DNA from: a virus
Virus record (IMG/VR): IMGVR_UViG_3300035698_014712
Span: 1 to 54,773 of that record
Length of the DNA stretch: 54,773 nt
Reading direction: 5' to 3' (one strand)
A program made the translations under genes and the position numbers. Of this stretch, positions 1 to 54,773 are shown piece after piece (position 1 is the stretch's first letter; every line of letters begins with the position of its first letter). The notes beneath the pieces were generated by a model. That model ran no database searches and was not told where the DNA came from. It saw nothing but the letters and a program-made list of their open reading frames with translations.

Positions 1-2
1 AG

Positions 3-116
3 GCAATGGGAACCTCAACAATGTCATGGGTAAACAACTATCAAATATATACACCCTTTTATAACACTCTGATTGCCATACAATTATGGTCAGAGTTTAA
101 TCCTTACAAAAAATAA
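3..116 (+). CDS. C-terminal end of an upstream gene (partial)
   Basis: The frame beginning at base 3 is open from the window edge to a TAA at 114-116. It gives a 37-residue tail that is aromatic-rich and ends in WSEFNPYKK. The other two forward frames hit stops after 10 and 20 codons, so this is the likely coding frame. A hairpin (66-72 pairing with 90-96, with an inner CCAT/ATGG stem) lies inside this tail and may be chance or a regulatory stem near the gene end. No family can be assigned from so short a piece. The gene body lies outside the window. Confidence 0.5.
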   Translation, partial: AMGTSTMSWVNNYQIYTPFYNTLIAIQLWSEFNPYKK

Positions 117-149
117 ACAGAGTATTAATAACAATATAAAATAATAAAT

Positions 150-635
150 ATGAAAGCAATTAAATGGGAACTGCCTTATGAAACTATGGACTACTTAGAG
201 TCTTTAACTGATGCACTGGCAGATCAAAATGGTGTAAGATTAATAACAGGAATGTTAGACATAAATGGAAATATTTCCTCATGTCAGATCTTTTTAAGAG
301 AAGACATTAAAGAATCAGCTTTATTTGAGTTAGGTATAAACATGGGTCAACATTTGACAGAGTATACCAAGCAAGTAGAGCAATCAAGACAAGAGATAGA
401 AGACCATCCTTTCTTTTCTGTATTAAGAGACTCAATAGCAAATCAAATAGAGCAAGAAGAAGAGCACGGATTTGATGAAGAACAATATGACGAAGATTGC
501 GAAAATGATTGTGATAAAGAAGAATGTGAAGACATTTGTCAAGACAAGCAAGTTGACGTAGATATTCGTCCAGTAAGATTAAGTGACAAGAATTTAGAGG
601 CTTTAAGAGCAATTCTTGTTCATTATAAATCATAA
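150..635 (+). CDS. Hypothetical protein with acidic, Cys-rich C-terminal segment
   Basis: This is a 161-residue protein of unknown function. The first 95 residues look like an ordinary soluble fold. Residues of about 97-135 are dominated by Glu, Asp and Gln and contain five Cys in a DCENDCDKEECEDIC run, an arrangement that could bind metal or act as a DNA-mimic patch; this is inference. A short basic/leucine-rich tail follows (about 140-161). The start ATG at 150 is preceded by an A-rich stretch with no Shine-Dalgarno. It is followed by a structured 105-base leader and a membrane-protein gene. The opposite-strand frame over the same bases is a shadow of the acidic codons. I do not recognise the family. 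Confidence 0.75.
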   Translation: MKAIKWELPYETMDYLESLTDALADQNGVRLITGMLDINGNISSCQIFLREDIKESALFELGINMGQHLTEYTKQVEQSRQEIEDHPFFSVLRDSIANQIEQEEEHGFDEEQYDEDCENDCDKEECEDICQDKQVDVDIRPVRLSDKNLEALRAILVHYKS

Positions 636-740
636 AGAAACCGGTACGAAAGTACCAATTTTGGGTAATGAGAGGATAAAAGCCTTTTGAAATAATTAAT
701 CAAAGGGCTATATTCATAGCCTTTAATAAAAACAAGTATT
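636..740 (+). promoter_or_regulatory. Structured leader with alternative hairpins (attenuator-like)
   Basis: This gap holds three stems. GGTAC(643-647)-GAAA-GTACC(652-656) is a perfect GNRA-capped hairpin. AGCCTTTTG (681-689) can pair with CAAAGGGCT (701-709). The same segment can instead pair as GGCTAT (706-711) with ATAGCC (716-721), followed by TTT. The middle segment cannot be in both stems, which is the geometry of an attenuator or riboswitch controlling the gene at 741. The U tract is short, so termination strength is uncertain. No known riboswitch class is recognised. Confidence 0.4.
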
Positions 741-1289
741 ATGTATAATTTAAACAATGAATCAAGAACAGCTAAACTATATGAGTGGATCTGGAACACA
801 GATGTAACAAAATTTAAGACAATGTGTTCTTATTTTTGGGCTTACATGGGTACAATTATATTTTTACCTGTTATCTTAATAGGTAAATTTATCTATTACA
901 TTACACCAGCTAAGAAACAAGTTTTAGCAAGTTTTGACTATGTTGCAAGTATGCCTTCTGTAGATAAAACTACAAGTAAGATAATTAATATTGTACACAG
1001 TACAGCTTTTGTAAAAACTATGAGAATATTAGCATTAATATACATGGGAATCTGTATATTATCTCTAGTTGGATTATTAATTTTTGGTGCATACCATTTC
1101 TATTTTAATATAGAGAGAGGTTTTGCAATTATAGGAGTTATATCAACTTGTGTTCTAATTGTCTATGTTTTAACCAACTTGTTTAAAATGTTTGACTTAT
1201 TTACTGTTATAGCATCACCTTTTAAGTTATTAGGTAATATGATAAGTAGTACATATAAAAATGCATGTCCAATAATAAATTGGGCATAA
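741..1289 (+). CDS. Three-helix integral membrane protein, unknown function
   Basis: This 182-residue protein has three clear hydrophobic segments, at about residues 31-54, 93-120 and 126-148, and an amphipathic region near 150-165. There is no cleavable signal peptide. The N-terminal 30 residues are polar and probably face the cytoplasm. It sits after a structured leader and just before a terminator hairpin, so it seems to be its own transcription unit or the end of one. Small membrane proteins in phage early regions can serve in superinfection exclusion or host membrane takeover, but nothing in the sequence decides this. It does not look like a holin, being too long and distant from any lysis gene. 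Confidence 0.75.
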   Translation: MYNLNNESRTAKLYEWIWNTDVTKFKTMCSYFWAYMGTIIFLPVILIGKFIYYITPAKKQVLASFDYVASMPSVDKTTSKIINIVHSTAFVKTMRILALIYMGICILSLVGLLIFGAYHFYFNIERGFAIIGVISTCVLIVYVLTNLFKMFDLFTVIASPFKLLGNMISSTYKNACPIINWA

Positions 1290-1376
1290 CAATATCAGTC
1301 TTAGCTAAGAAAGACTTGGGGATATGGAGGCCTAGGTAAACTCCGGATATGATGACCTAAAAATTAATCTTAGTAT

Positions 1377-1416
1377 GACAAGTGGTGGTGTTTGCACATT
1401 CTCCACTTGTCTTTTT
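1377..1416 (+). terminator. Rho-independent terminator just upstream of the tmRNA
   Basis: GACAAGTGG (1377-1385) pairs with CCACTTGTC (1403-1411), 9 bp, followed by TTTTT (1412-1416). It ends three bases before the predicted tmRNA 5' end at 1420, leaving no room for a separate promoter between them. The stretch 1290-1376 before it has no reading frame but contains a small GTCTT/AAGAC stem, and the motif CTTAGTATGAC (1369-1379) runs into the terminator stem; the same motif recurs at 3217-3227. The hairpin may terminate the upstream unit, or allow readthrough with the stem left on the tmRNA precursor. Confidence 0.7.
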
Positions 1417-1876
1417 AATGGGGATGTATTGGCTTTTGACAGAGTGGTGATTTCTTAATATTCAGCGAGAGATAACTCTAAACATAGGTGAAATTCTTTA
1501 AACGGAAACAAACTAAATACGCAGGAAACTGCACAGGTAGAAGCTAACATGAGTGTTGTTCACAACATTTTAGCAGGTACAAAGAGAGTGGTGTCAGACA
1601 TCATATCTTTTGAGCCTAAGCTTCAAATGGCAGCATAGAAGTCATAGTCCAAAAAAGGTTTAGGAGGACTTTATGCACAGTATATCACAGAAACCTTGAA
1701 AGACCCGAAACACTTAATTGTGTAAGTGAAGCTGTATGATATATTTAAGTATTCTAGAAGTAACTAAACTAGATGGTGGTGGACCAACTTAACAGTTGTC
1801 CCTATTCTGGAGAAGAATTCAAACTACACATAAGCTGTATACAATATTATTAAGGAAGCATTGGAAGACGAGGGTT

Positions 1877-2648
1877 TAAAGAAATTCGGACCAGTTAAGC
1901 AGGAATGCTTAATAAAAAATATTGCTTGAATTGCTGGAACGCTAAGGGTTGAAAGACTTACCTACGCCAATCAGCAGCCAATCTCACTGGAAGAAGTGAG
2001 CAGGTTCAGAGACTAGGGAAGCTACGGCTAGCCCACAGGAAGCAACATCTAGAACAGATGATGATATAGTCCGATCCTTACAGAAATGTAAGTTATTTAT
2101 AATGATTAGCTATTATTTTACATAGATTAAGAGTTTCCTGATGGGACATCTCTCCTTTCATGTAATTCATAGCTTTGGAAGTAAACTGAATATTACCTTT
2201 AATATATCCTTCTGCAGAATCTGTTCTGTCTAAAGAAGCAGCATGTATTGGGTCTTTAATTTGTTTACTGTGAGTAGAAAGTATTAATTGAACACCAGAG
2301 TAAGGACAAATTCCTTTTTGTGCTATCCATTGAATTTGTAAGTCTTCAAGAGTAATATTATACTCTTTATCACGTTGTCTTACAACTTTCATATAGTACT
2401 TATAAGGGGTAAATTCATTTTCTCTATTGTTAGTGTTAAGTAATCTTGTGTTAATGTTGTGTTTACCAGCACAGCTTCTAGTACAGTAGCTTTTCCTCCC
2501 AATTCTTATGTTTCTATCATAATCTTTTTTAGGCTTATTAAAGATAATTTCACACCCATCACAAGTAATTTCAATTGTTTTTCTGTTATGTTTATAATTC
2601 ATAATGCAAAGATAATAAATTAAAGTGGTTATTACAAATAAAATAATG
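1877..2648 (+). mobile_element. Group I self-splicing intron in the tmRNA T-loop
   Basis: Conserved core elements are visible. Q-like CAATCAGCAGCC is at 1968-1979, the R element GTTCAGAGACTA at 2004-2015 and the S element GATATAGTCC at 2063-2072. P7 forms between GACTA and TAGTC. A hairpin CTCACT/AGTGAG lies at 1983-2000, and a P9-like hairpin CTTAC-AGAAAT-GTAAG follows S. The last exon bases GGTT (1873-1876) pair with GACC in the intron (about 1889-1892), giving the required U-G at the splice site, and the intron ends in G (2648). The intron is about 772 nt because an HNH gene fills the segment between P9 and the 3' splice site. The exact boundaries are inferred from restoring the T-arm. Confidence 0.85.
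2093..2602 (-). CDS. Intron-encoded HNH homing endonuclease
   Basis: The 169-residue product has an N-terminal Cys pair CDGC and a second pair CTRSC (about residues 14-44), a likely zinc-binding part. A C-terminal HNH-type core follows, with HAASLDRTDSAEGYIKGNIQ (about 120-140) and a trailing N-x2-K motif, the pattern of phage HNH homing nucleases. It would cut intronless tmRNA genes and promote spread of the intron. It lies wholly inside the group I intron but on the opposite strand, so it needs its own promoter and is not translated from the tmRNA precursor. Its stop (2093-2095) falls just past the P9 hairpin, so the ribozyme core is undamaged. Confidence 0.85.
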   Translation of the reverse strand: MNYKHNRKTIEITCDGCEIIFNKPKKDYDRNIRIGRKSYCTRSCAGKHNINTRLLNTNNRENEFTPYKYYMKVVRQRDKEYNITLEDLQIQWIAQKGICPYSGVQLILSTHSKQIKDPIHAASLDRTDSAEGYIKGNIQFTSKAMNYMKGEMSHQETLNLCKIIANHYK

Positions 2649-2708
2649 CGAATCCCTCCGGCTCCACTATTATTAAATATTAATTATTAACAACTAAATA
2701 CATTTTTT

Positions 2709-3107
2709 ATGAATAAAGCAAAAGCAGAAGAAAAAGCAAAATGGGCCATCAAATGGATTGATGAACTAGCAGTAACAAAATTACCTAGAGGTATGGGAAG
2801 ACTAGGAGATGATAACGAAGGTTATTGTTGTCTTGGTATTGGAGCTGTTGTCACAGGAGTACATTTCTTTAAAGGAGATGGGACATCAGAAGAATTTATG
2901 AATAAAGTAGGTCTTTGGGAAGTAGCAGGATTACTTAAAAAAGAAAATACTTTTGATTATGTATTTGGAGAAGATCACGATACTCTTACTTCATTGAATG
3001 ATGGGACTGAAATTTCATTTAAAAATATAGGAATTCAAATTAAAAGCAATTTAATGCTTTTGTTTAAAACAGATGTAGCTAAAATACTAGTAAACCATTA
3101 TAGTTAA
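2709..3107 (+). CDS. Small phage protein with GYCCLG motif
   Basis: This 132-residue soluble protein carries EGYCCLGIGAV (about residues 36-47) followed by a region with SLNDGTEISFKNIG (about 97-110). The same two-part pattern, CCLG near the middle and LND..G..F..IA near the end, recurs in a widespread but uncharacterised family of small phage and plasmid proteins; I recall it from memory. The N-terminal helix is very basic. It is the first gene after the tmRNA, 42 bases past its 3' end, with an AT-only spacer. Function is unknown. Confidence 0.75.
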   Translation: MNKAKAEEKAKWAIKWIDELAVTKLPRGMGRLGDDNEGYCCLGIGAVVTGVHFFKGDGTSEEFMNKVGLWEVAGLLKKENTFDYVFGEDHDTLTSLNDGTEISFKNIGIQIKSNLMLLFKTDVAKILVNHYS

Positions 3108-3279
3108 GTACCCTCTGTAAGAGGAAAGGGGGCTAAGTTATTCCTGCATTCACAAATAAGCCTGGTGGAAAACCAGGCACAGGGAAAGGGAAATCATACC
3201 TAGAGTTGAGTTCCAACTTAGTATGACCTATGGGTGAGATAAACAAAGCTTAATTTATTTACATTTTTAAACACAAAGT
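3108..3279 (+). other. Structured non-coding gap with two hairpins
   Basis: There is no convincing reading frame here. GCCTGGT (3160-3166)-GGAAA-ACCAGGC (3172-3178) is a 7-bp hairpin. TCATAC (3194-3199) pairs with GTATGA (3221-3226), enclosing AGTTG/CAACT (3204-3208 with 3214-3218). The strand CTTAGTATGAC (3217-3227) is identical to 1369-1379 upstream of the tmRNA. This could be a small RNA, an RNA-processing site or a leader for the broken gene at 3280. It is not a tRNA, since no cloverleaf or T-loop can be drawn. Confidence 0.35.
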
Positions 3280-3497
3280 ATGATTAAAAGAGGGATCTTC
3301 TAACTCATAAAATTCAAGGTTATAGTGTTCTTATTCAGGATATTGTTTATTGTACAATAACAGACAAAGAAATGTATGTGTGTACTAAAAAGATAAAATA
3401 TACTGAAAGATACTTAACCAGTGAGTTCATTATCCACTCAGGATACGGGTTATCAAGAAGACAGCCAATGGCAAGGCAAAAAAGATTATATTACTAA
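3280..3497 (+). pseudogene. Short gene split by a -1 frameshift (about 72 residues if joined)
   Basis: ATG at 3280 reads MIKRGIF and then TAA at 3301. The -1 frame is open from 3288 to TAA at 3495-3497 and has a coherent protein-like sequence (ending RQPMARQKRLYY). Joining at GGG|GAT gives a smooth MIKRGDLLTHKIQ start, as if one G had been lost from GGGG. Without a shift, an internal ATG at 3372 could yield a 41-residue product. It may be a pseudogene, a sequencing indel, or recoded translation. No classical slippery heptamer is in register. Product unknown. Confidence 0.55.
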
Positions 3498-3517
3498 TTA
3501 ATTAAACACAAATCACG

Positions 3518-3811
3518 ATGAAAATTTTAAGTTTATTTACCAAGACAAAAGAAGAAAAAGATGCAAAACAAGCCGTTAGAGTATGTAAAGCATTAAAAAG
3601 AGGACAAGAATCATTATTAGATTCTTTGGAAGAAAAGAAAGACAAAGCTCAAGAAGTAATTGATAAACTAGTCGAAGGAAAGATCAGTTCTATAAACACT
3701 GACACCTTCAACAAATCTTATCATGAAGCAAAGCTGGATGTATTAACGTATACGAAAGAAATTGAAATTGCTACAGAAGTAATGGCAGATTTATATTCGG
3801 ATGAAAAGTAA
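3518..3811 (+). CDS. Small charged helical (coiled-coil) protein
   Basis: This 97-residue protein is almost entirely helix-forming, rich in Lys and Glu, with heptad-like spacing of Leu and Val at about residues 20-60. It has no membrane segment and no Cys except one near residue 23. It overlaps the next gene by 11 bases (3801-3811), so the two are probably translated together. It resembles small phage scaffold-like or host-interaction proteins only in a general way. I do not recognise a family. Confidence 0.7.
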   Translation: MKILSLFTKTKEEKDAKQAVRVCKALKRGQESLLDSLEEKKDKAQEVIDKLVEGKISSINTDTFNKSYHEAKLDVLTYTKEIEIATEVMADLYSDEK

Positions 3812-4226
3812 AAAGATATACTTAAGTGTATCTTATCAAACTAGTGACTATTTAATCAACTTATTTAAGTTTAGGTTGATTAACTTAGGCCATGAAGTCA
3901 TAATGCATAAGAAAGGAAGTGTTTATGATGTTAACTTAATACTTACTGCAGATTTAGTTATTACTTTGTCTCCAAAAGACGATGAAAGTAATATCGTACA
4001 AGTAGGTAAAGGGCAATATTGTGAAGCAGAATTTGCTTGTGAGAATGACATACCTCTATATATAAGAAGAAAAGAAAGATTAAGTCGATTTTCTTCTTGT
4101 TATAGTAGTTATGCAGCAGATTGGAAAACAAATTATGGTGAGATACATTCTGTAGGATTTTATAAGATAGAATCTATACTAGGGCAACCAAGACAAAAAA
4201 GAATTAAATTATTACTAATTAATTAA
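3801..4226 (+). CDS. Possible nucleoside deoxyribosyltransferase-like / TIR-fold protein
   Basis: This is a 141-residue protein. The N-terminal strand KKIYLSVSYQT, a helix, then GHEVIMH, then ADLVITLSPKDD (about 51-62) and a GKGQYCEAEFACENDIPLYI segment (about 70-90) follow the order of the nucleoside 2-deoxyribosyltransferase fold. That fold has a first strand, an ADLVI strand, and a helix carrying a conserved Glu (YCEAEFA) before a second small strand. If so it would act on nucleosides or nucleotide-like metabolites such as NAD derivatives. The sequence signal is moderate; a structure-based search would settle it. It overlaps the coiled-coil gene by 11 bases. Confidence 0.45.
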   Translation: MKSKKIYLSVSYQTSDYLINLFKFRLINLGHEVIMHKKGSVYDVNLILTADLVITLSPKDDESNIVQVGKGQYCEAEFACENDIPLYIRRKERLSRFSSCYSSYAADWKTNYGEIHSVGFYKIESILGQPRQKRIKLLLIN

Positions 4227-4231
4227 GAAAA

Positions 4232-4399
4232 ATGACACAAGAACATAGAAGCAGAAGAGCAGCAGCATTAGGGAGATTAGTGCTACAGTTAGGCAGTGGA
4301 GTTAAAACTCGTAAGAAATCATTTACAGGTAAAGAACCTTTAACTGATAAAGATATTAAAAGAATTAAGGCAGAAATAGTAATTTTAAAATCAGAATAG
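4232..4399 (+). CDS. Very small basic protein (55 residues)
   Basis: ATG at 4232, TAG at 4397-4399. The product starts MTQEHRSRRAAALGRLVLQL and is strongly basic, with a second basic patch (KTRKKS) and a Lys-rich C-terminal helix. It sits five bases after the previous stop and three bases before the next ATG, which is normal tight phage packing and supports it being real despite its size. Its charge suggests nucleic-acid binding, as an inference only. The opposite-strand frame spanning 4219-4617 is a shadow. Confidence 0.6.
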   Translation: MTQEHRSRRAAALGRLVLQLGSGVKTRKKSFTGKEPLTDKDIKRIKAEIVILKSE

Positions 4400-4402
4400 A
4401 TT

Positions 4403-4624
4403 ATGAGCAAGTCAATACACAGACAGATTAAAGACGGTAAAATTAGAACTATTTGGAATAGTACTTTAAGCAGAATGCAGTTTTTCAAAAGAACATCAAG
4501 AGGATTATTTTTCAAAAGAACAGCAAGAGGATTATTTTTAGAATGTAATCCAAACAGTGGAACTTTTGTGGCTAAGGGCCCAGGATACCACAGACTCACT
4601 TTAGATAAGTGGGACAAACAATAG
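4403..4624 (+). CDS. Small basic protein with an internal 9-residue tandem duplication
   Basis: This 73-residue basic protein contains FFKRTSRGL followed directly by FFKRTARGL (about residues 27-44), encoded by the 27-bp DNA repeat at 4481-4534. The flanking sequence (MSKSIHRQIKDGKIRTIWN and the C-terminal HRLTLDKWDKQ) looks like a normal small DNA- or RNA-binding protein. It is the last gene before a strong hairpin at 4630-4660. Function is unknown. Confidence 0.65.
   Translation: MSKSIHRQIKDGKIRTIWNSTLSRMQFFKRTSRGLFFKRTARGLFLECNPNSGTFVAKGPGYHRLTLDKWDKQ
4481..4534 (+). repeat. 27-bp direct tandem repeat, two copies
   Basis: Copy 1 (4481-4507) and copy 2 (4508-4534) differ at one base (T to G at the fifteenth position), changing Ser to Ala. 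The unit is a multiple of three, so the frame is kept. This looks like a recent slippage duplication, and the copy number may vary between isolates. Confidence 0.9.
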
Positions 4625-4629
4625 AATAA

Positions 4630-4660
4630 AGATAAGGGGGAAGAAAATTCCCCCTTATCT
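4630..4660 (+). terminator. Strong hairpin terminator
   Basis: AGATAAGGGGGAA (4630-4642) pairs perfectly with TTCCCCCTTATCT (4648-4660) around a GAAAA loop. The downstream U tract is poor (TATCACAGTTTT), and the upstream side is only moderately A-rich. It separates the small accessory genes from the replication block beginning at 4714. Confidence 0.7.
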
Positions 4661-4713
4661 TATCACAGTTTTCAGGTTAAGAATAAACAACGTAAGACAA
4701 TGGAGAAAAGAGT

Positions 4714-6021
4714 ATGGGATTATCATCACATCAATCTGAAAAACTAGAAGAAAGTTTAGAGATTTTAAAGAAAAAAGACCGGTTGATCATAAAAGGGTCA
4801 GCAGGGGTCGGTAAAACATTTATGGTAAACGAGCTAATTAAGAGGCTGAGTTTACGGCTAGGGAGAGAGGCAATAATTTATTGTTCAGCCCCGACAAATA
4901 AAGCAGTGGCAGTAGTAAAAGGGAAAGTAGATGAGAGAGAAAATCTTGAATTTACTACAGTGCATTCAGCCCTTAAGATAAAAAGGAATGTAAATTATAG
5001 GACAGGAGCTTTGACATTTAAACCATATTTCAGTGCTAAATACCCTCCATTAAAAGGAGTCGAGTTATTTATTATTGATGAAGCATCTATGTTAAACACT
5101 GAGTTATTAAAATATGTAGAAGAACATGCGACAAATAACAAATGTATTACAATTTTTATAGGCGATTCAAAACAACTTAATCCAGTAGGAGAGGATATCT
5201 CTCCAGTATTTACTGCAGATTACCCCGAGGTAGAATTAACTGAGATTGTAAGACAAGGAGAAGGAAATCCAATAATAACTTTAAGTAGAAACTTAAAAGA
5301 AGTTATTGATAAAGAAGACAAAAGAGTAGATGATGGAGGTTATATTTTTAGCCAAAGTCAGGCTCAGGTAGTCTCTACATTAGCAGAAGTTAATGGTACA
5401 GACGAATTAAAATATATTGCATGGACAAACAAAGAAGTTGATACAATAAATAGACTTGTTAGAATTGAATTGTATGGTAGCAAGCCAGACAAAGTAGAAC
5501 TAGGCGAAACATTAGTTTTTGGCTCTCCATTTAATGAGGAATATTTTACCAATCAAGAAATAAAAGTAGAAACAGTTGAGCAAAAGACAAAAGAATTTAA
5601 GTATCCTTCAGGGAAACAGAAATCTTTGTTCGAAAAAATAACTGTTTACGAACCTATTACCTTTAAGTATTATGCTGTTAATAGCAGGATGCACCCGGAG
5701 ACAGGTTTACCAGACGACAATATTATTATTATACATGAAGATTCGCAATTAGAATTTGATAAATTACTAAAGAACTTAGCTTCTATGTGTAGTGCAAGAA
5801 TAATTGATTGGACAGATTACTATGCTTTTAAGGAGAGTTTTGCAGACATGAAATATAATCATGCCATTACAGTTCACAAAAGTCAGGGTAGTTCGTACAA
5901 ACAAACAATTGTAAACGTAGGTAATCTATGGTTGAACAAGAATTTGAAGGAAAGAGAGAAGTTATTGTATACAGCAATAACAAGAGCAAGCAAATTACTA
6001 ATATTATATAAAGTAAAATAA
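4714..6021 (+). CDS. Dda-like SF1B DNA helicase
   Basis: This 435-residue protein is a 5'-3' helicase of the Dda/RecD type that would help replication-fork restart and remove bound proteins. Walker A GSAGVGKT is at residues 28-35, and Walker B FIIDEASML at about 118-126 has the DEAS form. The motif III region GDSKQLNPVG follows. Near the C-terminus are motif V (HAITVHKSQGSSY, about 388-400) and motif VI (LLYTAITRAS, about 418-427). Length matches T4 Dda (about 439). It opens the replication block, 50 bases past a terminator, and its stop overlaps the next start as TAATG. All core motifs are present, so it should be active. Confidence 0.92.
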   Translation: MGLSSHQSEKLEESLEILKKKDRLIIKGSAGVGKTFMVNELIKRLSLRLGREAIIYCSAPTNKAVAVVKGKVDERENLEFTTVHSALKIKRNVNYRTGALTFKPYFSAKYPPLKGVELFIIDEASMLNTELLKYVEEHATNNKCITIFIGDSKQLNPVGEDISPVFTADYPEVELTEIVRQGEGNPIITLSRNLKEVIDKEDKRVDDGGYIFSQSQAQVVSTLAEVNGTDELKYIAWTNKEVDTINRLVRIELYGSKPDKVELGETLVFGSPFNEEYFTNQEIKVETVEQKTKEFKYPSGKQKSLFEKITVYEPITFKYYAVNSRMHPETGLPDDNIIIIHEDSQLEFDKLLKNLASMCSARIIDWTDYYAFKESFADMKYNHAITVHKSQGSSYKQTIVNVGNLWLNKNLKEREKLLYTAITRASKLLILYKVK

Positions 6022-6320
6022 TGGCAAAGGACTATATAGAAAAAAATTATAACAAATTAAAAGGAACCGTCCATGAGGTAGGAAAATTAGTACATATTGA
6101 AAGAAATGGAATACCTGATCTTTTCAAAAAAGTGTTGACAATGGAAACCCCAGACGGCCAGATATTATTTCCTGAATTAAGGAATGGAAGGTTGAAAATG
6201 ATTGAGTCAGAAAAGATTCAACAGGGATCAACAGTAGAGATAGAGTATTTATTTCAAGGTTCTGAAAAGAATGAGAAAAGATACAATAACATTTATATTC
6301 ACACGATAAAAAAGATATAA
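6021..6320 (+). CDS. OB-fold protein, DUF3127-like
   Basis: This 99-residue protein has a strand pattern typical of an OB fold: KGTVHEVGKLVHI, then FKKVLTMETPDGQILFPE, then GSTVEIEYLFQGSEKNEK. It resembles the DUF3127 family found in Bacteroidetes and their phages (first strand G-T-V, a KK..L.ME.. strand, a final G-rich strand). Such proteins probably bind single-stranded nucleic acid or a replication partner. Translation is coupled to the helicase by a TAATG overlap. Assignment rests on the pattern only. Confidence 0.6.
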   Translation: MAKDYIEKNYNKLKGTVHEVGKLVHIERNGIPDLFKKVLTMETPDGQILFPELRNGRLKMIESEKIQQGSTVEIEYLFQGSEKNEKRYNNIYIHTIKKI

Positions 6321-6322
6321 GT

Positions 6323-6495
6323 ATGGCATTTAAAGTAGATGATTAGTAGAAGTTACAGTGATGAGAGACACCCGAAAAGGAACAGTATTAAAAGACAAAG
6401 GAGCAAAAATTCGCGTTAAAGTAAACATCCGGCCAGGGCAGGTTGGAGGAACACTTGACATGGATATTAATAGCGAGGATGTCATAAAATTGTAA
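6323..6495 (+). pseudogene. Short SH3-like barrel gene split by a -1 frameshift
   Basis: ATG at 6323 reads MAFKVDD and then TAG (6344-6346). The -1 frame continues LVEVTVMRDTRKGTVLKDKG and runs to TAA at 6493-6495. Joined, it gives about 57 residues with the F-K-V-D-D-L-V-E-V start and RKGTV turn common to small SH3/KOW-like barrels. A single T lost from GATTTAGTA would explain the break. An ATG at 6361 in the second frame could still give a 44-residue product. Product and function unknown. Confidence 0.55.
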
Positions 6496-6498
6496 AAA

Positions 6499-6864
6499 AT
6501 GAATGAGGTATTCGAGAAGTTAAAGGATTTAGCACGAAGTTATTTAGATTTTGCAAAAAAAGTACAATTAGGGGACGTCCACATAGATTTTCGAGGAGGA
6601 ACTAAAGGTTCTTGTGACAAAAGATTTTATAGGGTAGAGGGTAATTTTATTCGTATTTATCTTTCTGATAATTATGGGACTAGTTCATTTTACCTTGGTA
6701 AAAATAAGATACAGGGAGAAGAAATAGAAGTTTTATTATATGCAAATAAAATTAGTGTTTCTATGTCTTTATCTTTAAGAGATCTAGAAGAAATGCATGC
6801 AGATGCTTTAAATCACTTAAATAACGTATTATTAGGGGGAACAAAACAGTTTTTTAGTAAGTAA
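6499..6864 (+). CDS. Hypothetical protein
   Basis: This 121-residue soluble protein lies between the OB-fold gene and DNA polymerase. It has a helical start (about 1-25), a central mixed region with RGGTKGSCDKRFYRV and a strand-rich middle, and a C-terminal helix (LEEMHADALNHLNNVLLG). It begins 3 bases after the broken gene at 6323-6495 and ends 18 bases before the polymerase. I see no diagnostic motif. The position suggests a replication accessory. Confidence 0.7.
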   Translation: MNEVFEKLKDLARSYLDFAKKVQLGDVHIDFRGGTKGSCDKRFYRVEGNFIRIYLSDNYGTSSFYLGKNKIQGEEIEVLLYANKISVSMSLSLRDLEEMHADALNHLNNVLLGGTKQFFSK

Positions 6865-6882
6865 ACGATTAAATAAAATGAG

Positions 6883-8826
6883 ATGAACTATTGTATATTA
6901 GATGTAGAAACAGACGGACTGTTAAACAAAGTAAGTAAAATACACTGTTTATCCTATAGTATTTGGAAAGGTAAAACTTTAATTTCTAGTGGCAGCATTA
7001 CAAGTTACGAAGGAATGAGAAAGTTAATCTTGTCTCAAACTATTATAATAGGACACAATATTGTACTTTATGATATTCCTGTTGTAGAAAAAGTTCTTCA
7101 CATAGAAGTTACTGCTACTTTAATTGATACTATAGGTATTTCGTATTATCACAATCCAGTGAAAAAGTTTTTACATGGATTGGGAGCCTGGGGAGAAAGG
7201 TTAGGTTTTCCAAAACCAGTTATTCACGAAGACGAGTGGAAAGGTCCTATGGAAGGAGAAACTTGGGATGATTTTAGTGCAAAGATGATTTTCAGATGTG
7301 AATCTGATGTTGAAATTAATGTAAGACTATTTCACCACCAAATGGATTATTGCATGGATATTTATAAGAATGATTTCGATGAAGTAATGAGATTGTTTGG
7401 GTATTTAACCTTTAAATTAGATTGTTTGAGAGAACAGGAAGAGGAAAAGATTAAGTTGGACACGAGGCTGGCGGAGAAATCTAAAATAGACCTTGAGTTT
7501 ATTATAGACGAGAAGATGACCGAATTGTCACAACACATGCCCAGGCAAACTGACAAAGTACAACCTAAAGTTATGCACAAGAAAGACGGAACATTGTCTG
7601 CACAAGGGCATAAATGGATGGAATTATTGGCTTTGAAAAACTTACCACCTGATGCTGTAGAAACTACAAAACCAGGAAATCCAGCATCTCATATCCAATT
7701 GAAAGATTGGTTATTAGATCTAGGATGGCAGCCGGAAACTTTTAAGATCAACGCTAAAGAAAAATACATTGCACAAATATCTCTACCTTTTGGTGGTGGT
7801 CTTTGCCCTAGTGTTATTTCGTTGTTCAAACAGTATGAGTTTCTTGAAGCTTTAGGTGGATTATACAGAGCTAGACACAGGTTTGGTTTATTCAAGTCTT
7901 TTATAGAGAATAAGGATGACAATGATTATATCGTAGCAGGTGCTCGAGGATTTACTAACACATTAAGAATGCAACATTCTAAACCTTGTGCTAATTTACC
8001 AGGTGTAGGAAACTACTATGGCAAAGAAGTAAGAGGTTGTTTGACGGTCCCCGATGACAGCTATGTTATGGTTGGAAGTGATATATCCGGTTTAGAAGAC
8101 AATTCTAAACAACATTATATTTATTTTTATGACCCTAATTACGTGACAGAAATGAGAGTCCCAGGATTTGACCCTCATATTGATATTGCCGTGTTGGCAG
8201 GACTAATAACTAGAGAAGATGAAGAATTCTATAAAAACACAGAAGCTAGGAAGGACTTGGAGGGTAATATGTTTAAATTTAATTGTGAGGAAGAAGCAAA
8301 GAGGTATAAACATATTAAGAAACAAAGAGGACAAGCAAAAGTAATTAACTTTTCAGCAACGTATGGTGCAGGCCCACCTAAAATAGCAGAAACGTTGAAT
8401 TGTCCATTGCCTTTTGCAGAAAAACTGCATGCCACATACTGGGAAAGAAATAAAGCAGTTAAGCAAACAGCAAAAGCTTGTATTGTTAAAACTGTACGTG
8501 ATCAGAAATGGCTGTACAATCCTATATCAGGGTTTTGGTATTTCTTGAAAGCAGAAAAAGATAGGTTTTCTACTCTGAATCAAGGTTCTGGATGTTATAT
8601 CTTTGATTATTGGTTGAAAAATGTTAGGAAAAACTTAAAAACTTTAGGTATAAAGGTATGTTTACAGTATCATGATGAATTATTATTAACCTGTAAAAAA
8701 CCTTACTTAGATAGAGTAGAAAGAATTCTTAAACATTCTATGGAAGAGCTAAATGAAACTTTAGGGTTGAATGTTAGCATAGGAATAGACACACAAAAAG
8801 GTAATAGCTATGCTGATTGCCATTAA
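6883..8826 (+). CDS. Family A DNA polymerase with 3'-5' exonuclease (T7-like)
   Basis: This 647-residue replicative polymerase has Exo I ILDVETDG (D7, E9), Exo II IIGHNIVLYD (about residue 55) and Exo III with CESDVEINVRLF (about 138-149). Palm motif A starts at D400 (GSDISGLED), motif B at R482 (RGQAKVINFSATYGAG) and motif C is H597-D598-E599 (QYHDELLL). The motif A DxSGLE start matches T7 polymerase, but the residues after it are DNSKQ rather than LRxxA. The catalytic Asp residues and the conserved Glu remain, so activity is expected. It lacks a 5' nuclease domain, as do phage enzymes. It would copy the phage genome with the DnaB-like ATPase and primase downstream. Confidence 0.95.
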   Translation: MNYCILDVETDGLLNKVSKIHCLSYSIWKGKTLISSGSITSYEGMRKLILSQTIIIGHNIVLYDIPVVEKVLHIEVTATLIDTIGISYYHNPVKKFLHGLGAWGERLGFPKPVIHEDEWKGPMEGETWDDFSAKMIFRCESDVEINVRLFHHQMDYCMDIYKNDFDEVMRLFGYLTFKLDCLREQEEEKIKLDTRLAEKSKIDLEFIIDEKMTELSQHMPRQTDKVQPKVMHKKDGTLSAQGHKWMELLALKNLPPDAVETTKPGNPASHIQLKDWLLDLGWQPETFKINAKEKYIAQISLPFGGGLCPSVISLFKQYEFLEALGGLYRARHRFGLFKSFIENKDDNDYIVAGARGFTNTLRMQHSKPCANLPGVGNYYGKEVRGCLTVPDDSYVMVGSDISGLEDNSKQHYIYFYDPNYVTEMRVPGFDPHIDIAVLAGLITREDEEFYKNTEARKDLEGNMFKFNCEEEAKRYKHIKKQRGQAKVINFSATYGAGPPKIAETLNCPLPFAEKLHATYWERNKAVKQTAKACIVKTVRDQKWLYNPISGFWYFLKAEKDRFSTLNQGSGCYIFDYWLKNVRKNLKTLGIKVCLQYHDELLLTCKKPYLDRVERILKHSMEELNETLGLNVSIGIDTQKGNSYADCH

Positions 8827-8844
8827 TAATCAAAAAACAGTAAC

Positions 8845-9960
8845 ATGACGAACAAAGAAAAAAGTGATTTACAAAAAGAAGTCATTGCTTCTGTCAAGCC
8901 TGGAAAATCAGGAAGATTAATATTGGCTCCTAGAATAGGAAAGACTAAAATGATTATCGATTTAATTAAGAGGGATAAATTTAAAGGCAAAATATTGTGG
9001 ATAACACCCACATCTAAACTTGCAGAAGAGGATATCCCTTCAGAATTTGTTAAATGGAAGGCAACAAAGTATATTAAACAATTAACTACCACCACTTGGA
9101 GAGGATTATCTAAAATAGAGGGCGATTTTGATCTTATAATAGGAGATGAAGAGCAATTTATGACAGACAACAACTCTAAGACTTTAATTAAAAGTAAATT
9201 AAGAGGAAAAGTAGTTCTTTTAATGACCGGGACAGAAAGTAAGAGGGAGAATAAGCAAAAGTTGTATACAATACTAAAGTTAAAAGTTTTATACAAAATT
9301 TCTATAAACACAGCTGTTGATATCGGACTCCTAGCCAACTACAAAATTAATGTAGTCATGGTAGAAATGGACCCCAATAGCAACATAGAAGTTAAGTATA
9401 AAGACAAAAAAACTAAGCAAGAAAAGTCTTTTATGATCTCAGAAGTCAAACAATATGACTATTTTTGTAAAAGTCTGGAAAAATCCATGACTAAACATAA
9501 ATTAATATATAGAAGACAAATTATTGGTAATTCACCTTCCAAGTTAGGAGCTGCTAAGTTCATAATAAATTCTCTTGAAGGTCGAAATCTAATTTTTGCA
9601 GTAAACACAAAACAAGCAGAAGATTTATCTGATTATGTCTATCACGGTAAGACAGATGACACTGACCTTAAAAGATTCGTAAATGGAGACATCTCTAGAA
9701 TTGCAATGGTCAACAAGGGTGGAACCGGATATACTTACTCTGCTATTGACAATTTAATCATAACTCAAGTAGATTCAGACAACAATGGATTAACATCTCA
9801 GAAAATTGCAAGAACTCTTTTAGAACAGGGAGACTATCGAGCAACTATATGGATTACGTGCTTAAAAGGGACTCAAGATGAGGTCTGGCTAAGTTCTGTA
9901 TTGAGTAATTTTGACGAAGAAAAAGTAGAAGTAATTAAATTTAAAGATCTAGACATATGA
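8845..9960 (+). CDS. SF2 (SNF2/DEAD-like) DNA helicase or translocase
   Basis: This is a 371-residue protein. Walker A is APRIGKT (28-34) and the Walker B form is LIIGDEEQF (about 94-102, DEEQ in place of DEAH). Motif III is LLMTGTES. The second RecA-like domain has LIFAVNTKQAEDL, then NKGGTGYTYSAIDNLII (motif V) and QKIARTLLEQGDY (motif VI, with a Q..R finger). Short SF2 translocases of this kind are a regular part of crAss-like replication modules. It probably remodels DNA during replication or recombination. Its stop overlaps the next ATG as ATGA. Confidence 0.85.
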   Translation: MTNKEKSDLQKEVIASVKPGKSGRLILAPRIGKTKMIIDLIKRDKFKGKILWITPTSKLAEEDIPSEFVKWKATKYIKQLTTTTWRGLSKIEGDFDLIIGDEEQFMTDNNSKTLIKSKLRGKVVLLMTGTESKRENKQKLYTILKLKVLYKISINTAVDIGLLANYKINVVMVEMDPNSNIEVKYKDKKTKQEKSFMISEVKQYDYFCKSLEKSMTKHKLIYRRQIIGNSPSKLGAAKFIINSLEGRNLIFAVNTKQAEDLSDYVYHGKTDDTDLKRFVNGDISRIAMVNKGGTGYTYSAIDNLIITQVDSDNNGLTSQKIARTLLEQGDYRATIWITCLKGTQDEVWLSSVLSNFDEEKVEVIKFKDLDI

Positions 9961-10406
9961 TAACAAGAACAGAAATAACAGCTTGGGTGGAAAAAAATTA
10001 TAAAGACAATATTCCCTGCAAAGTTGCAGCTTTAAATGTTATCCATGAAATTTATAACTCAGTGATAGTTGTAGAGGACAAAGATCCATGGGCCTGGGTA
10101 AAAACAGAGTACACAGCTTTATTTAAAGCAAAAAATCCTAATAATGGAGGCCATTCGAGAGAATCGATTGCAAGAATGAAAAAGATGTTTGCAGGAATTC
10201 CTACTATTAGGAAAGAAGATGTTTTGGCCACGGTTAGGCTATACTTAAGTCAGACAGACTCTAGATATATCAGACAACCTCATTATTTCTTAAAGAAAGG
10301 TGCAGGAACAGATGCTATCTATGAATTTGACACCTGGTACGAAAAGTATTTAGAGGCTAAAGAAGCTGGACACGGGAGAACTAGTAAAAGTAATACAATG
10401 CAATAA
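9957..10406 (+). CDS. Conserved replication-module protein, possible helicase-loader type
   Basis: This 149-residue protein is mainly helical. It includes an R-M-K-K-M-F region followed by TIRKEDVLATVRLYLSQTD and YIRQPHYFLKKGAGTDAIYEF. The short helix-plus-PHYFLKKG pattern resembles C-terminal winged-helix or loader-like domains of phage replication proteins, but I cannot name the family with confidence. It overlaps the SF2 helicase by 4 bases, so they are coexpressed. No enzymatic motif is seen. Confidence 0.6.
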   Translation: MITRTEITAWVEKNYKDNIPCKVAALNVIHEIYNSVIVVEDKDPWAWVKTEYTALFKAKNPNNGGHSRESIARMKKMFAGIPTIRKEDVLATVRLYLSQTDSRYIRQPHYFLKKGAGTDAIYEFDTWYEKYLEAKEAGHGRTSKSNTMQ

Positions 10407-10408
10407 TT

Positions 10409-10605
10409 ATGGAAAAACAATTTTTATTTACTTCAAGAGATAGAGTAAAAATTTATTCTAGAGACATTTTTATTACATAACAACTAGTAATACTTCTTGT
10501 TATTGTGACACATCAAAAGATGATTGGAAAGACAATTTAGTAGGATACAATTTTTCTATAGAAGAAGCTTGTCAAAATTACATCGATAAAAAGTTTAAAA
10601 AATAA
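10409..10605 (+). pseudogene. Short gene split by a -1 frameshift (about 65 residues if joined)
   Basis: ATG at 10409 reads 23 residues (MEKQFLFTSRDRVKIYSRD...) to TAA at 10478-10480. The -1 frame continues as TTSNTSCYCDTSKDDWKDNL and on to TAA at 10603-10605, ending EEACQNYIDKKFKK. Both halves have protein-like composition, and the second has no start of its own. One missing base near 10477 would join them. No classical slippery heptamer is in register. Product unknown; it lies between a helicase-operon protein and DNA ligase. Confidence 0.55.
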
Positions 10606-10610
10606 TAATC

Positions 10611-11684
10611 ATGAAAGAATTTTATAAACAAGTCTATAAAAAAGACTCAAAAGGAAAGCTTAGAGTAGCTATCGTTTCTACGTATGAAGGGAAAGTTATT
10701 CAAGAAGCAGGATTGTTAGATGGAAATTTAACTATTAACGAAAGTGTTGCGAAGCCAAAAAACGTAGGTAAAACTAACGGGACGACTTCACAAGAACAAG
10801 CTATAGTAGAAGCTAAAGCTAAAATCGTTAAGAAATTAAAAGAAGGATATTCAAATACTCCTGAAGAAGCAATAGCAACTAAAGTTGTTATGCCTATGTT
10901 GGCAAAAGTTTTTGAAAAAGAAATCGATAAGATTGATTGGGACAAAGCTTATGTACAACCTAAGTTAGATGGGATGAGATGTATAGACACTGTTCAAGGT
11001 AAATTTTCAAGAAAAAATACTCCTATCACAACAATGGATCATATTTCAGTAGTAAGACCAGCAATAATTACTGCTCCTGTTGATGGAGAATTGTATGCTC
11101 ATGGGCTTAGTTTTCAAGAAAATATGAAACTTATAAAAAAGTTATGTCCAGAAAGTGTTAATGTTAAGCATCATGTTTATGATTTAGTAGTAGAAAACAT
11201 GTCTTTTATTAATAGATATTCTATGCTTAAAGCAATTGTAATAAGATCTACTAATTTAGTATTAGTTCCTTGTTATAAAGTAAAATCTTTAGCAGAAGTT
11301 AAGAACTTTCATGCACAATTTTTAAGTGTAGGTTACGAAGGAACAATGGTGAGATGGGGAGATGAAGGATACAAAGTTAATGGAAGAAGTAGTAATTTAT
11401 TAAAATTTAAAGATTTTAAAGACGAAACTTACAAAGTTGTTGATGTAGTTCCTTCAGACAAGAATCCAGAACAGGGAGTTGTGCACTGTCAAATGCCAAA
11501 TGGAGCTCAGTTTAATGGAATGACTTTTGGTTGTGGGATGAAATTTTCACATAAAGAACGGATAGAAATTCTTAATAACAAACATAACTACATAGGACAA
11601 ACAGCAGAAGTTAGATTTTTTGAGTATACAGATGATGGGTTACCAAGGTTCCCAGTATGTGTGGGTTTTAGATTAGATAAATAA
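10611..11684 (+). CDS. ATP-dependent DNA ligase
   Basis: This is a 357-residue protein. The adenylation motif VQPKLDGMR places the nucleophile at K118. Downstream are the APVDGELYAHG motif (III), GYEGTMVRWGD (IV) and LLKFKDF (V), followed by an OB-fold domain ending in VRFFEYTDDGLPRFPVCVGFR. The size is typical of small phage ligases such as T7. It seals nicks made during lagging-strand synthesis. The first 100 residues before the core are an unusual extension rich in Lys and Ala. A macro-domain gene follows 14 bases downstream. Confidence 0.92.
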   Translation: MKEFYKQVYKKDSKGKLRVAIVSTYEGKVIQEAGLLDGNLTINESVAKPKNVGKTNGTTSQEQAIVEAKAKIVKKLKEGYSNTPEEAIATKVVMPMLAKVFEKEIDKIDWDKAYVQPKLDGMRCIDTVQGKFSRKNTPITTMDHISVVRPAIITAPVDGELYAHGLSFQENMKLIKKLCPESVNVKHHVYDLVVENMSFINRYSMLKAIVIRSTNLVLVPCYKVKSLAEVKNFHAQFLSVGYEGTMVRWGDEGYKVNGRSSNLLKFKDFKDETYKVVDVVPSDKNPEQGVVHCQMPNGAQFNGMTFGCGMKFSHKERIEILNNKHNYIGQTAEVRFFEYTDDGLPRFPVCVGFRLDK

Positions 11685-11698
11685 TTAAATTTTAAAGA

Positions 11699-12244
11699 AT
11701 GAGTAAAAAGAAAGTAGTACCTACTTATAAAGAAGTAGATGGAGATGCATTAGATCTGTTTTTCAAGAGCACAACTAGTGCAATTTTAATGCACGGAGCT
11801 AATTGTCAGAAAGTTATGGGAGCAGGTTTTACAAACCAAATAAGAAACAAGCTAGCACCTCTATTCTATTTAGATCAATATGATCCAAGAACTCCAAGTC
11901 AAAGATTTGGAAATTATTCTGCTTTAGTGGTAGGACAAGATGAAGAGAAAATGAAGATTGGGGCTAATTTATATACTCAATTTTCTCCAGGAGCTAACTT
12001 TGATGCAACAGCATTAAGAAACTCGTTAAGAGCATTCTGTTTTAGTATTCCTGTAGATAAAAGAATTGAGTTTGTCGTGTACATGCCTAAAATTGGTGCT
12101 GGTATAGGAGGAGGCCGTTGGGAAAATATCGAAGGTATCATTAAAAAAGAATTGGCTGCATTTAACATAGTAGTTGTTAATTATGTGCCTTTAAAAGAAG
12201 AAGTTGTTACTGGGAATTCTGTTAAAAAACAAATAGAAGACTAA
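11699..12244 (+). CDS. Macro-domain protein (ADP-ribose-1''-phosphate phosphatase type)
   Basis: This 181-residue single-domain protein has HGANCQKVMGAGFTNQIR (about residues 33-50) and PKIGAGIGGGRWENIEGIIK (about 129-148), the two ADP-ribose-binding signatures of the Poa1p-like macro family. That family removes the 1''-phosphate of ADP-ribose or hydrolyses ADP-ribose adducts. Many phages carry one; roles proposed include clearing ADP-ribose metabolites made during tRNA splicing, RNA repair or NAD-based host defence. It sits between DNA ligase and the DnaB-like gene and ends 2 bases before the next ATG. The substrate here is unknown. Confidence 0.85.
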   Translation: MSKKKVVPTYKEVDGDALDLFFKSTTSAILMHGANCQKVMGAGFTNQIRNKLAPLFYLDQYDPRTPSQRFGNYSALVVGQDEEKMKIGANLYTQFSPGANFDATALRNSLRAFCFSIPVDKRIEFVVYMPKIGAGIGGGRWENIEGIIKKELAAFNIVVVNYVPLKEEVVTGNSVKKQIED

Positions 12245-12246
12245 TA

Positions 12247-13365
12247 ATGAATTTCATAGAAGAATATACTAAAGGGCAAACGGGAGGTAATAAAGGCCTC
12301 CCTATGGGACCTGGTTTAATAAACATAGCCAAAGCAATCAATGGTGTACAAAAAGCTCGGATGTATGGAGTAGGTGCTGCACCAAAAGCAGGTAAGAGTA
12401 CATTTGTGGATTACGGTTTTGTTATACAACCTTTTCTCTATGCATTGCTTAATAATATTCTCATTGAATGGATTTATTTTTCTTTTGAATTAGACAGAGT
12501 TTCTAAAGAGTTTGATTTTGCTACGTATTTTCTGTTTCATGATTTCGATTTAAGGACTATTACATTACCTGAAGGTGTTACTAAAAAAGGAGAATCGGTT
12601 ATCGATCTATCTCCAGACTATTTAAGAGGGAGAATGCAGGATGACAATGAAAAAATCATTACTGTTTCTCCGGAGATATTCGCGAAGATTAAAGTAATTT
12701 ATGAAAAAAGAATTATACCTTTATTTGGAGAATATGACAAAGAGGGGAACCAATTAAGTAAAGGAATGATTACTTTCATAGAAGAAAAAGATACACCTAC
12801 AGGAATTTATAACTACTTAAAGACTCATGCAGAAAAGACAGGAAAATTTATTAAAAGAAAGTTTGGTGGTAAGATGAGAATTACTGGTTACAAAGCAGAT
12901 AACTCAGAAAAATACACAGTAGTAGTAACGGATCACTTGAGGAAGCTTATGCCTGAGAAAGGTAATAAGATGAAACAAACTGTAGATGATTACGTAGCTT
13001 ATAGTGTGGATTTAAGAAATTGGTGTCAGTACACATTTGTACACATTATTCACTTGAATAGAAGTATGACGGATCAAGGAAGAATGAAACAATTTGGAGA
13101 TATGTTATTTCCTTCTTCAGATGACATCAAGGACACAGGGAATTTAGCTGAGGATGCAGATTTTATATTTACTATTTTTAACCCTAATGACGAGAGGTAC
13201 AATCTTCAAAAGCATTTTGGAGAAAGAATAAAAGATAGTCAAGACAATCCTATTTATCCAAATTTGAGAACAATCCATTTAGTGGAGAGTAGACACTGTG
13301 AATTTCCCCAACATTTTAGAAGTAACATGTTTGGTGGAATTAAAAATTTTGAATTACTTAAGTAA
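12247..13365 (+). CDS. DnaB-like replicative helicase (RecA-fold ATPase)
   Basis: This 372-residue protein has Walker A GAAPKAGKST (43-52) on the first strand. IYFSFELDR follows at about 77-85, as in DnaB (sSLEM region), and VVVTDHLRKLM at about 225-235 is the Walker B strand, with Asp. A later VHIIHLNRSM strand and an R-finger-like TIHLVESRH near the end match the helicase order. It lacks the N-terminal DnaG-binding domain of bacterial DnaB, as phage versions often do. With the primase at 15260 and the polymerase it would form the fork machinery. Confidence 0.8.
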   Translation: MNFIEEYTKGQTGGNKGLPMGPGLINIAKAINGVQKARMYGVGAAPKAGKSTFVDYGFVIQPFLYALLNNILIEWIYFSFELDRVSKEFDFATYFLFHDFDLRTITLPEGVTKKGESVIDLSPDYLRGRMQDDNEKIITVSPEIFAKIKVIYEKRIIPLFGEYDKEGNQLSKGMITFIEEKDTPTGIYNYLKTHAEKTGKFIKRKFGGKMRITGYKADNSEKYTVVVTDHLRKLMPEKGNKMKQTVDDYVAYSVDLRNWCQYTFVHIIHLNRSMTDQGRMKQFGDMLFPSSDDIKDTGNLAEDADFIFTIFNPNDERYNLQKHFGERIKDSQDNPIYPNLRTIHLVESRHCEFPQHFRSNMFGGIKNFELLK

Positions 13366-13374
13366 AAACAAATT

Positions 13375-14046
13375 ATGACAAAAATTAGTACAGTGTGTAT
13401 CGACACTTTAACACAGATACAGGAAAATCAGTTTATGCTGGATAAGAAGAAGCCTGGCCATGATAAATGGAAAGATTATTCCCAAGACATTTACAAGTTC
13501 ATTATTGATTTACAAGAATTGGGCTTCGAGATAGTTTTAGTGGTTGGACCACCGGGAGTAGGAAAAAGTACAGGAATGAGATTTTTACCTTCAAAAACTA
13601 ATATATGGTACAATGCTGATAACAAAAATCCAGTTTGGGTTGGAGGCCGTGCAGAGTATGGTAAAAAAGTATCTCCTATTGAACCTTATCATGTGATACC
13701 AAAGTCTTATAAAGAGATCTTGACCCACATAAAAGAAGGTTTAGGAAGAGGAATGTTTGAAGAAGATAGGTATGTTATTTTGACAGGTCACACAGAGACT
13801 TACAAAGAAGGTGTTGAAACCCGAATTAGATTGAAGACTCTTGGAAACTTAGCAAATAAGATGCAAATCGAAGGAAAACTAGAAACAGTATTCTATGCAA
13901 ATGTAGAGAAAGAAGGAGATGATTTGAATTATATCCTAGAAACTCAAAACAATGGTCACAATACCGCCAGAAGTCCAATGGGATTATTCGAAGGTAAAAT
14001 TGAAAATGATTATAACGCTATAATCGAAAAACTAAAAACATATTAA
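13375..14046 (+). CDS. RecA/Sak4-like ATPase with unusual motif order
   Basis: This is a 223-residue protein. Walker A GPPGVGKST is at residues 58-66. A strand of Walker-B type, STVCIDTLTQ, comes before it at residues 5-14, with a helix W-x2-Y-x3-I-x2-F and the strand FEIVLVV leading straight into the P-loop. Later are YVILTGHTETY (about 132-142), as in Sak4 annealing ATPases, and a C-terminal QNNGHNTARSPMGLF tail also typical of them. In normal Sak4 the order is Walker A, then ID(S/T), then GHT. Here the ID strand comes first, suggesting circular permutation or a rearranged gene. Probable role: recombination or single-strand annealing. Confidence 0.7.
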   Translation: MTKISTVCIDTLTQIQENQFMLDKKKPGHDKWKDYSQDIYKFIIDLQELGFEIVLVVGPPGVGKSTGMRFLPSKTNIWYNADNKNPVWVGGRAEYGKKVSPIEPYHVIPKSYKEILTHIKEGLGRGMFEEDRYVILTGHTETYKEGVETRIRLKTLGNLANKMQIEGKLETVFYANVEKEGDDLNYILETQNNGHNTARSPMGLFEGKIENDYNAIIEKLKTY

Positions 14047-14047
14047 G

Positions 14048-14443
14048 ATGGGTGACAAAAAAGTAATTGGAATTACTCAAGTGCAGCAAGATTTAAAAGA
14101 TGGAATGACAAGAGATGAGATTGCTGTGAAGTATGACATCACAAAATCAGAGTGTAAAAGATTATTTATGCACGAAGAATTGAAAGGAAGAAAAACTATA
14201 AAAGCAAAAGAAGATTCTTTTATAATTGTAGAAGATACTAGGGTGGACACTGAGCCATCAACTCCTAACGATGTAGAAGTAACAGGAGAAACAGTGTCAC
14301 CTGAAGAACAAGCAGCAGAACCAGCCACTGACATACCAAACAAAACTTATGCAGATTCAGTTTCTGATGGAGTTGAAGAAGAGGTAGCAGTTGCACCAGC
14401 TGCAGAAACTGAGACTCAAAAAGGAGTTTGGGTTGATGACTAA
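14048..14443 (+). CDS. Small protein with N-terminal HTH-like segment and acidic tail
   Basis: This is a 131-residue protein. Residues of about 10-42 (VQQDLKDGMTRDEIAVKYDI followed by TKSECKRLFMHEEL) look like a helix-turn-helix. From about 60 on, the chain is low-complexity, rich in Glu, Thr, Ala and Pro, and ends in WVDD. A DNA-binding head with an acidic flexible tail is common in phage replication and SSB-partner proteins. It begins one base after the ATPase stop and precedes the SSB-like gene. Family not recognised. Confidence 0.65.
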   Translation: MGDKKVIGITQVQQDLKDGMTRDEIAVKYDITKSECKRLFMHEELKGRKTIKAKEDSFIIVEDTRVDTEPSTPNDVEVTGETVSPEEQAAEPATDIPNKTYADSVSDGVEEEVAVAPAAETETQKGVWVDD

Positions 14444-14498
14444 AAAGTAAGCTTAAAAGAGTTTTATTCAAAACAATTAATATATATATAACTAAAGA

Positions 14499-15251
14499 AT
14501 GAGTACAGAAAAAACAGCATGGGGATTTCAGAGTGATAACGATGATAGTCTAAAAAGTAAAGTAGGAGGTAAATTTGGATTAAATCAAGCTAATATTACA
14601 GTGTTAGAATATAACGCTAATGCAGGTAAGGACGAAAGTGCTGCCGATGCAATTGATATTACTTTATCTGTTGGAGATAAAGAATACAGAACCAGGATAT
14701 ATGATATTACTGGAAGTCTTTTTAAAGGAGACAACAAAATTGAAGAAGGCGAGCCAGGATACGCTGAATTATATGAAGCAGAGCAAAAACAACGTTCAGC
14801 TGTAGTAATTCATGCAGTAAAAGCATTAGGAGCTACAGAAGCTCAGATCAAAGCTGCCATTCAAAATGGTAATGTAGTAGATTTCAAATCTTGGGCAATA
14901 GCTGTATGTGCTATTAAAGCACCAAATTTTGCAACACAACCTGTTGATCTATTTTTAGAATACCAGTGGGCAATGCAAGGAGACAACACTAGAACTTTCT
15001 TACAATTACCTAAGAATATGAAAGGTGGTAGATTTTTATCTGCTGGAGTACCTGCAGTAGGAAGTTGGAATGAAATTAGAGTTGATGGAGGTTTACGTTA
15101 TGTAGATGATGCTCAGACTCAACACCCTTTCGATCGTAGTAAAAACTACATGGAAAGCCACAAAGCTACCCAACAAATTGAAGGGGAAGAGCCAGCAGAC
15201 AGCGATGATGATCCAATGGCTGGAACTACAGCTACAAAATCTAAGTGGTAA
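14499..15251 (+). CDS. Putative single-stranded DNA-binding protein
   Basis: This is a 250-residue protein. A strand-rich body with ITVLEYNANAGKDESAADAI and a mid-region FLEYQWAMQGDNTRTFLQLP is followed by an acidic tail (EGEEPADSDDDPMAG). The tail pattern and its position between HTH/ATPase genes and primase fit an SSB of the Gp2.5 or Bacteroidetes-phage type. No diagnostic motif is decisive, so the call rests on neighbours, size and the acidic tail. It is separated from the previous gene by 55 bases that hold an AT-rich spacer without hairpins. Confidence 0.5.
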   Translation: MSTEKTAWGFQSDNDDSLKSKVGGKFGLNQANITVLEYNANAGKDESAADAIDITLSVGDKEYRTRIYDITGSLFKGDNKIEEGEPGYAELYEAEQKQRSAVVIHAVKALGATEAQIKAAIQNGNVVDFKSWAIAVCAIKAPNFATQPVDLFLEYQWAMQGDNTRTFLQLPKNMKGGRFLSAGVPAVGSWNEIRVDGGLRYVDDAQTQHPFDRSKNYMESHKATQQIEGEEPADSDDDPMAGTTATKSKW

Positions 15252-15259
15252 TCATTTAG

Positions 15260-16327
15260 GTGGCAAAATACAATAGAACTACAGACGATATAGTTGAAAG
15301 TGGTTTTATTAGCAAAGACAAACTATTGGAATATGTCACTCAAGAAGACATATTCCAATTAGTCTTTGGTTTTAAACCTGAAGAACTAGAGTATGTATCC
15401 TCTCCTTTTAGAGTTGATACAAACGCTGGATGTTGGTTTGAGACAGACCCCAGCACAGGCAAGCTGAGGTTTACAGATTTTGCGGACACAAGAGTCATAA
15501 ATGGAGTTAGGATGTCTAATATAGACTGTTTTGACTCAGTTATGATTTATTTTAAACTACCAAATTTCTACAAAGCTTTAGAGTTTATTAAAGCAAAACT
15601 TATAGATGGAACATCTATTAAACATGATATCATTTATAAAGTATACACTAAAACTCAATCTGTAAAGAAGAGAGTTAAAATACTGATGAGCACAAGAGAT
15701 TTTTTATTGAAAGACAGGAATTTTTGGCAACGGAGATACAACATTTCAAAAGAAAATTTAATTGTGGATAAAGTGTTTCCCATCAGAAGGTTTAAACTTT
15801 TTGATACTAAGTCAGGGGATCACATGTTTAGAGTAGATGATATTGGCTATGCTTACACAGAGTTTGCCAGTGGTAACAAGAAAATCTATAGACCAGAACA
15901 AAAAGGAGGAAAAAGGTTTATAACTAATTGTGATGCAGAAGATGTTGGAGGAATGTCCTCTAGGATCAAAGCAGGTAGATTATTATTAATTACTAAATCC
16001 TATAAAGACTTTAGGGTCCTGAAAAACTTAGGGTTAAATGTAAGATGGCTACAAAACGAAGGAATGTTTCCGAGAGGAGATGATTTTTGGGATCTATTAA
16101 AAGATTTCGATAAAGTTATAGTCTTTTTTGATAATGATGCAGCCGGAATTAAAGCTGCAAATGAACTCGTAGAATTAATCAATTTTACTGAGATAAATAA
16201 AGCAAGTATGGTTCATTTACCTATTGAACTTTTAGGAAGAAGCATTTCAGATCCTTCTGACTTAGTTCATAAACAAAATGAAAAAGAGTTAATTAAATTT
16301 TTAAAAGCTAAAAACATCTTATTATGA
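15260..16327 (+). CDS. DnaG-type primase (TOPRIM domain), GTG start
   Basis: This is a 355-residue protein. The C-terminal half holds RLLLITKSYKDFRVLK and VIVFFDNDAAGIKAANELV (D291-N-D293), a TOPRIM catalytic pair. The N-terminal part has SPFRVDTNAGCWFETD and LRFTDFAD, the usual front region of phage primases, but without a Cys4 zinc ribbon. The only usable start is GTG at 15260, nine bases after the SSB-like stop; no ATG or other start lies between. The stop overlaps the next ATG (ATGA), so this gene and the UDG-like gene are coupled. Confidence 0.85.
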   Translation: MAKYNRTTDDIVESGFISKDKLLEYVTQEDIFQLVFGFKPEELEYVSSPFRVDTNAGCWFETDPSTGKLRFTDFADTRVINGVRMSNIDCFDSVMIYFKLPNFYKALEFIKAKLIDGTSIKHDIIYKVYTKTQSVKKRVKILMSTRDFLLKDRNFWQRRYNISKENLIVDKVFPIRRFKLFDTKSGDHMFRVDDIGYAYTEFASGNKKIYRPEQKGGKRFITNCDAEDVGGMSSRIKAGRLLLITKSYKDFRVLKNLGLNVRWLQNEGMFPRGDDFWDLLKDFDKVIVFFDNDAAGIKAANELVELINFTEINKASMVHLPIELLGRSISDPSDLVHKQNEKELIKFLKAKNILL

Positions 16328-17049
16328 ATCTATTTAAAAGCGTACACGAATCTTGGGTTCCATTATTACATAGCTTGGCTTACAGAAAGCCTATGGTCGA
16401 TTTTTTAGAAAGTCTTATTGATATATCATCACAGCCGGCAATGGAAAAAATCTTTAGGGTTTTTGAAATGCCTGTCGAAGATATAAAAGTGGTTATATTA
16501 GGACACGAACCATATCCTCAACCAGGGATTGCTATAGGTTTATCATACGCTGTTGCAGAAGACAGGGAAGAGACAAACACGTTAAGTAAAATTAAAAGAG
16601 AAGTAAAATTAGATTGTGAGAGTGATTATACAAAATTAGAACAATGGAAAACTTTGTCTCACTGGGAAGAGCAGGGAGTCTTCTTATTGAATACTGCTTT
16701 GTCTGTGGAAACAAACAAAGGAGGAAGTCATGCAGAACATTGGAAAGAATTTGCTAACATAATAGTTTCATACATTAGTCAAACAAGACCTTGTATTTGG
16801 TTATTGTGGGGATACTCTATATCTAGATTTGAAAGTAAAATACATAATTCGTTAGAAGTAAAAGGGTACACAGATGAAACTATAAAAGAAATTCCAATTG
16901 ATGATGAGATTAATTACATCATTACAGGATTTCTACCAGCTTCAGTTAATAAAGTGACCCACACAGCATCTCAAGGATTTTCTAATCAAGGATTTAAGAA
17001 AACAAATAATATATTAACACAAAAAAGTTTAACACAAATACAATGGTAA
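16324..17049 (+). CDS. Uracil-DNA glycosylase-like protein with altered active-site motifs
   Basis: This 241-residue protein has the family-1 UDG fold pattern: VVILGHEPYPQPGIAIGLSY (about 55-74), FLLNTALSV with SH..HW (about 120-140), and PCIWLLWGYSI (about 157-167). The canonical GQDPYH is GHEPYP here (G60-P65), so the catalytic Asp is Glu. The HPSPLS loop is replaced by H213-T-A-S-Q-G-F without the PSPL part, so the Leu that inserts into DNA is missing. It may be weak, altered in specificity, or a DNA-binding decoy. crAss-like replication modules commonly carry a UDG, and it follows primase here. Confidence 0.75.
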   Translation: MNLFKSVHESWVPLLHSLAYRKPMVDFLESLIDISSQPAMEKIFRVFEMPVEDIKVVILGHEPYPQPGIAIGLSYAVAEDREETNTLSKIKREVKLDCESDYTKLEQWKTLSHWEEQGVFLLNTALSVETNKGGSHAEHWKEFANIIVSYISQTRPCIWLLWGYSISRFESKIHNSLEVKGYTDETIKEIPIDDEINYIITGFLPASVNKVTHTASQGFSNQGFKKTNNILTQKSLTQIQW

Positions 17050-17050
17050 T

Positions 17051-19396
17051 ATGATTTTTGATACAGTAAAAGAAAAAAGTGTAGAACAAGAAGGCGATAT
17101 TAAAAACAACAACGTATCAATTGACCCAGGTAATATAGATTTTATAGTAACTATATTGTCTACGAGTTTATATTCTAAGCCTATTGAATCTTTCATTAGA
17201 GAGACAGTAAGTAATGCTTGGGACTCACACGTAGAAGCAGGAGTCGATGACCCTGTAATTTTAGAGTTGGGAGAAGATACAGAAGGAAATAAATTTTGTA
17301 GGATACAAGATTTTGGAGTAGGATTAAGCCCAGAGAGGTTTAACAAGGTGTATAAAAACATTGGTAGTTCTACTAAAAGAAGTGATAATAAACAAATTGG
17401 AGGTTTTGGTATTGGTAGATTTTCTGCTTTTTATTCTGATGTTGTTCATATTACTTCTGTACACGGAGGAAAAATGTACCTCTACATGATGTATAAAGAT
17501 GGAAATACTATTTCTATCGATTTATTACATGAGCAAGATTCAGATGAGAGAAATGGATTAGAAGTAAAAGTAGATATAGACTATGGAGATTATTCAAGAT
17601 TTTCCGAAGCAATTAAAACTCAACTTGTTTATTTCGAAAATCTTTACGTTATTGACAACACAGAAGACAAAAATTCAGGCATTGAAGAGACTTATAATAA
17701 GTTTTCAATTAAGAAGTATGATAACTTCTGGGTGAACACACTGGACACTTCTGCGAAGATTAATTTACTTTTAGGTAAAGTAAGATATCCGCTAAGAATT
17801 GATAGTCTAGACAGTGTTTATTCAACAAAAATTGAAGATTACCCTATTTCTTTAAAATTTGAAATTGGAGAATTAGATGTTACTCCTAACAGAGAGGAAG
17901 TTTTGTATTCTAGTAAAAACAAAAAAGTAATCGAAGCAAAGTTAGATGCGGCTGTCAAAGAAATAAAAGTTTTAATCGATAATGAAAAAACAAGAGATTT
18001 TCAAACCATAAATAGTTATGTTGAACACATTAGTCAAGATAATCATTTAGCTTTGTTAGTAGGATCTCAGGATGATTATGTAGTAAAATTAAAATTATCC
18101 ACCAAGGGAGAGAGAAAGAATATAACTTTTAGGGGAGACCATTACGACACAAAAACTTTTGCTTGGATGAATTCTTATTTCTTAAAAGATTATATTTTCA
18201 ATAGTGATTATGTTTTAAGAAATAACCAAATTAAGTATAAAGGGTATCCTTTAAATATTACAAACATTAAAGCTAATTTTGGTAGTACTTATCTGGCAGA
18301 TTTAGGGAAAGTTAAAAACATTAGTAAAAGATACATTCGAGAAGAATTTGAGGATGGATCAACTTTCATTAAAGATAATAAATCTGTGTTTTATTACATT
18401 AAGAGGTACAGAAAAAGCTTTTTAGAGCATGTTGAGTCTGAAAATGACAGATACAACAGGGGATACACTTCAAAATTACTGAAATTTGACAATAAAATAT
18501 TTAAAATTCTAGTAAATAGTGTTTTAAATAATATGTTAAACCTTCAGACTTTTGAAGATAAAGATGTACCAGCAAAATGGATTGCAGATACTAAAGCTCA
18601 AGATAAGCTTAACAGGTCTACAATTAAAAAGGCTGGATTTGATTGGAAACAGAATATTAATGTACACAGTTTAAGATACAATGAACATGGTAGAAATGTA
18701 ACATCAGATTCTCAGGCTTTTGCAATGAAAGATTTAAAAACTAAGTTTAAAAGCTTATCTGTTTATGCAGAAAAAAACAATGACAAAATTAGACAATTAT
18801 ACACTTATTTAGGGGATAAAATTAATATCAAGTTGATAGAAGTTGCTCCTACTAAATTAAAGTTGTTAAGTAACGTGGAGAATTTTGTAAGTATGGAAAA
18901 TTTTATGAGCACAAAATACAAATTAATACGAAACATAGCAACAGTAGAATTGCTTAAGAGAGAGATGCCTTTTTTAACCCAGTTAGCAAGAATCACTAAT
19001 ATTGGTGAAATTTCTACAGAGTTAGAGGAGACAGTACATGAACTGATAACATTTGTCAATAAATACAAAGAAAGCCCAAGATATGGGGCAGAGGACGAAT
19101 CAAATCAAGTTTTGATACAAGAAATCTATAGTCTTTGTGAAAAAGAAAATTACTTTAACGAAGAAATTAGAGGTCTTTTTAGAAAACATGAAAAAGAGTT
19201 GTTAAATGCAAGAATATTAATTAGTTTTTCTAACGAACCTGAAGAGAAATTGTATGGGCAAAATTATATACCAGAAGAAAGAATTAATTTAGTTGTAGAC
19301 TATGTTTTAGCAAGAAAATTGATAAAACCTAATTTAACTTCACTGAAAACCCTTAAAGAAGAAACAATATTTAATATAAAAGATGATACCTTATGA
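17051..19396 (+). CDS. rIIA: rIIA-like GHKL ATPase
   Basis: This 781-residue protein has the GHKL/Bergerat motifs: ETVSNAWDSHVEAG (N motif), IQDFGVGLSPE (G1), and KQIGGFGIGRFSAFY (G2), all in the first 140 residues. The rest is long, charged and helix-rich. T4 rIIA is a membrane-associated ATPase that protects the phage from host exclusion systems; a similar role is inferred. The start follows the UDG-like stop by one base, and the stop (TGA) overlaps the rIIB-like ATG as ATGA, so the pair is coupled. Confidence 0.88.
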   Translation: MIFDTVKEKSVEQEGDIKNNNVSIDPGNIDFIVTILSTSLYSKPIESFIRETVSNAWDSHVEAGVDDPVILELGEDTEGNKFCRIQDFGVGLSPERFNKVYKNIGSSTKRSDNKQIGGFGIGRFSAFYSDVVHITSVHGGKMYLYMMYKDGNTISIDLLHEQDSDERNGLEVKVDIDYGDYSRFSEAIKTQLVYFENLYVIDNTEDKNSGIEETYNKFSIKKYDNFWVNTLDTSAKINLLLGKVRYPLRIDSLDSVYSTKIEDYPISLKFEIGELDVTPNREEVLYSSKNKKVIEAKLDAAVKEIKVLIDNEKTRDFQTINSYVEHISQDNHLALLVGSQDDYVVKLKLSTKGERKNITFRGDHYDTKTFAWMNSYFLKDYIFNSDYVLRNNQIKYKGYPLNITNIKANFGSTYLADLGKVKNISKRYIREEFEDGSTFIKDNKSVFYYIKRYRKSFLEHVESENDRYNRGYTSKLLKFDNKIFKILVNSVLNNMLNLQTFEDKDVPAKWIADTKAQDKLNRSTIKKAGFDWKQNINVHSLRYNEHGRNVTSDSQAFAMKDLKTKFKSLSVYAEKNNDKIRQLYTYLGDKINIKLIEVAPTKLKLLSNVENFVSMENFMSTKYKLIRNIATVELLKREMPFLTQLARITNIGEISTELEETVHELITFVNKYKESPRYGAEDESNQVLIQEIYSLCEKENYFNEEIRGLFRKHEKELLNARILISFSNEPEEKLYGQNYIPEERINLVVDYVLARKLIKPNLTSLKTLKEETIFNIKDDTL

Positions 19397-20571
19397 AACT
19401 AATGAGATTAAACAATAACTTAACTGTTATTATGAATGATGGTACTATGCTAAATAGCAACAAATGTACTAATGAAATGTATAAAGCATTGACAGCTAAT
19501 CCAGAAGATGAGCAATTAGCAAGAACTTTAATAACTCCGGGATACGAGCAAAATAAAGTAGATGCAGAAAGAAAAATTCAGTTGATGGAAGGATTTTCTA
19601 AATCTGACTATCTTTCTGTAGTGGGAAGTAGTGTTTACATTAAATCTATTTCTGAATTAAGCTTACCTGAAGATTTATCTACAGCTATTTGCAATGCAGA
19701 ACTTGATAATGATGTAGCTTTGCTTTCTTCTTATTTGAATTTTTGGACATTATGTTCTTTAAACCCAGACAGTAGAGCAAGAACTAATTTGTTTTGGTTC
19801 TTGAATCGTTACAACATGACTATTTCTAGTTCAGGTTTATTTATTGCTTATAGAAATGTTATTCTTAAGACAGAAGGGACCGGGATTAGCTCTAAATGGG
19901 CTAAATTTATTACAGAATCTTTTACTCATGTAAGACATAAACTTAAGAAAAATCCAAGAGATTTTACATTAGGTAAAGCTGTTAAAGGGGGTAAAATCTG
20001 TACTAAAGTTTTGCATAAAATTAAAAAAGTAAAGGGAAATTTATTTGATCTTTATGAAAGCCTTTCTGACAAAGACACTGCACCAGTTTATACTGATGGG
20101 TACACTAGAAGTTTTACCATAAGAATTGGAGAACCAGTTACTATGCCAAGAACGCAATGTGATACTACTCAGGAAAACACTTGTAGTAAAGGATTGCATG
20201 TTGCAGGTAAATCATGGTTACAAAGTAATTATTTTGGGGATACAGGATTAAGAGTGTTGGTAAATCCAGCAGATGTAGTTGCTGTGCCACCAAGAGATGA
20301 TTATGGTAAAATGAGAACCTGTGCTTACTATCCAGTAGCAATTGTTGGTTTTGATGACGAAGGCAAAATTCTAGACGAAGATATTGACAATGGTTTTGAA
20401 GACAATTTTATTGACATGATTTCTTATGTAGGAGAAGTTAATAGTGATGATACTAACAAGTACACTATTGATATACCGGCAATACCAGAAATCCGTAAAT
20501 TAAAAATTGTGGAGAGATTAGCAGATATCAAAGAAAGTTTAAGAATTAAAAATTTAGCTGATGAAGATTAG
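19393..20571 (+). CDS. rIIB: rIIB-like protein
   Basis: This 392-residue protein is coupled to rIIA by a 4-base overlap. Recognisable rIIB features are the N-terminal TVIMNDGTMLNSNK segment, an FWFLNRYNMTISSSGLFIAY segment (about 136-155), and CSKGLHVAGKSW (about 262-273) before a C-terminal VNPADVVAVPPRDDYGKMR block. A small YTRSFTIRIGEPV strand region precedes the CSKGLHV motif. It probably forms a complex with the rIIA-like protein. Its C-terminus overlaps the next gene by 11 bases. Confidence 0.82.
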   Translation: MKLMRLNNNLTVIMNDGTMLNSNKCTNEMYKALTANPEDEQLARTLITPGYEQNKVDAERKIQLMEGFSKSDYLSVVGSSVYIKSISELSLPEDLSTAICNAELDNDVALLSSYLNFWTLCSLNPDSRARTNLFWFLNRYNMTISSSGLFIAYRNVILKTEGTGISSKWAKFITESFTHVRHKLKKNPRDFTLGKAVKGGKICTKVLHKIKKVKGNLFDLYESLSDKDTAPVYTDGYTRSFTIRIGEPVTMPRTQCDTTQENTCSKGLHVAGKSWLQSNYFGDTGLRVLVNPADVVAVPPRDDYGKMRTCAYYPVAIVGFDDEGKILDEDIDNGFEDNFIDMISYVGEVNSDDTNKYTIDIPAIPEIRKLKIVERLADIKESLRIKNLADED

Positions 20572-20824
20572 CCAAAACAACCTCATGGCCGGTGATATTA
20601 TTTTACTGGCTAAAGGAGGAATGATGTTGGCAGTCAAAGTAACTAAAATGATTAAATCTGGTTCTTTTAGATACTCTTACTTTGAAGGAAGTAGAGGAGA
20701 AAACGTAGATTGGGATGATTGGGAAACCGATGTATCAAAGTTTAATAAAGAAGCTTATATTAGATATTCTAATAGAGATGAGCATCAAGGTTACTATTGG
20801 TTACTAGAAAGAACAGGTAGGTAA
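20561..20824 (+). CDS. Hypothetical small protein
   Basis: This 87-residue protein is strand-rich (GDIILLAKGGMMLAVKVTKM, then a YSYFEGSRGENVDWDDW stretch), with a Trp/Asp-rich centre and a C-terminal GYYWLLERTGR. It could be a small SH3-like or RNA-binding barrel. It starts inside the end of the rIIB-like gene; ATG at 20585 is an alternative start. It is followed by a TAA/ATG junction with the nuclease gene. Confidence 0.6.
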   Translation: MKISQNNLMAGDIILLAKGGMMLAVKVTKMIKSGSFRYSYFEGSRGENVDWDDWETDVSKFNKEAYIRYSNRDEHQGYYWLLERTGR

Positions 20825-21382
20825 ATGGGACAAGGAGCTACAAACAAGCGAAAAGGTTCTAATGCAGAAAGGTATTATGCTAAGATCTTCAGAGAGGATC
20901 TTGGCTTTACTTTCTGTAAAACCTCGAGACAATCTAACAGGATGTTGGATGACGCTGGAATTGATTTAAACTTTTTACCATTTAATGTACAAATTAAAGC
21001 AGGGTATGCAAAAGGACTTAATGAATTTAAGACTTTGAAAATTATCAGGGAAAGACTTCCTGAGTTATTTCCTCCATTTGATGCAGTGCACAAGCAAGTT
21101 GACGTACTTATCCACAAAAAGGATACAGGACGAGGAAAAAAAAAGAAAGAAACAGATGAGTTAGTATTCCTTTGGGAAGCTGATTTTTATCGTTTATTTC
21201 TAGGTAAAAGTATAAGATTACAAGATCCCCTTACGAGAGTAGGACAAAAAAGAGGTTGGACATTCGAAGAAGATTTGAGTGATGACAAAGATTGTATGAT
21301 ACACGAAAAAGAAGGAGACAGGCTAATAGCAATGACTTTCAAAAAATTTAAAGAATTTATCAAATCAAAAACATGGCAGTAA
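20825..21382 (+). CDS. PD-(D/E)XK-type nuclease, Holliday-junction resolvase-like
   Basis: This 185-residue protein starts GQGATNKRKGSNAERYYAKI, with a helix carrying E (SNAE), then SRQSNRMLDDAGIDLNF (Asp) and VQIKAGY (QxK), the E...D...QxK core of archaeal-type Hjc and related phage nucleases. It likely resolves branched DNA. The second half is basic (KKDTGRGKKKKETDE) and probably binds DNA. It overlaps the next gene by 10 bases. Confidence 0.75.
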   Translation: MGQGATNKRKGSNAERYYAKIFREDLGFTFCKTSRQSNRMLDDAGIDLNFLPFNVQIKAGYAKGLNEFKTLKIIRERLPELFPPFDAVHKQVDVLIHKKDTGRGKKKKETDELVFLWEADFYRLFLGKSIRLQDPLTRVGQKRGWTFEEDLSDDKDCMIHEKEGDRLIAMTFKKFKEFIKSKTWQ

Positions 21383-22494
21383 TTATAGAAAAACAAAAGG
21401 AGATAAAAAAATATTTTGATTCTCCTGCAAAAAATCAATCTTTATTAAAAGGATTGATTAATGGTCTAGATGGTTTAATGGCTACTCTAGCAAAAAGAAG
21501 AAAAGATGAAGAAGAAAACAAACCCACTCCAGATTATTTTCTGATTGGTGGTGCTGTGGACACTATCTTAACTTCGGAAGACGGAGAATACGAAAAGCAA
21601 TATTATGTCTCTCAACTTGGCAAAAAACCTTCTGACAAAGAAGTTAGTATTGTAGAGTCTGTTTTTCATGAATTAGTAGGAAACAATGTTGATATCTCAG
21701 ATATGAGTTTTGGAGACAGCCCTGATGCAATTATGGCTGCTGCAGATGAGTTTGAATGGCAAATGAGATGGAAAGCTGAAACAAGATTAAGTAAATTGAT
21801 TTTGGCAGGCGAAGCATACTATGAAGATTTAAAGAAATCTTTAGGTAAGGAAATCTTAAGCTTAGAACAGCACAGTAAGATTTTAGATATTGTGGCAAAT
21901 TTGAGGACAAGTCCTCGTACCTCCAAGTATTTTGATAGAGCAGCACAGGCCGATCAATCTCATATAGATTTCTATTATCAAATGCCAATTTATTTTATGT
22001 ATGAAGATGAAGAGTGTAAAGCTCTTTTAGATTTAGTTGTAGTACACAGAAATGAAAATGGAGAGATAGTAAAAATAGAGCCTATTGACTTAAAAACTAT
22101 GTCAGGAAACCCTTTACAATTTATTGGTAAGGTAAAACAACATAGATATGACATTCAAGCAGCTTGGTATGTTTTAGCATTATCTCAGTATTTTAATGTT
22201 TCAGTGAATTTGATCAACAGGTTTAAATTTATTGTAGAATCTACAACGAATCCAGGAAATCCTTTAGTGTTTAGGTTAACAAGTCAAACTTTACAACATG
22301 GAATTAATGGAGCTCCCGCAGGAACTTTTACATCTGTGGATAGTGAAAGAGAATTGTATTATCCTGCAGTTAAAGGTTATTCACAATTAATGTTAGACTA
22401 CATTTACTATGAAGAGAGAGATTTTAAAGAAGACAAAGCTTTAGAAAGTGGAGATATCATAGAAATTGATTGGGTAAAAGGGGTTATATGTTAA
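21373..22494 (+). CDS. PD-(D/E)XK exonuclease (RecB/Cas4-like)
   Basis: This is a 373-residue protein. LLDLVVVHRNENG (catalytic Asp), KIEPIDLKTMSGNP (D-x-K) and a QHRYDIQAAWYVLAL helix (Q-x2-Y, about 255-270) are the RecB-family motifs II, III and QxxxY. An upstream segment YFLIGGAVDTILTSEDGEY carries the family's G..vD..L element. It resembles the exonucleases that work with SSAP proteins in phage recombination. It ends at a TAA that overlaps the dNMP kinase start. Confidence 0.78.
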   Translation: MAVIIEKQKEIKKYFDSPAKNQSLLKGLINGLDGLMATLAKRRKDEEENKPTPDYFLIGGAVDTILTSEDGEYEKQYYVSQLGKKPSDKEVSIVESVFHELVGNNVDISDMSFGDSPDAIMAAADEFEWQMRWKAETRLSKLILAGEAYYEDLKKSLGKEILSLEQHSKILDIVANLRTSPRTSKYFDRAAQADQSHIDFYYQMPIYFMYEDEECKALLDLVVVHRNENGEIVKIEPIDLKTMSGNPLQFIGKVKQHRYDIQAAWYVLALSQYFNVSVNLINRFKFIVESTTNPGNPLVFRLTSQTLQHGINGAPAGTFTSVDSERELYYPAVKGYSQLMLDYIYYEERDFKEDKALESGDIIEIDWVKGVIC

Positions 22495-23408
22495 TTGGAG
22501 TATCCGGGAAAATAGGTTCAGGAAAGGATCTAGTAGGAGAAATTATTCAACAATTAATTTGGTGGAAGAAAACAGGTAGTGAATTGGACTCATTTAATTA
22601 TGAGTCCTTTCAAGCCACAAGGGATATTGGCCAATACAGACATCAATTAAAAGCTACAAAAATTAAAAAGTTTGCAGATACTTTAAAAGATATGGTTTGT
22701 ATGTTAATTAACTGCACTAGAGAACAATTGGAAGACAGAGAGTTTAAAAATAAAATTTTAAGTTCTGAATGGACAAAATTTGAGTTAGTAGGAAAAGATT
22801 TTGCTATAGCAGAAAAATTAACCTGTAATTTTTACAATAGAAGTTACTACGAAAGTTTAAAAAGTGCAACAGTAGCTGCTAGAAGATCTGGTCTTATAGA
22901 TTTTACTATTGAAGAAATACAAATGACCCCTAGAGTAATGATGCAAATCTTAGGGACGGAAGCAGGAAGACATGTTATCCATCCACAAATTTGGGTTAAT
23001 GCATTATTTAGTGGATACAAAGAAAGTAAGCCCCCAAAAGGGACTACTTATCAATATTCAATTACAGAATGTATATCACATACAGAATGTATAGATTGTG
23101 AAAAATCCTTTAGTGGGCATGAAAGACAATTTATATGTAATGATTGCCATGATACACATGATTGGTCACCAGATTGGGTAATTACCGACATGAGATTTCC
23201 TAATGAATTAGAGGCTGTTAAATCTAGAGGAGGACTAACTATTCGTTTAGAAAGAAATTTGATAAAGCAAGGAAATGTAGTACTAGAACATGCTTCGGAA
23301 ACAACATTAGATAATGCCACTTTTGATTATCAAATTAATAATAATGGAACAATTGAAGACCTGATAGGTCAAATAAAAACAATATTAATAAATCATAATA
23401 TAATTTAA
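22488..23408 (+). CDS. Deoxynucleoside monophosphate kinase with inserted zinc ribbon
   Basis: This 306-residue protein is read from ATG 22488; an alternative TTG lies at 22470. Walker A GVSGKIGSGKD is at residues 4-14. The C-terminal half has WVITDMRFPNELEAVKSRGG, the phage dNMP kinase lid/Asp-Arg segment as in T4 gp1, then a HASETTLDN motif. Between them sits a C201-x2-C204...C217-x2-C220 ribbon not present in T4 gp1. It phosphorylates dNMPs for the RNR/ThyX pathway. Confidence 0.82.
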   Translation: MLIGVSGKIGSGKDLVGEIIQQLIWWKKTGSELDSFNYESFQATRDIGQYRHQLKATKIKKFADTLKDMVCMLINCTREQLEDREFKNKILSSEWTKFELVGKDFAIAEKLTCNFYNRSYYESLKSATVAARRSGLIDFTIEEIQMTPRVMMQILGTEAGRHVIHPQIWVNALFSGYKESKPPKGTTYQYSITECISHTECIDCEKSFSGHERQFICNDCHDTHDWSPDWVITDMRFPNELEAVKSRGGLTIRLERNLIKQGNVVLEHASETTLDNATFDYQINNNGTIEDLIGQIKTILINHNII

Positions 23409-23409
23409 G

Positions 23410-23871
23410 ATGAGTTACAGTATAAGAGTAGAAAAAGAAGTAGTAGTAAAAGAAACAGAAATTAAAAATGTTTCTTTAGTAGAATTTATTGGTTATAAAC
23501 TTTTGACAAGAAGAGAAGAAAAAAATCTTACAATTACTCAGGTAGCAAATTTAATTGGAAACGAAATATCCACTTCTCATATTAAAAATATGGAAAAAGG
23601 ATTAAAAAGTGTCAGAATTAGAGATGTTGAAGTGCTTTGTGAAGCTCTAGATTTAGAAATTATGACTTTATTTGGCGAAATGCCTATTTTAAGTGTTTGG
23701 TCTTCTGTCCAAGTTAATAAAGATGGGAGTATTAATACTAATTGGTTTTTAGCTAAAGAGTTGGCAGAAAAAGACCAAGGAAACATGAAAATAGGTGGGG
23801 GAAAAGATTGTATTGAAGAAGTAGAGACTTTTAAAGGGTCTAATATTCATTGTAAAGCAATGATTCAATAA
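23410..23871 (+). CDS. XRE-family HTH regulator
   Basis: This is a 153-residue protein. Residues of about 26-78 form an XRE-type helix-turn-helix: LLTRREEKNLTITQVANLIG, then TSHIKNMEKGLKSV (recognition helix) and an EVLCEALDLEIMTLFGE helix. The C-terminal 70 residues (GSINTNWFLAKELAEKD and following) have no recognised fold. It could regulate early-to-middle expression or a host gene. It starts one base after the kinase stop and ends one base before the UvrD-like helicase. No operator is recognisable nearby. Confidence 0.78.
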   Translation: MSYSIRVEKEVVVKETEIKNVSLVEFIGYKLLTRREEKNLTITQVANLIGNEISTSHIKNMEKGLKSVRIRDVEVLCEALDLEIMTLFGEMPILSVWSSVQVNKDGSINTNWFLAKELAEKDQGNMKIGGGKDCIEEVETFKGSNIHCKAMIQ

Positions 23872-23872
23872 T

Positions 23873-25342
23873 ATGTTTACTCCTAGTGTAAGACAACAAT
23901 CAATTTTTGACACTTGGAATAACACAGATAATAACATTTTAATTAATGCAGTAGCCGGGAGTGGAAAAACAACTTCACTCCTGGAACTACTTAAATTTTG
24001 TAAATACAGAACTTTGTTTTTAGCTTTCAATAAATCCGTCCAAGAAGAAATTCAAGGAAGGATTGACAGTGGAGGATTATCACATGGTAAAGCTCTTACA
24101 ATGCATTCATTAGGATTATCTGCTGTTAGAAAACACTATAATAAAATAGTGATCCAAAATGGAAAAAACTTTGAGTTGCTTAAATTGGTACAGGCCAAAC
24201 ATAAAAGTATTTTCAAGTACATGAAATGGGAAGAAAAACTTAAATTAAGTTATACTCTCATGGATATGAGTGACATAGCAAGGTTATTTTTATCAGATGA
24301 CATTGAAGAAATAAAAAAACATATGCAAAGTATGGATAAAAACTTTGTGAACCATAAAGATATTGTATCTTTGTGGGTTAGCTTTGTAAAAGTGAGAGAG
24401 GCAAGTTACACCAAAAAGACGGTTGTAATTGACTTTAACGACATGATCTACTTAGCAGCAAGAGAAAAACTTTATATACCTGTAGAACCTTATTACCTAA
24501 TGGTAGATGAAGCACAAGATTTAAACTTGGCCCAACATAAACTTGTAGAAAACTTAATTAATCAAGGCACTATCATTAAATGGATAGCTGTAGGAGACCG
24601 AAACCAGTCAATTTATGGTTTTAGTGGAGCATACTCCTCTTCTTTTGATAAGTTTTTAAGTATGGGCACCGTAGAAGAATTGCCTCTAGATATTTGTTAT
24701 CGATGTGCTAGAAACATTATTGATGAGACAAATGAAGTCTATGATGTAATGAAATATGGTAAAGAAGAAAAAGGTATAGTTGGAGTAGTAACAGAAGTAA
24801 GCGAAGTAAAAAGAGAATCTATGATTATATGTAGAAATACCAGTCCAATAATAAAATTGTATTTTAGTTTACTGGGATCAGGTGTCCCTGCTTATATAAA
24901 AGGGGATGATATTATGGCCTCTATTACAAGATTTCTTAAGCCTTACTTAACATATAGTGTTAAAGGTACTAAAACAGAACTTGACTACCAATTACAAGAC
25001 CTTCAGAAAGATAAGAGTGACCACGGCAGAATGAAACTTTATATTTTTAAAGAAAACTACGCTAATTTTAAAGTTTTGATTGCCAATATGAGCACAGACT
25101 ATGAAATTATTAAGGTTTTACTTGACAAGATTAAAAATTTATTCAAAGTGAAAGATAAAGCTACTATGCTTTGTACTATTCATAAAGCTAAAGGGCTTGA
25201 GTCTGAGGTAGTTTATATTTTAAACGAAAATCTTATACCCTCTAAATTTTCTACTTCTCCAGAACAGCTAAAACAAGAGCAGAATCTCAAGTATGTAGCT
25301 AGAAGTAGAGCAAAAAAAGAATTGTATTATTTAAACTTATAA
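23873..25342 (+). CDS. UvrD/Rep-like SF1A DNA helicase
   Basis: This 489-residue protein has all core motifs: Walker A AVAGSGKTT, LFLAFNKSVQEEI (Ia), LMVDEAQDLN (II), GDRNQSIYGFSGA (III), CYRCARNI (IV), CTIHKAKGLESEVVYI (V) and LKYVARSRAKKELYYL (VI). A 3'-5' helicase of this size probably acts in replication restart or recombination. It is distinct from the SF1B Dda-like helicase at 4714 and the SF2 enzyme at 8845, so the module has three helicases plus the DnaB-like one. Confidence 0.92.
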   Translation: MFTPSVRQQSIFDTWNNTDNNILINAVAGSGKTTSLLELLKFCKYRTLFLAFNKSVQEEIQGRIDSGGLSHGKALTMHSLGLSAVRKHYNKIVIQNGKNFELLKLVQAKHKSIFKYMKWEEKLKLSYTLMDMSDIARLFLSDDIEEIKKHMQSMDKNFVNHKDIVSLWVSFVKVREASYTKKTVVIDFNDMIYLAAREKLYIPVEPYYLMVDEAQDLNLAQHKLVENLINQGTIIKWIAVGDRNQSIYGFSGAYSSSFDKFLSMGTVEELPLDICYRCARNIIDETNEVYDVMKYGKEEKGIVGVVTEVSEVKRESMIICRNTSPIIKLYFSLLGSGVPAYIKGDDIMASITRFLKPYLTYSVKGTKTELDYQLQDLQKDKSDHGRMKLYIFKENYANFKVLIANMSTDYEIIKVLLDKIKNLFKVKDKATMLCTIHKAKGLESEVVYILNENLIPSKFSTSPEQLKQEQNLKYVARSRAKKELYYLNL

Positions 25343-25343
25343 A

Positions 25344-25538
25344 ATGAAAGATAAAGAATTATTAGAAAAGTTAAGAGAACAATTTTATCAAATTACTCAA
25401 ACTGTAGATAAAATTGTAGAAAGAAAAATTGAGTTGACTTTAGGGGTTGGAACTAATAAAAAGACAGTAAACTTCCCAGATACACAAGTATTTGAAGTGA
25501 CAGTTAAAGGAAAGAAACAAGTAATAGAAAAATCATGA
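25344..25538 (+). CDS. Small hypothetical protein
   Basis: This 64-residue soluble protein is mostly helix with a Lys-rich C-terminus (MKDKELLEKLREQFYQITQT, then VERKIELTLGVGTNKK). It sits tightly between the UvrD-like helicase (one base upstream) and the HAD gene (4-base ATGA overlap), so it is translated in the same unit. No motif recognised. Confidence 0.6.
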   Translation: MKDKELLEKLREQFYQITQTVDKIVERKIELTLGVGTNKKTVNFPDTQVFEVTVKGKKQVIEKS

Positions 25539-25891
25539 AAAATAAATTAGTTTTAGCAATAGATTTTGATGGCACAATAGCAGAATTATCTTTCCCAGCA
25601 ATAGGAGAGATGAAGCCAGAAGCTGATGTTTACATTAATAAACTATTTGAAGAAGGATACACAATATTAATTAATACTTGCAGAACAGGTATTTACGAAG
25701 GATTGGCACAGACGTTTTTAGAAGATAAAGGAATAAATTATCATTACATTAACTCTAATTTGCCCAGAATAATAGAACTATATAAACAAGACTGTAGAAA
25801 AATATCTGCAGACTTGTATATTGATGATAAATGTTTAATGGGTTTACCGGATACATGGAAAGAAATTTATGATTTAATAAAATCAAAATAA
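25535..25891 (+). CDS. HAD-superfamily phosphatase (phage type)
   Basis: This 118-residue protein has motif I AIDFDGTIAE (about residues 8-17), motif II ILINTCRTG (about 47-55) and motif IV LYIDDKC (about 102-108). The sequence is a minimal HAD fold without a large cap, as in small phage phosphatases that act on nucleotides or DNA/RNA ends. Overlap with the previous gene is ATGA. The substrate is not predictable from sequence. Confidence 0.78.
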   Translation: MKNKLVLAIDFDGTIAELSFPAIGEMKPEADVYINKLFEEGYTILINTCRTGIYEGLAQTFLEDKGINYHYINSNLPRIIELYKQDCRKISADLYIDDKCLMGLPDTWKEIYDLIKSK

Positions 25892-25893
25892 TT

Positions 25894-26400
25894 ATGAGAA
25901 ATCCAGCGAGAATTCCAATAATTTTAAAAGCTTTAGAAGGCAAAGAAGCAAAACTTAAAGTTTTAAATAATTGGTTCAAGATTCCAAAAAGTTCACAATT
26001 AGATCTTTTTGACACAGAAAGAGGTTTAAATTTAATTGCTGAAAATTGGCAAAAGAAAGAAAAAAGAGTAGCTGAAATATGGTATGACTCTCCAGATTTA
26101 ATACTTCCACAAGTATTAATAATTGCTCAGATCATGATAAATCATGCAGGAGGAGATTATTACATGGAAGATCAAGAAAGTATAATTAGTTCAGGGGTGT
26201 TAACTCCAGAAGAAATTATGTTTTGGGGACAAAACTACGATGCAAATGGAAATCTTCTTCCTAACACTAATTGGGTATTAGCAAGAGATATGACAAAAAG
26301 TCATTTAGAAGCTATTGTAGATAAACATAGTTTAGGCAAAATGGTAGTAAGCGAAGTTTATATAGAGATTTTTAAAGAAGAATTAAAAAAAAGAGAATAA
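25894..26400 (+). CDS. Hypothetical protein upstream of the chaperonin pair
   Basis: This is a 168-residue soluble protein, MRNPARIPIILKALEGKEAK then NWFKIPKSSQLDLFDTERGL. Its C-terminal half has ILPQVLIIAQIMINHAGGDY-like helices and a Trp-rich LTPEEIMFWGQNYD. It ends in a TAATG overlap with the GroES-like gene. I see no diagnostic motif. The neighbourhood suggests co-regulation with the chaperonin genes. Confidence 0.65.
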   Translation: MRNPARIPIILKALEGKEAKLKVLNNWFKIPKSSQLDLFDTERGLNLIAENWQKKEKRVAEIWYDSPDLILPQVLIIAQIMINHAGGDYYMEDQESIISSGVLTPEEIMFWGQNYDANGNLLPNTNWVLARDMTKSHLEAIVDKHSLGKMVVSEVYIEIFKEELKKRE

Positions 26401-26666
26401 TGAAAGTAGTATACAAAAACATTTTAGTAAAAATTCCAGAAGTAAATAAGATTTCTAATGGAGTTATCCAAATAGAAGAAGGACAAACTACCAAAAAGAA
26501 AGGAGTTGTTGTGGCTTATGGAGAAAGTGTTCCAGAAGAAGTAAAACTTCTTTTAGTAGATAATCCAACGATTAACTACAAAGAGTATTATGACGGAGAA
26601 GAAATTAGCATTGAAGGAGAAACTTTCATTGTTATGGATTTTAAAAGTATAACAATAATTTTATAA
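26400..26666 (+). CDS. groES: GroES-like co-chaperonin
   Basis: This is an 88-residue protein, slightly shorter than cellular GroES (about 95). The mobile-loop region reads EVNKISNGVIQIE and the strand TTKKKGVVVAYGE matches the core of the fold. The C-terminal strand ISIEGETFIVMDF follows. The roof loop appears shortened. It precedes the GroEL gene by one base and would form the lid of the phage chaperonin or of the host one. Confidence 0.82.
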   Translation: MKVVYKNILVKIPEVNKISNGVIQIEEGQTTKKKGVVVAYGESVPEEVKLLLVDNPTINYKEYYDGEEISIEGETFIVMDFKSITIIL

Positions 26667-26667
26667 T

Positions 26668-28281
26668 ATGACGGAAAAACTAGTAGAAGGAGCAGAATTC
26701 AGATTAGGAATTCAGAGAGGAATAAACCAATTAGCAAACGCAGTTGGAGATACTTTAGGTCCTATGGGGAATACAGTAGTAATTAAGAATGCATTTGGTG
26801 AGATTAATGTCACAAAAGATGGAGTTAGTGTAGCCGAAGATATTTATTTTGATCCAAATACTATTGAAAGTATTGGTTCAGAATTAGTAAAAAATGTAGC
26901 GTTAAGAGCTAACAATTTAGCTGGAGATGGAACGACAACTGCAACTGTATTAGCTCAAGCTATTTACAATCAGGGAGTTAAGCAACTAGCTGTAGGAAGA
27001 TCAGCTATTGATTTTGTTCGCGGAGTGAAGTTAGCATCTAGAGATGTATTAGATTATATTGAAGGTCAGAAAATTCCAGTGACAACAGAGAGTAAAGAAC
27101 TAAAATCTATAGCAATGGTGGCTTCTAATGGAGATGAAAATATTGCAGAAACAGTAACAGGTATTTACCAAAAATTAGGTGTAAATGCTGTAATATCTAT
27201 AGCTCAGGGAACTGGTATAGAAACTACAGTAAACATAGTAAAAGGAATGCAATTTGACAGAGGTTATTTAGCCCCTTATTGTGTTACTGAAAAAGTTAAA
27301 ATGAAAGCTGAATTTGATGATCCATTTATATTTTTATACGATGGTAAAATTAACAGATTTGCTCAAGTTTTATCTGCTGTAGAGTATGCAGGATCTAAAG
27401 CAAGACCATTAATTATTGTAGCTGAAAATGTTACAGAAACAGCCTTAAGAGGTTTAGCTGTAAATCATATACAAGGAAATGTTCAGTCTGCAATTGTTAT
27501 GTCTCCAGGATATGGCAAGAAAAGAGTAGAAAGATTACATGATATGGCAGCTTTATTTGGAGGTCAAGTGTTTGACAAAGACTCTGATCCTGATACGTTT
27601 GATCCTAGTTTTCTAGGAGAAGTAGAAAAAGCAGAAATTACAGACAAAGACACTGCTTTTATTGGAGGCTCAGGTAAAACTGAAACTATCGAAGCTAGAG
27701 GAGCTTTTATTGAATCTCAGCTAAAACATTATAAAGGTAACAAGTACGAAGTAGATATTTTATCTGAAAGACTTGGTAAACTTACTAGTGGTGTAGCTAT
27801 GATTAAAGTTGGAGCTATTTCTAGAGAGGAAGGTAAAGAATTACTTGACAGAGTTGAAGATTGTAAGCATGCTGTTAGAGCTGCATTAGAAGAAGGAATT
27901 GTAATTGGTGGAGGTCAAGCTTTATTAGAAGCAAAGAATTCTCTTTACACAAAGAAGTTTAAGCAAGAAGTGAATGAAAGCCTAAAAGCTGGATACATGT
28001 CTTTATTAGATGCAATTGAAGTTCCTTTTAGAAAAATCTTAATCAATGCAGGCCAGATTCCAGAAGTGATTCAAGCAGGTATGGAAAACAGACCTATAGG
28101 AACAGGTTATGATGTTAAGTTGGGACAATATGTCTCTTCTATGACTGATGCAGGAATTATTGATCCATATAAAGTAGTAAGAATTGCATTGGAAAGTTCG
28201 GTATCTATTGTAGGTACATTATTAACAAGTAATTATGCTGTTATCAATAGAGATGACACCACAACTACAAAATTCACATAA
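26668..28281 (+). CDS. groEL: GroEL-like chaperonin
   Basis: This 537-residue protein is close to cellular length (about 548). Characteristic segments include GDTLGPMGNTVV near the N-terminus, AGDGTTTATVLAQAIY (ATP-binding Asp), AMVASNGDENIA, and REEGKELLDRVEDCKHAVRA then EEGIVIGGGQALLEA. The C-terminus ends in DDTTTTKFT instead of the GGM repeats of cellular GroEL. The residues needed for ATPase are present. It folds phage proteins, possibly capsid or the giant leftward-strand proteins. Confidence 0.93.
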   Translation: MTEKLVEGAEFRLGIQRGINQLANAVGDTLGPMGNTVVIKNAFGEINVTKDGVSVAEDIYFDPNTIESIGSELVKNVALRANNLAGDGTTTATVLAQAIYNQGVKQLAVGRSAIDFVRGVKLASRDVLDYIEGQKIPVTTESKELKSIAMVASNGDENIAETVTGIYQKLGVNAVISIAQGTGIETTVNIVKGMQFDRGYLAPYCVTEKVKMKAEFDDPFIFLYDGKINRFAQVLSAVEYAGSKARPLIIVAENVTETALRGLAVNHIQGNVQSAIVMSPGYGKKRVERLHDMAALFGGQVFDKDSDPDTFDPSFLGEVEKAEITDKDTAFIGGSGKTETIEARGAFIESQLKHYKGNKYEVDILSERLGKLTSGVAMIKVGAISREEGKELLDRVEDCKHAVRAALEEGIVIGGGQALLEAKNSLYTKKFKQEVNESLKAGYMSLLDAIEVPFRKILINAGQIPEVIQAGMENRPIGTGYDVKLGQYVSSMTDAGIIDPYKVVRIALESSVSIVGTLLTSNYAVINRDDTTTTKFT

Positions 28282-28917
28282 ATGAACGTTAAACTACAAA
28301 GCATCACACCAGATGTAGAAACAAATATTGTAGAAGTAGCAAGAGTTAGCTCTAGTAGGAAAGACAAAAGTCAAAATCCTGCTGGGCTAATTAACTACTT
28401 AATTAAGCACAAACATTGGAGCCCATTTGAACATGGGTTTATCACAATGGAAATAGACACGTCTAAGGCCATAGGTATCCAGCTACTGAGACACAGAAGT
28501 TTCACTTTTCAAGAGCTATCACAAAGATATGCTGTTGTTGGGGCTTCAGAATCAGTTGAGTTAAGGCAACAACATGCCAACAACAGACAATCGAGTACAA
28601 AAGTGTTTAATCCTATGATTAGAGGTATTCCGGCAAGTGATTTTATAGAAGAACACATTATATATTCTCAAGAACTTTATCAGGAACTATTAAATGCAGG
28701 AATTGCCAGAGAATGTGCCAGAATGATCTTACCGATGTCGACCTCGACTACTATTTATATGACCGGCTCCGTGAGAAGTTGGATTCATCTTATAAATATT
28801 AGAGAAGATAGTCATGCACAAAAAGAGGCACAAGACATAGCAAAAGCTATGAAGAGTATTTTTATAAAAGAGTTACCCTTAATTTCAGAAGCCCTGGGAT
28901 GGAGTAACATAACGTAA
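28282..28917 (+). CDS. thyX: FAD-dependent thymidylate synthase
   Basis: This 211-residue protein converts dUMP to dTMP using FAD. The family signature RHRxxSxNExSxRY is RHRSFTFQELSQRY (70-83), differing from consensus at two positions. C-terminal ECARMILPMSTSTTIYMTG and the LINIREDSHAQKE segment with conserved R and H are also typical. It begins at the base after the GroEL stop. Together with dUTPase and RNR it keeps the dTTP supply high and uracil out of DNA. Confidence 0.93.
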   Translation: MNVKLQSITPDVETNIVEVARVSSSRKDKSQNPAGLINYLIKHKHWSPFEHGFITMEIDTSKAIGIQLLRHRSFTFQELSQRYAVVGASESVELRQQHANNRQSSTKVFNPMIRGIPASDFIEEHIIYSQELYQELLNAGIARECARMILPMSTSTTIYMTGSVRSWIHLINIREDSHAQKEAQDIAKAMKSIFIKELPLISEALGWSNIT

Positions 28918-28929
28918 TAATAAATAAAA

Positions 28930-29913
28930 ATGAGTAGAAGTTTATTAGTAAAAAGAACATCCGTATTACCGGAAGAGTACCCTGAATTCTTGCCATTTTT
29001 AGATGCAATAAATAACACAATGTGGTTCGTAAACAAGTGGGATTTTAGTTCAGATAAAAATGACTTTGCGAATTTAATGACTGTAGAAGAAAAGCAAGCA
29101 AGTGTAAGAAGTTTGTTAGCAATTGCTCAAGTAGAGATTAAAGTTAAAAGATTCTGGGTAAATCTATATGACATGTTTCCTAAACCAGAAGTAGATGCAG
29201 TTGGCATATCTTTTGGAGAAAGCGAAGTTAGACATCAAAGAGGTTATAAAAAACCTTTACAAATATTCGGTTTAGAAGAAGAATTTAAAAACTTGGACGA
29301 AACGGAATGCATTAGAGACAGAGTAAAATACTTAGAAAAGTATCTCGCTAAAACTAAAAAATCAAATGACATACAAGATTATTTGATGGTGTTGTCTCTT
29401 TTTACTTTAGCTATTGAGAATTCTTCCTTATTTGGATTATTTTCAATTGTAAAAGTGATTAACAAAGAAAAAGGTTATCTTAAAGATACAGATAATGTAA
29501 TTATGGATACAACCAAAGAAGAAAATATTCATGCTTTGTTTGGAATCTATTTAATTAATTTGTTAAAAGAAGAAAATCCAGAAATTTTTCCTGATAATTT
29601 TGAAGAGTTATTAAGAGAATGTATGGTAAAGTCATATGAAGCTGAAGCAAAGATTATAGATTGGGTATTTGAAGCAGGAGATTTATCTTACTTGAAAAAG
29701 GAAGAAGTAAAAACCTACATTAAATACAGAATAAATTATTCTTTGGAATTGCTAGGTATGAAAGAACTTTATACATTGAACATTGAAGAGTTAGAGAAAT
29801 TTGATTTCTTTGAGTTAGAACAATCTTCTACAATACACGTTGACTTTTTCCATAAAACTAGTCCAAACTATAATAAATTTAGTAGGGCTGCTAACACAGA
29901 TGATTTATTTTAA
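28930..29913 (+). CDS. nrdB: Ribonucleotide reductase class I small subunit
   Basis: This 327-residue diiron protein has metal ligands in ESEVRHQRGY (ExxH, with the radical Tyr four residues after His), AIENSSLFGLF (Glu) and KEENIHALFGIYL (ExxH). The first carboxylate position is occupied by Glu in AIAQVEIKVKRFW rather than the usual Asp. The C-terminus RAANTDDLF resembles the R2 tail that docks into NrdA. It lies upstream of nrdA by two bases. Confidence 0.92.
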   Translation: MSRSLLVKRTSVLPEEYPEFLPFLDAINNTMWFVNKWDFSSDKNDFANLMTVEEKQASVRSLLAIAQVEIKVKRFWVNLYDMFPKPEVDAVGISFGESEVRHQRGYKKPLQIFGLEEEFKNLDETECIRDRVKYLEKYLAKTKKSNDIQDYLMVLSLFTLAIENSSLFGLFSIVKVINKEKGYLKDTDNVIMDTTKEENIHALFGIYLINLLKEENPEIFPDNFEELLRECMVKSYEAEAKIIDWVFEAGDLSYLKKEEVKTYIKYRINYSLELLGMKELYTLNIEELEKFDFFELEQSSTIHVDFFHKTSPNYNKFSRAANTDDLF

Positions 29914-29915
29914 AT

Positions 29916-31661
29916 ATGGTAGAAAAATATAAATGGATAAATGAGCCTAGTATGGCTTATTTAAACGATGGAGAAAAAGGATACTTATTACCAGGAGAAA
30001 CTCCAGAAATAAGATTCGAAAAAATTGCAGAAACAATTCAGGAAGTATTAACAAACTCTCCTCACTTTAAAGAGAAGTTTTTAAAGTATTTAGACTTAGG
30101 TTTTTATGCTTTATCTACTCCTTTTATTACTAGTATAGGGAGAAAAAGTGCTTTACCATTTAGTTGTAGTAATCAACATATTGGTGACTCACTAGGAGAA
30201 ATTGCATTTGCTAAAGGGGAATCAGCCATCATGACAAAAGTTGGTAAAGGATGCTCAGGATACGTTGCCTTAAGAGGTCAAGGGACAAGTATTACAAACA
30301 GTTCAATTCCATCTCCAGGTAGTCTTTATTTTGCTGAAGGTTTTAACCAATTGATAAAAGAGGTTAACCAAGGAATAAGAAGAGGATACATGGCACTTTA
30401 CTGGGACATTGAGCACCAGGATATAATGGGAGTACTTGATATTCAAAGGGATAATAACCCTATTGACAAGCTTAACTATGGAGTCTGTATTAGTAGAGAT
30501 TTCTTGGATAGGGCTGCCAATGGGGAAGAAAGTATTGTTTCCAAAAGAGACAGTACTGGTAAGATGATAGAAGGTTTTGTACCTTGTAGAGAGATCTTAC
30601 TGAAGTACCACGAGTCTAAGTTTATGACCGGATTGCCATACACTTTCTTTAAAGATAATGTAAATGATGCAAAACCAGATGTTTATAAAGACAATAATTT
30701 TGAAATTAAATCATCAAACTTATGTACAGAAATTTTAGAAGTGTCTGACGAAAAGTATTCTTTTGTATGTGATATAGCTGCCATGAATGCAACTATGTTA
30801 TATGAAGAGGGTTTTGAAGATGCAGTAAAAATGCTTGCTTATGCTTTAGATGGATTACACACTATTTACCAAAGAACTTTATTGTCTTGGAAAAATAGTC
30901 CAAGAAAAGAAGATAATTATAAATGGATGTTCCTTGAAAAAGCTTACAACTCTTCTCATGATTTTAGAGATATTGGTGTAGGATGTACAGGATACCATAC
31001 AGCTTTACAGGAACAGAATTTAGCTTTTGAATCAATGGAAGCTAAGTTTTTTAATACTTCATTGTTTAGTACAATACAAAAGTACACTTTGGAAGCTTCT
31101 AAAGAATTAGCTTTAGATTACGGGACTCCAAAAATGTTAGAAGGGTATGGAAGAAGAAACTGTCTTATGAATGCAGTGGCTCCAAATACATCTTCTGCTT
31201 TTATATTAGGTCAGATCTCTCAGGGGATTGAGCCAATCTTTAGTAATTATTACATTAAAGATATCGCTGGAGGAAAACATATAATTAAAAACAAGCAATT
31301 ACAGATGGTCTTAAAAGAGTTAGACCTCGACACAAGAGAAATCTGGAAAAGCATTGCTGACAATGATGGATCTGTAAGTCATATTGAAAAGCTTACAGCT
31401 CATGATAAAAACGTTTTTAAAACATTCCAAGAGATTGCTCCAATGGAAATTCTTATACATGCATCTGCTAGACAGAAGTTTATAGATCAGGGACAATCAG
31501 TTAATCTTATGATTAATGACAAAGTGGGATATAAAGAGGTAAATGGACTTTTATATAAAGCTTCAGAATTAGGAATTAAAACCCTATATTACCAACATGG
31601 TACAAATGCAGCTCAACAACTAAGAAAATCTTTGTTAGAGTGTGACAGTTGTGCAGGATAA
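29916..31661 (+). CDS. nrdA: Ribonucleotide reductase class I large subunit (short form)
   Basis: This is a 581-residue protein. C84 (FSCSNQHIG) and C285 (FVCDIAAMN) correspond to the redox pair. C270 in SNLCTEIL is the thiyl-radical cysteine, with N268 and E272 around it. RNCLMNAVAPNTSSAFILG is the substrate loop, and YYQHGT carries the radical-transfer Tyr pair. The C-terminal ECDSCAG is the shuttle thiol pair. It lacks the N-terminal ATP-cone domain found in about 760-residue enzymes, so it is likely not inhibited by dATP through that site. No glutaredoxin gene follows. Confidence 0.93.
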   Translation: MVEKYKWINEPSMAYLNDGEKGYLLPGETPEIRFEKIAETIQEVLTNSPHFKEKFLKYLDLGFYALSTPFITSIGRKSALPFSCSNQHIGDSLGEIAFAKGESAIMTKVGKGCSGYVALRGQGTSITNSSIPSPGSLYFAEGFNQLIKEVNQGIRRGYMALYWDIEHQDIMGVLDIQRDNNPIDKLNYGVCISRDFLDRAANGEESIVSKRDSTGKMIEGFVPCREILLKYHESKFMTGLPYTFFKDNVNDAKPDVYKDNNFEIKSSNLCTEILEVSDEKYSFVCDIAAMNATMLYEEGFEDAVKMLAYALDGLHTIYQRTLLSWKNSPRKEDNYKWMFLEKAYNSSHDFRDIGVGCTGYHTALQEQNLAFESMEAKFFNTSLFSTIQKYTLEASKELALDYGTPKMLEGYGRRNCLMNAVAPNTSSAFILGQISQGIEPIFSNYYIKDIAGGKHIIKNKQLQMVLKELDLDTREIWKSIADNDGSVSHIEKLTAHDKNVFKTFQEIAPMEILIHASARQKFIDQGQSVNLMINDKVGYKEVNGLLYKASELGIKTLYYQHGTNAAQQLRKSLLECDSCAG

Positions 31662-31673
31662 AAACAACAAGAT

Positions 31674-31818
31674 ATGAAAGAATGGAGCTTAATTAAAAAA
31701 ATTAAGGGATTAAATTTAGAGGAAAAAATGTTTTGAATTAGATGTGTTAAAAAAAAGTACACATCATGAAGAAAAAATTCCAGAATTTACCGAAGAAATT
31801 GAAAAAAATGGGTTTTGA
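31674..31818 (+). pseudogene. Short ORF with a +1 frameshift at TTT-TGA
   Basis: ATG at 31674 reads 20 residues ending EEKMF, then TGA (31734-31736). In the +1 frame the sequence continues ELDVLKKSTHHEEKIPEFTE and so on to TGA at 31816-31818, giving about 47 residues if joined. The site ATG TTT TGA is a run where tRNA-Phe could slip +1 past the stop, as in RF2-type recoding, or a T may have been gained in TTTT. This frame overlaps the alternative ORF at 31766-31906. Confidence 0.4.
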
Positions 31819-31906
31819 AATATTTGATGTTAAAGGGTATCAGTTTATAACTAGTGATGGAGTTTACAGAATTACACATAAAAGTGAAATTGTTGGCCTT
31901 GAATAA
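31766..31906 (+). CDS. Small basic ORF (46 residues)
   Basis: ATG at 31766, TAA at 31904-31906. The product starts MKKKFQNLPKKLKKMGFEIF with a very basic helix and ends in ITHKSEIVGLE; the middle DVKGYQFITSDGVYRITHKS is strand-like. It lies between nrdA and the dUTPase gene. An internal ATG (31808) could give a 32-residue form. Its overlap with the broken gene at 31674 in another frame makes one of the two likely non-functional. Confidence 0.5.
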   Translation: MKKKFQNLPKKLKKMGFEIFDVKGYQFITSDGVYRITHKSEIVGLE

Positions 31907-31915
31907 GATAAAATT

Positions 31916-32431
31916 ATGGCAGTAGGATTTATAGTAGAAGAAGGAGCAAAATTACCAAAATTTGGTAGTGATTTAGCTTCAGGAATGGACGTAGAGGCTT
32001 TTAAAATACTAAAAGTTTATAGAGGAGACCGGGAAATTAGCCCAGAAAATCTATTAAAAGTACAGGAAGGTTTTAATGATAGAGGTTATATTAAATTAAG
32101 GTCTCTTGAAAGGATTTTATTTGGGACAGGGTTAAAACCTATTTTACCTAGTAACATAGAGTTACAAGTAAGGTCCAGAAGTGGAATATCTTTAAAGAGA
32201 GGACTTACAGTATTAAATTCTCCTGGGACTGTAGATGCAGATTATAAAGGAGAAATTGGAATAATAATGTATAATTCGACACCTTTTTTAAATAAAATTG
32301 AAAAAGGAGAAAGAATTGCACAACTAGTACAAGCCGAAGTGTCTAGACTCCCAGTAATGGAAGTAGGAATAGACAAAATTTCAGAAGGAGGAAGAGGAAG
32401 TTTGGGATTTGGTAGTACAGGACAAAAATAG
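31916..32431 (+). CDS. dut: dUTPase
   Basis: This 171-residue protein hydrolyses dUTP. Motif 1 SDLASGMDVEA, motif 2 RSRSGIS, motif 3 LNSPGTVDADYKGEI, motif 4 IEKGERIAQLV and motif 5 GGRGSLGFGSTG are all present in the usual order. There is an insertion of about 35 residues between motifs 1 and 2 (about residues 35-70) relative to minimal trimeric dUTPases. The active-site Tyr in motif 3 is conserved as ADYKGEI. Confidence 0.92.
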   Translation: MAVGFIVEEGAKLPKFGSDLASGMDVEAFKILKVYRGDREISPENLLKVQEGFNDRGYIKLRSLERILFGTGLKPILPSNIELQVRSRSGISLKRGLTVLNSPGTVDADYKGEIGIIMYNSTPFLNKIEKGERIAQLVQAEVSRLPVMEVGIDKISEGGRGSLGFGSTGQK

Positions 32432-32436
32432 AAAAT

Positions 32437-32898
32437 ATGGTATTTGACAAAGAGTTTCAAGACAAATTGTTTTGGTTTTACTCTCTTGAAGATGATAGAA
32501 GAGTAAGAGAACAAGGAAGAAGTACTATTTTAGCCATGACTTTATTAAAAGTAGCGTTGACTAGCCACAAACAAATTAGGTATGATGTAGATCATCATAT
32601 TATAGCTGGGCACAGTCATCAAACTTCAGGTCACATGTTAGATTTAATACAAAAAGCATCGATAGGACTTAGAAATGAAACAGGAATAGAGATAAGATTA
32701 GATTTCGATAGAAGAAATATGTCTTTTACAGCTACACAAATGGGACACGGAAACAGTGTATTGATGAATTTTAGACCAGAACGCCCAAATCAAGGGTTTC
32801 CGGTTTTTCCAAAACAACGAGAAAGAGAATTTCCGTACGAAAAATTACAAGAAAGACTAGAGTTTTTATTATTAAGAAGAAAATTATTATTATTATAA
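32437..32898 (+). CDS. Hypothetical His-rich protein
   Basis: This 153-residue protein has several His clustered at DVDHHIIAGHSHQTSGH (about residues 51-67), then GLRNETGIEIRLDFDRR and a C-terminal Leu/Arg-rich tail ending LLLRRKLLLL. It is possibly metal-binding, as inference. It sits 5 bases after dUTPase and its stop overlaps the next start as TAATG. Family not recognised. Confidence 0.65.
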   Translation: MVFDKEFQDKLFWFYSLEDDRRVREQGRSTILAMTLLKVALTSHKQIRYDVDHHIIAGHSHQTSGHMLDLIQKASIGLRNETGIEIRLDFDRRNMSFTATQMGHGNSVLMNFRPERPNQGFPVFPKQREREFPYEKLQERLEFLLLRRKLLLL

Positions 32899-33143
32899 TG
32901 GGAAGATTTTACAGAGCAAATGAAGAGTTTACAAATTACCTAATTGAATTAGGATTAACTTTTCACCAAACAGAAGCAGTAGCAGATTCAGAGATCAAGT
33001 ATTACACGGATCACAAAACAGGAAAACAAGTCAAAGTAGACAATAAGTTTTCTTTTATTACATTTCTAGACAATAAAGGAATGTATGTTGATGGAGCTAC
33101 AAGCTTCACAGACAACCAAATAACAAGTTTCATGGAAGATTAA
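32898..33143 (+). CDS. Small hypothetical protein
   Basis: This 81-residue soluble protein has a mixed composition (MGRFYRANEEFTNYLIELGL; later YYTDHKTGKQVKVDNKFSFI). Its start overlaps the previous stop by one base and it ends 15 bases before the spanin-like gene. No motif recognised. Confidence 0.6.
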   Translation: MGRFYRANEEFTNYLIELGLTFHQTEAVADSEIKYYTDHKTGKQVKVDNKFSFITFLDNKGMYVDGATSFTDNQITSFMED

Positions 33144-33158
33144 AAACATTAAAGCATT

Positions 33159-33893
33159 ATGCAAGATAAACAGATTATTATAGGAGGAAGTTATTCTCTA
33201 TTCAGCACTTTAAAAAGTATTGCATTAATTTGTGCTTTTTTCATAATGCTTAAAATGTATTTTGGGGAAAGAACAAGTAGAATAGAACAAGAATTATTAA
33301 TAGAGGCTAGTACAGATGTGCTACAGACCTGGAAAAATAAAAATGGAGAGAGTTTAGCGAAGATTCAAGTTTTAGAAACTCGCAACAAGAAAACATTTTT
33401 GGCTTTTCAAAGTCAAGACAGCACAATCATAGAACTGCAAAAATTAGTAAAAGACAATAGGAAGCTTTTTAAGGATAGCAAAGGAACTGCAAGCATAATC
33501 AAGTCAGAAACAAATATAGATGCCACTGTAGTCACAGATGTTACCCAGGATGAGAATTCCAGCCCAATCTATACAAGTAACATTGTAGATGATTGGTATA
33601 AAGCAAATATTGTCTCTAGTAAAGATTCTACAAATTTAGTTATTCAATCATTTCATAGTATTAGTTTAGTTATGGGACGAGAAAGTCAGGGATTTTTAAA
33701 GAAAAAGAAATCCTTTGCAATAGCAAAAGACTTGAACCCGTATTCTAATATTAAAGATATGAGAATTTATAGCATAGTAGAAGAAAAGAAAAGATTTGTA
33801 GTAGGTCCATACGTTGGAATTGGTACAGGAGGATCTTTAACTTTTCAAGGTCAGGTAGGAATAGGAGTAACCTATAAATTATTTGAATTTTAA
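33159..33893 (+). CDS. Spanin-like membrane-anchored protein
   Basis: This 244-residue protein has a single N-terminal transmembrane segment (about residues 12-30, ALICAFFIMLKMYFG). A long charged coiled-coil-like section follows (about 35-110) and then a C-terminal strand-rich part ending in PYVGIGTGGSLTFQGQVGIG, like outer-membrane or periplasm-facing repeats. Bacteroidetes phages often have an inner-membrane spanin-like protein of this design near lysis genes. No endolysin is recognised adjacent, so the call is tentative. Confidence 0.5.
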   Translation: MQDKQIIIGGSYSLFSTLKSIALICAFFIMLKMYFGERTSRIEQELLIEASTDVLQTWKNKNGESLAKIQVLETRNKKTFLAFQSQDSTIIELQKLVKDNRKLFKDSKGTASIIKSETNIDATVVTDVTQDENSSPIYTSNIVDDWYKANIVSSKDSTNLVIQSFHSISLVMGRESQGFLKKKKSFAIAKDLNPYSNIKDMRIYSIVEEKKRFVVGPYVGIGTGGSLTFQGQVGIGVTYKLFEF

Positions 33894-33912
33894 AAGTATA
33901 AATTATAAAAGT

Positions 33913-34383
33913 ATGAACTTTAAAGAGTTAAGAAAGAACATGATTGTGTTAGTAAATACAATCAAAGAATTAAAACCAAGTAGAAATTTATCTTTATGTT
34001 TAACTCATGTTCAAACAGCAATGATGTGGTCAGGAAGCTATTTAAAATTTACTGGAACAGGAGATAATCCTTATTCCAAGTCAGATGGAAAAAGAAGAAC
34101 GATAGTAGACATTGAACCAATGTTTGATAACACAAGTAAAACTTTAGATGTAGCTCTAATTAAGGAAGATATAGTAGTAGTGGTAGATCAAATAAGAACT
34201 TATCTACAAGAACAAAAGGATATTTTAATTCAGTTTGTATTAAACGAAGAAGAAAACCGAAATTTAACCCCAGAACAAAGTATAGAAGCTAGTGTTTGCT
34301 TATCTAATATTTACAAAAGTATTGCAGAAGCAAGAATGTGGTTAGGTATGGAGTTGGGAAGATTGCGAGATGAGGGAAAGTAG
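33913..34383 (+). CDS. Hypothetical protein (zero-frame product), ends at a frameshift signal
   Basis: This is a 156-residue product read from ATG 33913; the TTG at 33883 inside the upstream gene is a less likely start. It is a helical protein, MNFKELRKNMIVLVNTIKEL then PSRNLSLCLTHVQTAM..., with a central RTIVDIEPMF region and a helix-rich C-terminus. It ends ELGRLRDEGK followed by TAG. The last three codons (GAG GGA AAG) form the -1 slippery heptamer GGGAAAG at 34374-34380, so a fraction of ribosomes may extend it by 32 residues. Function unknown. Confidence 0.65.
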   Translation: MNFKELRKNMIVLVNTIKELKPSRNLSLCLTHVQTAMMWSGSYLKFTGTGDNPYSKSDGKRRTIVDIEPMFDNTSKTLDVALIKEDIVVVVDQIRTYLQEQKDILIQFVLNEEENRNLTPEQSIEASVCLSNIYKSIAEARMWLGMELGRLRDEGK

Positions 34384-34478
34384 AAACTGCAGCAAAATAT
34401 CAATACTTATACCACGTAATTTGGGGTAAATTAGATGCTTTACTAAAAGCAGAATTAAAGAAATCTTATCAAAATTAA
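34374..34478 (+). other. Candidate -1 programmed frameshift site and transframe extension
   Basis: G_GGA_AAG (34374-34380) is a canonical X_XXY_YYZ slippery heptamer directly before TAG (34381-34383). The -1 frame continues from GTA (34380) for 32 codons to TAA at 34476-34478, with a coherent, amphipathic sequence (VETAAKYQYLYHVIWGKLDA...). The same heptamer is used by lambda gpG/gpGT. A simple lost A (AAAA to AAA) would explain the same break. No strong downstream pseudoknot was found. Confidence 0.5.
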
Positions 34479-34504
34479 AAAGGGAGCCATTTGGCTCCCT
34501 TTTT
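34477..34504 (+). terminator. Bidirectional terminator between convergent blocks
   Basis: AAAAAGGGAGCC (34477-34488) pairs with GGCTCCCTTTTT (34493-34504) around ATTT. It ends with a T run on the plus strand, and the reverse complement also has a T run, so it can stop transcription from both the rightward early block and the leftward giant genes. Confidence 0.9.
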
Positions 34505-34522
34505 CTTTTTTCTTACAATAGG

Positions 34523-37500
34523 TTATTTATCCCAGTAATGTTTATATAAAGATTTGTAGCCAGGCATAAGATTTCCGTCTGGGTCCATGTGATAATCTTT
34601 TATTACAGGGTACTTTCCTTTCCCTTCGTTATAATAAGGATTATCTACTACTTTAGTTGCTTTTTTCTTTTTCTCCTCTCTAGAGTAAGAGTCTCCGTAT
34701 TCAGATACAAGTTTATCTATTTCTTCTCTCCTAGCTTTAAGTCTTTCTTTATTAACTTTTTCTATTAATGGAGCTTTGATTTGATCAATAAAATTTTCAG
34801 CGTCGTAATCTCGCTTGGATTTACTTCCAAAGCCAAGAGAAACCCAATCTTTAAGCCCTGAAGGGGTTATAAATCTACCTGCTTTTACTGCAAATTTGCT
34901 TTTTCCCCTGTTTGGTCCTCCTACATATTCTCCTGCAGGAATACTTGTTAAAAGATCTAACCCTCTTTTAGTTCCAAATAAATCTCCATCTCTAACTAAA
35001 CCTTCAGAATTAACTAGCATGTTACTATCTGAAATAAATCCAGATAATGTGTTTTCTAAAATGTAATACATTGCGGTATCTGGGTCTTCGTACAATCTAT
35101 GAAAGAAACTTCCTTCAGGGCTGTAAAAAGGGGCTTTCTCTCCCCTAAGAACTAATTTTTTATGCTCTTCTTTTTCATCTTCTCCAGGGTAAAGCATCAT
35201 CATTACTCCTGCTTTTAAAATTAAAAACCGAAGAGTGGCAGCAATAGAGGTAGAAAGAAAATGCATGTCTTCTTGTATTTCTCTTACTTTATCTGGAGTA
35301 AATTCTTCTCCTTTAGAATCTGTTTCAATACCAGCCCCCATTATTTTTTTAATCCTATCACTGTCAATAAAAGGTTTTTTAGTCACAGGATTAACGATCA
35401 TACTTATAGTTTGAGCAGCTAACCCTAAAGCCATTTTGCCATTACTATGAAGCATTTTTTTATTCATTCCTAAAGCATTTGTATAATGTAAAATAGTAGC
35501 TTTAATTTTATTTTTGTCTTCAATAGCTTCTGCTTGCATAGTTCTTTTATTGTTATACAAAGTATATCCAATTAAACCAGCAGCCATAACAAAAGGCCCA
35601 ACAGCAACAAGACTTGTTGTAGTAGCTGCAGAATATGCTACAGCTTTTGCTAATATTAAAGCAGAAGCTACACCAGCTTGTTCATTACTCCCTAATCTTT
35701 TTAATACTTTAAATTTCTTTTCAATAGTCATTATTGCCCATTTCTTAAACATCAAAGTCATAGCACCAAGAAAATACTTTTCTGCTAATACCGTATCTAT
35801 GTCTCTATACCCACCATTTATAAAAGCAATTTGTTTAGGGATATGTCCTGATTCTCCAAATAAATCTGCAGCTCTAGAAGAAGTATTAAAAATAAAAGTA
35901 TCTCTATTTTCTTTAGTATTAAACTCTTCTTTTAGCACTAAGTTACCATTAGTATCTTTATCTGTATTAAAAGCAGGAAAACTCATAGTTTCTGTGTCAA
36001 ACATTTTAATAGAAACTCCATTTTTATCTTTAATATCTAATTTTGACATTAAAGAAATAATTTGTGGTCGTTGAATTGTCTTTTCTACCTCACTTACAGA
36101 GTTCATAGGATTTTCTAATACTGCATTAAAGGCATTTCTTGATCTGGATTTCTCCATAGTAAAAATTTCATTTCCACTGTTTTGGAAAAGACCATATCTT
36201 CTCAACATTAAATCAGATATTTCTCTTGCTTTTTTAGCTTCTGGACTAGGGTTAATCCCTCCTCTTACACCAAAATGATAATTTACTTTATGGTAAGTTC
36301 CAGCATCCCAAAATCCTTTTCTCCCATCTACTTCCTGTGCATTTAATCCTGCAATAGTCATGTTTGTCCATTGGGCTGCAGCGTTCACAGAGAAAGCTGC
36401 AACTCTGGGTAATTTCATAAAAAATGCTTCTGCCACGGAGCCAAAAGTAAGAACCTTCCCATCACTGTCCAGAAACTCTTCAAAAGCCATGATTTCTTTA
36501 GATATTAAATCTTTTTGAGGTCCGTCTGGGAGATCCGCTTTGAATTCTTTTAATCTTACAATAGAAGCATCTGCTGCTGCTCTTACTTTTTTTTGATGTT
36601 CGTTATAAAACCTAGTAAATTTTGTAACTTTAAAATCTGATAAATTAAACTCTCCTCCAAGCTTGTTCCAATTTGCACGATTGTTAATTCCAAACATGTT
36701 CCGTTCCATAAAATAATCTGCTACTTCTTTAATATTTTTTCTGTCTGTTTTTTCACTTATAAAGTTTTTAATGAAATTCATCTTATACTCTATTTCTTTT
36801 TTTGCCTTAAATTTTTCTGCCATTTCAGAAACAGAAAGAATGCTATCAATTAAATCGTCTTCTTGATTCTCCATAACAATTTCTCTGGCTTCTTCTTTAG
36901 CTTTTTGTTTTTGAGCCATAGTAGGTTCAGCATATCCTCCAATAATTTTTCTGGCAATCTCATCTATTTGTTGATCCACAGTTTTAATTGCACCTGATAT
37001 ACTTTCAGAAGAATCTTGGTATCTATCTGTTGCTAAAGCACTGTGCATAGTTTTTAAAGTTTTTGTAGACAAAACTCCAGCCATTTGCATTGCAAAATTC
37101 TTAGTTTTTTTAGCTACACTTCCTAAACTGTACTCAGTTAAATCATTAGGATTTTGATTAAACCCATTAGCTGTGTTGTATTCCACTAAATCAGCCATGT
37201 GTCCCCAAGCTTCATTTAAAATTGGGTCATTCTCAATTGTTTTAAAATTGCTGTCAAAATGTTCTACTTTTTTAGGAGTATAAGAAATAAATTCTAGATC
37301 AGCTAATAGATTGTCTACCAACTTTTTTTCTCCTTTTACATAAAAAGCTTTTGTAATTTTGTTAGTTCCTTTATTCCTAAAATTTTCTGAAAAAATAAAA
37401 GGGGATTTTGCATAAAGATAATCCAGGTGCCTATTGTATACACCTTCAGGAATATTTCCCTCCAATTCTTGATTTTCAGAAAGCTTAAATCTGTCTCGTA

Positions 37501-39103
37501 ATCTACTTTCTCTTTGAGTCTCAAAAATATTAAACGAATGGATGTTTTGAATTTGTTCTTTTACAATTTTATCATATTCTCTTGCACCAATCTTATCAAT
37601 CCTTTCTGTTTTATAGTCTGCAGCATCTTTTGCACTCATAAAAGAGGCAGAAAATTTACTAAAAGTTGGGTCTCCAATAATTTCTGGTATCCTTGTTGCA
37701 TCTATAAAATCTGAATTTTTGTTCAAATTATCAAAATGAGCATTAATTTGTTTTACTTCGGCCCTTGTTTTAGAAGGAGAGTATAAAAATTTATTTATTT
37801 TATTTTGAGAAATTAAATTTAGACGTTTAAAATCTACCCACAAAGGAGAAAATTTACCTACCAATTGATGAGAAGTACTACTTTTTCTCTCAAAAATACT
37901 AAAATCCACTCTCTTATTAAAACCCGTCCCTTTTGTTTGCTTTAATTCTTTAAGTCTTTTTGCTAATTTGTTTTTAATATTATAAAGTTTTTCTCTTTTT
38001 TCTTTGTTGTTATTAATATACATTGCATCTGCATACACTTTTTGTAAAATAGAAAGTAAAACATTACTTTCTTCTTGTCCTTCTAGAGAAGTGTAAAAAG
38101 ATTTACCAATACTTATGTCTTTGTTTGTTGATTTCTCTCTTTTTAAATAATTAGAAATTTTTTGCATTCTAGTTAATTCGCTCTTAACTTCTTTTACCAT
38201 CTGATTGTTAAACAATCTTTCTGCCTCTTCTACTAATTGATCTTCCCCTAAATCTTTATATTCTTCTTTTCTTTCTATGTGACTTTTAATATAATTTTTA
38301 ATAATGTCAATAGTCTTAACATCCAGTTCTTCTCTTAATAAAGTAACATCTGCTTTAACTTTTTTAAGTTGTTCATGGACTTTAGAATCCTCTTCTTCAA
38401 TTTGGTGCAATGGCTCAGTAAGTAACCCTCCTTCTTCATCACTAATCAAAAGATCTAGCATTTCTAGGTATCGATTTATGGTCTGTATATTTTCTAAATT
38501 AGGGTTTTTTGCTAATCTTTTTACATTCCTAATATCTTTTTGGATACTTTCTAAATAACTGCCTAATTCTTCGTCCGTTTTTTGAAGATTATAAATATCT
38601 GTGTAAAGAGCTCTAATTAAATTGTTTAACTCTTCTACTTTGACTACTTCTTCATTAGTTTGTACTTTATTTTTAAGTAAATCTCTTTGTTTTTCTAAAT
38701 CTTCTTTTAAAAGCATTTTTTGTCCTAGCACATTTTCATAGGAAAATTTATTGTATACAGGAGTTGAACTTGGCATGTCATTAAAATAAAGATTTCTTCC
38801 TCTTTTAAGTTCTTCTATCCTAGCTTCTAAATCTTTGTTTTTTTGAAATTCATTATCAGAATCAATTTTATCTTGTAAAGATTTATTAATAATTTTAGTG
38901 TCAGAAGTCTGATACACTTCTATTTCTTCTCCAGTTTTTCTTACTCTTATAATCATGTTACCAGAAAAAGACTGCCCATTAATTAAGGCAGCTTTTTTCT
39001 TGGCTTCTGTATAATTTTTATTAGAGAGTAACTTAATTGCATTCTGAACTTGATTGTCAAATATTGATTTTACTTCTATTTCTTGTGTTTTACAATTTGC
39101 CAT
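34523..39103 (-). CDS. Large virion-associated protein (1526 residues)
   Basis: This giant structural or injected protein of a crAss-like phage type has an N-terminal half of mostly charged coiled-coil (residues of about 30-330). A central region has FNQNPNDLTEYSLGSVAKKT, and a long hydrophobic stretch lies at about residues 1141-1182 (ALILAKAVAYSAATTTSLVA and on), with another near 1288-1305. The membrane-like stretches fit a protein that inserts in or crosses the host envelope during ejection. The start overlaps the stop of the giant polymerase gene by one base (TAATG on the minus strand). No enzymatic motif found. Confidence 0.7.
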   Translation of the reverse strand: MANCKTQEIEVKSIFDNQVQNAIKLLSNKNYTEAKKKAALINGQSFSGNMIIRVRKTGEEIEVYQTSDTKIINKSLQDKIDSDNEFQKNKDLEARIEELKRGRNLYFNDMPSSTPVYNKFSYENVLGQKMLLKEDLEKQRDLLKNKVQTNEEVVKVEELNNLIRALYTDIYNLQKTDEELGSYLESIQKDIRNVKRLAKNPNLENIQTINRYLEMLDLLISDEEGGLLTEPLHQIEEEDSKVHEQLKKVKADVTLLREELDVKTIDIIKNYIKSHIERKEEYKDLGEDQLVEEAERLFNNQMVKEVKSELTRMQKISNYLKREKSTNKDISIGKSFYTSLEGQEESNVLLSILQKVYADAMYINNNKEKREKLYNIKNKLAKRLKELKQTKGTGFNKRVDFSIFERKSSTSHQLVGKFSPLWVDFKRLNLISQNKINKFLYSPSKTRAEVKQINAHFDNLNKNSDFIDATRIPEIIGDPTFSKFSASFMSAKDAADYKTERIDKIGAREYDKIVKEQIQNIHSFNIFETQRESRLRDRFKLSENQELEGNIPEGVYNRHLDYLYAKSPFIFSENFRNKGTNKITKAFYVKGEKKLVDNLLADLEFISYTPKKVEHFDSNFKTIENDPILNEAWGHMADLVEYNTANGFNQNPNDLTEYSLGSVAKKTKNFAMQMAGVLSTKTLKTMHSALATDRYQDSSESISGAIKTVDQQIDEIARKIIGGYAEPTMAQKQKAKEEAREIVMENQEDDLIDSILSVSEMAEKFKAKKEIEYKMNFIKNFISEKTDRKNIKEVADYFMERNMFGINNRANWNKLGGEFNLSDFKVTKFTRFYNEHQKKVRAAADASIVRLKEFKADLPDGPQKDLISKEIMAFEEFLDSDGKVLTFGSVAEAFFMKLPRVAAFSVNAAAQWTNMTIAGLNAQEVDGRKGFWDAGTYHKVNYHFGVRGGINPSPEAKKAREISDLMLRRYGLFQNSGNEIFTMEKSRSRNAFNAVLENPMNSVSEVEKTIQRPQIISLMSKLDIKDKNGVSIKMFDTETMSFPAFNTDKDTNGNLVLKEEFNTKENRDTFIFNTSSRAADLFGESGHIPKQIAFINGGYRDIDTVLAEKYFLGAMTLMFKKWAIMTIEKKFKVLKRLGSNEQAGVASALILAKAVAYSAATTTSLVAVGPFVMAAGLIGYTLYNNKRTMQAEAIEDKNKIKATILHYTNALGMNKKMLHSNGKMALGLAAQTISMIVNPVTKKPFIDSDRIKKIMGAGIETDSKGEEFTPDKVREIQEDMHFLSTSIAATLRFLILKAGVMMMLYPGEDEKEEHKKLVLRGEKAPFYSPEGSFFHRLYEDPDTAMYYILENTLSGFISDSNMLVNSEGLVRDGDLFGTKRGLDLLTSIPAGEYVGGPNRGKSKFAVKAGRFITPSGLKDWVSLGFGSKSKRDYDAENFIDQIKAPLIEKVNKERLKARREEIDKLVSEYGDSYSREEKKKKATKVVDNPYYNEGKGKYPVIKDYHMDPDGNLMPGYKSLYKHYWDK

Positions 39104-42100
39104 TATTTACATGTATTTTTAGTTATTTTCATAGATGGTAATAACGTTACACTATTTTCATCTACCACATCATTTGAAGGATCTCCTGAGTTATCTTGCT
39201 CATCCATTATCATTTGTTCTTGTTGAGCAAAAAAGTCTGGAGGTGGACCTTCATTTTGTTCTTTTTGCTGTCTTATTTGTTCCTCAGTTACTTGTGGATT
39301 TTTTTCCACAGGTTTTTGTGCTTTTCTGTCTGTAGCAACTTTTTCTACAAAAATGAAACTAGCTTTCATAGCTTGCAAAGCTATGGTATTTTCTGCTATT
39401 CCTTCTCTTTTTCCAATTCTTTTTATCATGTCAGTAATAAACTTCCCAAATTTTTCTATGATATTAGAGTCTGATTTTAGGTATTCTATCTTACCGGCAA
39501 ACTTTTTAAAGTTTTTATTGTTGCCTAGAGAAGTTGCAATAAATTCATTTAAGTCTACAGAAGGATAAAATATGTCTATGTCTTCCGGAGTAAAAACAAC
39601 GGAGGTAGGCAATTTTGCATCTGCATCTGCTTTGTACTCTTTCCACTTAGCCAAAAATTCTTTATATCTAACTTGAGTTTCTGGATTTGAAGATAAATGA
39701 TTTCTATATGCACTAAGCACATTGTTTAAACCCACCAATTCACTTGGAGCATTTTCTTTCAAATCTCCAAACTTGTCTAAGTTAGCATTAACTTCTGTTG
39801 CAGTAATTAAATGTAAAGTTTCATGCATAAAAGTTGTTGCTAAAGATTCTCTGTCGGCTATTAATTCTGGGTTTAAAACTAAATACATCCCTTTAGAAAC
39901 TCTTCCTTGAAAGTCTCCTTCTTGGTAATTTAATACTTGTCCGTCTTGTACAAAAGGAATTAAATAATCAGCAATTTCTGCCATATTAGAGTAATCTCCA
40001 TACTCTCCATTTTTAATTTGAATTAAAAAATCTTTTACTAGAGAACCATTTTTTGGTACATTCCCAAATTTTTGTTTTGCTACTGCTTCTAATTCTATTC
40101 CAGAAACATCTTCAACTGTTTTTACTTTCTCTTTTCCTAGTACAGAAGTTACTTCTTTTTTTCCAAATTCGTATTCAGCCATTCCATTTTCTCCTAGGAC
40201 ATCAACCCTAACATAATGTTTTTGTCCTTCTACTTTTTGATATATATGCCATTTTTCTTGTCTAAGTTTACTTTTATTTATTAGCTTTTTAGCAACAAAG
40301 TCAAGCTCAGTTTCTCCACTAACAGCAGTGTAAACTTTATCCCCATTTTCAAGAACGTGTTCTTTCATTGGAGTTTGTTCTATTGAATCTGGATTATTTT
40401 GGAAATATTGTTTTTTAAATGATTTTAATAAACCGGAACCACCACCTTCTGTGTTAAACGTATTAAGCAATCTTAACTTATCACTAATACTAGAAGTACC
40501 CCCTTTTTTATTTTTGAAGGTCATATCGTCTAAGTATTCAATTGGTAAAAATTTATGAAACCCTAAAGCCCCTTGTACCACACCTCCAGAAACATAAGAA
40601 TAGGCAATTAATTCCTGAGCTAACATTCTGGTAGTGTATGCCTCCTCAACTCCATTTCTTTTAATGTTTGGAAGTTTAGTTTCCTCTGCTATCAACTCTT
40701 TAAAAGAAAAGTATATGGCTTCTTGATTAGCTTCGAAAGATTCTTGGTTATTAAATGTAATTAAAGATGGCTTACCATTTTCTCCCATTGGAGTTTTTAA
40801 ATAATTTAAGAATAAATTGTTTTTTATCTTGTTAACACCATCTGTGTTTTCTCCATTTATTTTTAAGTTGTTTATATAAGTACTTAAAGATTCATGATTA
40901 GCTTCTTTGTTATCGATAAACAAATCTTGTCTTGTTTGTTTAGCATCAATATCAAAAAGACCTAAATTCTTTTCACTAGTCAAATATTTTTTAACTTCTT
41001 GAAAAATTTGCTCTTTAGCTTTAATAACTGCAAAAGTATTATTCGCATCTATTTTACTGTCTTTAATAATATCTTCAATAACAGTATTTAGATATTTGTT
41101 TTTTGCCGGAAAAAGATTAGTAAACAATCCTTCACTTAAAGATAAAGCAGTACCCACCATTATACCTTGATTGGTTGTAGGTGTCATTACTACATTATTT
41201 CCTAAATCTATCTGTCCTTCTAATAAAGTCTCTCCTTTTTGAGAAAATTCTCCCACTAAAGTTTCAGCCCCTATTATTCCATTGTCTTTATTAGTAAAAA
41301 ATTCTCTAAATTCTTTTGCTTTAGTTGTAGACTCCCACATAGATTTACCTAAATTACTTAAATCTACATGTTGCATCAACTCTTTTACTATTTTTGCTTG
41401 CCCAGCTAAATTTGTATACATAGCAAGTATCTCTAATTGGTTAGTCCCATTTGCATTATCCCCTAAAACAATTTGATTTTGTAACATTTCTGCTGTAAAA
41501 TCTTCATTTCTTTGATCAGAAACAAAAGTCTCTTCCCCATTTACAGTTTTAAGCTCTCCGTATCTTCCTCCAACAAATATGCCTGGCTTTCCTTTATAAT
41601 TTAATCCTCCAGGAGTAGTATTAGTAGGAGTGTATTTTTTTAATAACTGATTTATAGCCTCTTCTTTAGCTTTTCCTCCAAACTTTGTAGTAATAGATTC
41701 CTTCTCATTTATAATTGCAAAGTACTCTTTAATTATTGGTTGAGAGTGCAGCAAGTAAGGTATAGAATGTTCTGTGTAGTAAACAGGCTTTCCGTCTACT
41801 TGTGCTTCTCTGTGAAAAGGTGCTCCTTTTACATAATCTTTTACATCTAACACATTAAATTCTGAATCAAATCCTAATAAAGACAGTAAACTATCTACTG
41901 CAATTGCATCTTTATGGTTTAATCCTGTTCTGCCAAGTATTTGAGCTATTTCATTATCTGTTCCTGTGTTTGTTCTTTCATCTAACACAGCTGATATTCT
42001 TCTAATAAATTTTTTAAACATTGGGTCTTTAGAAGCTAAAGTAAGCATCCTTCCAAATTTTCCTTCACTCATTAAGTTACCAATTCTTATCCTGGTAAAG

Positions 42101-45100
42101 TTTCCATCTTTGTCCCCTAACCTAACATCATTTTCAACACTTACTTGTTGTTGTATTAAACTGTGCATTGTTACAGCTTTAGCATAAATACCAATAGCAT
42201 CTTGGCCAGTAGAACCGGCATTCATTTTTTCCATTTGATATTTTGGAGAAAGAATATTAAAACTATTTGATCTAGCTTGTGACAGCAAAGTAATATCATC
42301 TGCTTGCTTTTCTGCATAAGACATAGATAACACTTTGTTAATTTGTTTTTGAGTTTTTACATTAGAATATACAGAATTATGAACTTTAATAAATTTATTT
42401 TCTAATAATTTAAGATCAAAATTCTTACCTAAATCTTCTTTAATGTCTTGAATAAGTTCTGCAAATTCCTCGTCCGAACGAATAGAAGATAAATCTCCTA
42501 ACCCTTCGATAGAATCTGCAAGTCTTACTGCAGCAGCTACTTTGTTTTCTGCTCCTTTTTCTTTGTTAGAATTTGATTTAGCTGACTTTGTGTACAAAGA
42601 TTCAATTTCTACTAATATTTTTGTTTTTTCTGCAATGTAAACATCTTTGTTTTTTTCAGTTAATTCTTTTATAGAACCATCTTCCATTACTATATGGTTG
42701 TATTGGTAAGCTGTTAAACTATCAATATCAAAATCCTGCCCCATCTGAGCAATAAACCCTTTAGGAGTAACAACTAAATCTCCAGACTCTGGAGGTAAAA
42801 ATCCTACCACTTCGACAGAAGTACCAAGTCCATGAGAAGAAGTTGGAATCCTAAAAACAAATTGTTCTAATAATTTAGCATCAACCATTTTTTCCTTGAT
42901 TCTTATAATGCCATCTACTTTTTCTAAGTATACTCCATCTTTTCCATCAAATTCTTCAAATAAATCAATTAGTTTACCATTTAATTTAAACTTAGAAGGT
43001 ACTAAAATCTGAGCTTTTGATAGCCCTCCATCTTTATTTCTTGTACTTTGTAAAGTACCTCCTTTAAAATCTCCTAAGTGGATAATTCTACTCTTTTCAA
43101 CTTCTTGGTCTTCTATTACTTCAAATCCATTTTCAGATGCAGTAACAAATTTGTTCCCGGCTATTTTTTGCTTAAATATTTTATTGTTAATTAAAGCATT
43201 TAACATTGATTCATACTTATTACTGTTACCAGATAACCATAAAGGCAACTTAAAAGTTTTTCCTCCTTTACCGTCATCTACTAAAGTTAAAGTTTTTAAA
43301 TCTTGTTTAGAAAAACCTCTGCTTTCTGCTTCTCTTCTTAAAAGAACTTCCAGTTTTTTCATAAATTTTTCTGGGTCTTTAGCTTGTAAAGAATCATCTA
43401 AATTTAAAGCCTTTAAAAACTTATCTTTTTTCATGCCAATCATAGCACTAAAAATTTCATGGAACTCTGTTTGCAATTCTTTACCTGCCATTGGTTTTCC
43501 TTCGTATTCAAATCCATCCATGTCCATAACACCATCCCCCATAAGTAACTTAAAGATCTGAGTTCCCATAGAAACAGAATCATCTTGAACTACTTTAGAT
43601 TTAAAAGGGACATCTTGTTGTATTTTAAAATGTTCTCTTTTTAATTCTAACATATTTTTTGCAACAATAGGTTGATTAAAATCTTTAATTGTATTTTCTT
43701 GAGTTAAAGCCCCTACTTTATTTGCTGTTTGATAAGAAGCTCTTACAGTAGTTTTGTAAACTTTTTCTACTTCTTCCATATTTTTTCTTAGAGCATCTAA
43801 GTTTCTTCCCACAGTTAATTGAGGTATTAATGGAAAAGAAGAAGATTTAATATAAACCATTCTGTTTACATCTTGCTCAACATCCATTACTGTTCCAGAA
43901 TAAACTGGTTTAATAGGTTGTAAGATTAATTCTACTTGTGTCAGACCATTAATGTCAGTATTTGCATCTTGGATAACAGTGTCTAGAAGCATTTTTTTAG
44001 GAATTTCTTTTCCTTTATTTTTTGGGTCTGATAAAAATTTATTTTGTGCTGCAATTTTAGCCTTAATGTTTTTTAGGGTTTTAACAGGAACTCTTCCTTG
44101 CTTTTCTAAAATATATAAGTGTTCTTGTGTCGTTGTGTATTCCTGTGCATCAGTACTTTCGATGTCAATGAACTCAGCTATTCTGCCAAACTTGTTTTCA
44201 AGTTGGCTTATATATTGTCTATTCCCAGTCTGTAGATTTTTAACCATGTTTCCATAAGATACTCCATCTTCATTTTTTTCACTTAATGCAGGTTTCCCAT
44301 AATGCCATTCTATAATGTCAGCTAAATTATCTGCTGCTCCATTAACATCTTCTAAAAACACTTGCATGTAAGAATTGTTGTTAGAGTCTGTCAGCACACT
44401 CCCCGGTGCAATCATAGATGCCATTCTTTTCCCTAAGTTAATAGCGAGTTGATTAGAGATAGAATTTTGTTCTGCCACATTTTTAGATGTTGGGTCTCCT
44501 TTTGCTTTGTAGTATAAAGCTGGATCTCCAGACATTAATTGCATGTAGCTCATGTTTGTTAGCATAGAGTTTAAAATAAAATCTACTTCTGCAACATTCA
44601 TATTTTCTTCAACAGTACCTTCTCTTTGTTTTAAATAGTTAGCATTATTAAATCCATCTATCTTGTCATTAAATTGAGTAAGATCTTTTACGTTGTTTTT
44701 TGCCTCTACAGTTACATTGTCTTGTATTAATGCCCCTGCGGATTCTCCAAATTGACTCTGAATTTCTGCAAGAATTTCTGACTGCTCTTTACCTTCAAGA
44801 CTCTTTACAACCTCGATTATGTTTTGCCCTTTTCCGTTTAAAATAGTATTTAGCTCAGGTATAAGATTAAATCTTACTGCCCCTTTGTCATATAAAGTTT
44901 TGTCATTATTACTTCCTCCCTGTATATTAGTTTTCTTAACAGTAGTAACAAAATTTACCATTCTTTTCAACTCAGGAAGAACTAATTGATCATATAATAA
45001 TCCTTGAAGGTCTTCATTAAATGATATTTTTCCATCTTCAATTGTAAAAGCTTTTCCAGATTCTTTATAAAAATCAAACACTCCTGTTTTTAAAGACATC

Positions 45101-48100
45101 ATTCTTCCTTTATCTGAGTTGGTCAATGTATTCATTTGAGCCATTCTAACTTTAAAAGGTAACCCTGCTATATCTTTTTCTTGTCCTTGATTTCTGTTTT
45201 GAAAACCGGCTCTTTGAGTAAACATGTAATCAATAGAACTCAATTGATCTATCCCAGCATTTAACGGAGATTTTTTGTATAGTTCTTTAAGAGACATTAA
45301 GTCCATCATTCCGTGATCAAATTGTTTTGCAAAAACATCGTCTTCCATTAACATTTTTAATAAGTAAGAATCCTGGCTAAAACTTAAGCTTTGTAATTCT
45401 TTTAAATATTTCTTTTCTCCTTTTGGATCTAAAGCAGATCTTTTTATTTTATTAATTTGCTCATAAAAATATGTTAAGCTTTCTACTTCAGAAACACTTT
45501 TACCATTAATATATCTCGATGTACTTCCATAAGAAGGATTGTTAGTTACTTCTAATTCTGATAGTTGTTCTAAAATAGAATTCATGTCAGAAAAAGGGTG
45601 ATTTTCTGTGTTGTCGTAAAATTCTATATCTTTTTTACCACTATTAAAAACAGCATACTGCATAAGATTAGAAAACAAATTACCTGATCTCATTTCCTTT
45701 TCAGACCCTAAAAACAATTCACTAAATGTGGCTTTCTTTAATCTTCCTCCACCTTCAGATACATTTAATTCTCCTTTTCTCAGAGAATTCCAAGTATTTT
45801 CAGACAAAGTAATACCAAATCGATTTAACCATTTTTGGTAAACTTCATTAGATTGATTTTCTGTACCTCTTTTTTCATACCAACTGTCCCATTCTTCTAA
45901 AGCTGCATTTAATTCTTTTGAATTAATTGTTCCTTCATCGTTAATAGTTGAACGTTTAAAGTTTTCTCTCCACCCATCTATTACTGCTCTTTTAGCTTCA
46001 TTAGCATTACTGTCAAAAAAACTACTTACAACTCCTTTAGAAGAGTCATAAGAAAGAGTTGCAAATTTTGCATGTATTTTTTGCTTGTACATGTTATAAA
46101 CAAATTGATTCTTAACTTGTTCGTCTGAACTTCTTAATTTTTCAATTAAAGATTTCATCCATGGAGCTGAATCTTGTCTTTTATCTAACAAACTCATCAT
46201 CTCGTTAAAGTTGGGAGTTAAATTAATGTCACTAGAAAGAGATAAAGATATGTTGTCATACATTTGTTTAAATGATGCATACTGATCTAATCCCATAAAA
46301 CCAGTTTCTCCAGTTTTTATCTGAGCAAATATTCTTTTTAAAGCTGTACCTACTTTATCAATAGGTTTAGTTTCATTACTTGCTTTACTAAAATCTTTAA
46401 CATTTTCCGTAGTTTCATCTTCTGTAAATTCATCTGTAACAAAAGAAACATTAACTGCTTTGGTAGAAGCTTCTCTTAAGATTCTATCCATACCCTCTAA
46501 TATTTTTTCATTTTGTTCTACTGCAGTTTCTAAAACTTGTTTAGTTTTGTAAACTACGGTATTTTCGTCAAAAGCCTCTAATTGAGAAATAGCCTGGTTT
46601 AATTTCTCTATTTTTAATGTTAAGTCTTTACTTAAACTATTTTTAACTTCTTCATAATTACTTTCTTTGTCTGCAAGTTTTGCAAATAACCAATCTACTA
46701 CATTTTGCTCGTCTTTTATACTAACTCCTTCTGTTAAAACAATAGACTTACTAACTTCTTCCGCTGTGCTCATTTCAGCCACAACTAAATCATTATTTTC
46801 ACTAGCAGGAGCAATACTTAGATTTAGTTCTTTTGCTAAAGCTATAGCATTTTCCATTGCAACTTCCCTTTGAGCTTTTTGTTCTAAAGATAATTCTGTA
46901 GAAGATTCAATTTCTTCTTCTATAACTTCCGCTACTTTCTTAGCAACTTCTGGAGTCTTTTTCTGAGCTTCTACTTTTTCAACTAAAGTTGGTTCTTGTT
47001 TAGTAGAGATAGGTTTAATTTTAATTTTTTGTTGTGGAGCAATAGTATACACAGGTTTAGACTCTGTTCCTACATTGTATCCCATAACATTTGTAGACAA
47101 TCTTTCTTTTAGAAAGTCTTCATAGGTTTCTGCAATATCAACAGTCTCCCCATTTACAATTTTAGGTGTAATTTTAATTGCCTCTACTATGTATTTACCA
47201 TTTTCTTTTCTTATACTAAACATTTTTTTAGTATAAGCATACTTAGTATGTTGAACAAAGCTTGAAGCAGGAGTGGTAAACTTATTTGTTTTAGTGTTGT
47301 ATCCCAGTAACATATCTCCCAGCTTACTTCCTGACGTTGTTTTCTTACCATTAGGTGTTGGGTCTTGATGTGCAATTAAACCTTCTATTATAGAAGCATA
47401 ATCAGATTCAATATCTTGTCCAGTTAATTTCAAAACTTGTCTTCTAATATCGTCAGCTTGCTCATTTGTCATGTAATGAGGGTGTCCTTGCTTTGCTAAC
47501 AATGGGGTTACCCCTGTTTTAGATTTACCAAAACTAGTTATTTTATTTACTGCAGCAACTATCTGAGCTGTTTCAACATCTTGCTTGTTAGCTTCATCTT
47601 TTTGATTCTCATCTTTTCTTAATACTTCTAATGCAATATACTTTTTAACTCCATTTTCTGTAGCTATGTGACTTAAGTAATGTGTACGATCTCTTTTTTT
47701 AGCTGCTTTGGAAGGCCTTACCTTACCATCTGCACCTTTAGTTAATACTACTTCAAATTCTCCAAACCCAGACTCAAAGTCTCCGTAGTTAAGTACGTCT
47801 TCTTGATTAATTTGTTTATTGTCTAAAGTAAATAATTTACCCTTGTTATTCATGTAAATTAAAACTGAATCAGGACCTACTTCATTTAAAGATTTTGTAG
47901 GTATGATATTTCCTTCTGAATCCATTTTATCTATTATCTGTAAAGGAGGAAAACTTAAGTTGTCTATAATTTCCACTTCTTCAACAGTTTTATTAAGAAT
48001 CTCTCTCCTAAATTCTAAAGCCTGTCTTTTGTTTTCATTAATATCTTCTTGGTGACTTTCTGAAAAGTTGTCAAGATCTATCTCGTCCACATCTTGAGAA

Positions 48101-51100
48101 CTGTCTCCTACAGAAGTTTTACTGTACCATTCTACTTCAGTCACAGGAGAAACTGTATTCCCTTCTGCATCTTTGTAAAAAATTGGCACTTTACCAATGT
48201 ACTCATCAGTAGCTTCAAACTCTGCATCTGACAAATTAGCCGGCTTGTTGTCTTTATACCAAGCTTCAAAAGTTATAGTAGATTCTTCTTTACCATACTT
48301 ATCTCTCACGGAAACTAAAGTGTCAGCAAGGTCTCTTCCTTCTAACACAAAAGGAAATAATAAAGAACCGATGTTATTTTTATTTGGGTTAACAAGATCT
48401 TTTATAGAAAAAGATTTGTTATTTCTCATTTTTGGTATAGCAGATTTTACTTTTATATAAACTTTTTTACCATCTACTATCTGAATCTGGTGCTCAAATT
48501 CAATAGCAGAATAATGTAAAGTCATATCTGTTCCATAAGTTTTACTAGCGTTGGGAGAAACGTGTGTTGGAGTCTCACTATGACTTTCATAATTTATAGG
48601 AGTACTAGTACTTTTTTTATTAGTTACTTCCTCTTCTTTTTTGTCTTGTTTTATTTTTTCTTCTTCAGAAATAACCTCTGGCCTAGTGTCAGATTGAGGT
48701 AAGACTTTTTCATCATTTCTTTTCTTAATAGCTGATACAGAAGAAAAGAATTCTTTATGTAATTTTTTCCAGTCTGCTTTTCCAAATCCTTGCCCTTGCC
48801 ATAATAAAGCAAAAGTTCTTAAATGAGAATCAAAACTTTCTAAATCCATGTCTCCCTCTAAAATCAAATCATCAATGAATTCTTCAAATGTAGGTTTTTT
48901 ACCTAGTTTTGTTTCTAGCCTGGATACCCATTCTTTAATGACTCCTGCCATTTCATTAAGATCATTGTTTTCATGTCTCATGTTTCCGTCTTCTCCTTTT
49001 ACCATAGGCATTAAAGAAAAGAAATCTTCTTCTGAGTTTTCGTCTTCTGGGTTTTTCCTATTAAATTGTGCATCTGGGTCCCCAAATTCTGCAGAATCTT
49101 CTTGTGTTTCAGATACTCTAGAATTATTTTTTTGTGCCTGTACTTGTTCTTCTACAGCTTCTGTTCCGTTATCTACAGTTTTTTCTAAAGTTTCTAAATC
49201 TTTTGATACTTCTGGAGAGCTTCCTTTTTTAACGGGTTCTTTATTTTCTACTTCTGTAGCAATTTCTTTTTCAAACTTTTCTCTATTTTTTAATAAAAAA
49301 TCTTGGAGTACAAAAAGATCTAAATTTTTTGTTGCTGCTACCATAATACTAGGTTTTACACCAACACCATATTTAGCTTTTATTCGATCTATAGCATATT
49401 GTTTACTGTCTACGTTAGTTCCTTTTTTCTTATTTTGTTTTTCTGCAAATTTGTATTCTTTTTTAAGATCTACAGTTACATCTGCTTCATCTTGAAGCTT
49501 TCTTCTTGTCTCTGTAGAAGTCTCTTTTTTTATTTCTTGAGCAAGAAGACCTTCATTCTTAGTTATTGCAACCAAAGCCTCCTCTATCCCTGCCAGTTGT
49601 CCATCTCTTTCTGGAGATACTTCTTGACCACTCAATTCAGATTGCTTTTTAAGTAATTGCTTTTTTTGTTTTTTAGAATATCTTTCTTTAGATTTTAAAT
49701 CAAGAACATAACTTTTGTTTCTTAAGTCTCCGTGTTCTCTCATTTCAGACTCTAAAGCGTTTACTTCATCGATTGCTTCTTGAACATTGTTAATTGATGC
49801 TGCTGGTATTAAACCTTTAGCAATAGCATTTTTCATTTCACGAACAAACTTTTTTCCTTTACCTGCTTCAATCATTGACTTACCTAAATTGTAAGTTCTG
49901 TTACGATCGATATCATTGGCTTCTTCATTTTTACCTTGTTCTCTCAACTCTGCAATTTTGTTGTTAGTCGCCTGTATACTAAAGTTACCTGCTCCTGCAG
50001 CCATTAAAAGTTCATCTACTTTTGACTCTGACAAACCTTGTTTTTTAAATTCAGAAATCATTTTATTAAATGCATTTCTGCTTTCTTTATTTTTCTTTCT
50101 GCTTTCTTTATTTTTCTTTCTATCCTTAAAAGCATTATACCCGGTCTTAAGAGAATAAACTCCTTTCATTAGTCCTGACATTAAAAGAGTTTGCCCTGCC
50201 ACTTGTCCGTAAAAACTTGCAGTTAATAATTCTCCTCTTCTTTGAATCGCTTCTTGATCTGTTTCTCCATATACTGGGACTAATTGAGTCATTACTTCTT
50301 CTCCCATCTCTTCTAAGTTACCTCCAATTAAACCTTTAGGGTTTAATTTATCGATAATTGCAGATTTACTCCCTAATTTTTGAAAAGCTTCGTCAAGATT
50401 ACTTTTAAGAAATGAGTTAAATTGCCCAGCTTTTCCGGCTGCCCTGTTTAAATTTTTAGCCCAAGGCTTTGCAAGCAGCTTTTTAGTCTGAGAGTTTACA
50501 AATACTCCTTTAGCTAATTTTCCACCAAAATGTTCTATCACTATTTCTTTAAGTACTTCAGTAAAACCATAAACGGTAGAGTCAAATAATCCTTCAGGTT
50601 TTTTAATAGAATTTTTATATTTTTCTATTTCTTTTAATTTAAAATTTAACTCTTTAATTTTGTCTGGATCTTGCTCTGTCATTAAAGAGTCCATTATTTT
50701 TTCAGATTCTATTCCAGCTTCTCCTATCATTTCTTTATAGGTAAGCCTGTCTGTAGTAATTTTAAGTTCCCCATCTTCTCCTAAATCAAAATGAATATCT
50801 CCATAATATTTATTCATTGATTTTTTCTGAAAATCTGCATGTAGTACAGTTTGTCCTACCATGTTCAAAGACTCTGATGCAATAACACTTGCAATTTCTG
50901 CACTTTTTTCTCCCATAGCAGCTTTTGTCATTAAATTTTTCTTTGCAGAAACTTTAGCTGATTTGGTTATCCCTTTCATAAAAAATCTTGGTCCTAACCC
51001 CCCTACAAGAAAAGCAGCAGAAGTGTAAGTACCTTCAAGTAAATTATATAGTGTGTTTTGTTCTAGACCTAAAGCTTTTCCTTCACCTGTTAAAGCCAAA

Positions 51101-52155
51101 GCATTTACTGCAAGGTCTTCATTTTCTGTAAGCCCTTCTCCTGATTCTATTTTTTCATGTAAAGGTTTAAAGTGTCTCCATTTATTGTACACCCCCATAG
51201 CTCCAGCCGAAGCTAAATCAATTAAAAACTCGTCTCCCGTAGGATTAAAAGTATGAGCACCTTCTAGAAAATCATTAATTCTAGTTTTTTCTGATTTAAG
51301 TTTATTACCTGCATATATTAATAAATGATCATCTGCAGCCATAAAAGGATTCCACGTTTTAATACCTAACTTATCTATTCTTTTTTCAAATTCTTGATAA
51401 ACTGGCTCTATAGCAGCTTTCATTATTTTTGCAGCTGGTATTCTTAATTGTTTTCTTTCTTCTAAAGCTTTTGTGTATTCTTCTTTTGCTTCAGATCCTC
51501 CTTCCATCCCAAAAGAATCAGGAGTTATCAAATCATACAAAGAATTTATTCCTTTTAAAATTGCAATAGTTGCATTTTCCGGATTAAAAAAAGAATTTTC
51601 AGCTCTCCATTTATCTAAATACTGATTGTCTTTGTCAACTGCTACTTGAAAACTAGGATTTTCTTTTTCGATTTTTGCTATCTTTGCTTCAACTTCTTTG
51701 TGAGCATTAATATGGGTGTCATTTATATTCTCATGCCCTTGCCCTTGCATTTTTCTTAAAGTTTTAATTAAACTAGAATCAACTTCTTGAGTAACTTTTT
51801 CTTCTTCGTAAGTTTCAAATTCTTCTACTGTTTCATAAACAGGAATTTCTTTTTTATATTGATCTTCTGCATATGCTGGATAATAAGCTTTTGCTTCTTC
51901 AGACAAAACATTGTGCAAAGGATCTTTTTTGTAATTCTCAATTTCTTGTGCTGGGGTAACAGCATTAAGTTTTTGTTCTTTAATTTCCATGTCATTATTT
52001 AACATGTCCATTACAGAATTTTCATCCATCTCTGAAGTTAAACTTTTTCCATTTAACTCTAAAGAAGAAACATATTTTCCTTCTCCATCTATTATACCTC
52101 CATGAATATAATCATACCCATTTGCCTGTAACATTTTAACGTCTATGTCGTCCAT
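39103..52155 (-). CDS. Giant virion RNA polymerase-protease polyprotein (about 4350 residues)
   Basis: Read from ATG at 52155 (MDDIDV...), four bases after the previous stop; an upstream TTG at 52206 would add 17 residues but overlap the neighbour. MGQDFDIDSLTAY places the DxDxD motif at D3141-F-D-I-D3145 (bases 42721-42735), the catalytic metal site of the crAss-like virion RNA polymerase. HETLH at 4111-4115 (bases 39811-39825) with a preceding LATTFM helix is a zincin metalloprotease motif. The N-terminal 700 residues are charged, and a Gly-rich region lies near 630-660. It is probably packaged and injected to transcribe early genes. In related phages these parts are often separate genes. 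Confidence 0.9.
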   Translation of the reverse strand: MDDIDVKMLQANGYDYIHGGIIDGEGKYVSSLELNGKSLTSEMDENSVMDMLNNDMEIKEQKLNAVTPAQEIENYKKDPLHNVLSEEAKAYYPAYAEDQYKKEIPVYETVEEFETYEEEKVTQEVDSSLIKTLRKMQGQGHENINDTHINAHKEVEAKIAKIEKENPSFQVAVDKDNQYLDKWRAENSFFNPENATIAILKGINSLYDLITPDSFGMEGGSEAKEEYTKALEERKQLRIPAAKIMKAAIEPVYQEFEKRIDKLGIKTWNPFMAADDHLLIYAGNKLKSEKTRINDFLEGAHTFNPTGDEFLIDLASAGAMGVYNKWRHFKPLHEKIESGEGLTENEDLAVNALALTGEGKALGLEQNTLYNLLEGTYTSAAFLVGGLGPRFFMKGITKSAKVSAKKNLMTKAAMGEKSAEIASVIASESLNMVGQTVLHADFQKKSMNKYYGDIHFDLGEDGELKITTDRLTYKEMIGEAGIESEKIMDSLMTEQDPDKIKELNFKLKEIEKYKNSIKKPEGLFDSTVYGFTEVLKEIVIEHFGGKLAKGVFVNSQTKKLLAKPWAKNLNRAAGKAGQFNSFLKSNLDEAFQKLGSKSAIIDKLNPKGLIGGNLEEMGEEVMTQLVPVYGETDQEAIQRRGELLTASFYGQVAGQTLLMSGLMKGVYSLKTGYNAFKDRKKNKESRKKNKESRNAFNKMISEFKKQGLSESKVDELLMAAGAGNFSIQATNNKIAELREQGKNEEANDIDRNRTYNLGKSMIEAGKGKKFVREMKNAIAKGLIPAASINNVQEAIDEVNALESEMREHGDLRNKSYVLDLKSKERYSKKQKKQLLKKQSELSGQEVSPERDGQLAGIEEALVAITKNEGLLAQEIKKETSTETRRKLQDEADVTVDLKKEYKFAEKQNKKKGTNVDSKQYAIDRIKAKYGVGVKPSIMVAATKNLDLFVLQDFLLKNREKFEKEIATEVENKEPVKKGSSPEVSKDLETLEKTVDNGTEAVEEQVQAQKNNSRVSETQEDSAEFGDPDAQFNRKNPEDENSEEDFFSLMPMVKGEDGNMRHENNDLNEMAGVIKEWVSRLETKLGKKPTFEEFIDDLILEGDMDLESFDSHLRTFALLWQGQGFGKADWKKLHKEFFSSVSAIKKRNDEKVLPQSDTRPEVISEEEKIKQDKKEEEVTNKKSTSTPINYESHSETPTHVSPNASKTYGTDMTLHYSAIEFEHQIQIVDGKKVYIKVKSAIPKMRNNKSFSIKDLVNPNKNNIGSLLFPFVLEGRDLADTLVSVRDKYGKEESTITFEAWYKDNKPANLSDAEFEATDEYIGKVPIFYKDAEGNTVSPVTEVEWYSKTSVGDSSQDVDEIDLDNFSESHQEDINENKRQALEFRREILNKTVEEVEIIDNLSFPPLQIIDKMDSEGNIIPTKSLNEVGPDSVLIYMNNKGKLFTLDNKQINQEDVLNYGDFESGFGEFEVVLTKGADGKVRPSKAAKKRDRTHYLSHIATENGVKKYIALEVLRKDENQKDEANKQDVETAQIVAAVNKITSFGKSKTGVTPLLAKQGHPHYMTNEQADDIRRQVLKLTGQDIESDYASIIEGLIAHQDPTPNGKKTTSGSKLGDMLLGYNTKTNKFTTPASSFVQHTKYAYTKKMFSIRKENGKYIVEAIKITPKIVNGETVDIAETYEDFLKERLSTNVMGYNVGTESKPVYTIAPQQKIKIKPISTKQEPTLVEKVEAQKKTPEVAKKVAEVIEEEIESSTELSLEQKAQREVAMENAIALAKELNLSIAPASENNDLVVAEMSTAEEVSKSIVLTEGVSIKDEQNVVDWLFAKLADKESNYEEVKNSLSKDLTLKIEKLNQAISQLEAFDENTVVYKTKQVLETAVEQNEKILEGMDRILREASTKAVNVSFVTDEFTEDETTENVKDFSKASNETKPIDKVGTALKRIFAQIKTGETGFMGLDQYASFKQMYDNISLSLSSDINLTPNFNEMMSLLDKRQDSAPWMKSLIEKLRSSDEQVKNQFVYNMYKQKIHAKFATLSYDSSKGVVSSFFDSNANEAKRAVIDGWRENFKRSTINDEGTINSKELNAALEEWDSWYEKRGTENQSNEVYQKWLNRFGITLSENTWNSLRKGELNVSEGGGRLKKATFSELFLGSEKEMRSGNLFSNLMQYAVFNSGKKDIEFYDNTENHPFSDMNSILEQLSELEVTNNPSYGSTSRYINGKSVSEVESLTYFYEQINKIKRSALDPKGEKKYLKELQSLSFSQDSYLLKMLMEDDVFAKQFDHGMMDLMSLKELYKKSPLNAGIDQLSSIDYMFTQRAGFQNRNQGQEKDIAGLPFKVRMAQMNTLTNSDKGRMMSLKTGVFDFYKESGKAFTIEDGKISFNEDLQGLLYDQLVLPELKRMVNFVTTVKKTNIQGGSNNDKTLYDKGAVRFNLIPELNTILNGKGQNIIEVVKSLEGKEQSEILAEIQSQFGESAGALIQDNVTVEAKNNVKDLTQFNDKIDGFNNANYLKQREGTVEENMNVAEVDFILNSMLTNMSYMQLMSGDPALYYKAKGDPTSKNVAEQNSISNQLAINLGKRMASMIAPGSVLTDSNNNSYMQVFLEDVNGAADNLADIIEWHYGKPALSEKNEDGVSYGNMVKNLQTGNRQYISQLENKFGRIAEFIDIESTDAQEYTTTQEHLYILEKQGRVPVKTLKNIKAKIAAQNKFLSDPKNKGKEIPKKMLLDTVIQDANTDINGLTQVELILQPIKPVYSGTVMDVEQDVNRMVYIKSSSFPLIPQLTVGRNLDALRKNMEEVEKVYKTTVRASYQTANKVGALTQENTIKDFNQPIVAKNMLELKREHFKIQQDVPFKSKVVQDDSVSMGTQIFKLLMGDGVMDMDGFEYEGKPMAGKELQTEFHEIFSAMIGMKKDKFLKALNLDDSLQAKDPEKFMKKLEVLLRREAESRGFSKQDLKTLTLVDDGKGGKTFKLPLWLSGNSNKYESMLNALINNKIFKQKIAGNKFVTASENGFEVIEDQEVEKSRIIHLGDFKGGTLQSTRNKDGGLSKAQILVPSKFKLNGKLIDLFEEFDGKDGVYLEKVDGIIRIKEKMVDAKLLEQFVFRIPTSSHGLGTSVEVVGFLPPESGDLVVTPKGFIAQMGQDFDIDSLTAYQYNHIVMEDGSIKELTEKNKDVYIAEKTKILVEIESLYTKSAKSNSNKEKGAENKVAAAVRLADSIEGLGDLSSIRSDEEFAELIQDIKEDLGKNFDLKLLENKFIKVHNSVYSNVKTQKQINKVLSMSYAEKQADDITLLSQARSNSFNILSPKYQMEKMNAGSTGQDAIGIYAKAVTMHSLIQQQVSVENDVRLGDKDGNFTRIRIGNLMSEGKFGRMLTLASKDPMFKKFIRRISAVLDERTNTGTDNEIAQILGRTGLNHKDAIAVDSLLSLLGFDSEFNVLDVKDYVKGAPFHREAQVDGKPVYYTEHSIPYLLHSQPIIKEYFAIINEKESITTKFGGKAKEEAINQLLKKYTPTNTTPGGLNYKGKPGIFVGGRYGELKTVNGEETFVSDQRNEDFTAEMLQNQIVLGDNANGTNQLEILAMYTNLAGQAKIVKELMQHVDLSNLGKSMWESTTKAKEFREFFTNKDNGIIGAETLVGEFSQKGETLLEGQIDLGNNVVMTPTTNQGIMVGTALSLSEGLFTNLFPAKNKYLNTVIEDIIKDSKIDANNTFAVIKAKEQIFQEVKKYLTSEKNLGLFDIDAKQTRQDLFIDNKEANHESLSTYINNLKINGENTDGVNKIKNNLFLNYLKTPMGENGKPSLITFNNQESFEANQEAIYFSFKELIAEETKLPNIKRNGVEEAYTTRMLAQELIAYSYVSGGVVQGALGFHKFLPIEYLDDMTFKNKKGGTSSISDKLRLLNTFNTEGGGSGLLKSFKKQYFQNNPDSIEQTPMKEHVLENGDKVYTAVSGETELDFVAKKLINKSKLRQEKWHIYQKVEGQKHYVRVDVLGENGMAEYEFGKKEVTSVLGKEKVKTVEDVSGIELEAVAKQKFGNVPKNGSLVKDFLIQIKNGEYGDYSNMAEIADYLIPFVQDGQVLNYQEGDFQGRVSKGMYLVLNPELIADRESLATTFMHETLHLITATEVNANLDKFGDLKENAPSELVGLNNVLSAYRNHLSSNPETQVRYKEFLAKWKEYKADADAKLPTSVVFTPEDIDIFYPSVDLNEFIATSLGNNKNFKKFAGKIEYLKSDSNIIEKFGKFITDMIKRIGKREGIAENTIALQAMKASFIFVEKVATDRKAQKPVEKNPQVTEEQIRQQKEQNEGPPPDFFAQQEQMIMDEQDNSGDPSNDVVDENSVTLLPSMKITKNTCK

Positions 52156-52159
52156 ATTA

Positions 52160-54040
52160 TTATTCTTGTGTTTTACTTGATTGAGTATTAGCTTTTTTCT
52201 TATCAATAATCCAATTAATAGACATAACTTTTCCTTCGCTATTAACGGCTTGTTTTGGGATCACCCAATTAGAATTTATTTGAGGTTGGTATCCTTCATT
52301 GTATTTTACTATTTTTTCTTCTAGTATATCCCCGGGTGCAATATTAAGCAAAGTTTTTGCTAGATTCAAAGAATTTTTAGATACAGCAACTGTTTTTAAA
52401 TTTGCCCCTCTTCTTGTTAACACAGCTAATGGGACTATTTCTCCTTCTTCTGCATCTCCTATATCCGCATCTCCCTCTTTGTATTTTATAGGTTGTCCAT
52501 CTAGTCCTAAATAATAACCGGCTCCATCTCTGACTGGTTCTTTACCACTAGTAGTAACTCTTGCTCCGTCTAATAACCTAACTCCGTTTATGATAGTATT
52601 GTATCCTTTCGATTGAGACATTTCCAACACTTGTTTTTTCCCGTCCATAACAATTTCTACTTTTAATGTTTCTTCAGGAGAAACTTTTTCCAAAACTCTA
52701 TACACTCCTGTCAAATGACGTAGCTGATCTTGAGTAGTTGGATTTTCTACTTCTGTTTCTGGAGTAGTACGAACAGATTTTTTATTGTAATTAGCTTGCC
52801 TAGATAATAAACTTAAATCTTTGTGCCCTAAATCTTTAAGCTCTTTTCTTCCTTGAGGAGTCATCATTTTTTCCCTCATCATATCCACAGTAAGACCAGA
52901 TTTTTCTAAATTATCTGAAAGTCTTTGTTTTTCTTTATCTAAAATAACTCTCTTTTTTGCAGCACTCATATAAAGTTTATCTTTCTTTTTACCTGTAAAA
53001 GGATTTACACTTCTATTGTCTAATATTTCAATATCTCCTGTCAATGCATTTATTTCATCGTCTCCTACTTCATCTACAGTTCCTGTAACAGTTCCAATAC
53101 TATAAGCTCCATACTTATCTTCATTAGTTCTTTTGTACCTAGACTCTGTAGCAGCTCTGTTTGCAGCAGCTTGATAAGCTCCGTCTGTACTCATTTCATC
53201 TGTCGTGTTGACTTTAGTGAAAGCTAATTTTTCAATTGTATTTTTAGTAAACTCGTCTAACCTTCTTGTGTACTCTGCATCCATTTCTGCAGAATTAGTA
53301 AAACCTCCATTATCTAATTTTCTTTTTAGAGTTTCTTCTTGTTCTCTTTTCCAAGCATCCATAGTAGGATCACTTTGTATAATTTTTGTTAATCTTTCTT
53401 TGGTTAAATAAGTTTTTATTTCTCCCTTAGTAATCATATACCCACTACCAGTAGGCTTAGTAGTAGTAGTTCCAACAGTGTCTGTATTGATTGTTGTTTT
53501 AATTTTTTGTTGGAAAGCAGATTCATCAATTTTTTTATACGTATGTATGTCTTCCGCATAAGTTCCACTCTCTACTCCTTGGTATTCTCTATCTAAAGTT
53601 TTTAAGGCTTGATCGTATCCTTCTTCACTAATTAAAGACTTTTCTAAACGTCCTTTTAAGTCTGCCCTAGTTTGATCTCTTCTTTTAGATTCTCTATTCA
53701 TCTTAAAAAGACTTCCAGAATTTACATTATTTTCCAAATCTTTTCTTGCCTTATTAATTTTTCCTCTTAAACCTTTAGCTAAAGCTGGATTATCTATAGC
53801 TTGTTTTGTTAAAGAGTCTATAGTTTCATTTATATTTCTAATTTGATTTGTTCTTTCAGCAGAATCTTTATCTATATAATTTAACTCTTCGTACAATGCT
53901 CCTGTTCCTTCTAGAGGTTCTATTGTGTCTTCAAAGTTTTGATCTTGTGTTTGTAAAGCTTTAGCCATAAGCTCATGAGGAGCCTGGTATATTACATCAT
54001 CTACAAAAGTAGCTTTGGCAGTTTTATATCCTTTTCCCAT
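52160..54040 (-). CDS. Virion cargo-type protein (626 residues)
   Basis: This large soluble protein begins MGKGYKTAKATFVDDVIYQA. The first 330 residues are charged and helical, with a Thr-rich stretch (TVGTTTTKPTGSG) near residue 190. It ends before the polymerase gene by four bases, and its start overlaps the upstream gene end by 17 bases. Its size, strand and position match crAss-like virion proteins packed with the polymerase. No enzymatic motif is seen. Confidence 0.7.
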   Translation of the reverse strand: MGKGYKTAKATFVDDVIYQAPHELMAKALQTQDQNFEDTIEPLEGTGALYEELNYIDKDSAERTNQIRNINETIDSLTKQAIDNPALAKGLRGKINKARKDLENNVNSGSLFKMNRESKRRDQTRADLKGRLEKSLISEEGYDQALKTLDREYQGVESGTYAEDIHTYKKIDESAFQQKIKTTINTDTVGTTTTKPTGSGYMITKGEIKTYLTKERLTKIIQSDPTMDAWKREQEETLKRKLDNGGFTNSAEMDAEYTRRLDEFTKNTIEKLAFTKVNTTDEMSTDGAYQAAANRAATESRYKRTNEDKYGAYSIGTVTGTVDEVGDDEINALTGDIEILDNRSVNPFTGKKKDKLYMSAAKKRVILDKEKQRLSDNLEKSGLTVDMMREKMMTPQGRKELKDLGHKDLSLLSRQANYNKKSVRTTPETEVENPTTQDQLRHLTGVYRVLEKVSPEETLKVEIVMDGKKQVLEMSQSKGYNTIINGVRLLDGARVTTSGKEPVRDGAGYYLGLDGQPIKYKEGDADIGDAEEGEIVPLAVLTRRGANLKTVAVSKNSLNLAKTLLNIAPGDILEEKIVKYNEGYQPQINSNWVIPKQAVNSEGKVMSINWIIDKKKANTQSSKTQE

Positions 54041-54773
54041 AATTATTGTTTAGTATTTGAGCTCTTAATTGAGAAACTGTTAATCCTTCTTCATCTGCCA
54101 TTTTCTTTAATCCTGCATTTGTTACAGGAGTTCCCTTACTATCTAGCACTTCTCCATCTTTTGCAGTAAAACCATATTTAGACAGAGATTTTACAAGTTT
54201 TTCTGAGACTGTGTTGTATTTGCTTTGATTAAACATCTTTCCAATAGTTTGAATTCCTTCTCCTTGACTTGAAATATCTTGAGCCATTTGAGAAAAATAA
54301 TTATCTCTATCATCTCTATCTTTTCCATCTCTGTCATCTTCTCCTGCCATAACTACATCGTCTTGTCTGTTTTCTAATCCTGCTTGTTGGCTGTAAAGGC
54401 CAAGTAAGTTTTTATAGAAATTATCAAATACATCTCCTTCGGCTTGATTCTTTTTACCTAAATTAGCTATATCTCCTGCAACCATTTGATTTACTCCATG
54501 AGAAGAATTTCTAGTTCGAGAAGTTGCTGCATTGCTGTTTAGCTCAATTTTATTTAATGCATTATCTTTTTCCGTTCCTAATGTACCTTTGGCAGAATCT
54601 ATTGCTGATAAAGCATCTTGTCCATAGTTTTCAAATGCATTAATGTTTGGAGTGTCTCCTTCACGCATCTTTTTTGTGTTACTTGCTCCTGCAAAAGTAG
54701 AAAATAAAGTTCCGGCTAAACCTACTCCATCTCCAACAGTTAAATCTTCAAAAGAACCAGTTACTCCTTTCAT
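54024..54773 (-). CDS. Virion protein, probably truncated by the window edge (249 residues visible)
   Basis: The frame is open at the window end and its first Met is at the very last base, so the true start may lie outside. A short hydrophobic/Gly-rich segment (GVGLAGTLFSTFAGASNTKK) near the start is followed by PNINAFENYGQDALSAI and a mainly helical, Asn/Asp-rich chain with a DDRDGKDRDDRD low-complexity run (about 147-158). It overlaps the next gene by 17 bases. The composition resembles ejection or cargo proteins of this phage group. Confidence 0.6.
   Translation of the reverse strand: MKGVTGSFEDLTVGDGVGLAGTLFSTFAGASNTKKMREGDTPNINAFENYGQDALSAIDSAKGTLGTEKDNALNKIELNSNAATSRTRNSSHGVNQMVAGDIANLGKKNQAEGDVFDNFYKNLLGLYSQQAGLENRQDDVVMAGEDDRDGKDRDDRDNYFSQMAQDISSQGEGIQTIGKMFNQSKYNTVSEKLVKSLSKYGFTAKDGEVLDSKGTPVTNAGLKKMADEEGLTVSQLRAQILNNNYGKRI

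Follow-up and report, generated by a model that had tools for sequence, protein, structure and literature searches.

Does this phage locus encode a tmRNA that has to be assembled across an intron, and what maintains such an arrangement? The window analysed here is the whole of virus record IMGVR_UViG_3300035698_014712 (54,773 bases). It encodes rIIA/rIIB-like, GroEL-like, ribonucleotide reductase, primase and helicase-like proteins, as well as a virion protein of 4367 residues. Among named phages, one helicase places it closest to FpV4-like Flavobacterium phages (55% identity) and then to crAss-like phages (22–27%), and the host is likely a member of the Bacteroidota; the DNA polymerase, used as a query, recovered no relatives among viral contigs.

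An earlier note, made from the sequence alone, had proposed that a group I intron interrupts the T-loop of a phage tmRNA gene at positions 1420–2666. Our sequence comparisons confirmed this reading: the gene (1247 nt in total) is broken after the UU of the T-loop, at subsite 3 as we read the numbering in the figure legend of PMC11915505, by a predicted intron of 772 nt (Table 1). A nhmmer profile built from 14 uninterrupted phage tmRNAs, with the window left out, matched the raw window at 1420–1876 (177 bits) with a weak second piece at 2649–2669 (E 0.11), whereas deletion of 1877–2648 yielded one continuous match of 210 bits. Cellulophaga phage Calle_1 (MT732432) has an annotated tmRNA homologous to exon 1, which also matches an unannotated tmRNA of phage phi14:2 (KC821624) found by ARAGORN; Rfam scored these two tmRNAs at 86.6 and 46.0 bits, respectively. 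Both share the homologous exon 1 and the tag frame with the window, but neither has an intron and their tags are shorter (30 and 38 versus 44 aa).

Table 1. Positions of the tmRNA, intron and endonuclease features in the window
Feature	Position	Strand	Description and support
tmRNA exon 1	1420–1876	+	nhmmer E 8.5e-54 against 14 uninterrupted phage tmRNAs; blastn to Calle_1 tmRNA E 2e-11
Acceptor, 5' strand	1420–1426	+	GGGGATG
D-loop	between acceptor 5' strand and P2 5' strand	+	
P2 strands	5' about 1445–1459; 3' about 1849–1864	+	helix forms in two-strand fold
Tag frame	1504–1638	+	resume codon GGA at 1504; 44 aa, GNKLNTQETAQVEANMSVVHNILAGTKRVVSDIISFEPKLQMAA; stop TAG at 1636–1638
T-stem, 5' strand	1870–1874	+	GAGGG
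T-loop, first part	1875–1876	+	UU
Group I intron (predicted)	1877–2648	+	772 nt; after T-loop nucleotide 2 (subsite 3); terminal G at 2648
HNH/endonuclease VII-like gene	2093–2602	-	169 aa; PHROG 3322 endonuclease E 1.4e-20; endonuclease VII E 1.3e-12
Possible Bacteroidota-type promoter for the endonuclease gene	2607–2638	-	TTTG-N20-TATCTTTG, pattern match
tmRNA exon 2	2649–2666	+	single profile match when joined to exon 1, E 6.6e-64
T-loop, remainder	2649–2653	+	CGAAU
T-stem, 3' strand	2654–2658	+	CCCTC
Acceptor, 3' strand	2659–2665	+	CGGCTCC
A73	2666	+	

The intron core was recognised by the Rfam group I model RF00028 at 1868–2093 (82.8 bits, cut-off 50; E 1.3e-19), as the earlier note had anticipated for this search. 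P1 pairs 1873–1876 with 1889–1892 (four pairs, exon GGUU with guide GACC, U-G at the splice site), and P10 pairs the CGAAU of exon 2 with the five bases preceding the guide (2649–2653 with 1884–1888, 5/5 pairs). The computed probability of P1 was 0.67 in the whole precursor and 0.07 in a local fold of 241 nt. At the same site in viral contig L074, GAGUU faces GACUC, a change on both sides by which, by eye, P1 has A-U for G-C. Splicing at these borders would give the junction GAGGGUU-CGAAUCCCUC (junction sequence GAGGGTTCGAATCCCTC). The T-stem had a pair probability of 0.0 in the precursor fold and of 0.60–0.79 in the spliced one, which agrees with the proposal that the T-arm forms only once the 772 bases are removed. 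When the 1500 downstream bases were plainly shuffled, an exon 2 passing the same test arose in 1 of 2000 shuffles; together with the profile match to relatives, this ruled out exon pairing by chance. The G3-U70 pair and the P2 helix that the note had listed are both present, and the CCA end is not encoded. Immediately upstream (1288–1419), folding was only slightly above that of shuffles (z -1.55; 13/200 shuffles as good).

The two tRNA-like halves agree in sequence, with a full T-stem and 6/7 acceptor positions pairable; the acceptor contains an A5/G68 mismatch and a U6-G67 wobble. Computed folds favoured the T-stem only partially and the acceptor poorly: in the spliced fold, four acceptor positions had a pair probability of 0.27, and the other three had 0.0, 0.05 and 0.08. 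Among two-strand folds of the halves, the best one contained P2 and neither the acceptor nor the T-arm; this fold is not decisive, because cr128_1, a crAss-like genome with a standard tmRNA split at the same site, formed the acceptor without the T-arm while L074 formed both. The Rfam tmRNA model RF00023 did not match the window, an outcome that the note had listed as counting against its reading, and ARAGORN returned nothing on the raw or the spliced window tmRNA. Both searches are a weak test for split genes, since RF00023 gave nothing at E <= 0.1 in cr128_1 either, where the acceptor is paired 7/7, and ARAGORN found 2/5 spliced intron-form tmRNAs and missed the other three.

The tag reading frame provided an additional line of evidence. 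Its resume codon lies at tmRNA position 85 (expected near 90), and the tag ends in QMAA, where small apolar residues are expected. This frame is open in all 16 tmRNAs sharing a common core, with lengths of 30–50 aa. Within the core, 407 synonymous and 468 non-synonymous codon differences were counted (120 non-independent pairs), against synonymous to non-synonymous counts of 78:726 and 68:751 in the other two frames of the same tmRNAs; synonymous changes are thus strongly enriched in the tag frame only, with the reservation that pairs are not independent. Among the 19 tmRNAs inspected, the core motif is missing in three (G017, G018 and G020). One tmRNA (G010) has GTA where the resume codon is expected, and a 105-kb phage contig (G013) bears two different tmRNA genes, at 7947–8326 and 103911–104311, with different tags.

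These features bear on whether the gene is still functional. In a decaying tmRNA, the intron and endonuclease would persist while the spliced RNA no longer works. Consistent with decay are the acceptor defects, with pair probabilities of at most 0.27, the two-strand fold lacking acceptor and T-arm, one extra D-loop base in the alignment, the failure of ARAGORN on the spliced form, and a relative's tmRNA (L073:2890-3300) whose T-arm seems, by eye, to be absent. The closest relative, L066, also fits this explanation in part: its acceptor strand GGGGCCG would pair fully with exon 2 of the window. Yet L066 is 91.5% identical over 213 nt from exon position 37, P2 forms, the spliced gene scores 210 bits, and the tag frame is conserved with many synonymous changes. 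We regard decay as unlikely. The first 36 bases of L066 showed no likeness to window exon 1 by blastn, and its contig stops short of the T-arm. Exon 2 of the window may have been brought in with the intron by co-conversion, a guess made because both P2 strands, which lie upstream of the intron, agree with each other; plain mutation would be equally simple.

The earlier note had overlooked three features: the mismatch in the acceptor, the length and conservation of the tag, and a gene antisense to the intron. This gene lies past the P9 end of the Rfam core and before the 3' splice site, and its product resembles HNH/endonuclease VII-type proteins in PHROG and had no Pfam match at 0.001 and no PDB match. 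It is preceded by a match to TTTG-N20-TATCTTTG, the Bacteroidota-type promoter consensus, which may be its promoter; this motif is not enriched in the window (7 found versus 5.1 expected). As a lone query, the protein matched nothing in viral contigs and gave a single weak match in genomes. Full-length relatives, 41–48% identical, occur in the crAss-like genomes cr56_1, cr113_1, cr6_1 and cr128_1 and in the unclassified gut phage MT835588.

To what extent is this endonuclease tied to ssrA? A four-sequence profile (A3) recovered 92 relatives in viral contigs, and the best 80 of the 92, picked solely by likeness to the endonuclease, were used. A tmRNA gene lies within about 400 nt of the endonuclease in 64 of these best 80 loci, corresponding to 40/51 clusters at 90% DNA identity. 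A strict scan alone accounted for 44/80 loci within 400 nt, compared with 0/80 shuffled copies and 0/45 control loci, in both of which a match anywhere was counted; the shuffled control applies to the strict scan alone. Rfam, run on 20 of the 44, reported RF00023 in 17 and an antisense group I intron in the other 3. For the 36 loci missed by the strict scan, RF00023 near the endonuclease added 6 (of 20) and 7 (of 16), and a looser split-T-arm scan added a further 7; in each of these Rfam also reported a group I intron antisense to the endonuclease, and one of them has the 5' half. No tmRNA was found in the remaining 16/80; in one of these (L118), a contig end cuts a locus in which a T-arm half resembling exon 2 and a group I intron on the antisense strand are present. 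Positions immediately downstream of an intact tmRNA are commoner for the endonuclease than positions within a T-loop intron, where it lies antisense in 8 of 51 clusters.

Several other features were observed at these loci. The T-loops of the 36 uninterrupted, endonuclease-adjoining tmRNAs from the strict scan comprised 23 standard, 11 non-standard and 2 unclear ones. Non-standard T-loops (ATCGTGC, AATCGATG, AGTCGGAG, TATCGTAT and GGCAGTA) occur in L133, L142 and its copies, L151–L153, L156, L081 and L072, and possibly confer resistance to cutting. In L144, a match to an HDV-type ribozyme (621–689) starts at the 3' end of the tmRNA (249–621), as if processing it, and GOLLD RNA lies beyond the endonuclease gene in L120, L123, L138 and L160.

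Mobile islands integrate at tmRNA 3' ends, and the endonuclease could lie near ssrA for that reason alone, the tmRNA not being its target. tmRNA genes are indeed described as common integration sites in PMC11915505. However, the endonuclease gene is also found in the gaps of permuted tmRNAs and, at two subsites, within introns of the T-loop, and 38/39 strict-scan loci with the endonuclease outside an intron have it about 49–135 nt (approximate values) from the tmRNA. We hold this integration-site explanation to be quite unlikely. Rather, we lean towards a dedicated parasite of tmRNA genes: an HNH family that would be free-standing downstream of ssrA, antisense in T-loop introns (two lineages, two subsites), and present in permuted crAss-like tmRNA gaps with altered T-loops, the phage tmRNAs of the window's group carrying their own long conserved tags.

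To place the intron among its relatives, we compared loci with the same insertion site. Introns of 869 and 870 nt with a homologous antisense endonuclease occur in cr128_1 and cr6_1, respectively; the tmRNA of cr6_1 is apparently permuted, and its T-arm is split. Apparently permuted tmRNAs with the endonuclease in the gap and no intron were found in cr56_1, cr113_1 and MT835588. No tmRNA is annotated at these loci in the annotated crAss-like records, and MT835588 carries no annotation. Same-site introns were also present in L074, with an antisense LAGLIDADG-like gene, and in L106 and L107, with sense LAGLIDADG-like genes and, as neighbours, a portal gene and a DNA polymerase gene of phage type; the LAGLIDADG assignments are our reading of the sequence. 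In the intron tree, the window grouped with L107 (99/91), L074 (96/87) and L106 (89/75), and this lineage adjoined an intron in the ribonucleotide reductase gene of a Pseudoalteromonas phage (85/51, weak). A second lineage united cr128_1 and cr6_1 (93/99), near short introns (90/95) of probably bacterial origin. Because it is present in both lineages, the HNH gene has probably moved between introns.

The apparently circularly permuted genes in cr56_1, MT835588, cr6_1 and cr113_1 (L081, L082, L083 and L085, respectively) have the 3' half upstream of the 5' half, acceptors paired 7/7, 8-nt T-loops and, by eye, short tag frames such as VTDYTRIAA. RF00023 and the permuted model gave nothing in them at E <= 0.1 except a 17-base piece in L085. 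The Rfam motif RAGATH-7-assoc lies directly upstream of the 3' half in cr6_1 (L083:3848-3969, minus strand), and RAGATH-20 roughly 220–240 nt upstream of the 3' halves in cr56_1 (L081:3813-3910) and cr113_1 (L085:3826-3926), both on the minus strand; these motifs may be part of the permuted tmRNA transcripts. The endonuclease frame annotated in cr56_1 (L081:2998-3579) overlaps the tmRNA 3' half in antisense orientation and is interrupted by an in-frame stop two codons short of its end.

A pattern scan gave 26 loci, 16 of which had a matching exon 2 and 12 of these 16 a 5' half too; the 5' half of L106 was found separately, and the other 10 loci were dropped as unconfirmed. Short introns make up 14 of the 16. 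Proteins were inspected in four of the 14 (L088, L095, L103 and L110): bacterial-type Pfam domains were present in L088, L103 and L110 and absent from L095, and three proteins from L095 and L103 had no PHROG match. The short-intron loci were treated as probable host fragments and were not counted as phage evidence. In five short introns (L087, L099, L103, L110 and L111), the last base would have to be A, not G, for splicing to restore a 7-nt T-loop. Across 32 phage records, many of them fragments and 3 chosen by tmRNA pattern, RF00023 detected a tmRNA in 11 at E <= 0.01 (9 above cut-off), bearing in mind that split tmRNAs escape this model. Restricted to the helicase relatives, the count was 8/29, one below cut-off, and all 8 were uninterrupted. 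Group I introns occurred in 5/32 records; in the 3 that also have a tmRNA, the intron lies elsewhere by coordinates, and a split-tmRNA scan around the introns of the 32 records found none. Counts of phage tmRNA are probably too low, because RF00023 and ARAGORN often miss split and permuted forms.

Taken together, it is likely that the locus encodes a phage tmRNA with a self-splicing T-loop intron and an HNH homing endonuclease of an ssrA-specialised family, in a phage with a likely Bacteroidota host. The ribozyme would remove the intron after T-loop nucleotide 2 and thereby rebuild the T-arm. The spliced RNA would then be charged with alanine, work with SmpB, presumably supplied by the host, and add a long phage-type tag. 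We read the endonuclease as specialised on ssrA: it would cut uninterrupted tmRNA genes near the T-arm, repair would copy the intron and the endonuclease into the cut gene (homing), and members of the same family also occur as free-standing genes just downstream of uninterrupted tmRNA genes.

Alternatively, the RNA might act as a decoy or inhibitor of host tmRNA or SmpB rather than rescuing ribosomes, the role reported for a tag-less DS6A-type RNA in PMC11915505 and PMC4131195. No SmpB was found in 20 phage records including the window, some of which may be incomplete, and the tag far exceeds the 10 aa that PMC11915505 gives as the most frequent length. A decoy would not need a conserved open tag frame, and we judge this role improbable. 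The long conserved tags raise a testable question: what does a phage gain from a tag of its own when it has no SmpB of its own? The gating of ribosome rescue suggested in the earlier note, by which controlled splicing would yield tmRNA only at a certain stage, is reasonable biochemistry and would suit a T-stem absent from the precursor fold, but it is highly improbable given that the site is occupied by two intron lineages and different endonucleases, as is typical of mobile elements, and that the 8 tmRNAs found by RF00023 in helicase relatives, a search that split ones would escape, are uninterrupted. A mobile element at a conserved target fits better than a switch, because relatives carry uninterrupted alleles, two intron lineages share one site and the endonuclease occurs in three arrangements. 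This suggests that mobile introns, and an endonuclease family seemingly tied to ssrA, have repeatedly targeted phage tmRNA genes, including those of crAss-like gut phages.

Free-standing and intron-encoded HNH homing endonucleases occur in phages, for example I-HmuI and the T4 Mob proteins. Like them, the window's putative endonuclease has a PHROG match of HNH/endonuclease VII type and adjoins its presumed target; unlike them, it is linked to ssrA, is antisense to its own intron and matched no Pfam family.

T-loop introns in tmRNA are a known kind, and less rare than the earlier note assumed: PMC11915505 describes 883 intron-form sequences at subsites 2, 3, 7 and 8, spanning 21 phyla at the main site, and its 79 phage tmRNAs make these less rare than the note had assumed. 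Among the literature matches listed, which excluded subscription journals, no other paper dealt with tmRNA introns or ssrA-tied endonucleases. The window resembles the published forms in its T-loop group I intron, with the -1 U paired with G and a terminal G, and in that survey, subsite 3 is reported only in class Bacteroidia. It differs in intron length (772 nt, versus none over 700), gene length (1247 nt, versus a longest of 1152) and an antisense HNH-like endonuclease, whereas that survey searched for and reports LAGLIDADG genes. The window gene is a phage gene, and a phage intron form could be among the 79 phage sequences of that survey. Three things seem to be new: the occurrence in a phage together with an antisense HNH gene, the length, and an endonuclease family linked to ssrA.

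Follow-up and report, generated by a model that had tools for sequence, protein, structure and literature searches.

A giant viral protein combining a crAss-like RNA polymerase and a zincin-type domain on a single predicted chain

The virus described here encodes, in a single open reading frame (ORF) of 4350 codons, a protein that almost certainly carries an RNA polymerase, followed toward its C-terminal end by a zincin-type domain. The window, i.e., the whole stretch of 54,773 nucleotides that was analyzed, corresponds to the virus record IMGVR_UViG_3300035698_014712. The homology to the RNA polymerase of Cellulophaga phage phi14:2, the presence of both conserved motifs on one chain and the order of the modules, kept in near relatives and in phi14:2, were observed directly. 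The reading that we favor, and consider probable, is that of a crAss-like two-barrel polymerase that is packaged and injected, with a zincin active during ejection or following it.

The giant ORF and its polymerase region

The ORF lies on the minus strand, from an ATG at 52155 to a stop at 39103 (Table 1), which bears out the length and position given in an earlier note that had left the strand out; the plus-strand frame over the same interval is full of stops. The same note had placed the motifs DFDID and HETLH in one frame about 970 residues apart, and indeed each occurs once, at residues 3141-3145 and 4111-4115, exactly 970 residues apart. In a protein of the same composition, chance would be expected to yield 0.002 DFDID and 0.06 HExxH motifs, and in 50 simulations of these 13 kb under a Markov model, open frames reached 121 codons at most. 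Searches of the whole protein against Pfam and NCBIfam gave no match, and the PHROG 16227 profile, which spans 4401 positions, matched it at 1096 bits. The same gene, with 4200-4500 codons, is present in Fipvunavirus and in several environmental phages. Seven other distinct full-length homologs (two from Fipvunavirus, five from environmental contigs) are all single ORFs of 4237-4499 aa with a motif spacing of 938-1004 residues, and shorter or split relatives show spacings of 909-963. Since independent contigs carry the same single ORF with both motifs, an assembly artefact is excluded, and a chance occurrence of HExxH is rejected because the motif is conserved.

The closest comparison is provided by two Flavobacterium phages of the genus Fipvunavirus, whose products Fpv20 gp33 and Fpv3 gp32 (PHROG 16227) are single ORFs of 4419 and 4287 aa, with DYDID and HEVIH located 957 and 949 residues apart and a gene order like that of the window. 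They share 30% identity with the window protein over about 3500 residues, but their N-terminal third can barely be aligned with it.

Table 1. Features of the giant ORF and of its two neighboring genes (positions in the window; residues of the giant protein unless stated otherwise).
Feature	Position	Strand	Basis
Giant ORF, 4350 aa: N-terminal helical region, predicted two-barrel RNA polymerase and zincin	39103..52155	-	PHROG 16227, 1096 bits
N-terminal region, residues 1-900, predicted almost all alpha-helical	49456..52155	-	AlphaFold2 mean pLDDT 63.8, hydropathy
Variable charge-rich linker region, residues about 901-1250	48406..49455	-	Length 308-542 aa among homologs
Second N-terminal domain, residues about 1251-1700	47056..48405	-	Conserved in the family only
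RNA polymerase, residues about 1791-3960, boundaries approximate	40276..46785	-	Homology to phi14:2 gp66
DFDID, catalytic metal-binding motif	42721..42735	-	Aligned with DFDID of phi14:2 gp66 (residue 1361)
Low-confidence linker between polymerase and zincin, residues 3986-4018	40102..40200	-	pLDDT <50 at model residues 47-79; variable in alignment A1
Zincin (metalloprotease-like) domain, residues about 4020-4285	39301..40098	-	
HETLH, predicted HExxH zinc-binding and catalytic motif	39811..39825	-	Invariant H, E, H in 11 proteins
Glu4204 in LNEFI, candidate third zinc ligand	39544..39546	-	Invariant in 11 proteins
Downstream gene, 1526 aa, hydrophobic segments near its residues 1143-1300	34523..39103	-	
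Upstream gene, 626 aa	52160..54040	-	Weak relative of Fpv20 gene in same position

The assignment of a polymerase made in the earlier note is supported by direct homology. A profile of residues 2480-3420 had a sole match in the PDB, the phi14:2 RNA polymerase 6vr4 (E = 4.2e-36), with matches between residues 870 and 1582 of the 6vr4 chain and an alignment that covers its residues 966-1582 and sets DFDID on DFDID. Similarly, a single-sequence BLAST against phi14:2 gp66, annotated as the catalytic RNA polymerase subunit, placed the DFDID at 3141 on that at 1361 (E = 9e-18), and segment profiles aligned gp66 from about residue 122 to 1492 with window residues of about 1840-3270. With tblastn, the central region matched Fipvunavirus at 40% identity and, more weakly, polymerases of the Crassvirales, including phi14:2 gp66 (E = 8e-7). 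Membership of the giant protein in the crAss-like polymerase family is thus well supported, as judged from sequence homology.

The phi14:2 polymerase is established as a virion protein that transcribes the early genes (PMC7886860, PMC10136315, PMC10172136), and the polymerase proteins of crAss001 were found in the virion by mass spectrometry (PMC10172136); for phi14:2, the annotation of gp65 to gp67 draws on MS/MS of virions. By analogy with these two phages, the polymerase of the window phage would be packaged, injected and used for early transcription, and the giant protein is very probably a virion cargo. A giant virion protein combining a two-barrel RNA polymerase with another virion function is also known from Thermus phage P23-45 (gp96; PMC10770324), but there the polymerase is fused to the tail tape measure protein of a long-tailed phage.

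The part preceding the polymerase is less familiar. Residues 1-900 contain no clear transmembrane helix, belong to no known family and have no convincing match in the PDB or the Crassvirales, and no relative of the N-terminal 1750 residues was found outside their own family. A homology of residues 1-1700 to phi14:2 gp67, the protein encoded upstream of the polymerase in that phage, or to other crAss-like proteins was rejected, as no match beat the reversed decoys. The fold search with the N-terminal model returned the giant protein A0A1B0WM03 as its sole significant match; weak matches to tape-measure folds were discarded because they reflect long helices. Low-complexity linkers are located near residues 901-1250, 1700-1790 and 3986-4018.

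The zincin domain and its position in relatives

In an alignment of 11 proteins at 22-48% identity (A1), positions H172, E173, H176 and E265 are invariant, the last being a Glu located 93 residues past the first His of HExxH. The AlphaFold2 model of this region has a core pLDDT of mostly 80-95, with strands at model residues 135-155, the HExxH helix at 163-185 and the Glu-bearing helix at 263-271. Its elements thus follow one another as a helix, three strands, the HExxH helix and the later Glu helix, the same order as in the published description of zincin peptidases from phage polyvalent proteins (PMC5512222). Against viral models, Foldseek matched internal virion proteins of podoviruses (Bordetella phage BB8, Pseudomonas phage Ab05 and Pantoea phage LIMElight) as well as giant proteins of cr271_1, cr116_1 and another crAss-like virus, with a probability of 1.00 and E from 5e-5 to 2.5e-3. 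The sequence profile of the domain matched the 1337-residue internal virion protein of 9sfn in the PDB (E = 0.002), with both motif stretches aligned, and Pfam gave sub-threshold SprT-like matches only. As a fold search of the model against the PDB returned nothing significant (best E = 0.39), the zincin fold rests on the sequence pattern and the viral models. The invariant HExxH and Glu and the matches to other phage zincins support a protease-like domain around HETLH, as in the earlier note, and assign it to the zincin type. We infer that it binds zinc and cleaves proteins, and judge it somewhat more likely than not to be an active peptidase.

That the corresponding parts lie in two or three genes in related phages, as the earlier note had said, is right: in phi14:2 (Crassvirales, Steigviridae), for example, gp67, gp66 and gp65 are separate, and the gene borders shift between phages. 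The zincin of phi14:2 is found at the start of gp65 (residues 204-355, E = 4.8e-6, with a best decoy of 0.5), directly after the polymerase gp66, so that polymerase and zincin succeed each other as in the window but in two genes instead of one. In the window, both are in one gene and the downstream gene is separate, whereas in the relative L010 a single gene of 2901 aa runs from the C-terminal half of the polymerase through the zincin into the downstream protein. The order polymerase, zincin, downstream protein is therefore constant in the window, phi14:2 and L010, with shifts in the gene borders only. Hydrophobic segments are present toward the C-terminal end of the downstream protein in the window, Fpv20 and phi14:2 alike, and the 1526-aa product of the window is a candidate membrane or ejection partner. 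A profile comparison found no homology between this product and phi14:2 gp65, and that identification was rejected.

In crAssphage types, a related zincin is present in the block of transcription genes (cr11_1, jaberico, cr271_1, where it is annotated as "RNAP associated protein fused to zincin protease", and cr116_1). Unlike in the window, it precedes the polymerase there, either at the end of the upstream protein, as in jaberico, or N-terminal on the same chain, as in cr116_1. By contrast, an HExxH is absent from all three giant ORFs found in DAC15, a crAss-like phage, and the zincin must thus be dispensable for some such polymerases. The module is mobile and not universal, and the fusion of polymerase and zincin is not unique to the window.

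Several relatives present a broken gene. In three contigs (L010:3-18394, L011:1184-10972 and L012:1184-10972), the giant gene is interrupted some 120 residues ahead of DFDID, around window residues 3013-3019; the resulting genes, of 3262 and 2901 aa, are separated by about 5.9 kb containing ORFs of structural appearance. This seems to be a naturally occurring two-gene version of the two-barrel polymerase. An intein at the L010 split was considered and rejected, the extra ends of both halves having, by eye, no obvious intein start or end; as the ORFs of the intervening 5.9 kb look structural, a true two-gene split is more likely. Another contig (L008:2208-14479) is split earlier, into 1226 and 2859 aa, the second piece beginning at window residue 1325, and this break falls at or adjoining the linker of residues 901-1250. 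In cr116_1 (L020:8464-19329), the polymerase ORF stops at the DxDxD region; beyond it come a small interposed ORF and a second long one, which gives the look of an interruption by an intron or a homing gene.

Possible roles of the zincin

Under the reading that we favor, a single chain made of a long helical N-terminal part, the polymerase and a C-terminal zincin on a flexible linker would be loaded into the capsid, pass as a thread through the tail upon infection and regain its fold inside the host cell; there, its polymerase would transcribe the early phage genes. The zincin would exert a metallopeptidase activity during ejection or later, either on the linkers of its own chain or on a host or envelope protein, and would not be an obligatory processing enzyme in assembly. 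As the zincin is also found in internal virion proteins lacking a polymerase, its distribution suggests a function linked to delivery.

The closest parallel in function is the virion-carried gp50 of coliphage N4, which similarly consists of an N-terminal domain, the polymerase, a short linker and a HExxH domain (PMC12633501, PMC5512222). The flexible linker between polymerase and HExxH domain measures 23 residues in N4 (PMC12633501), and the low-confidence stretch at residues 3986-4018 of the window protein is comparable to it. However, the N4 polymerase is of the T7 type, unrelated to the two-barrel enzymes, and gp50 has a long extra C-terminal domain past the zincin. A broader, more tentative proposal, to which we give limited credence, is that the zincin is a general ejection module joined by unrelated podovirus lineages to the protein that enters first: a T7-type polymerase in N4, a two-barrel polymerase here and internal virion proteins without polymerase elsewhere. 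Such a module would cut the delivered protein off the entry channel or open its way, and would explain the repeated origin of the pairing between virion RNA polymerase and zincin.

Processing by such zincins has been predicted, and it has been suggested in general terms that proteins of this kind are cleaved on assembly or once injected (PMC5512222). All in all, that the zincin of the window protein cuts its own chain, mostly after injection, is possible rather than probable. The readings below are not strictly exclusive, as one protease could cut both itself and a host protein.

A cut made only after injection could free the polymerase from an N-terminal part left at the entry channel, one of the options proposed for such proteins (PMC5512222), and would suit a domain common to proteins that share ejection and not polymerase activity, such as the podovirus internal virion proteins. 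We nevertheless regard it as unlikely: in L010, with its zincin joined to the polymerase C-half and to the downstream protein, further cuts would be needed. A target in the host, e.g., an envelope or defense protein, instead of the chain itself has been proposed as well (PMC5512222), and the varying position of the zincin in cr116_1, jaberico and phi14:2 is what would be expected if only co-delivery were needed. Conservation within the family, however, cannot separate such a target from the protein's own chain; we consider it doubtful. Given that the zincin-bearing region of N4 gp50 is required for encapsidation while the protein is uncut (PMC5512222), and that the N4 C-terminal domain inhibits the polymerase (PMC12633501), the domain could also serve structure or folding, binding zinc without cutting anything, and be needed for instance for packaging. 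The catalytic Glu of HExxH, dispensable for zinc binding alone, is yet invariant in all 11 proteins, which leaves such a module as a minor possibility.

Finally, we consider very unlikely a polyprotein whose zincin would cleave the linkers while the capsid is assembled, leaving the N-terminal part, the polymerase and the zincin as separate pieces in the virion. The three low-complexity linkers offer room for it, the pieces can exist apart (as in L008, or in phi14:2 with its zincin in a separate gene) and P1 DdrB, which has a C-terminal zincin, is processed before packaging (PMC5512222). Against it, the N4 virion RNA polymerase, in which a zincin directly follows the polymerase, reportedly enters the virion uncut (PMC5512222), its recombinant full-length form showed no degradation (2025 preprint PMC12633501) and no cut site was identified in the giant protein.

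Affiliation of the virus and meaning for the family

Eight window proteins match Fpv20 within the stretch compared, and the giant gene and its neighbors follow an Fpv20-like order, adjoining replication genes on the opposite strand. By these matches, the virus is related to Fipvunavirus; it is also related to the gut crAss phages. Fpv20 encodes homologs of the phi14:2 terminase, portal, capsid and IHF, and its taxonomy line puts Fipvunavirus outside the Crassvirales; no head gene was identified in the 54.8 kb of the window. In a published analysis, Fpv3 and one gut genome formed a group outside the five crAss-like groups (PMC7886860).

The rest of the window presents other features. Long ORFs are mostly on the plus strand to the left and on the minus strand to the right of a convergent switch point at 33900-34520, where the sign of the GC skew flips. 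Adjoining rIIA-like and rIIB-like genes (PHROG lysis inhibitor families) are found at 17051-20571; genes of this kind are better known from T4-like phages. A GroEL-like chaperonin gene is located near the genes for both ribonucleotide reductase subunits (26668-31661), and phi14:2 likewise has groEL and both subunits.

Fpv20 gp33 and Fpv3 gp32 are annotated as virion structural proteins only, on a basis that is not given in the Fpv20 record, and the present analysis identifies the giant family of PHROG 16227 and Fipvunavirus, hitherto annotated as structural, as crAss-like virion RNA polymerases with a zincin. No paper making this assignment was found, in a literature coverage that lacked several key papers. 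The parts and the idea were already known; what is added is the family assignment and the single-chain layout of polymerase followed by zincin. The function of zincins in injected phage proteins is an old question that Fipvunavirus phages, which grow on a cultured host, could make testable: the chain is single, has a single candidate active site and comes in natural variants whose gene is divided in differing places.
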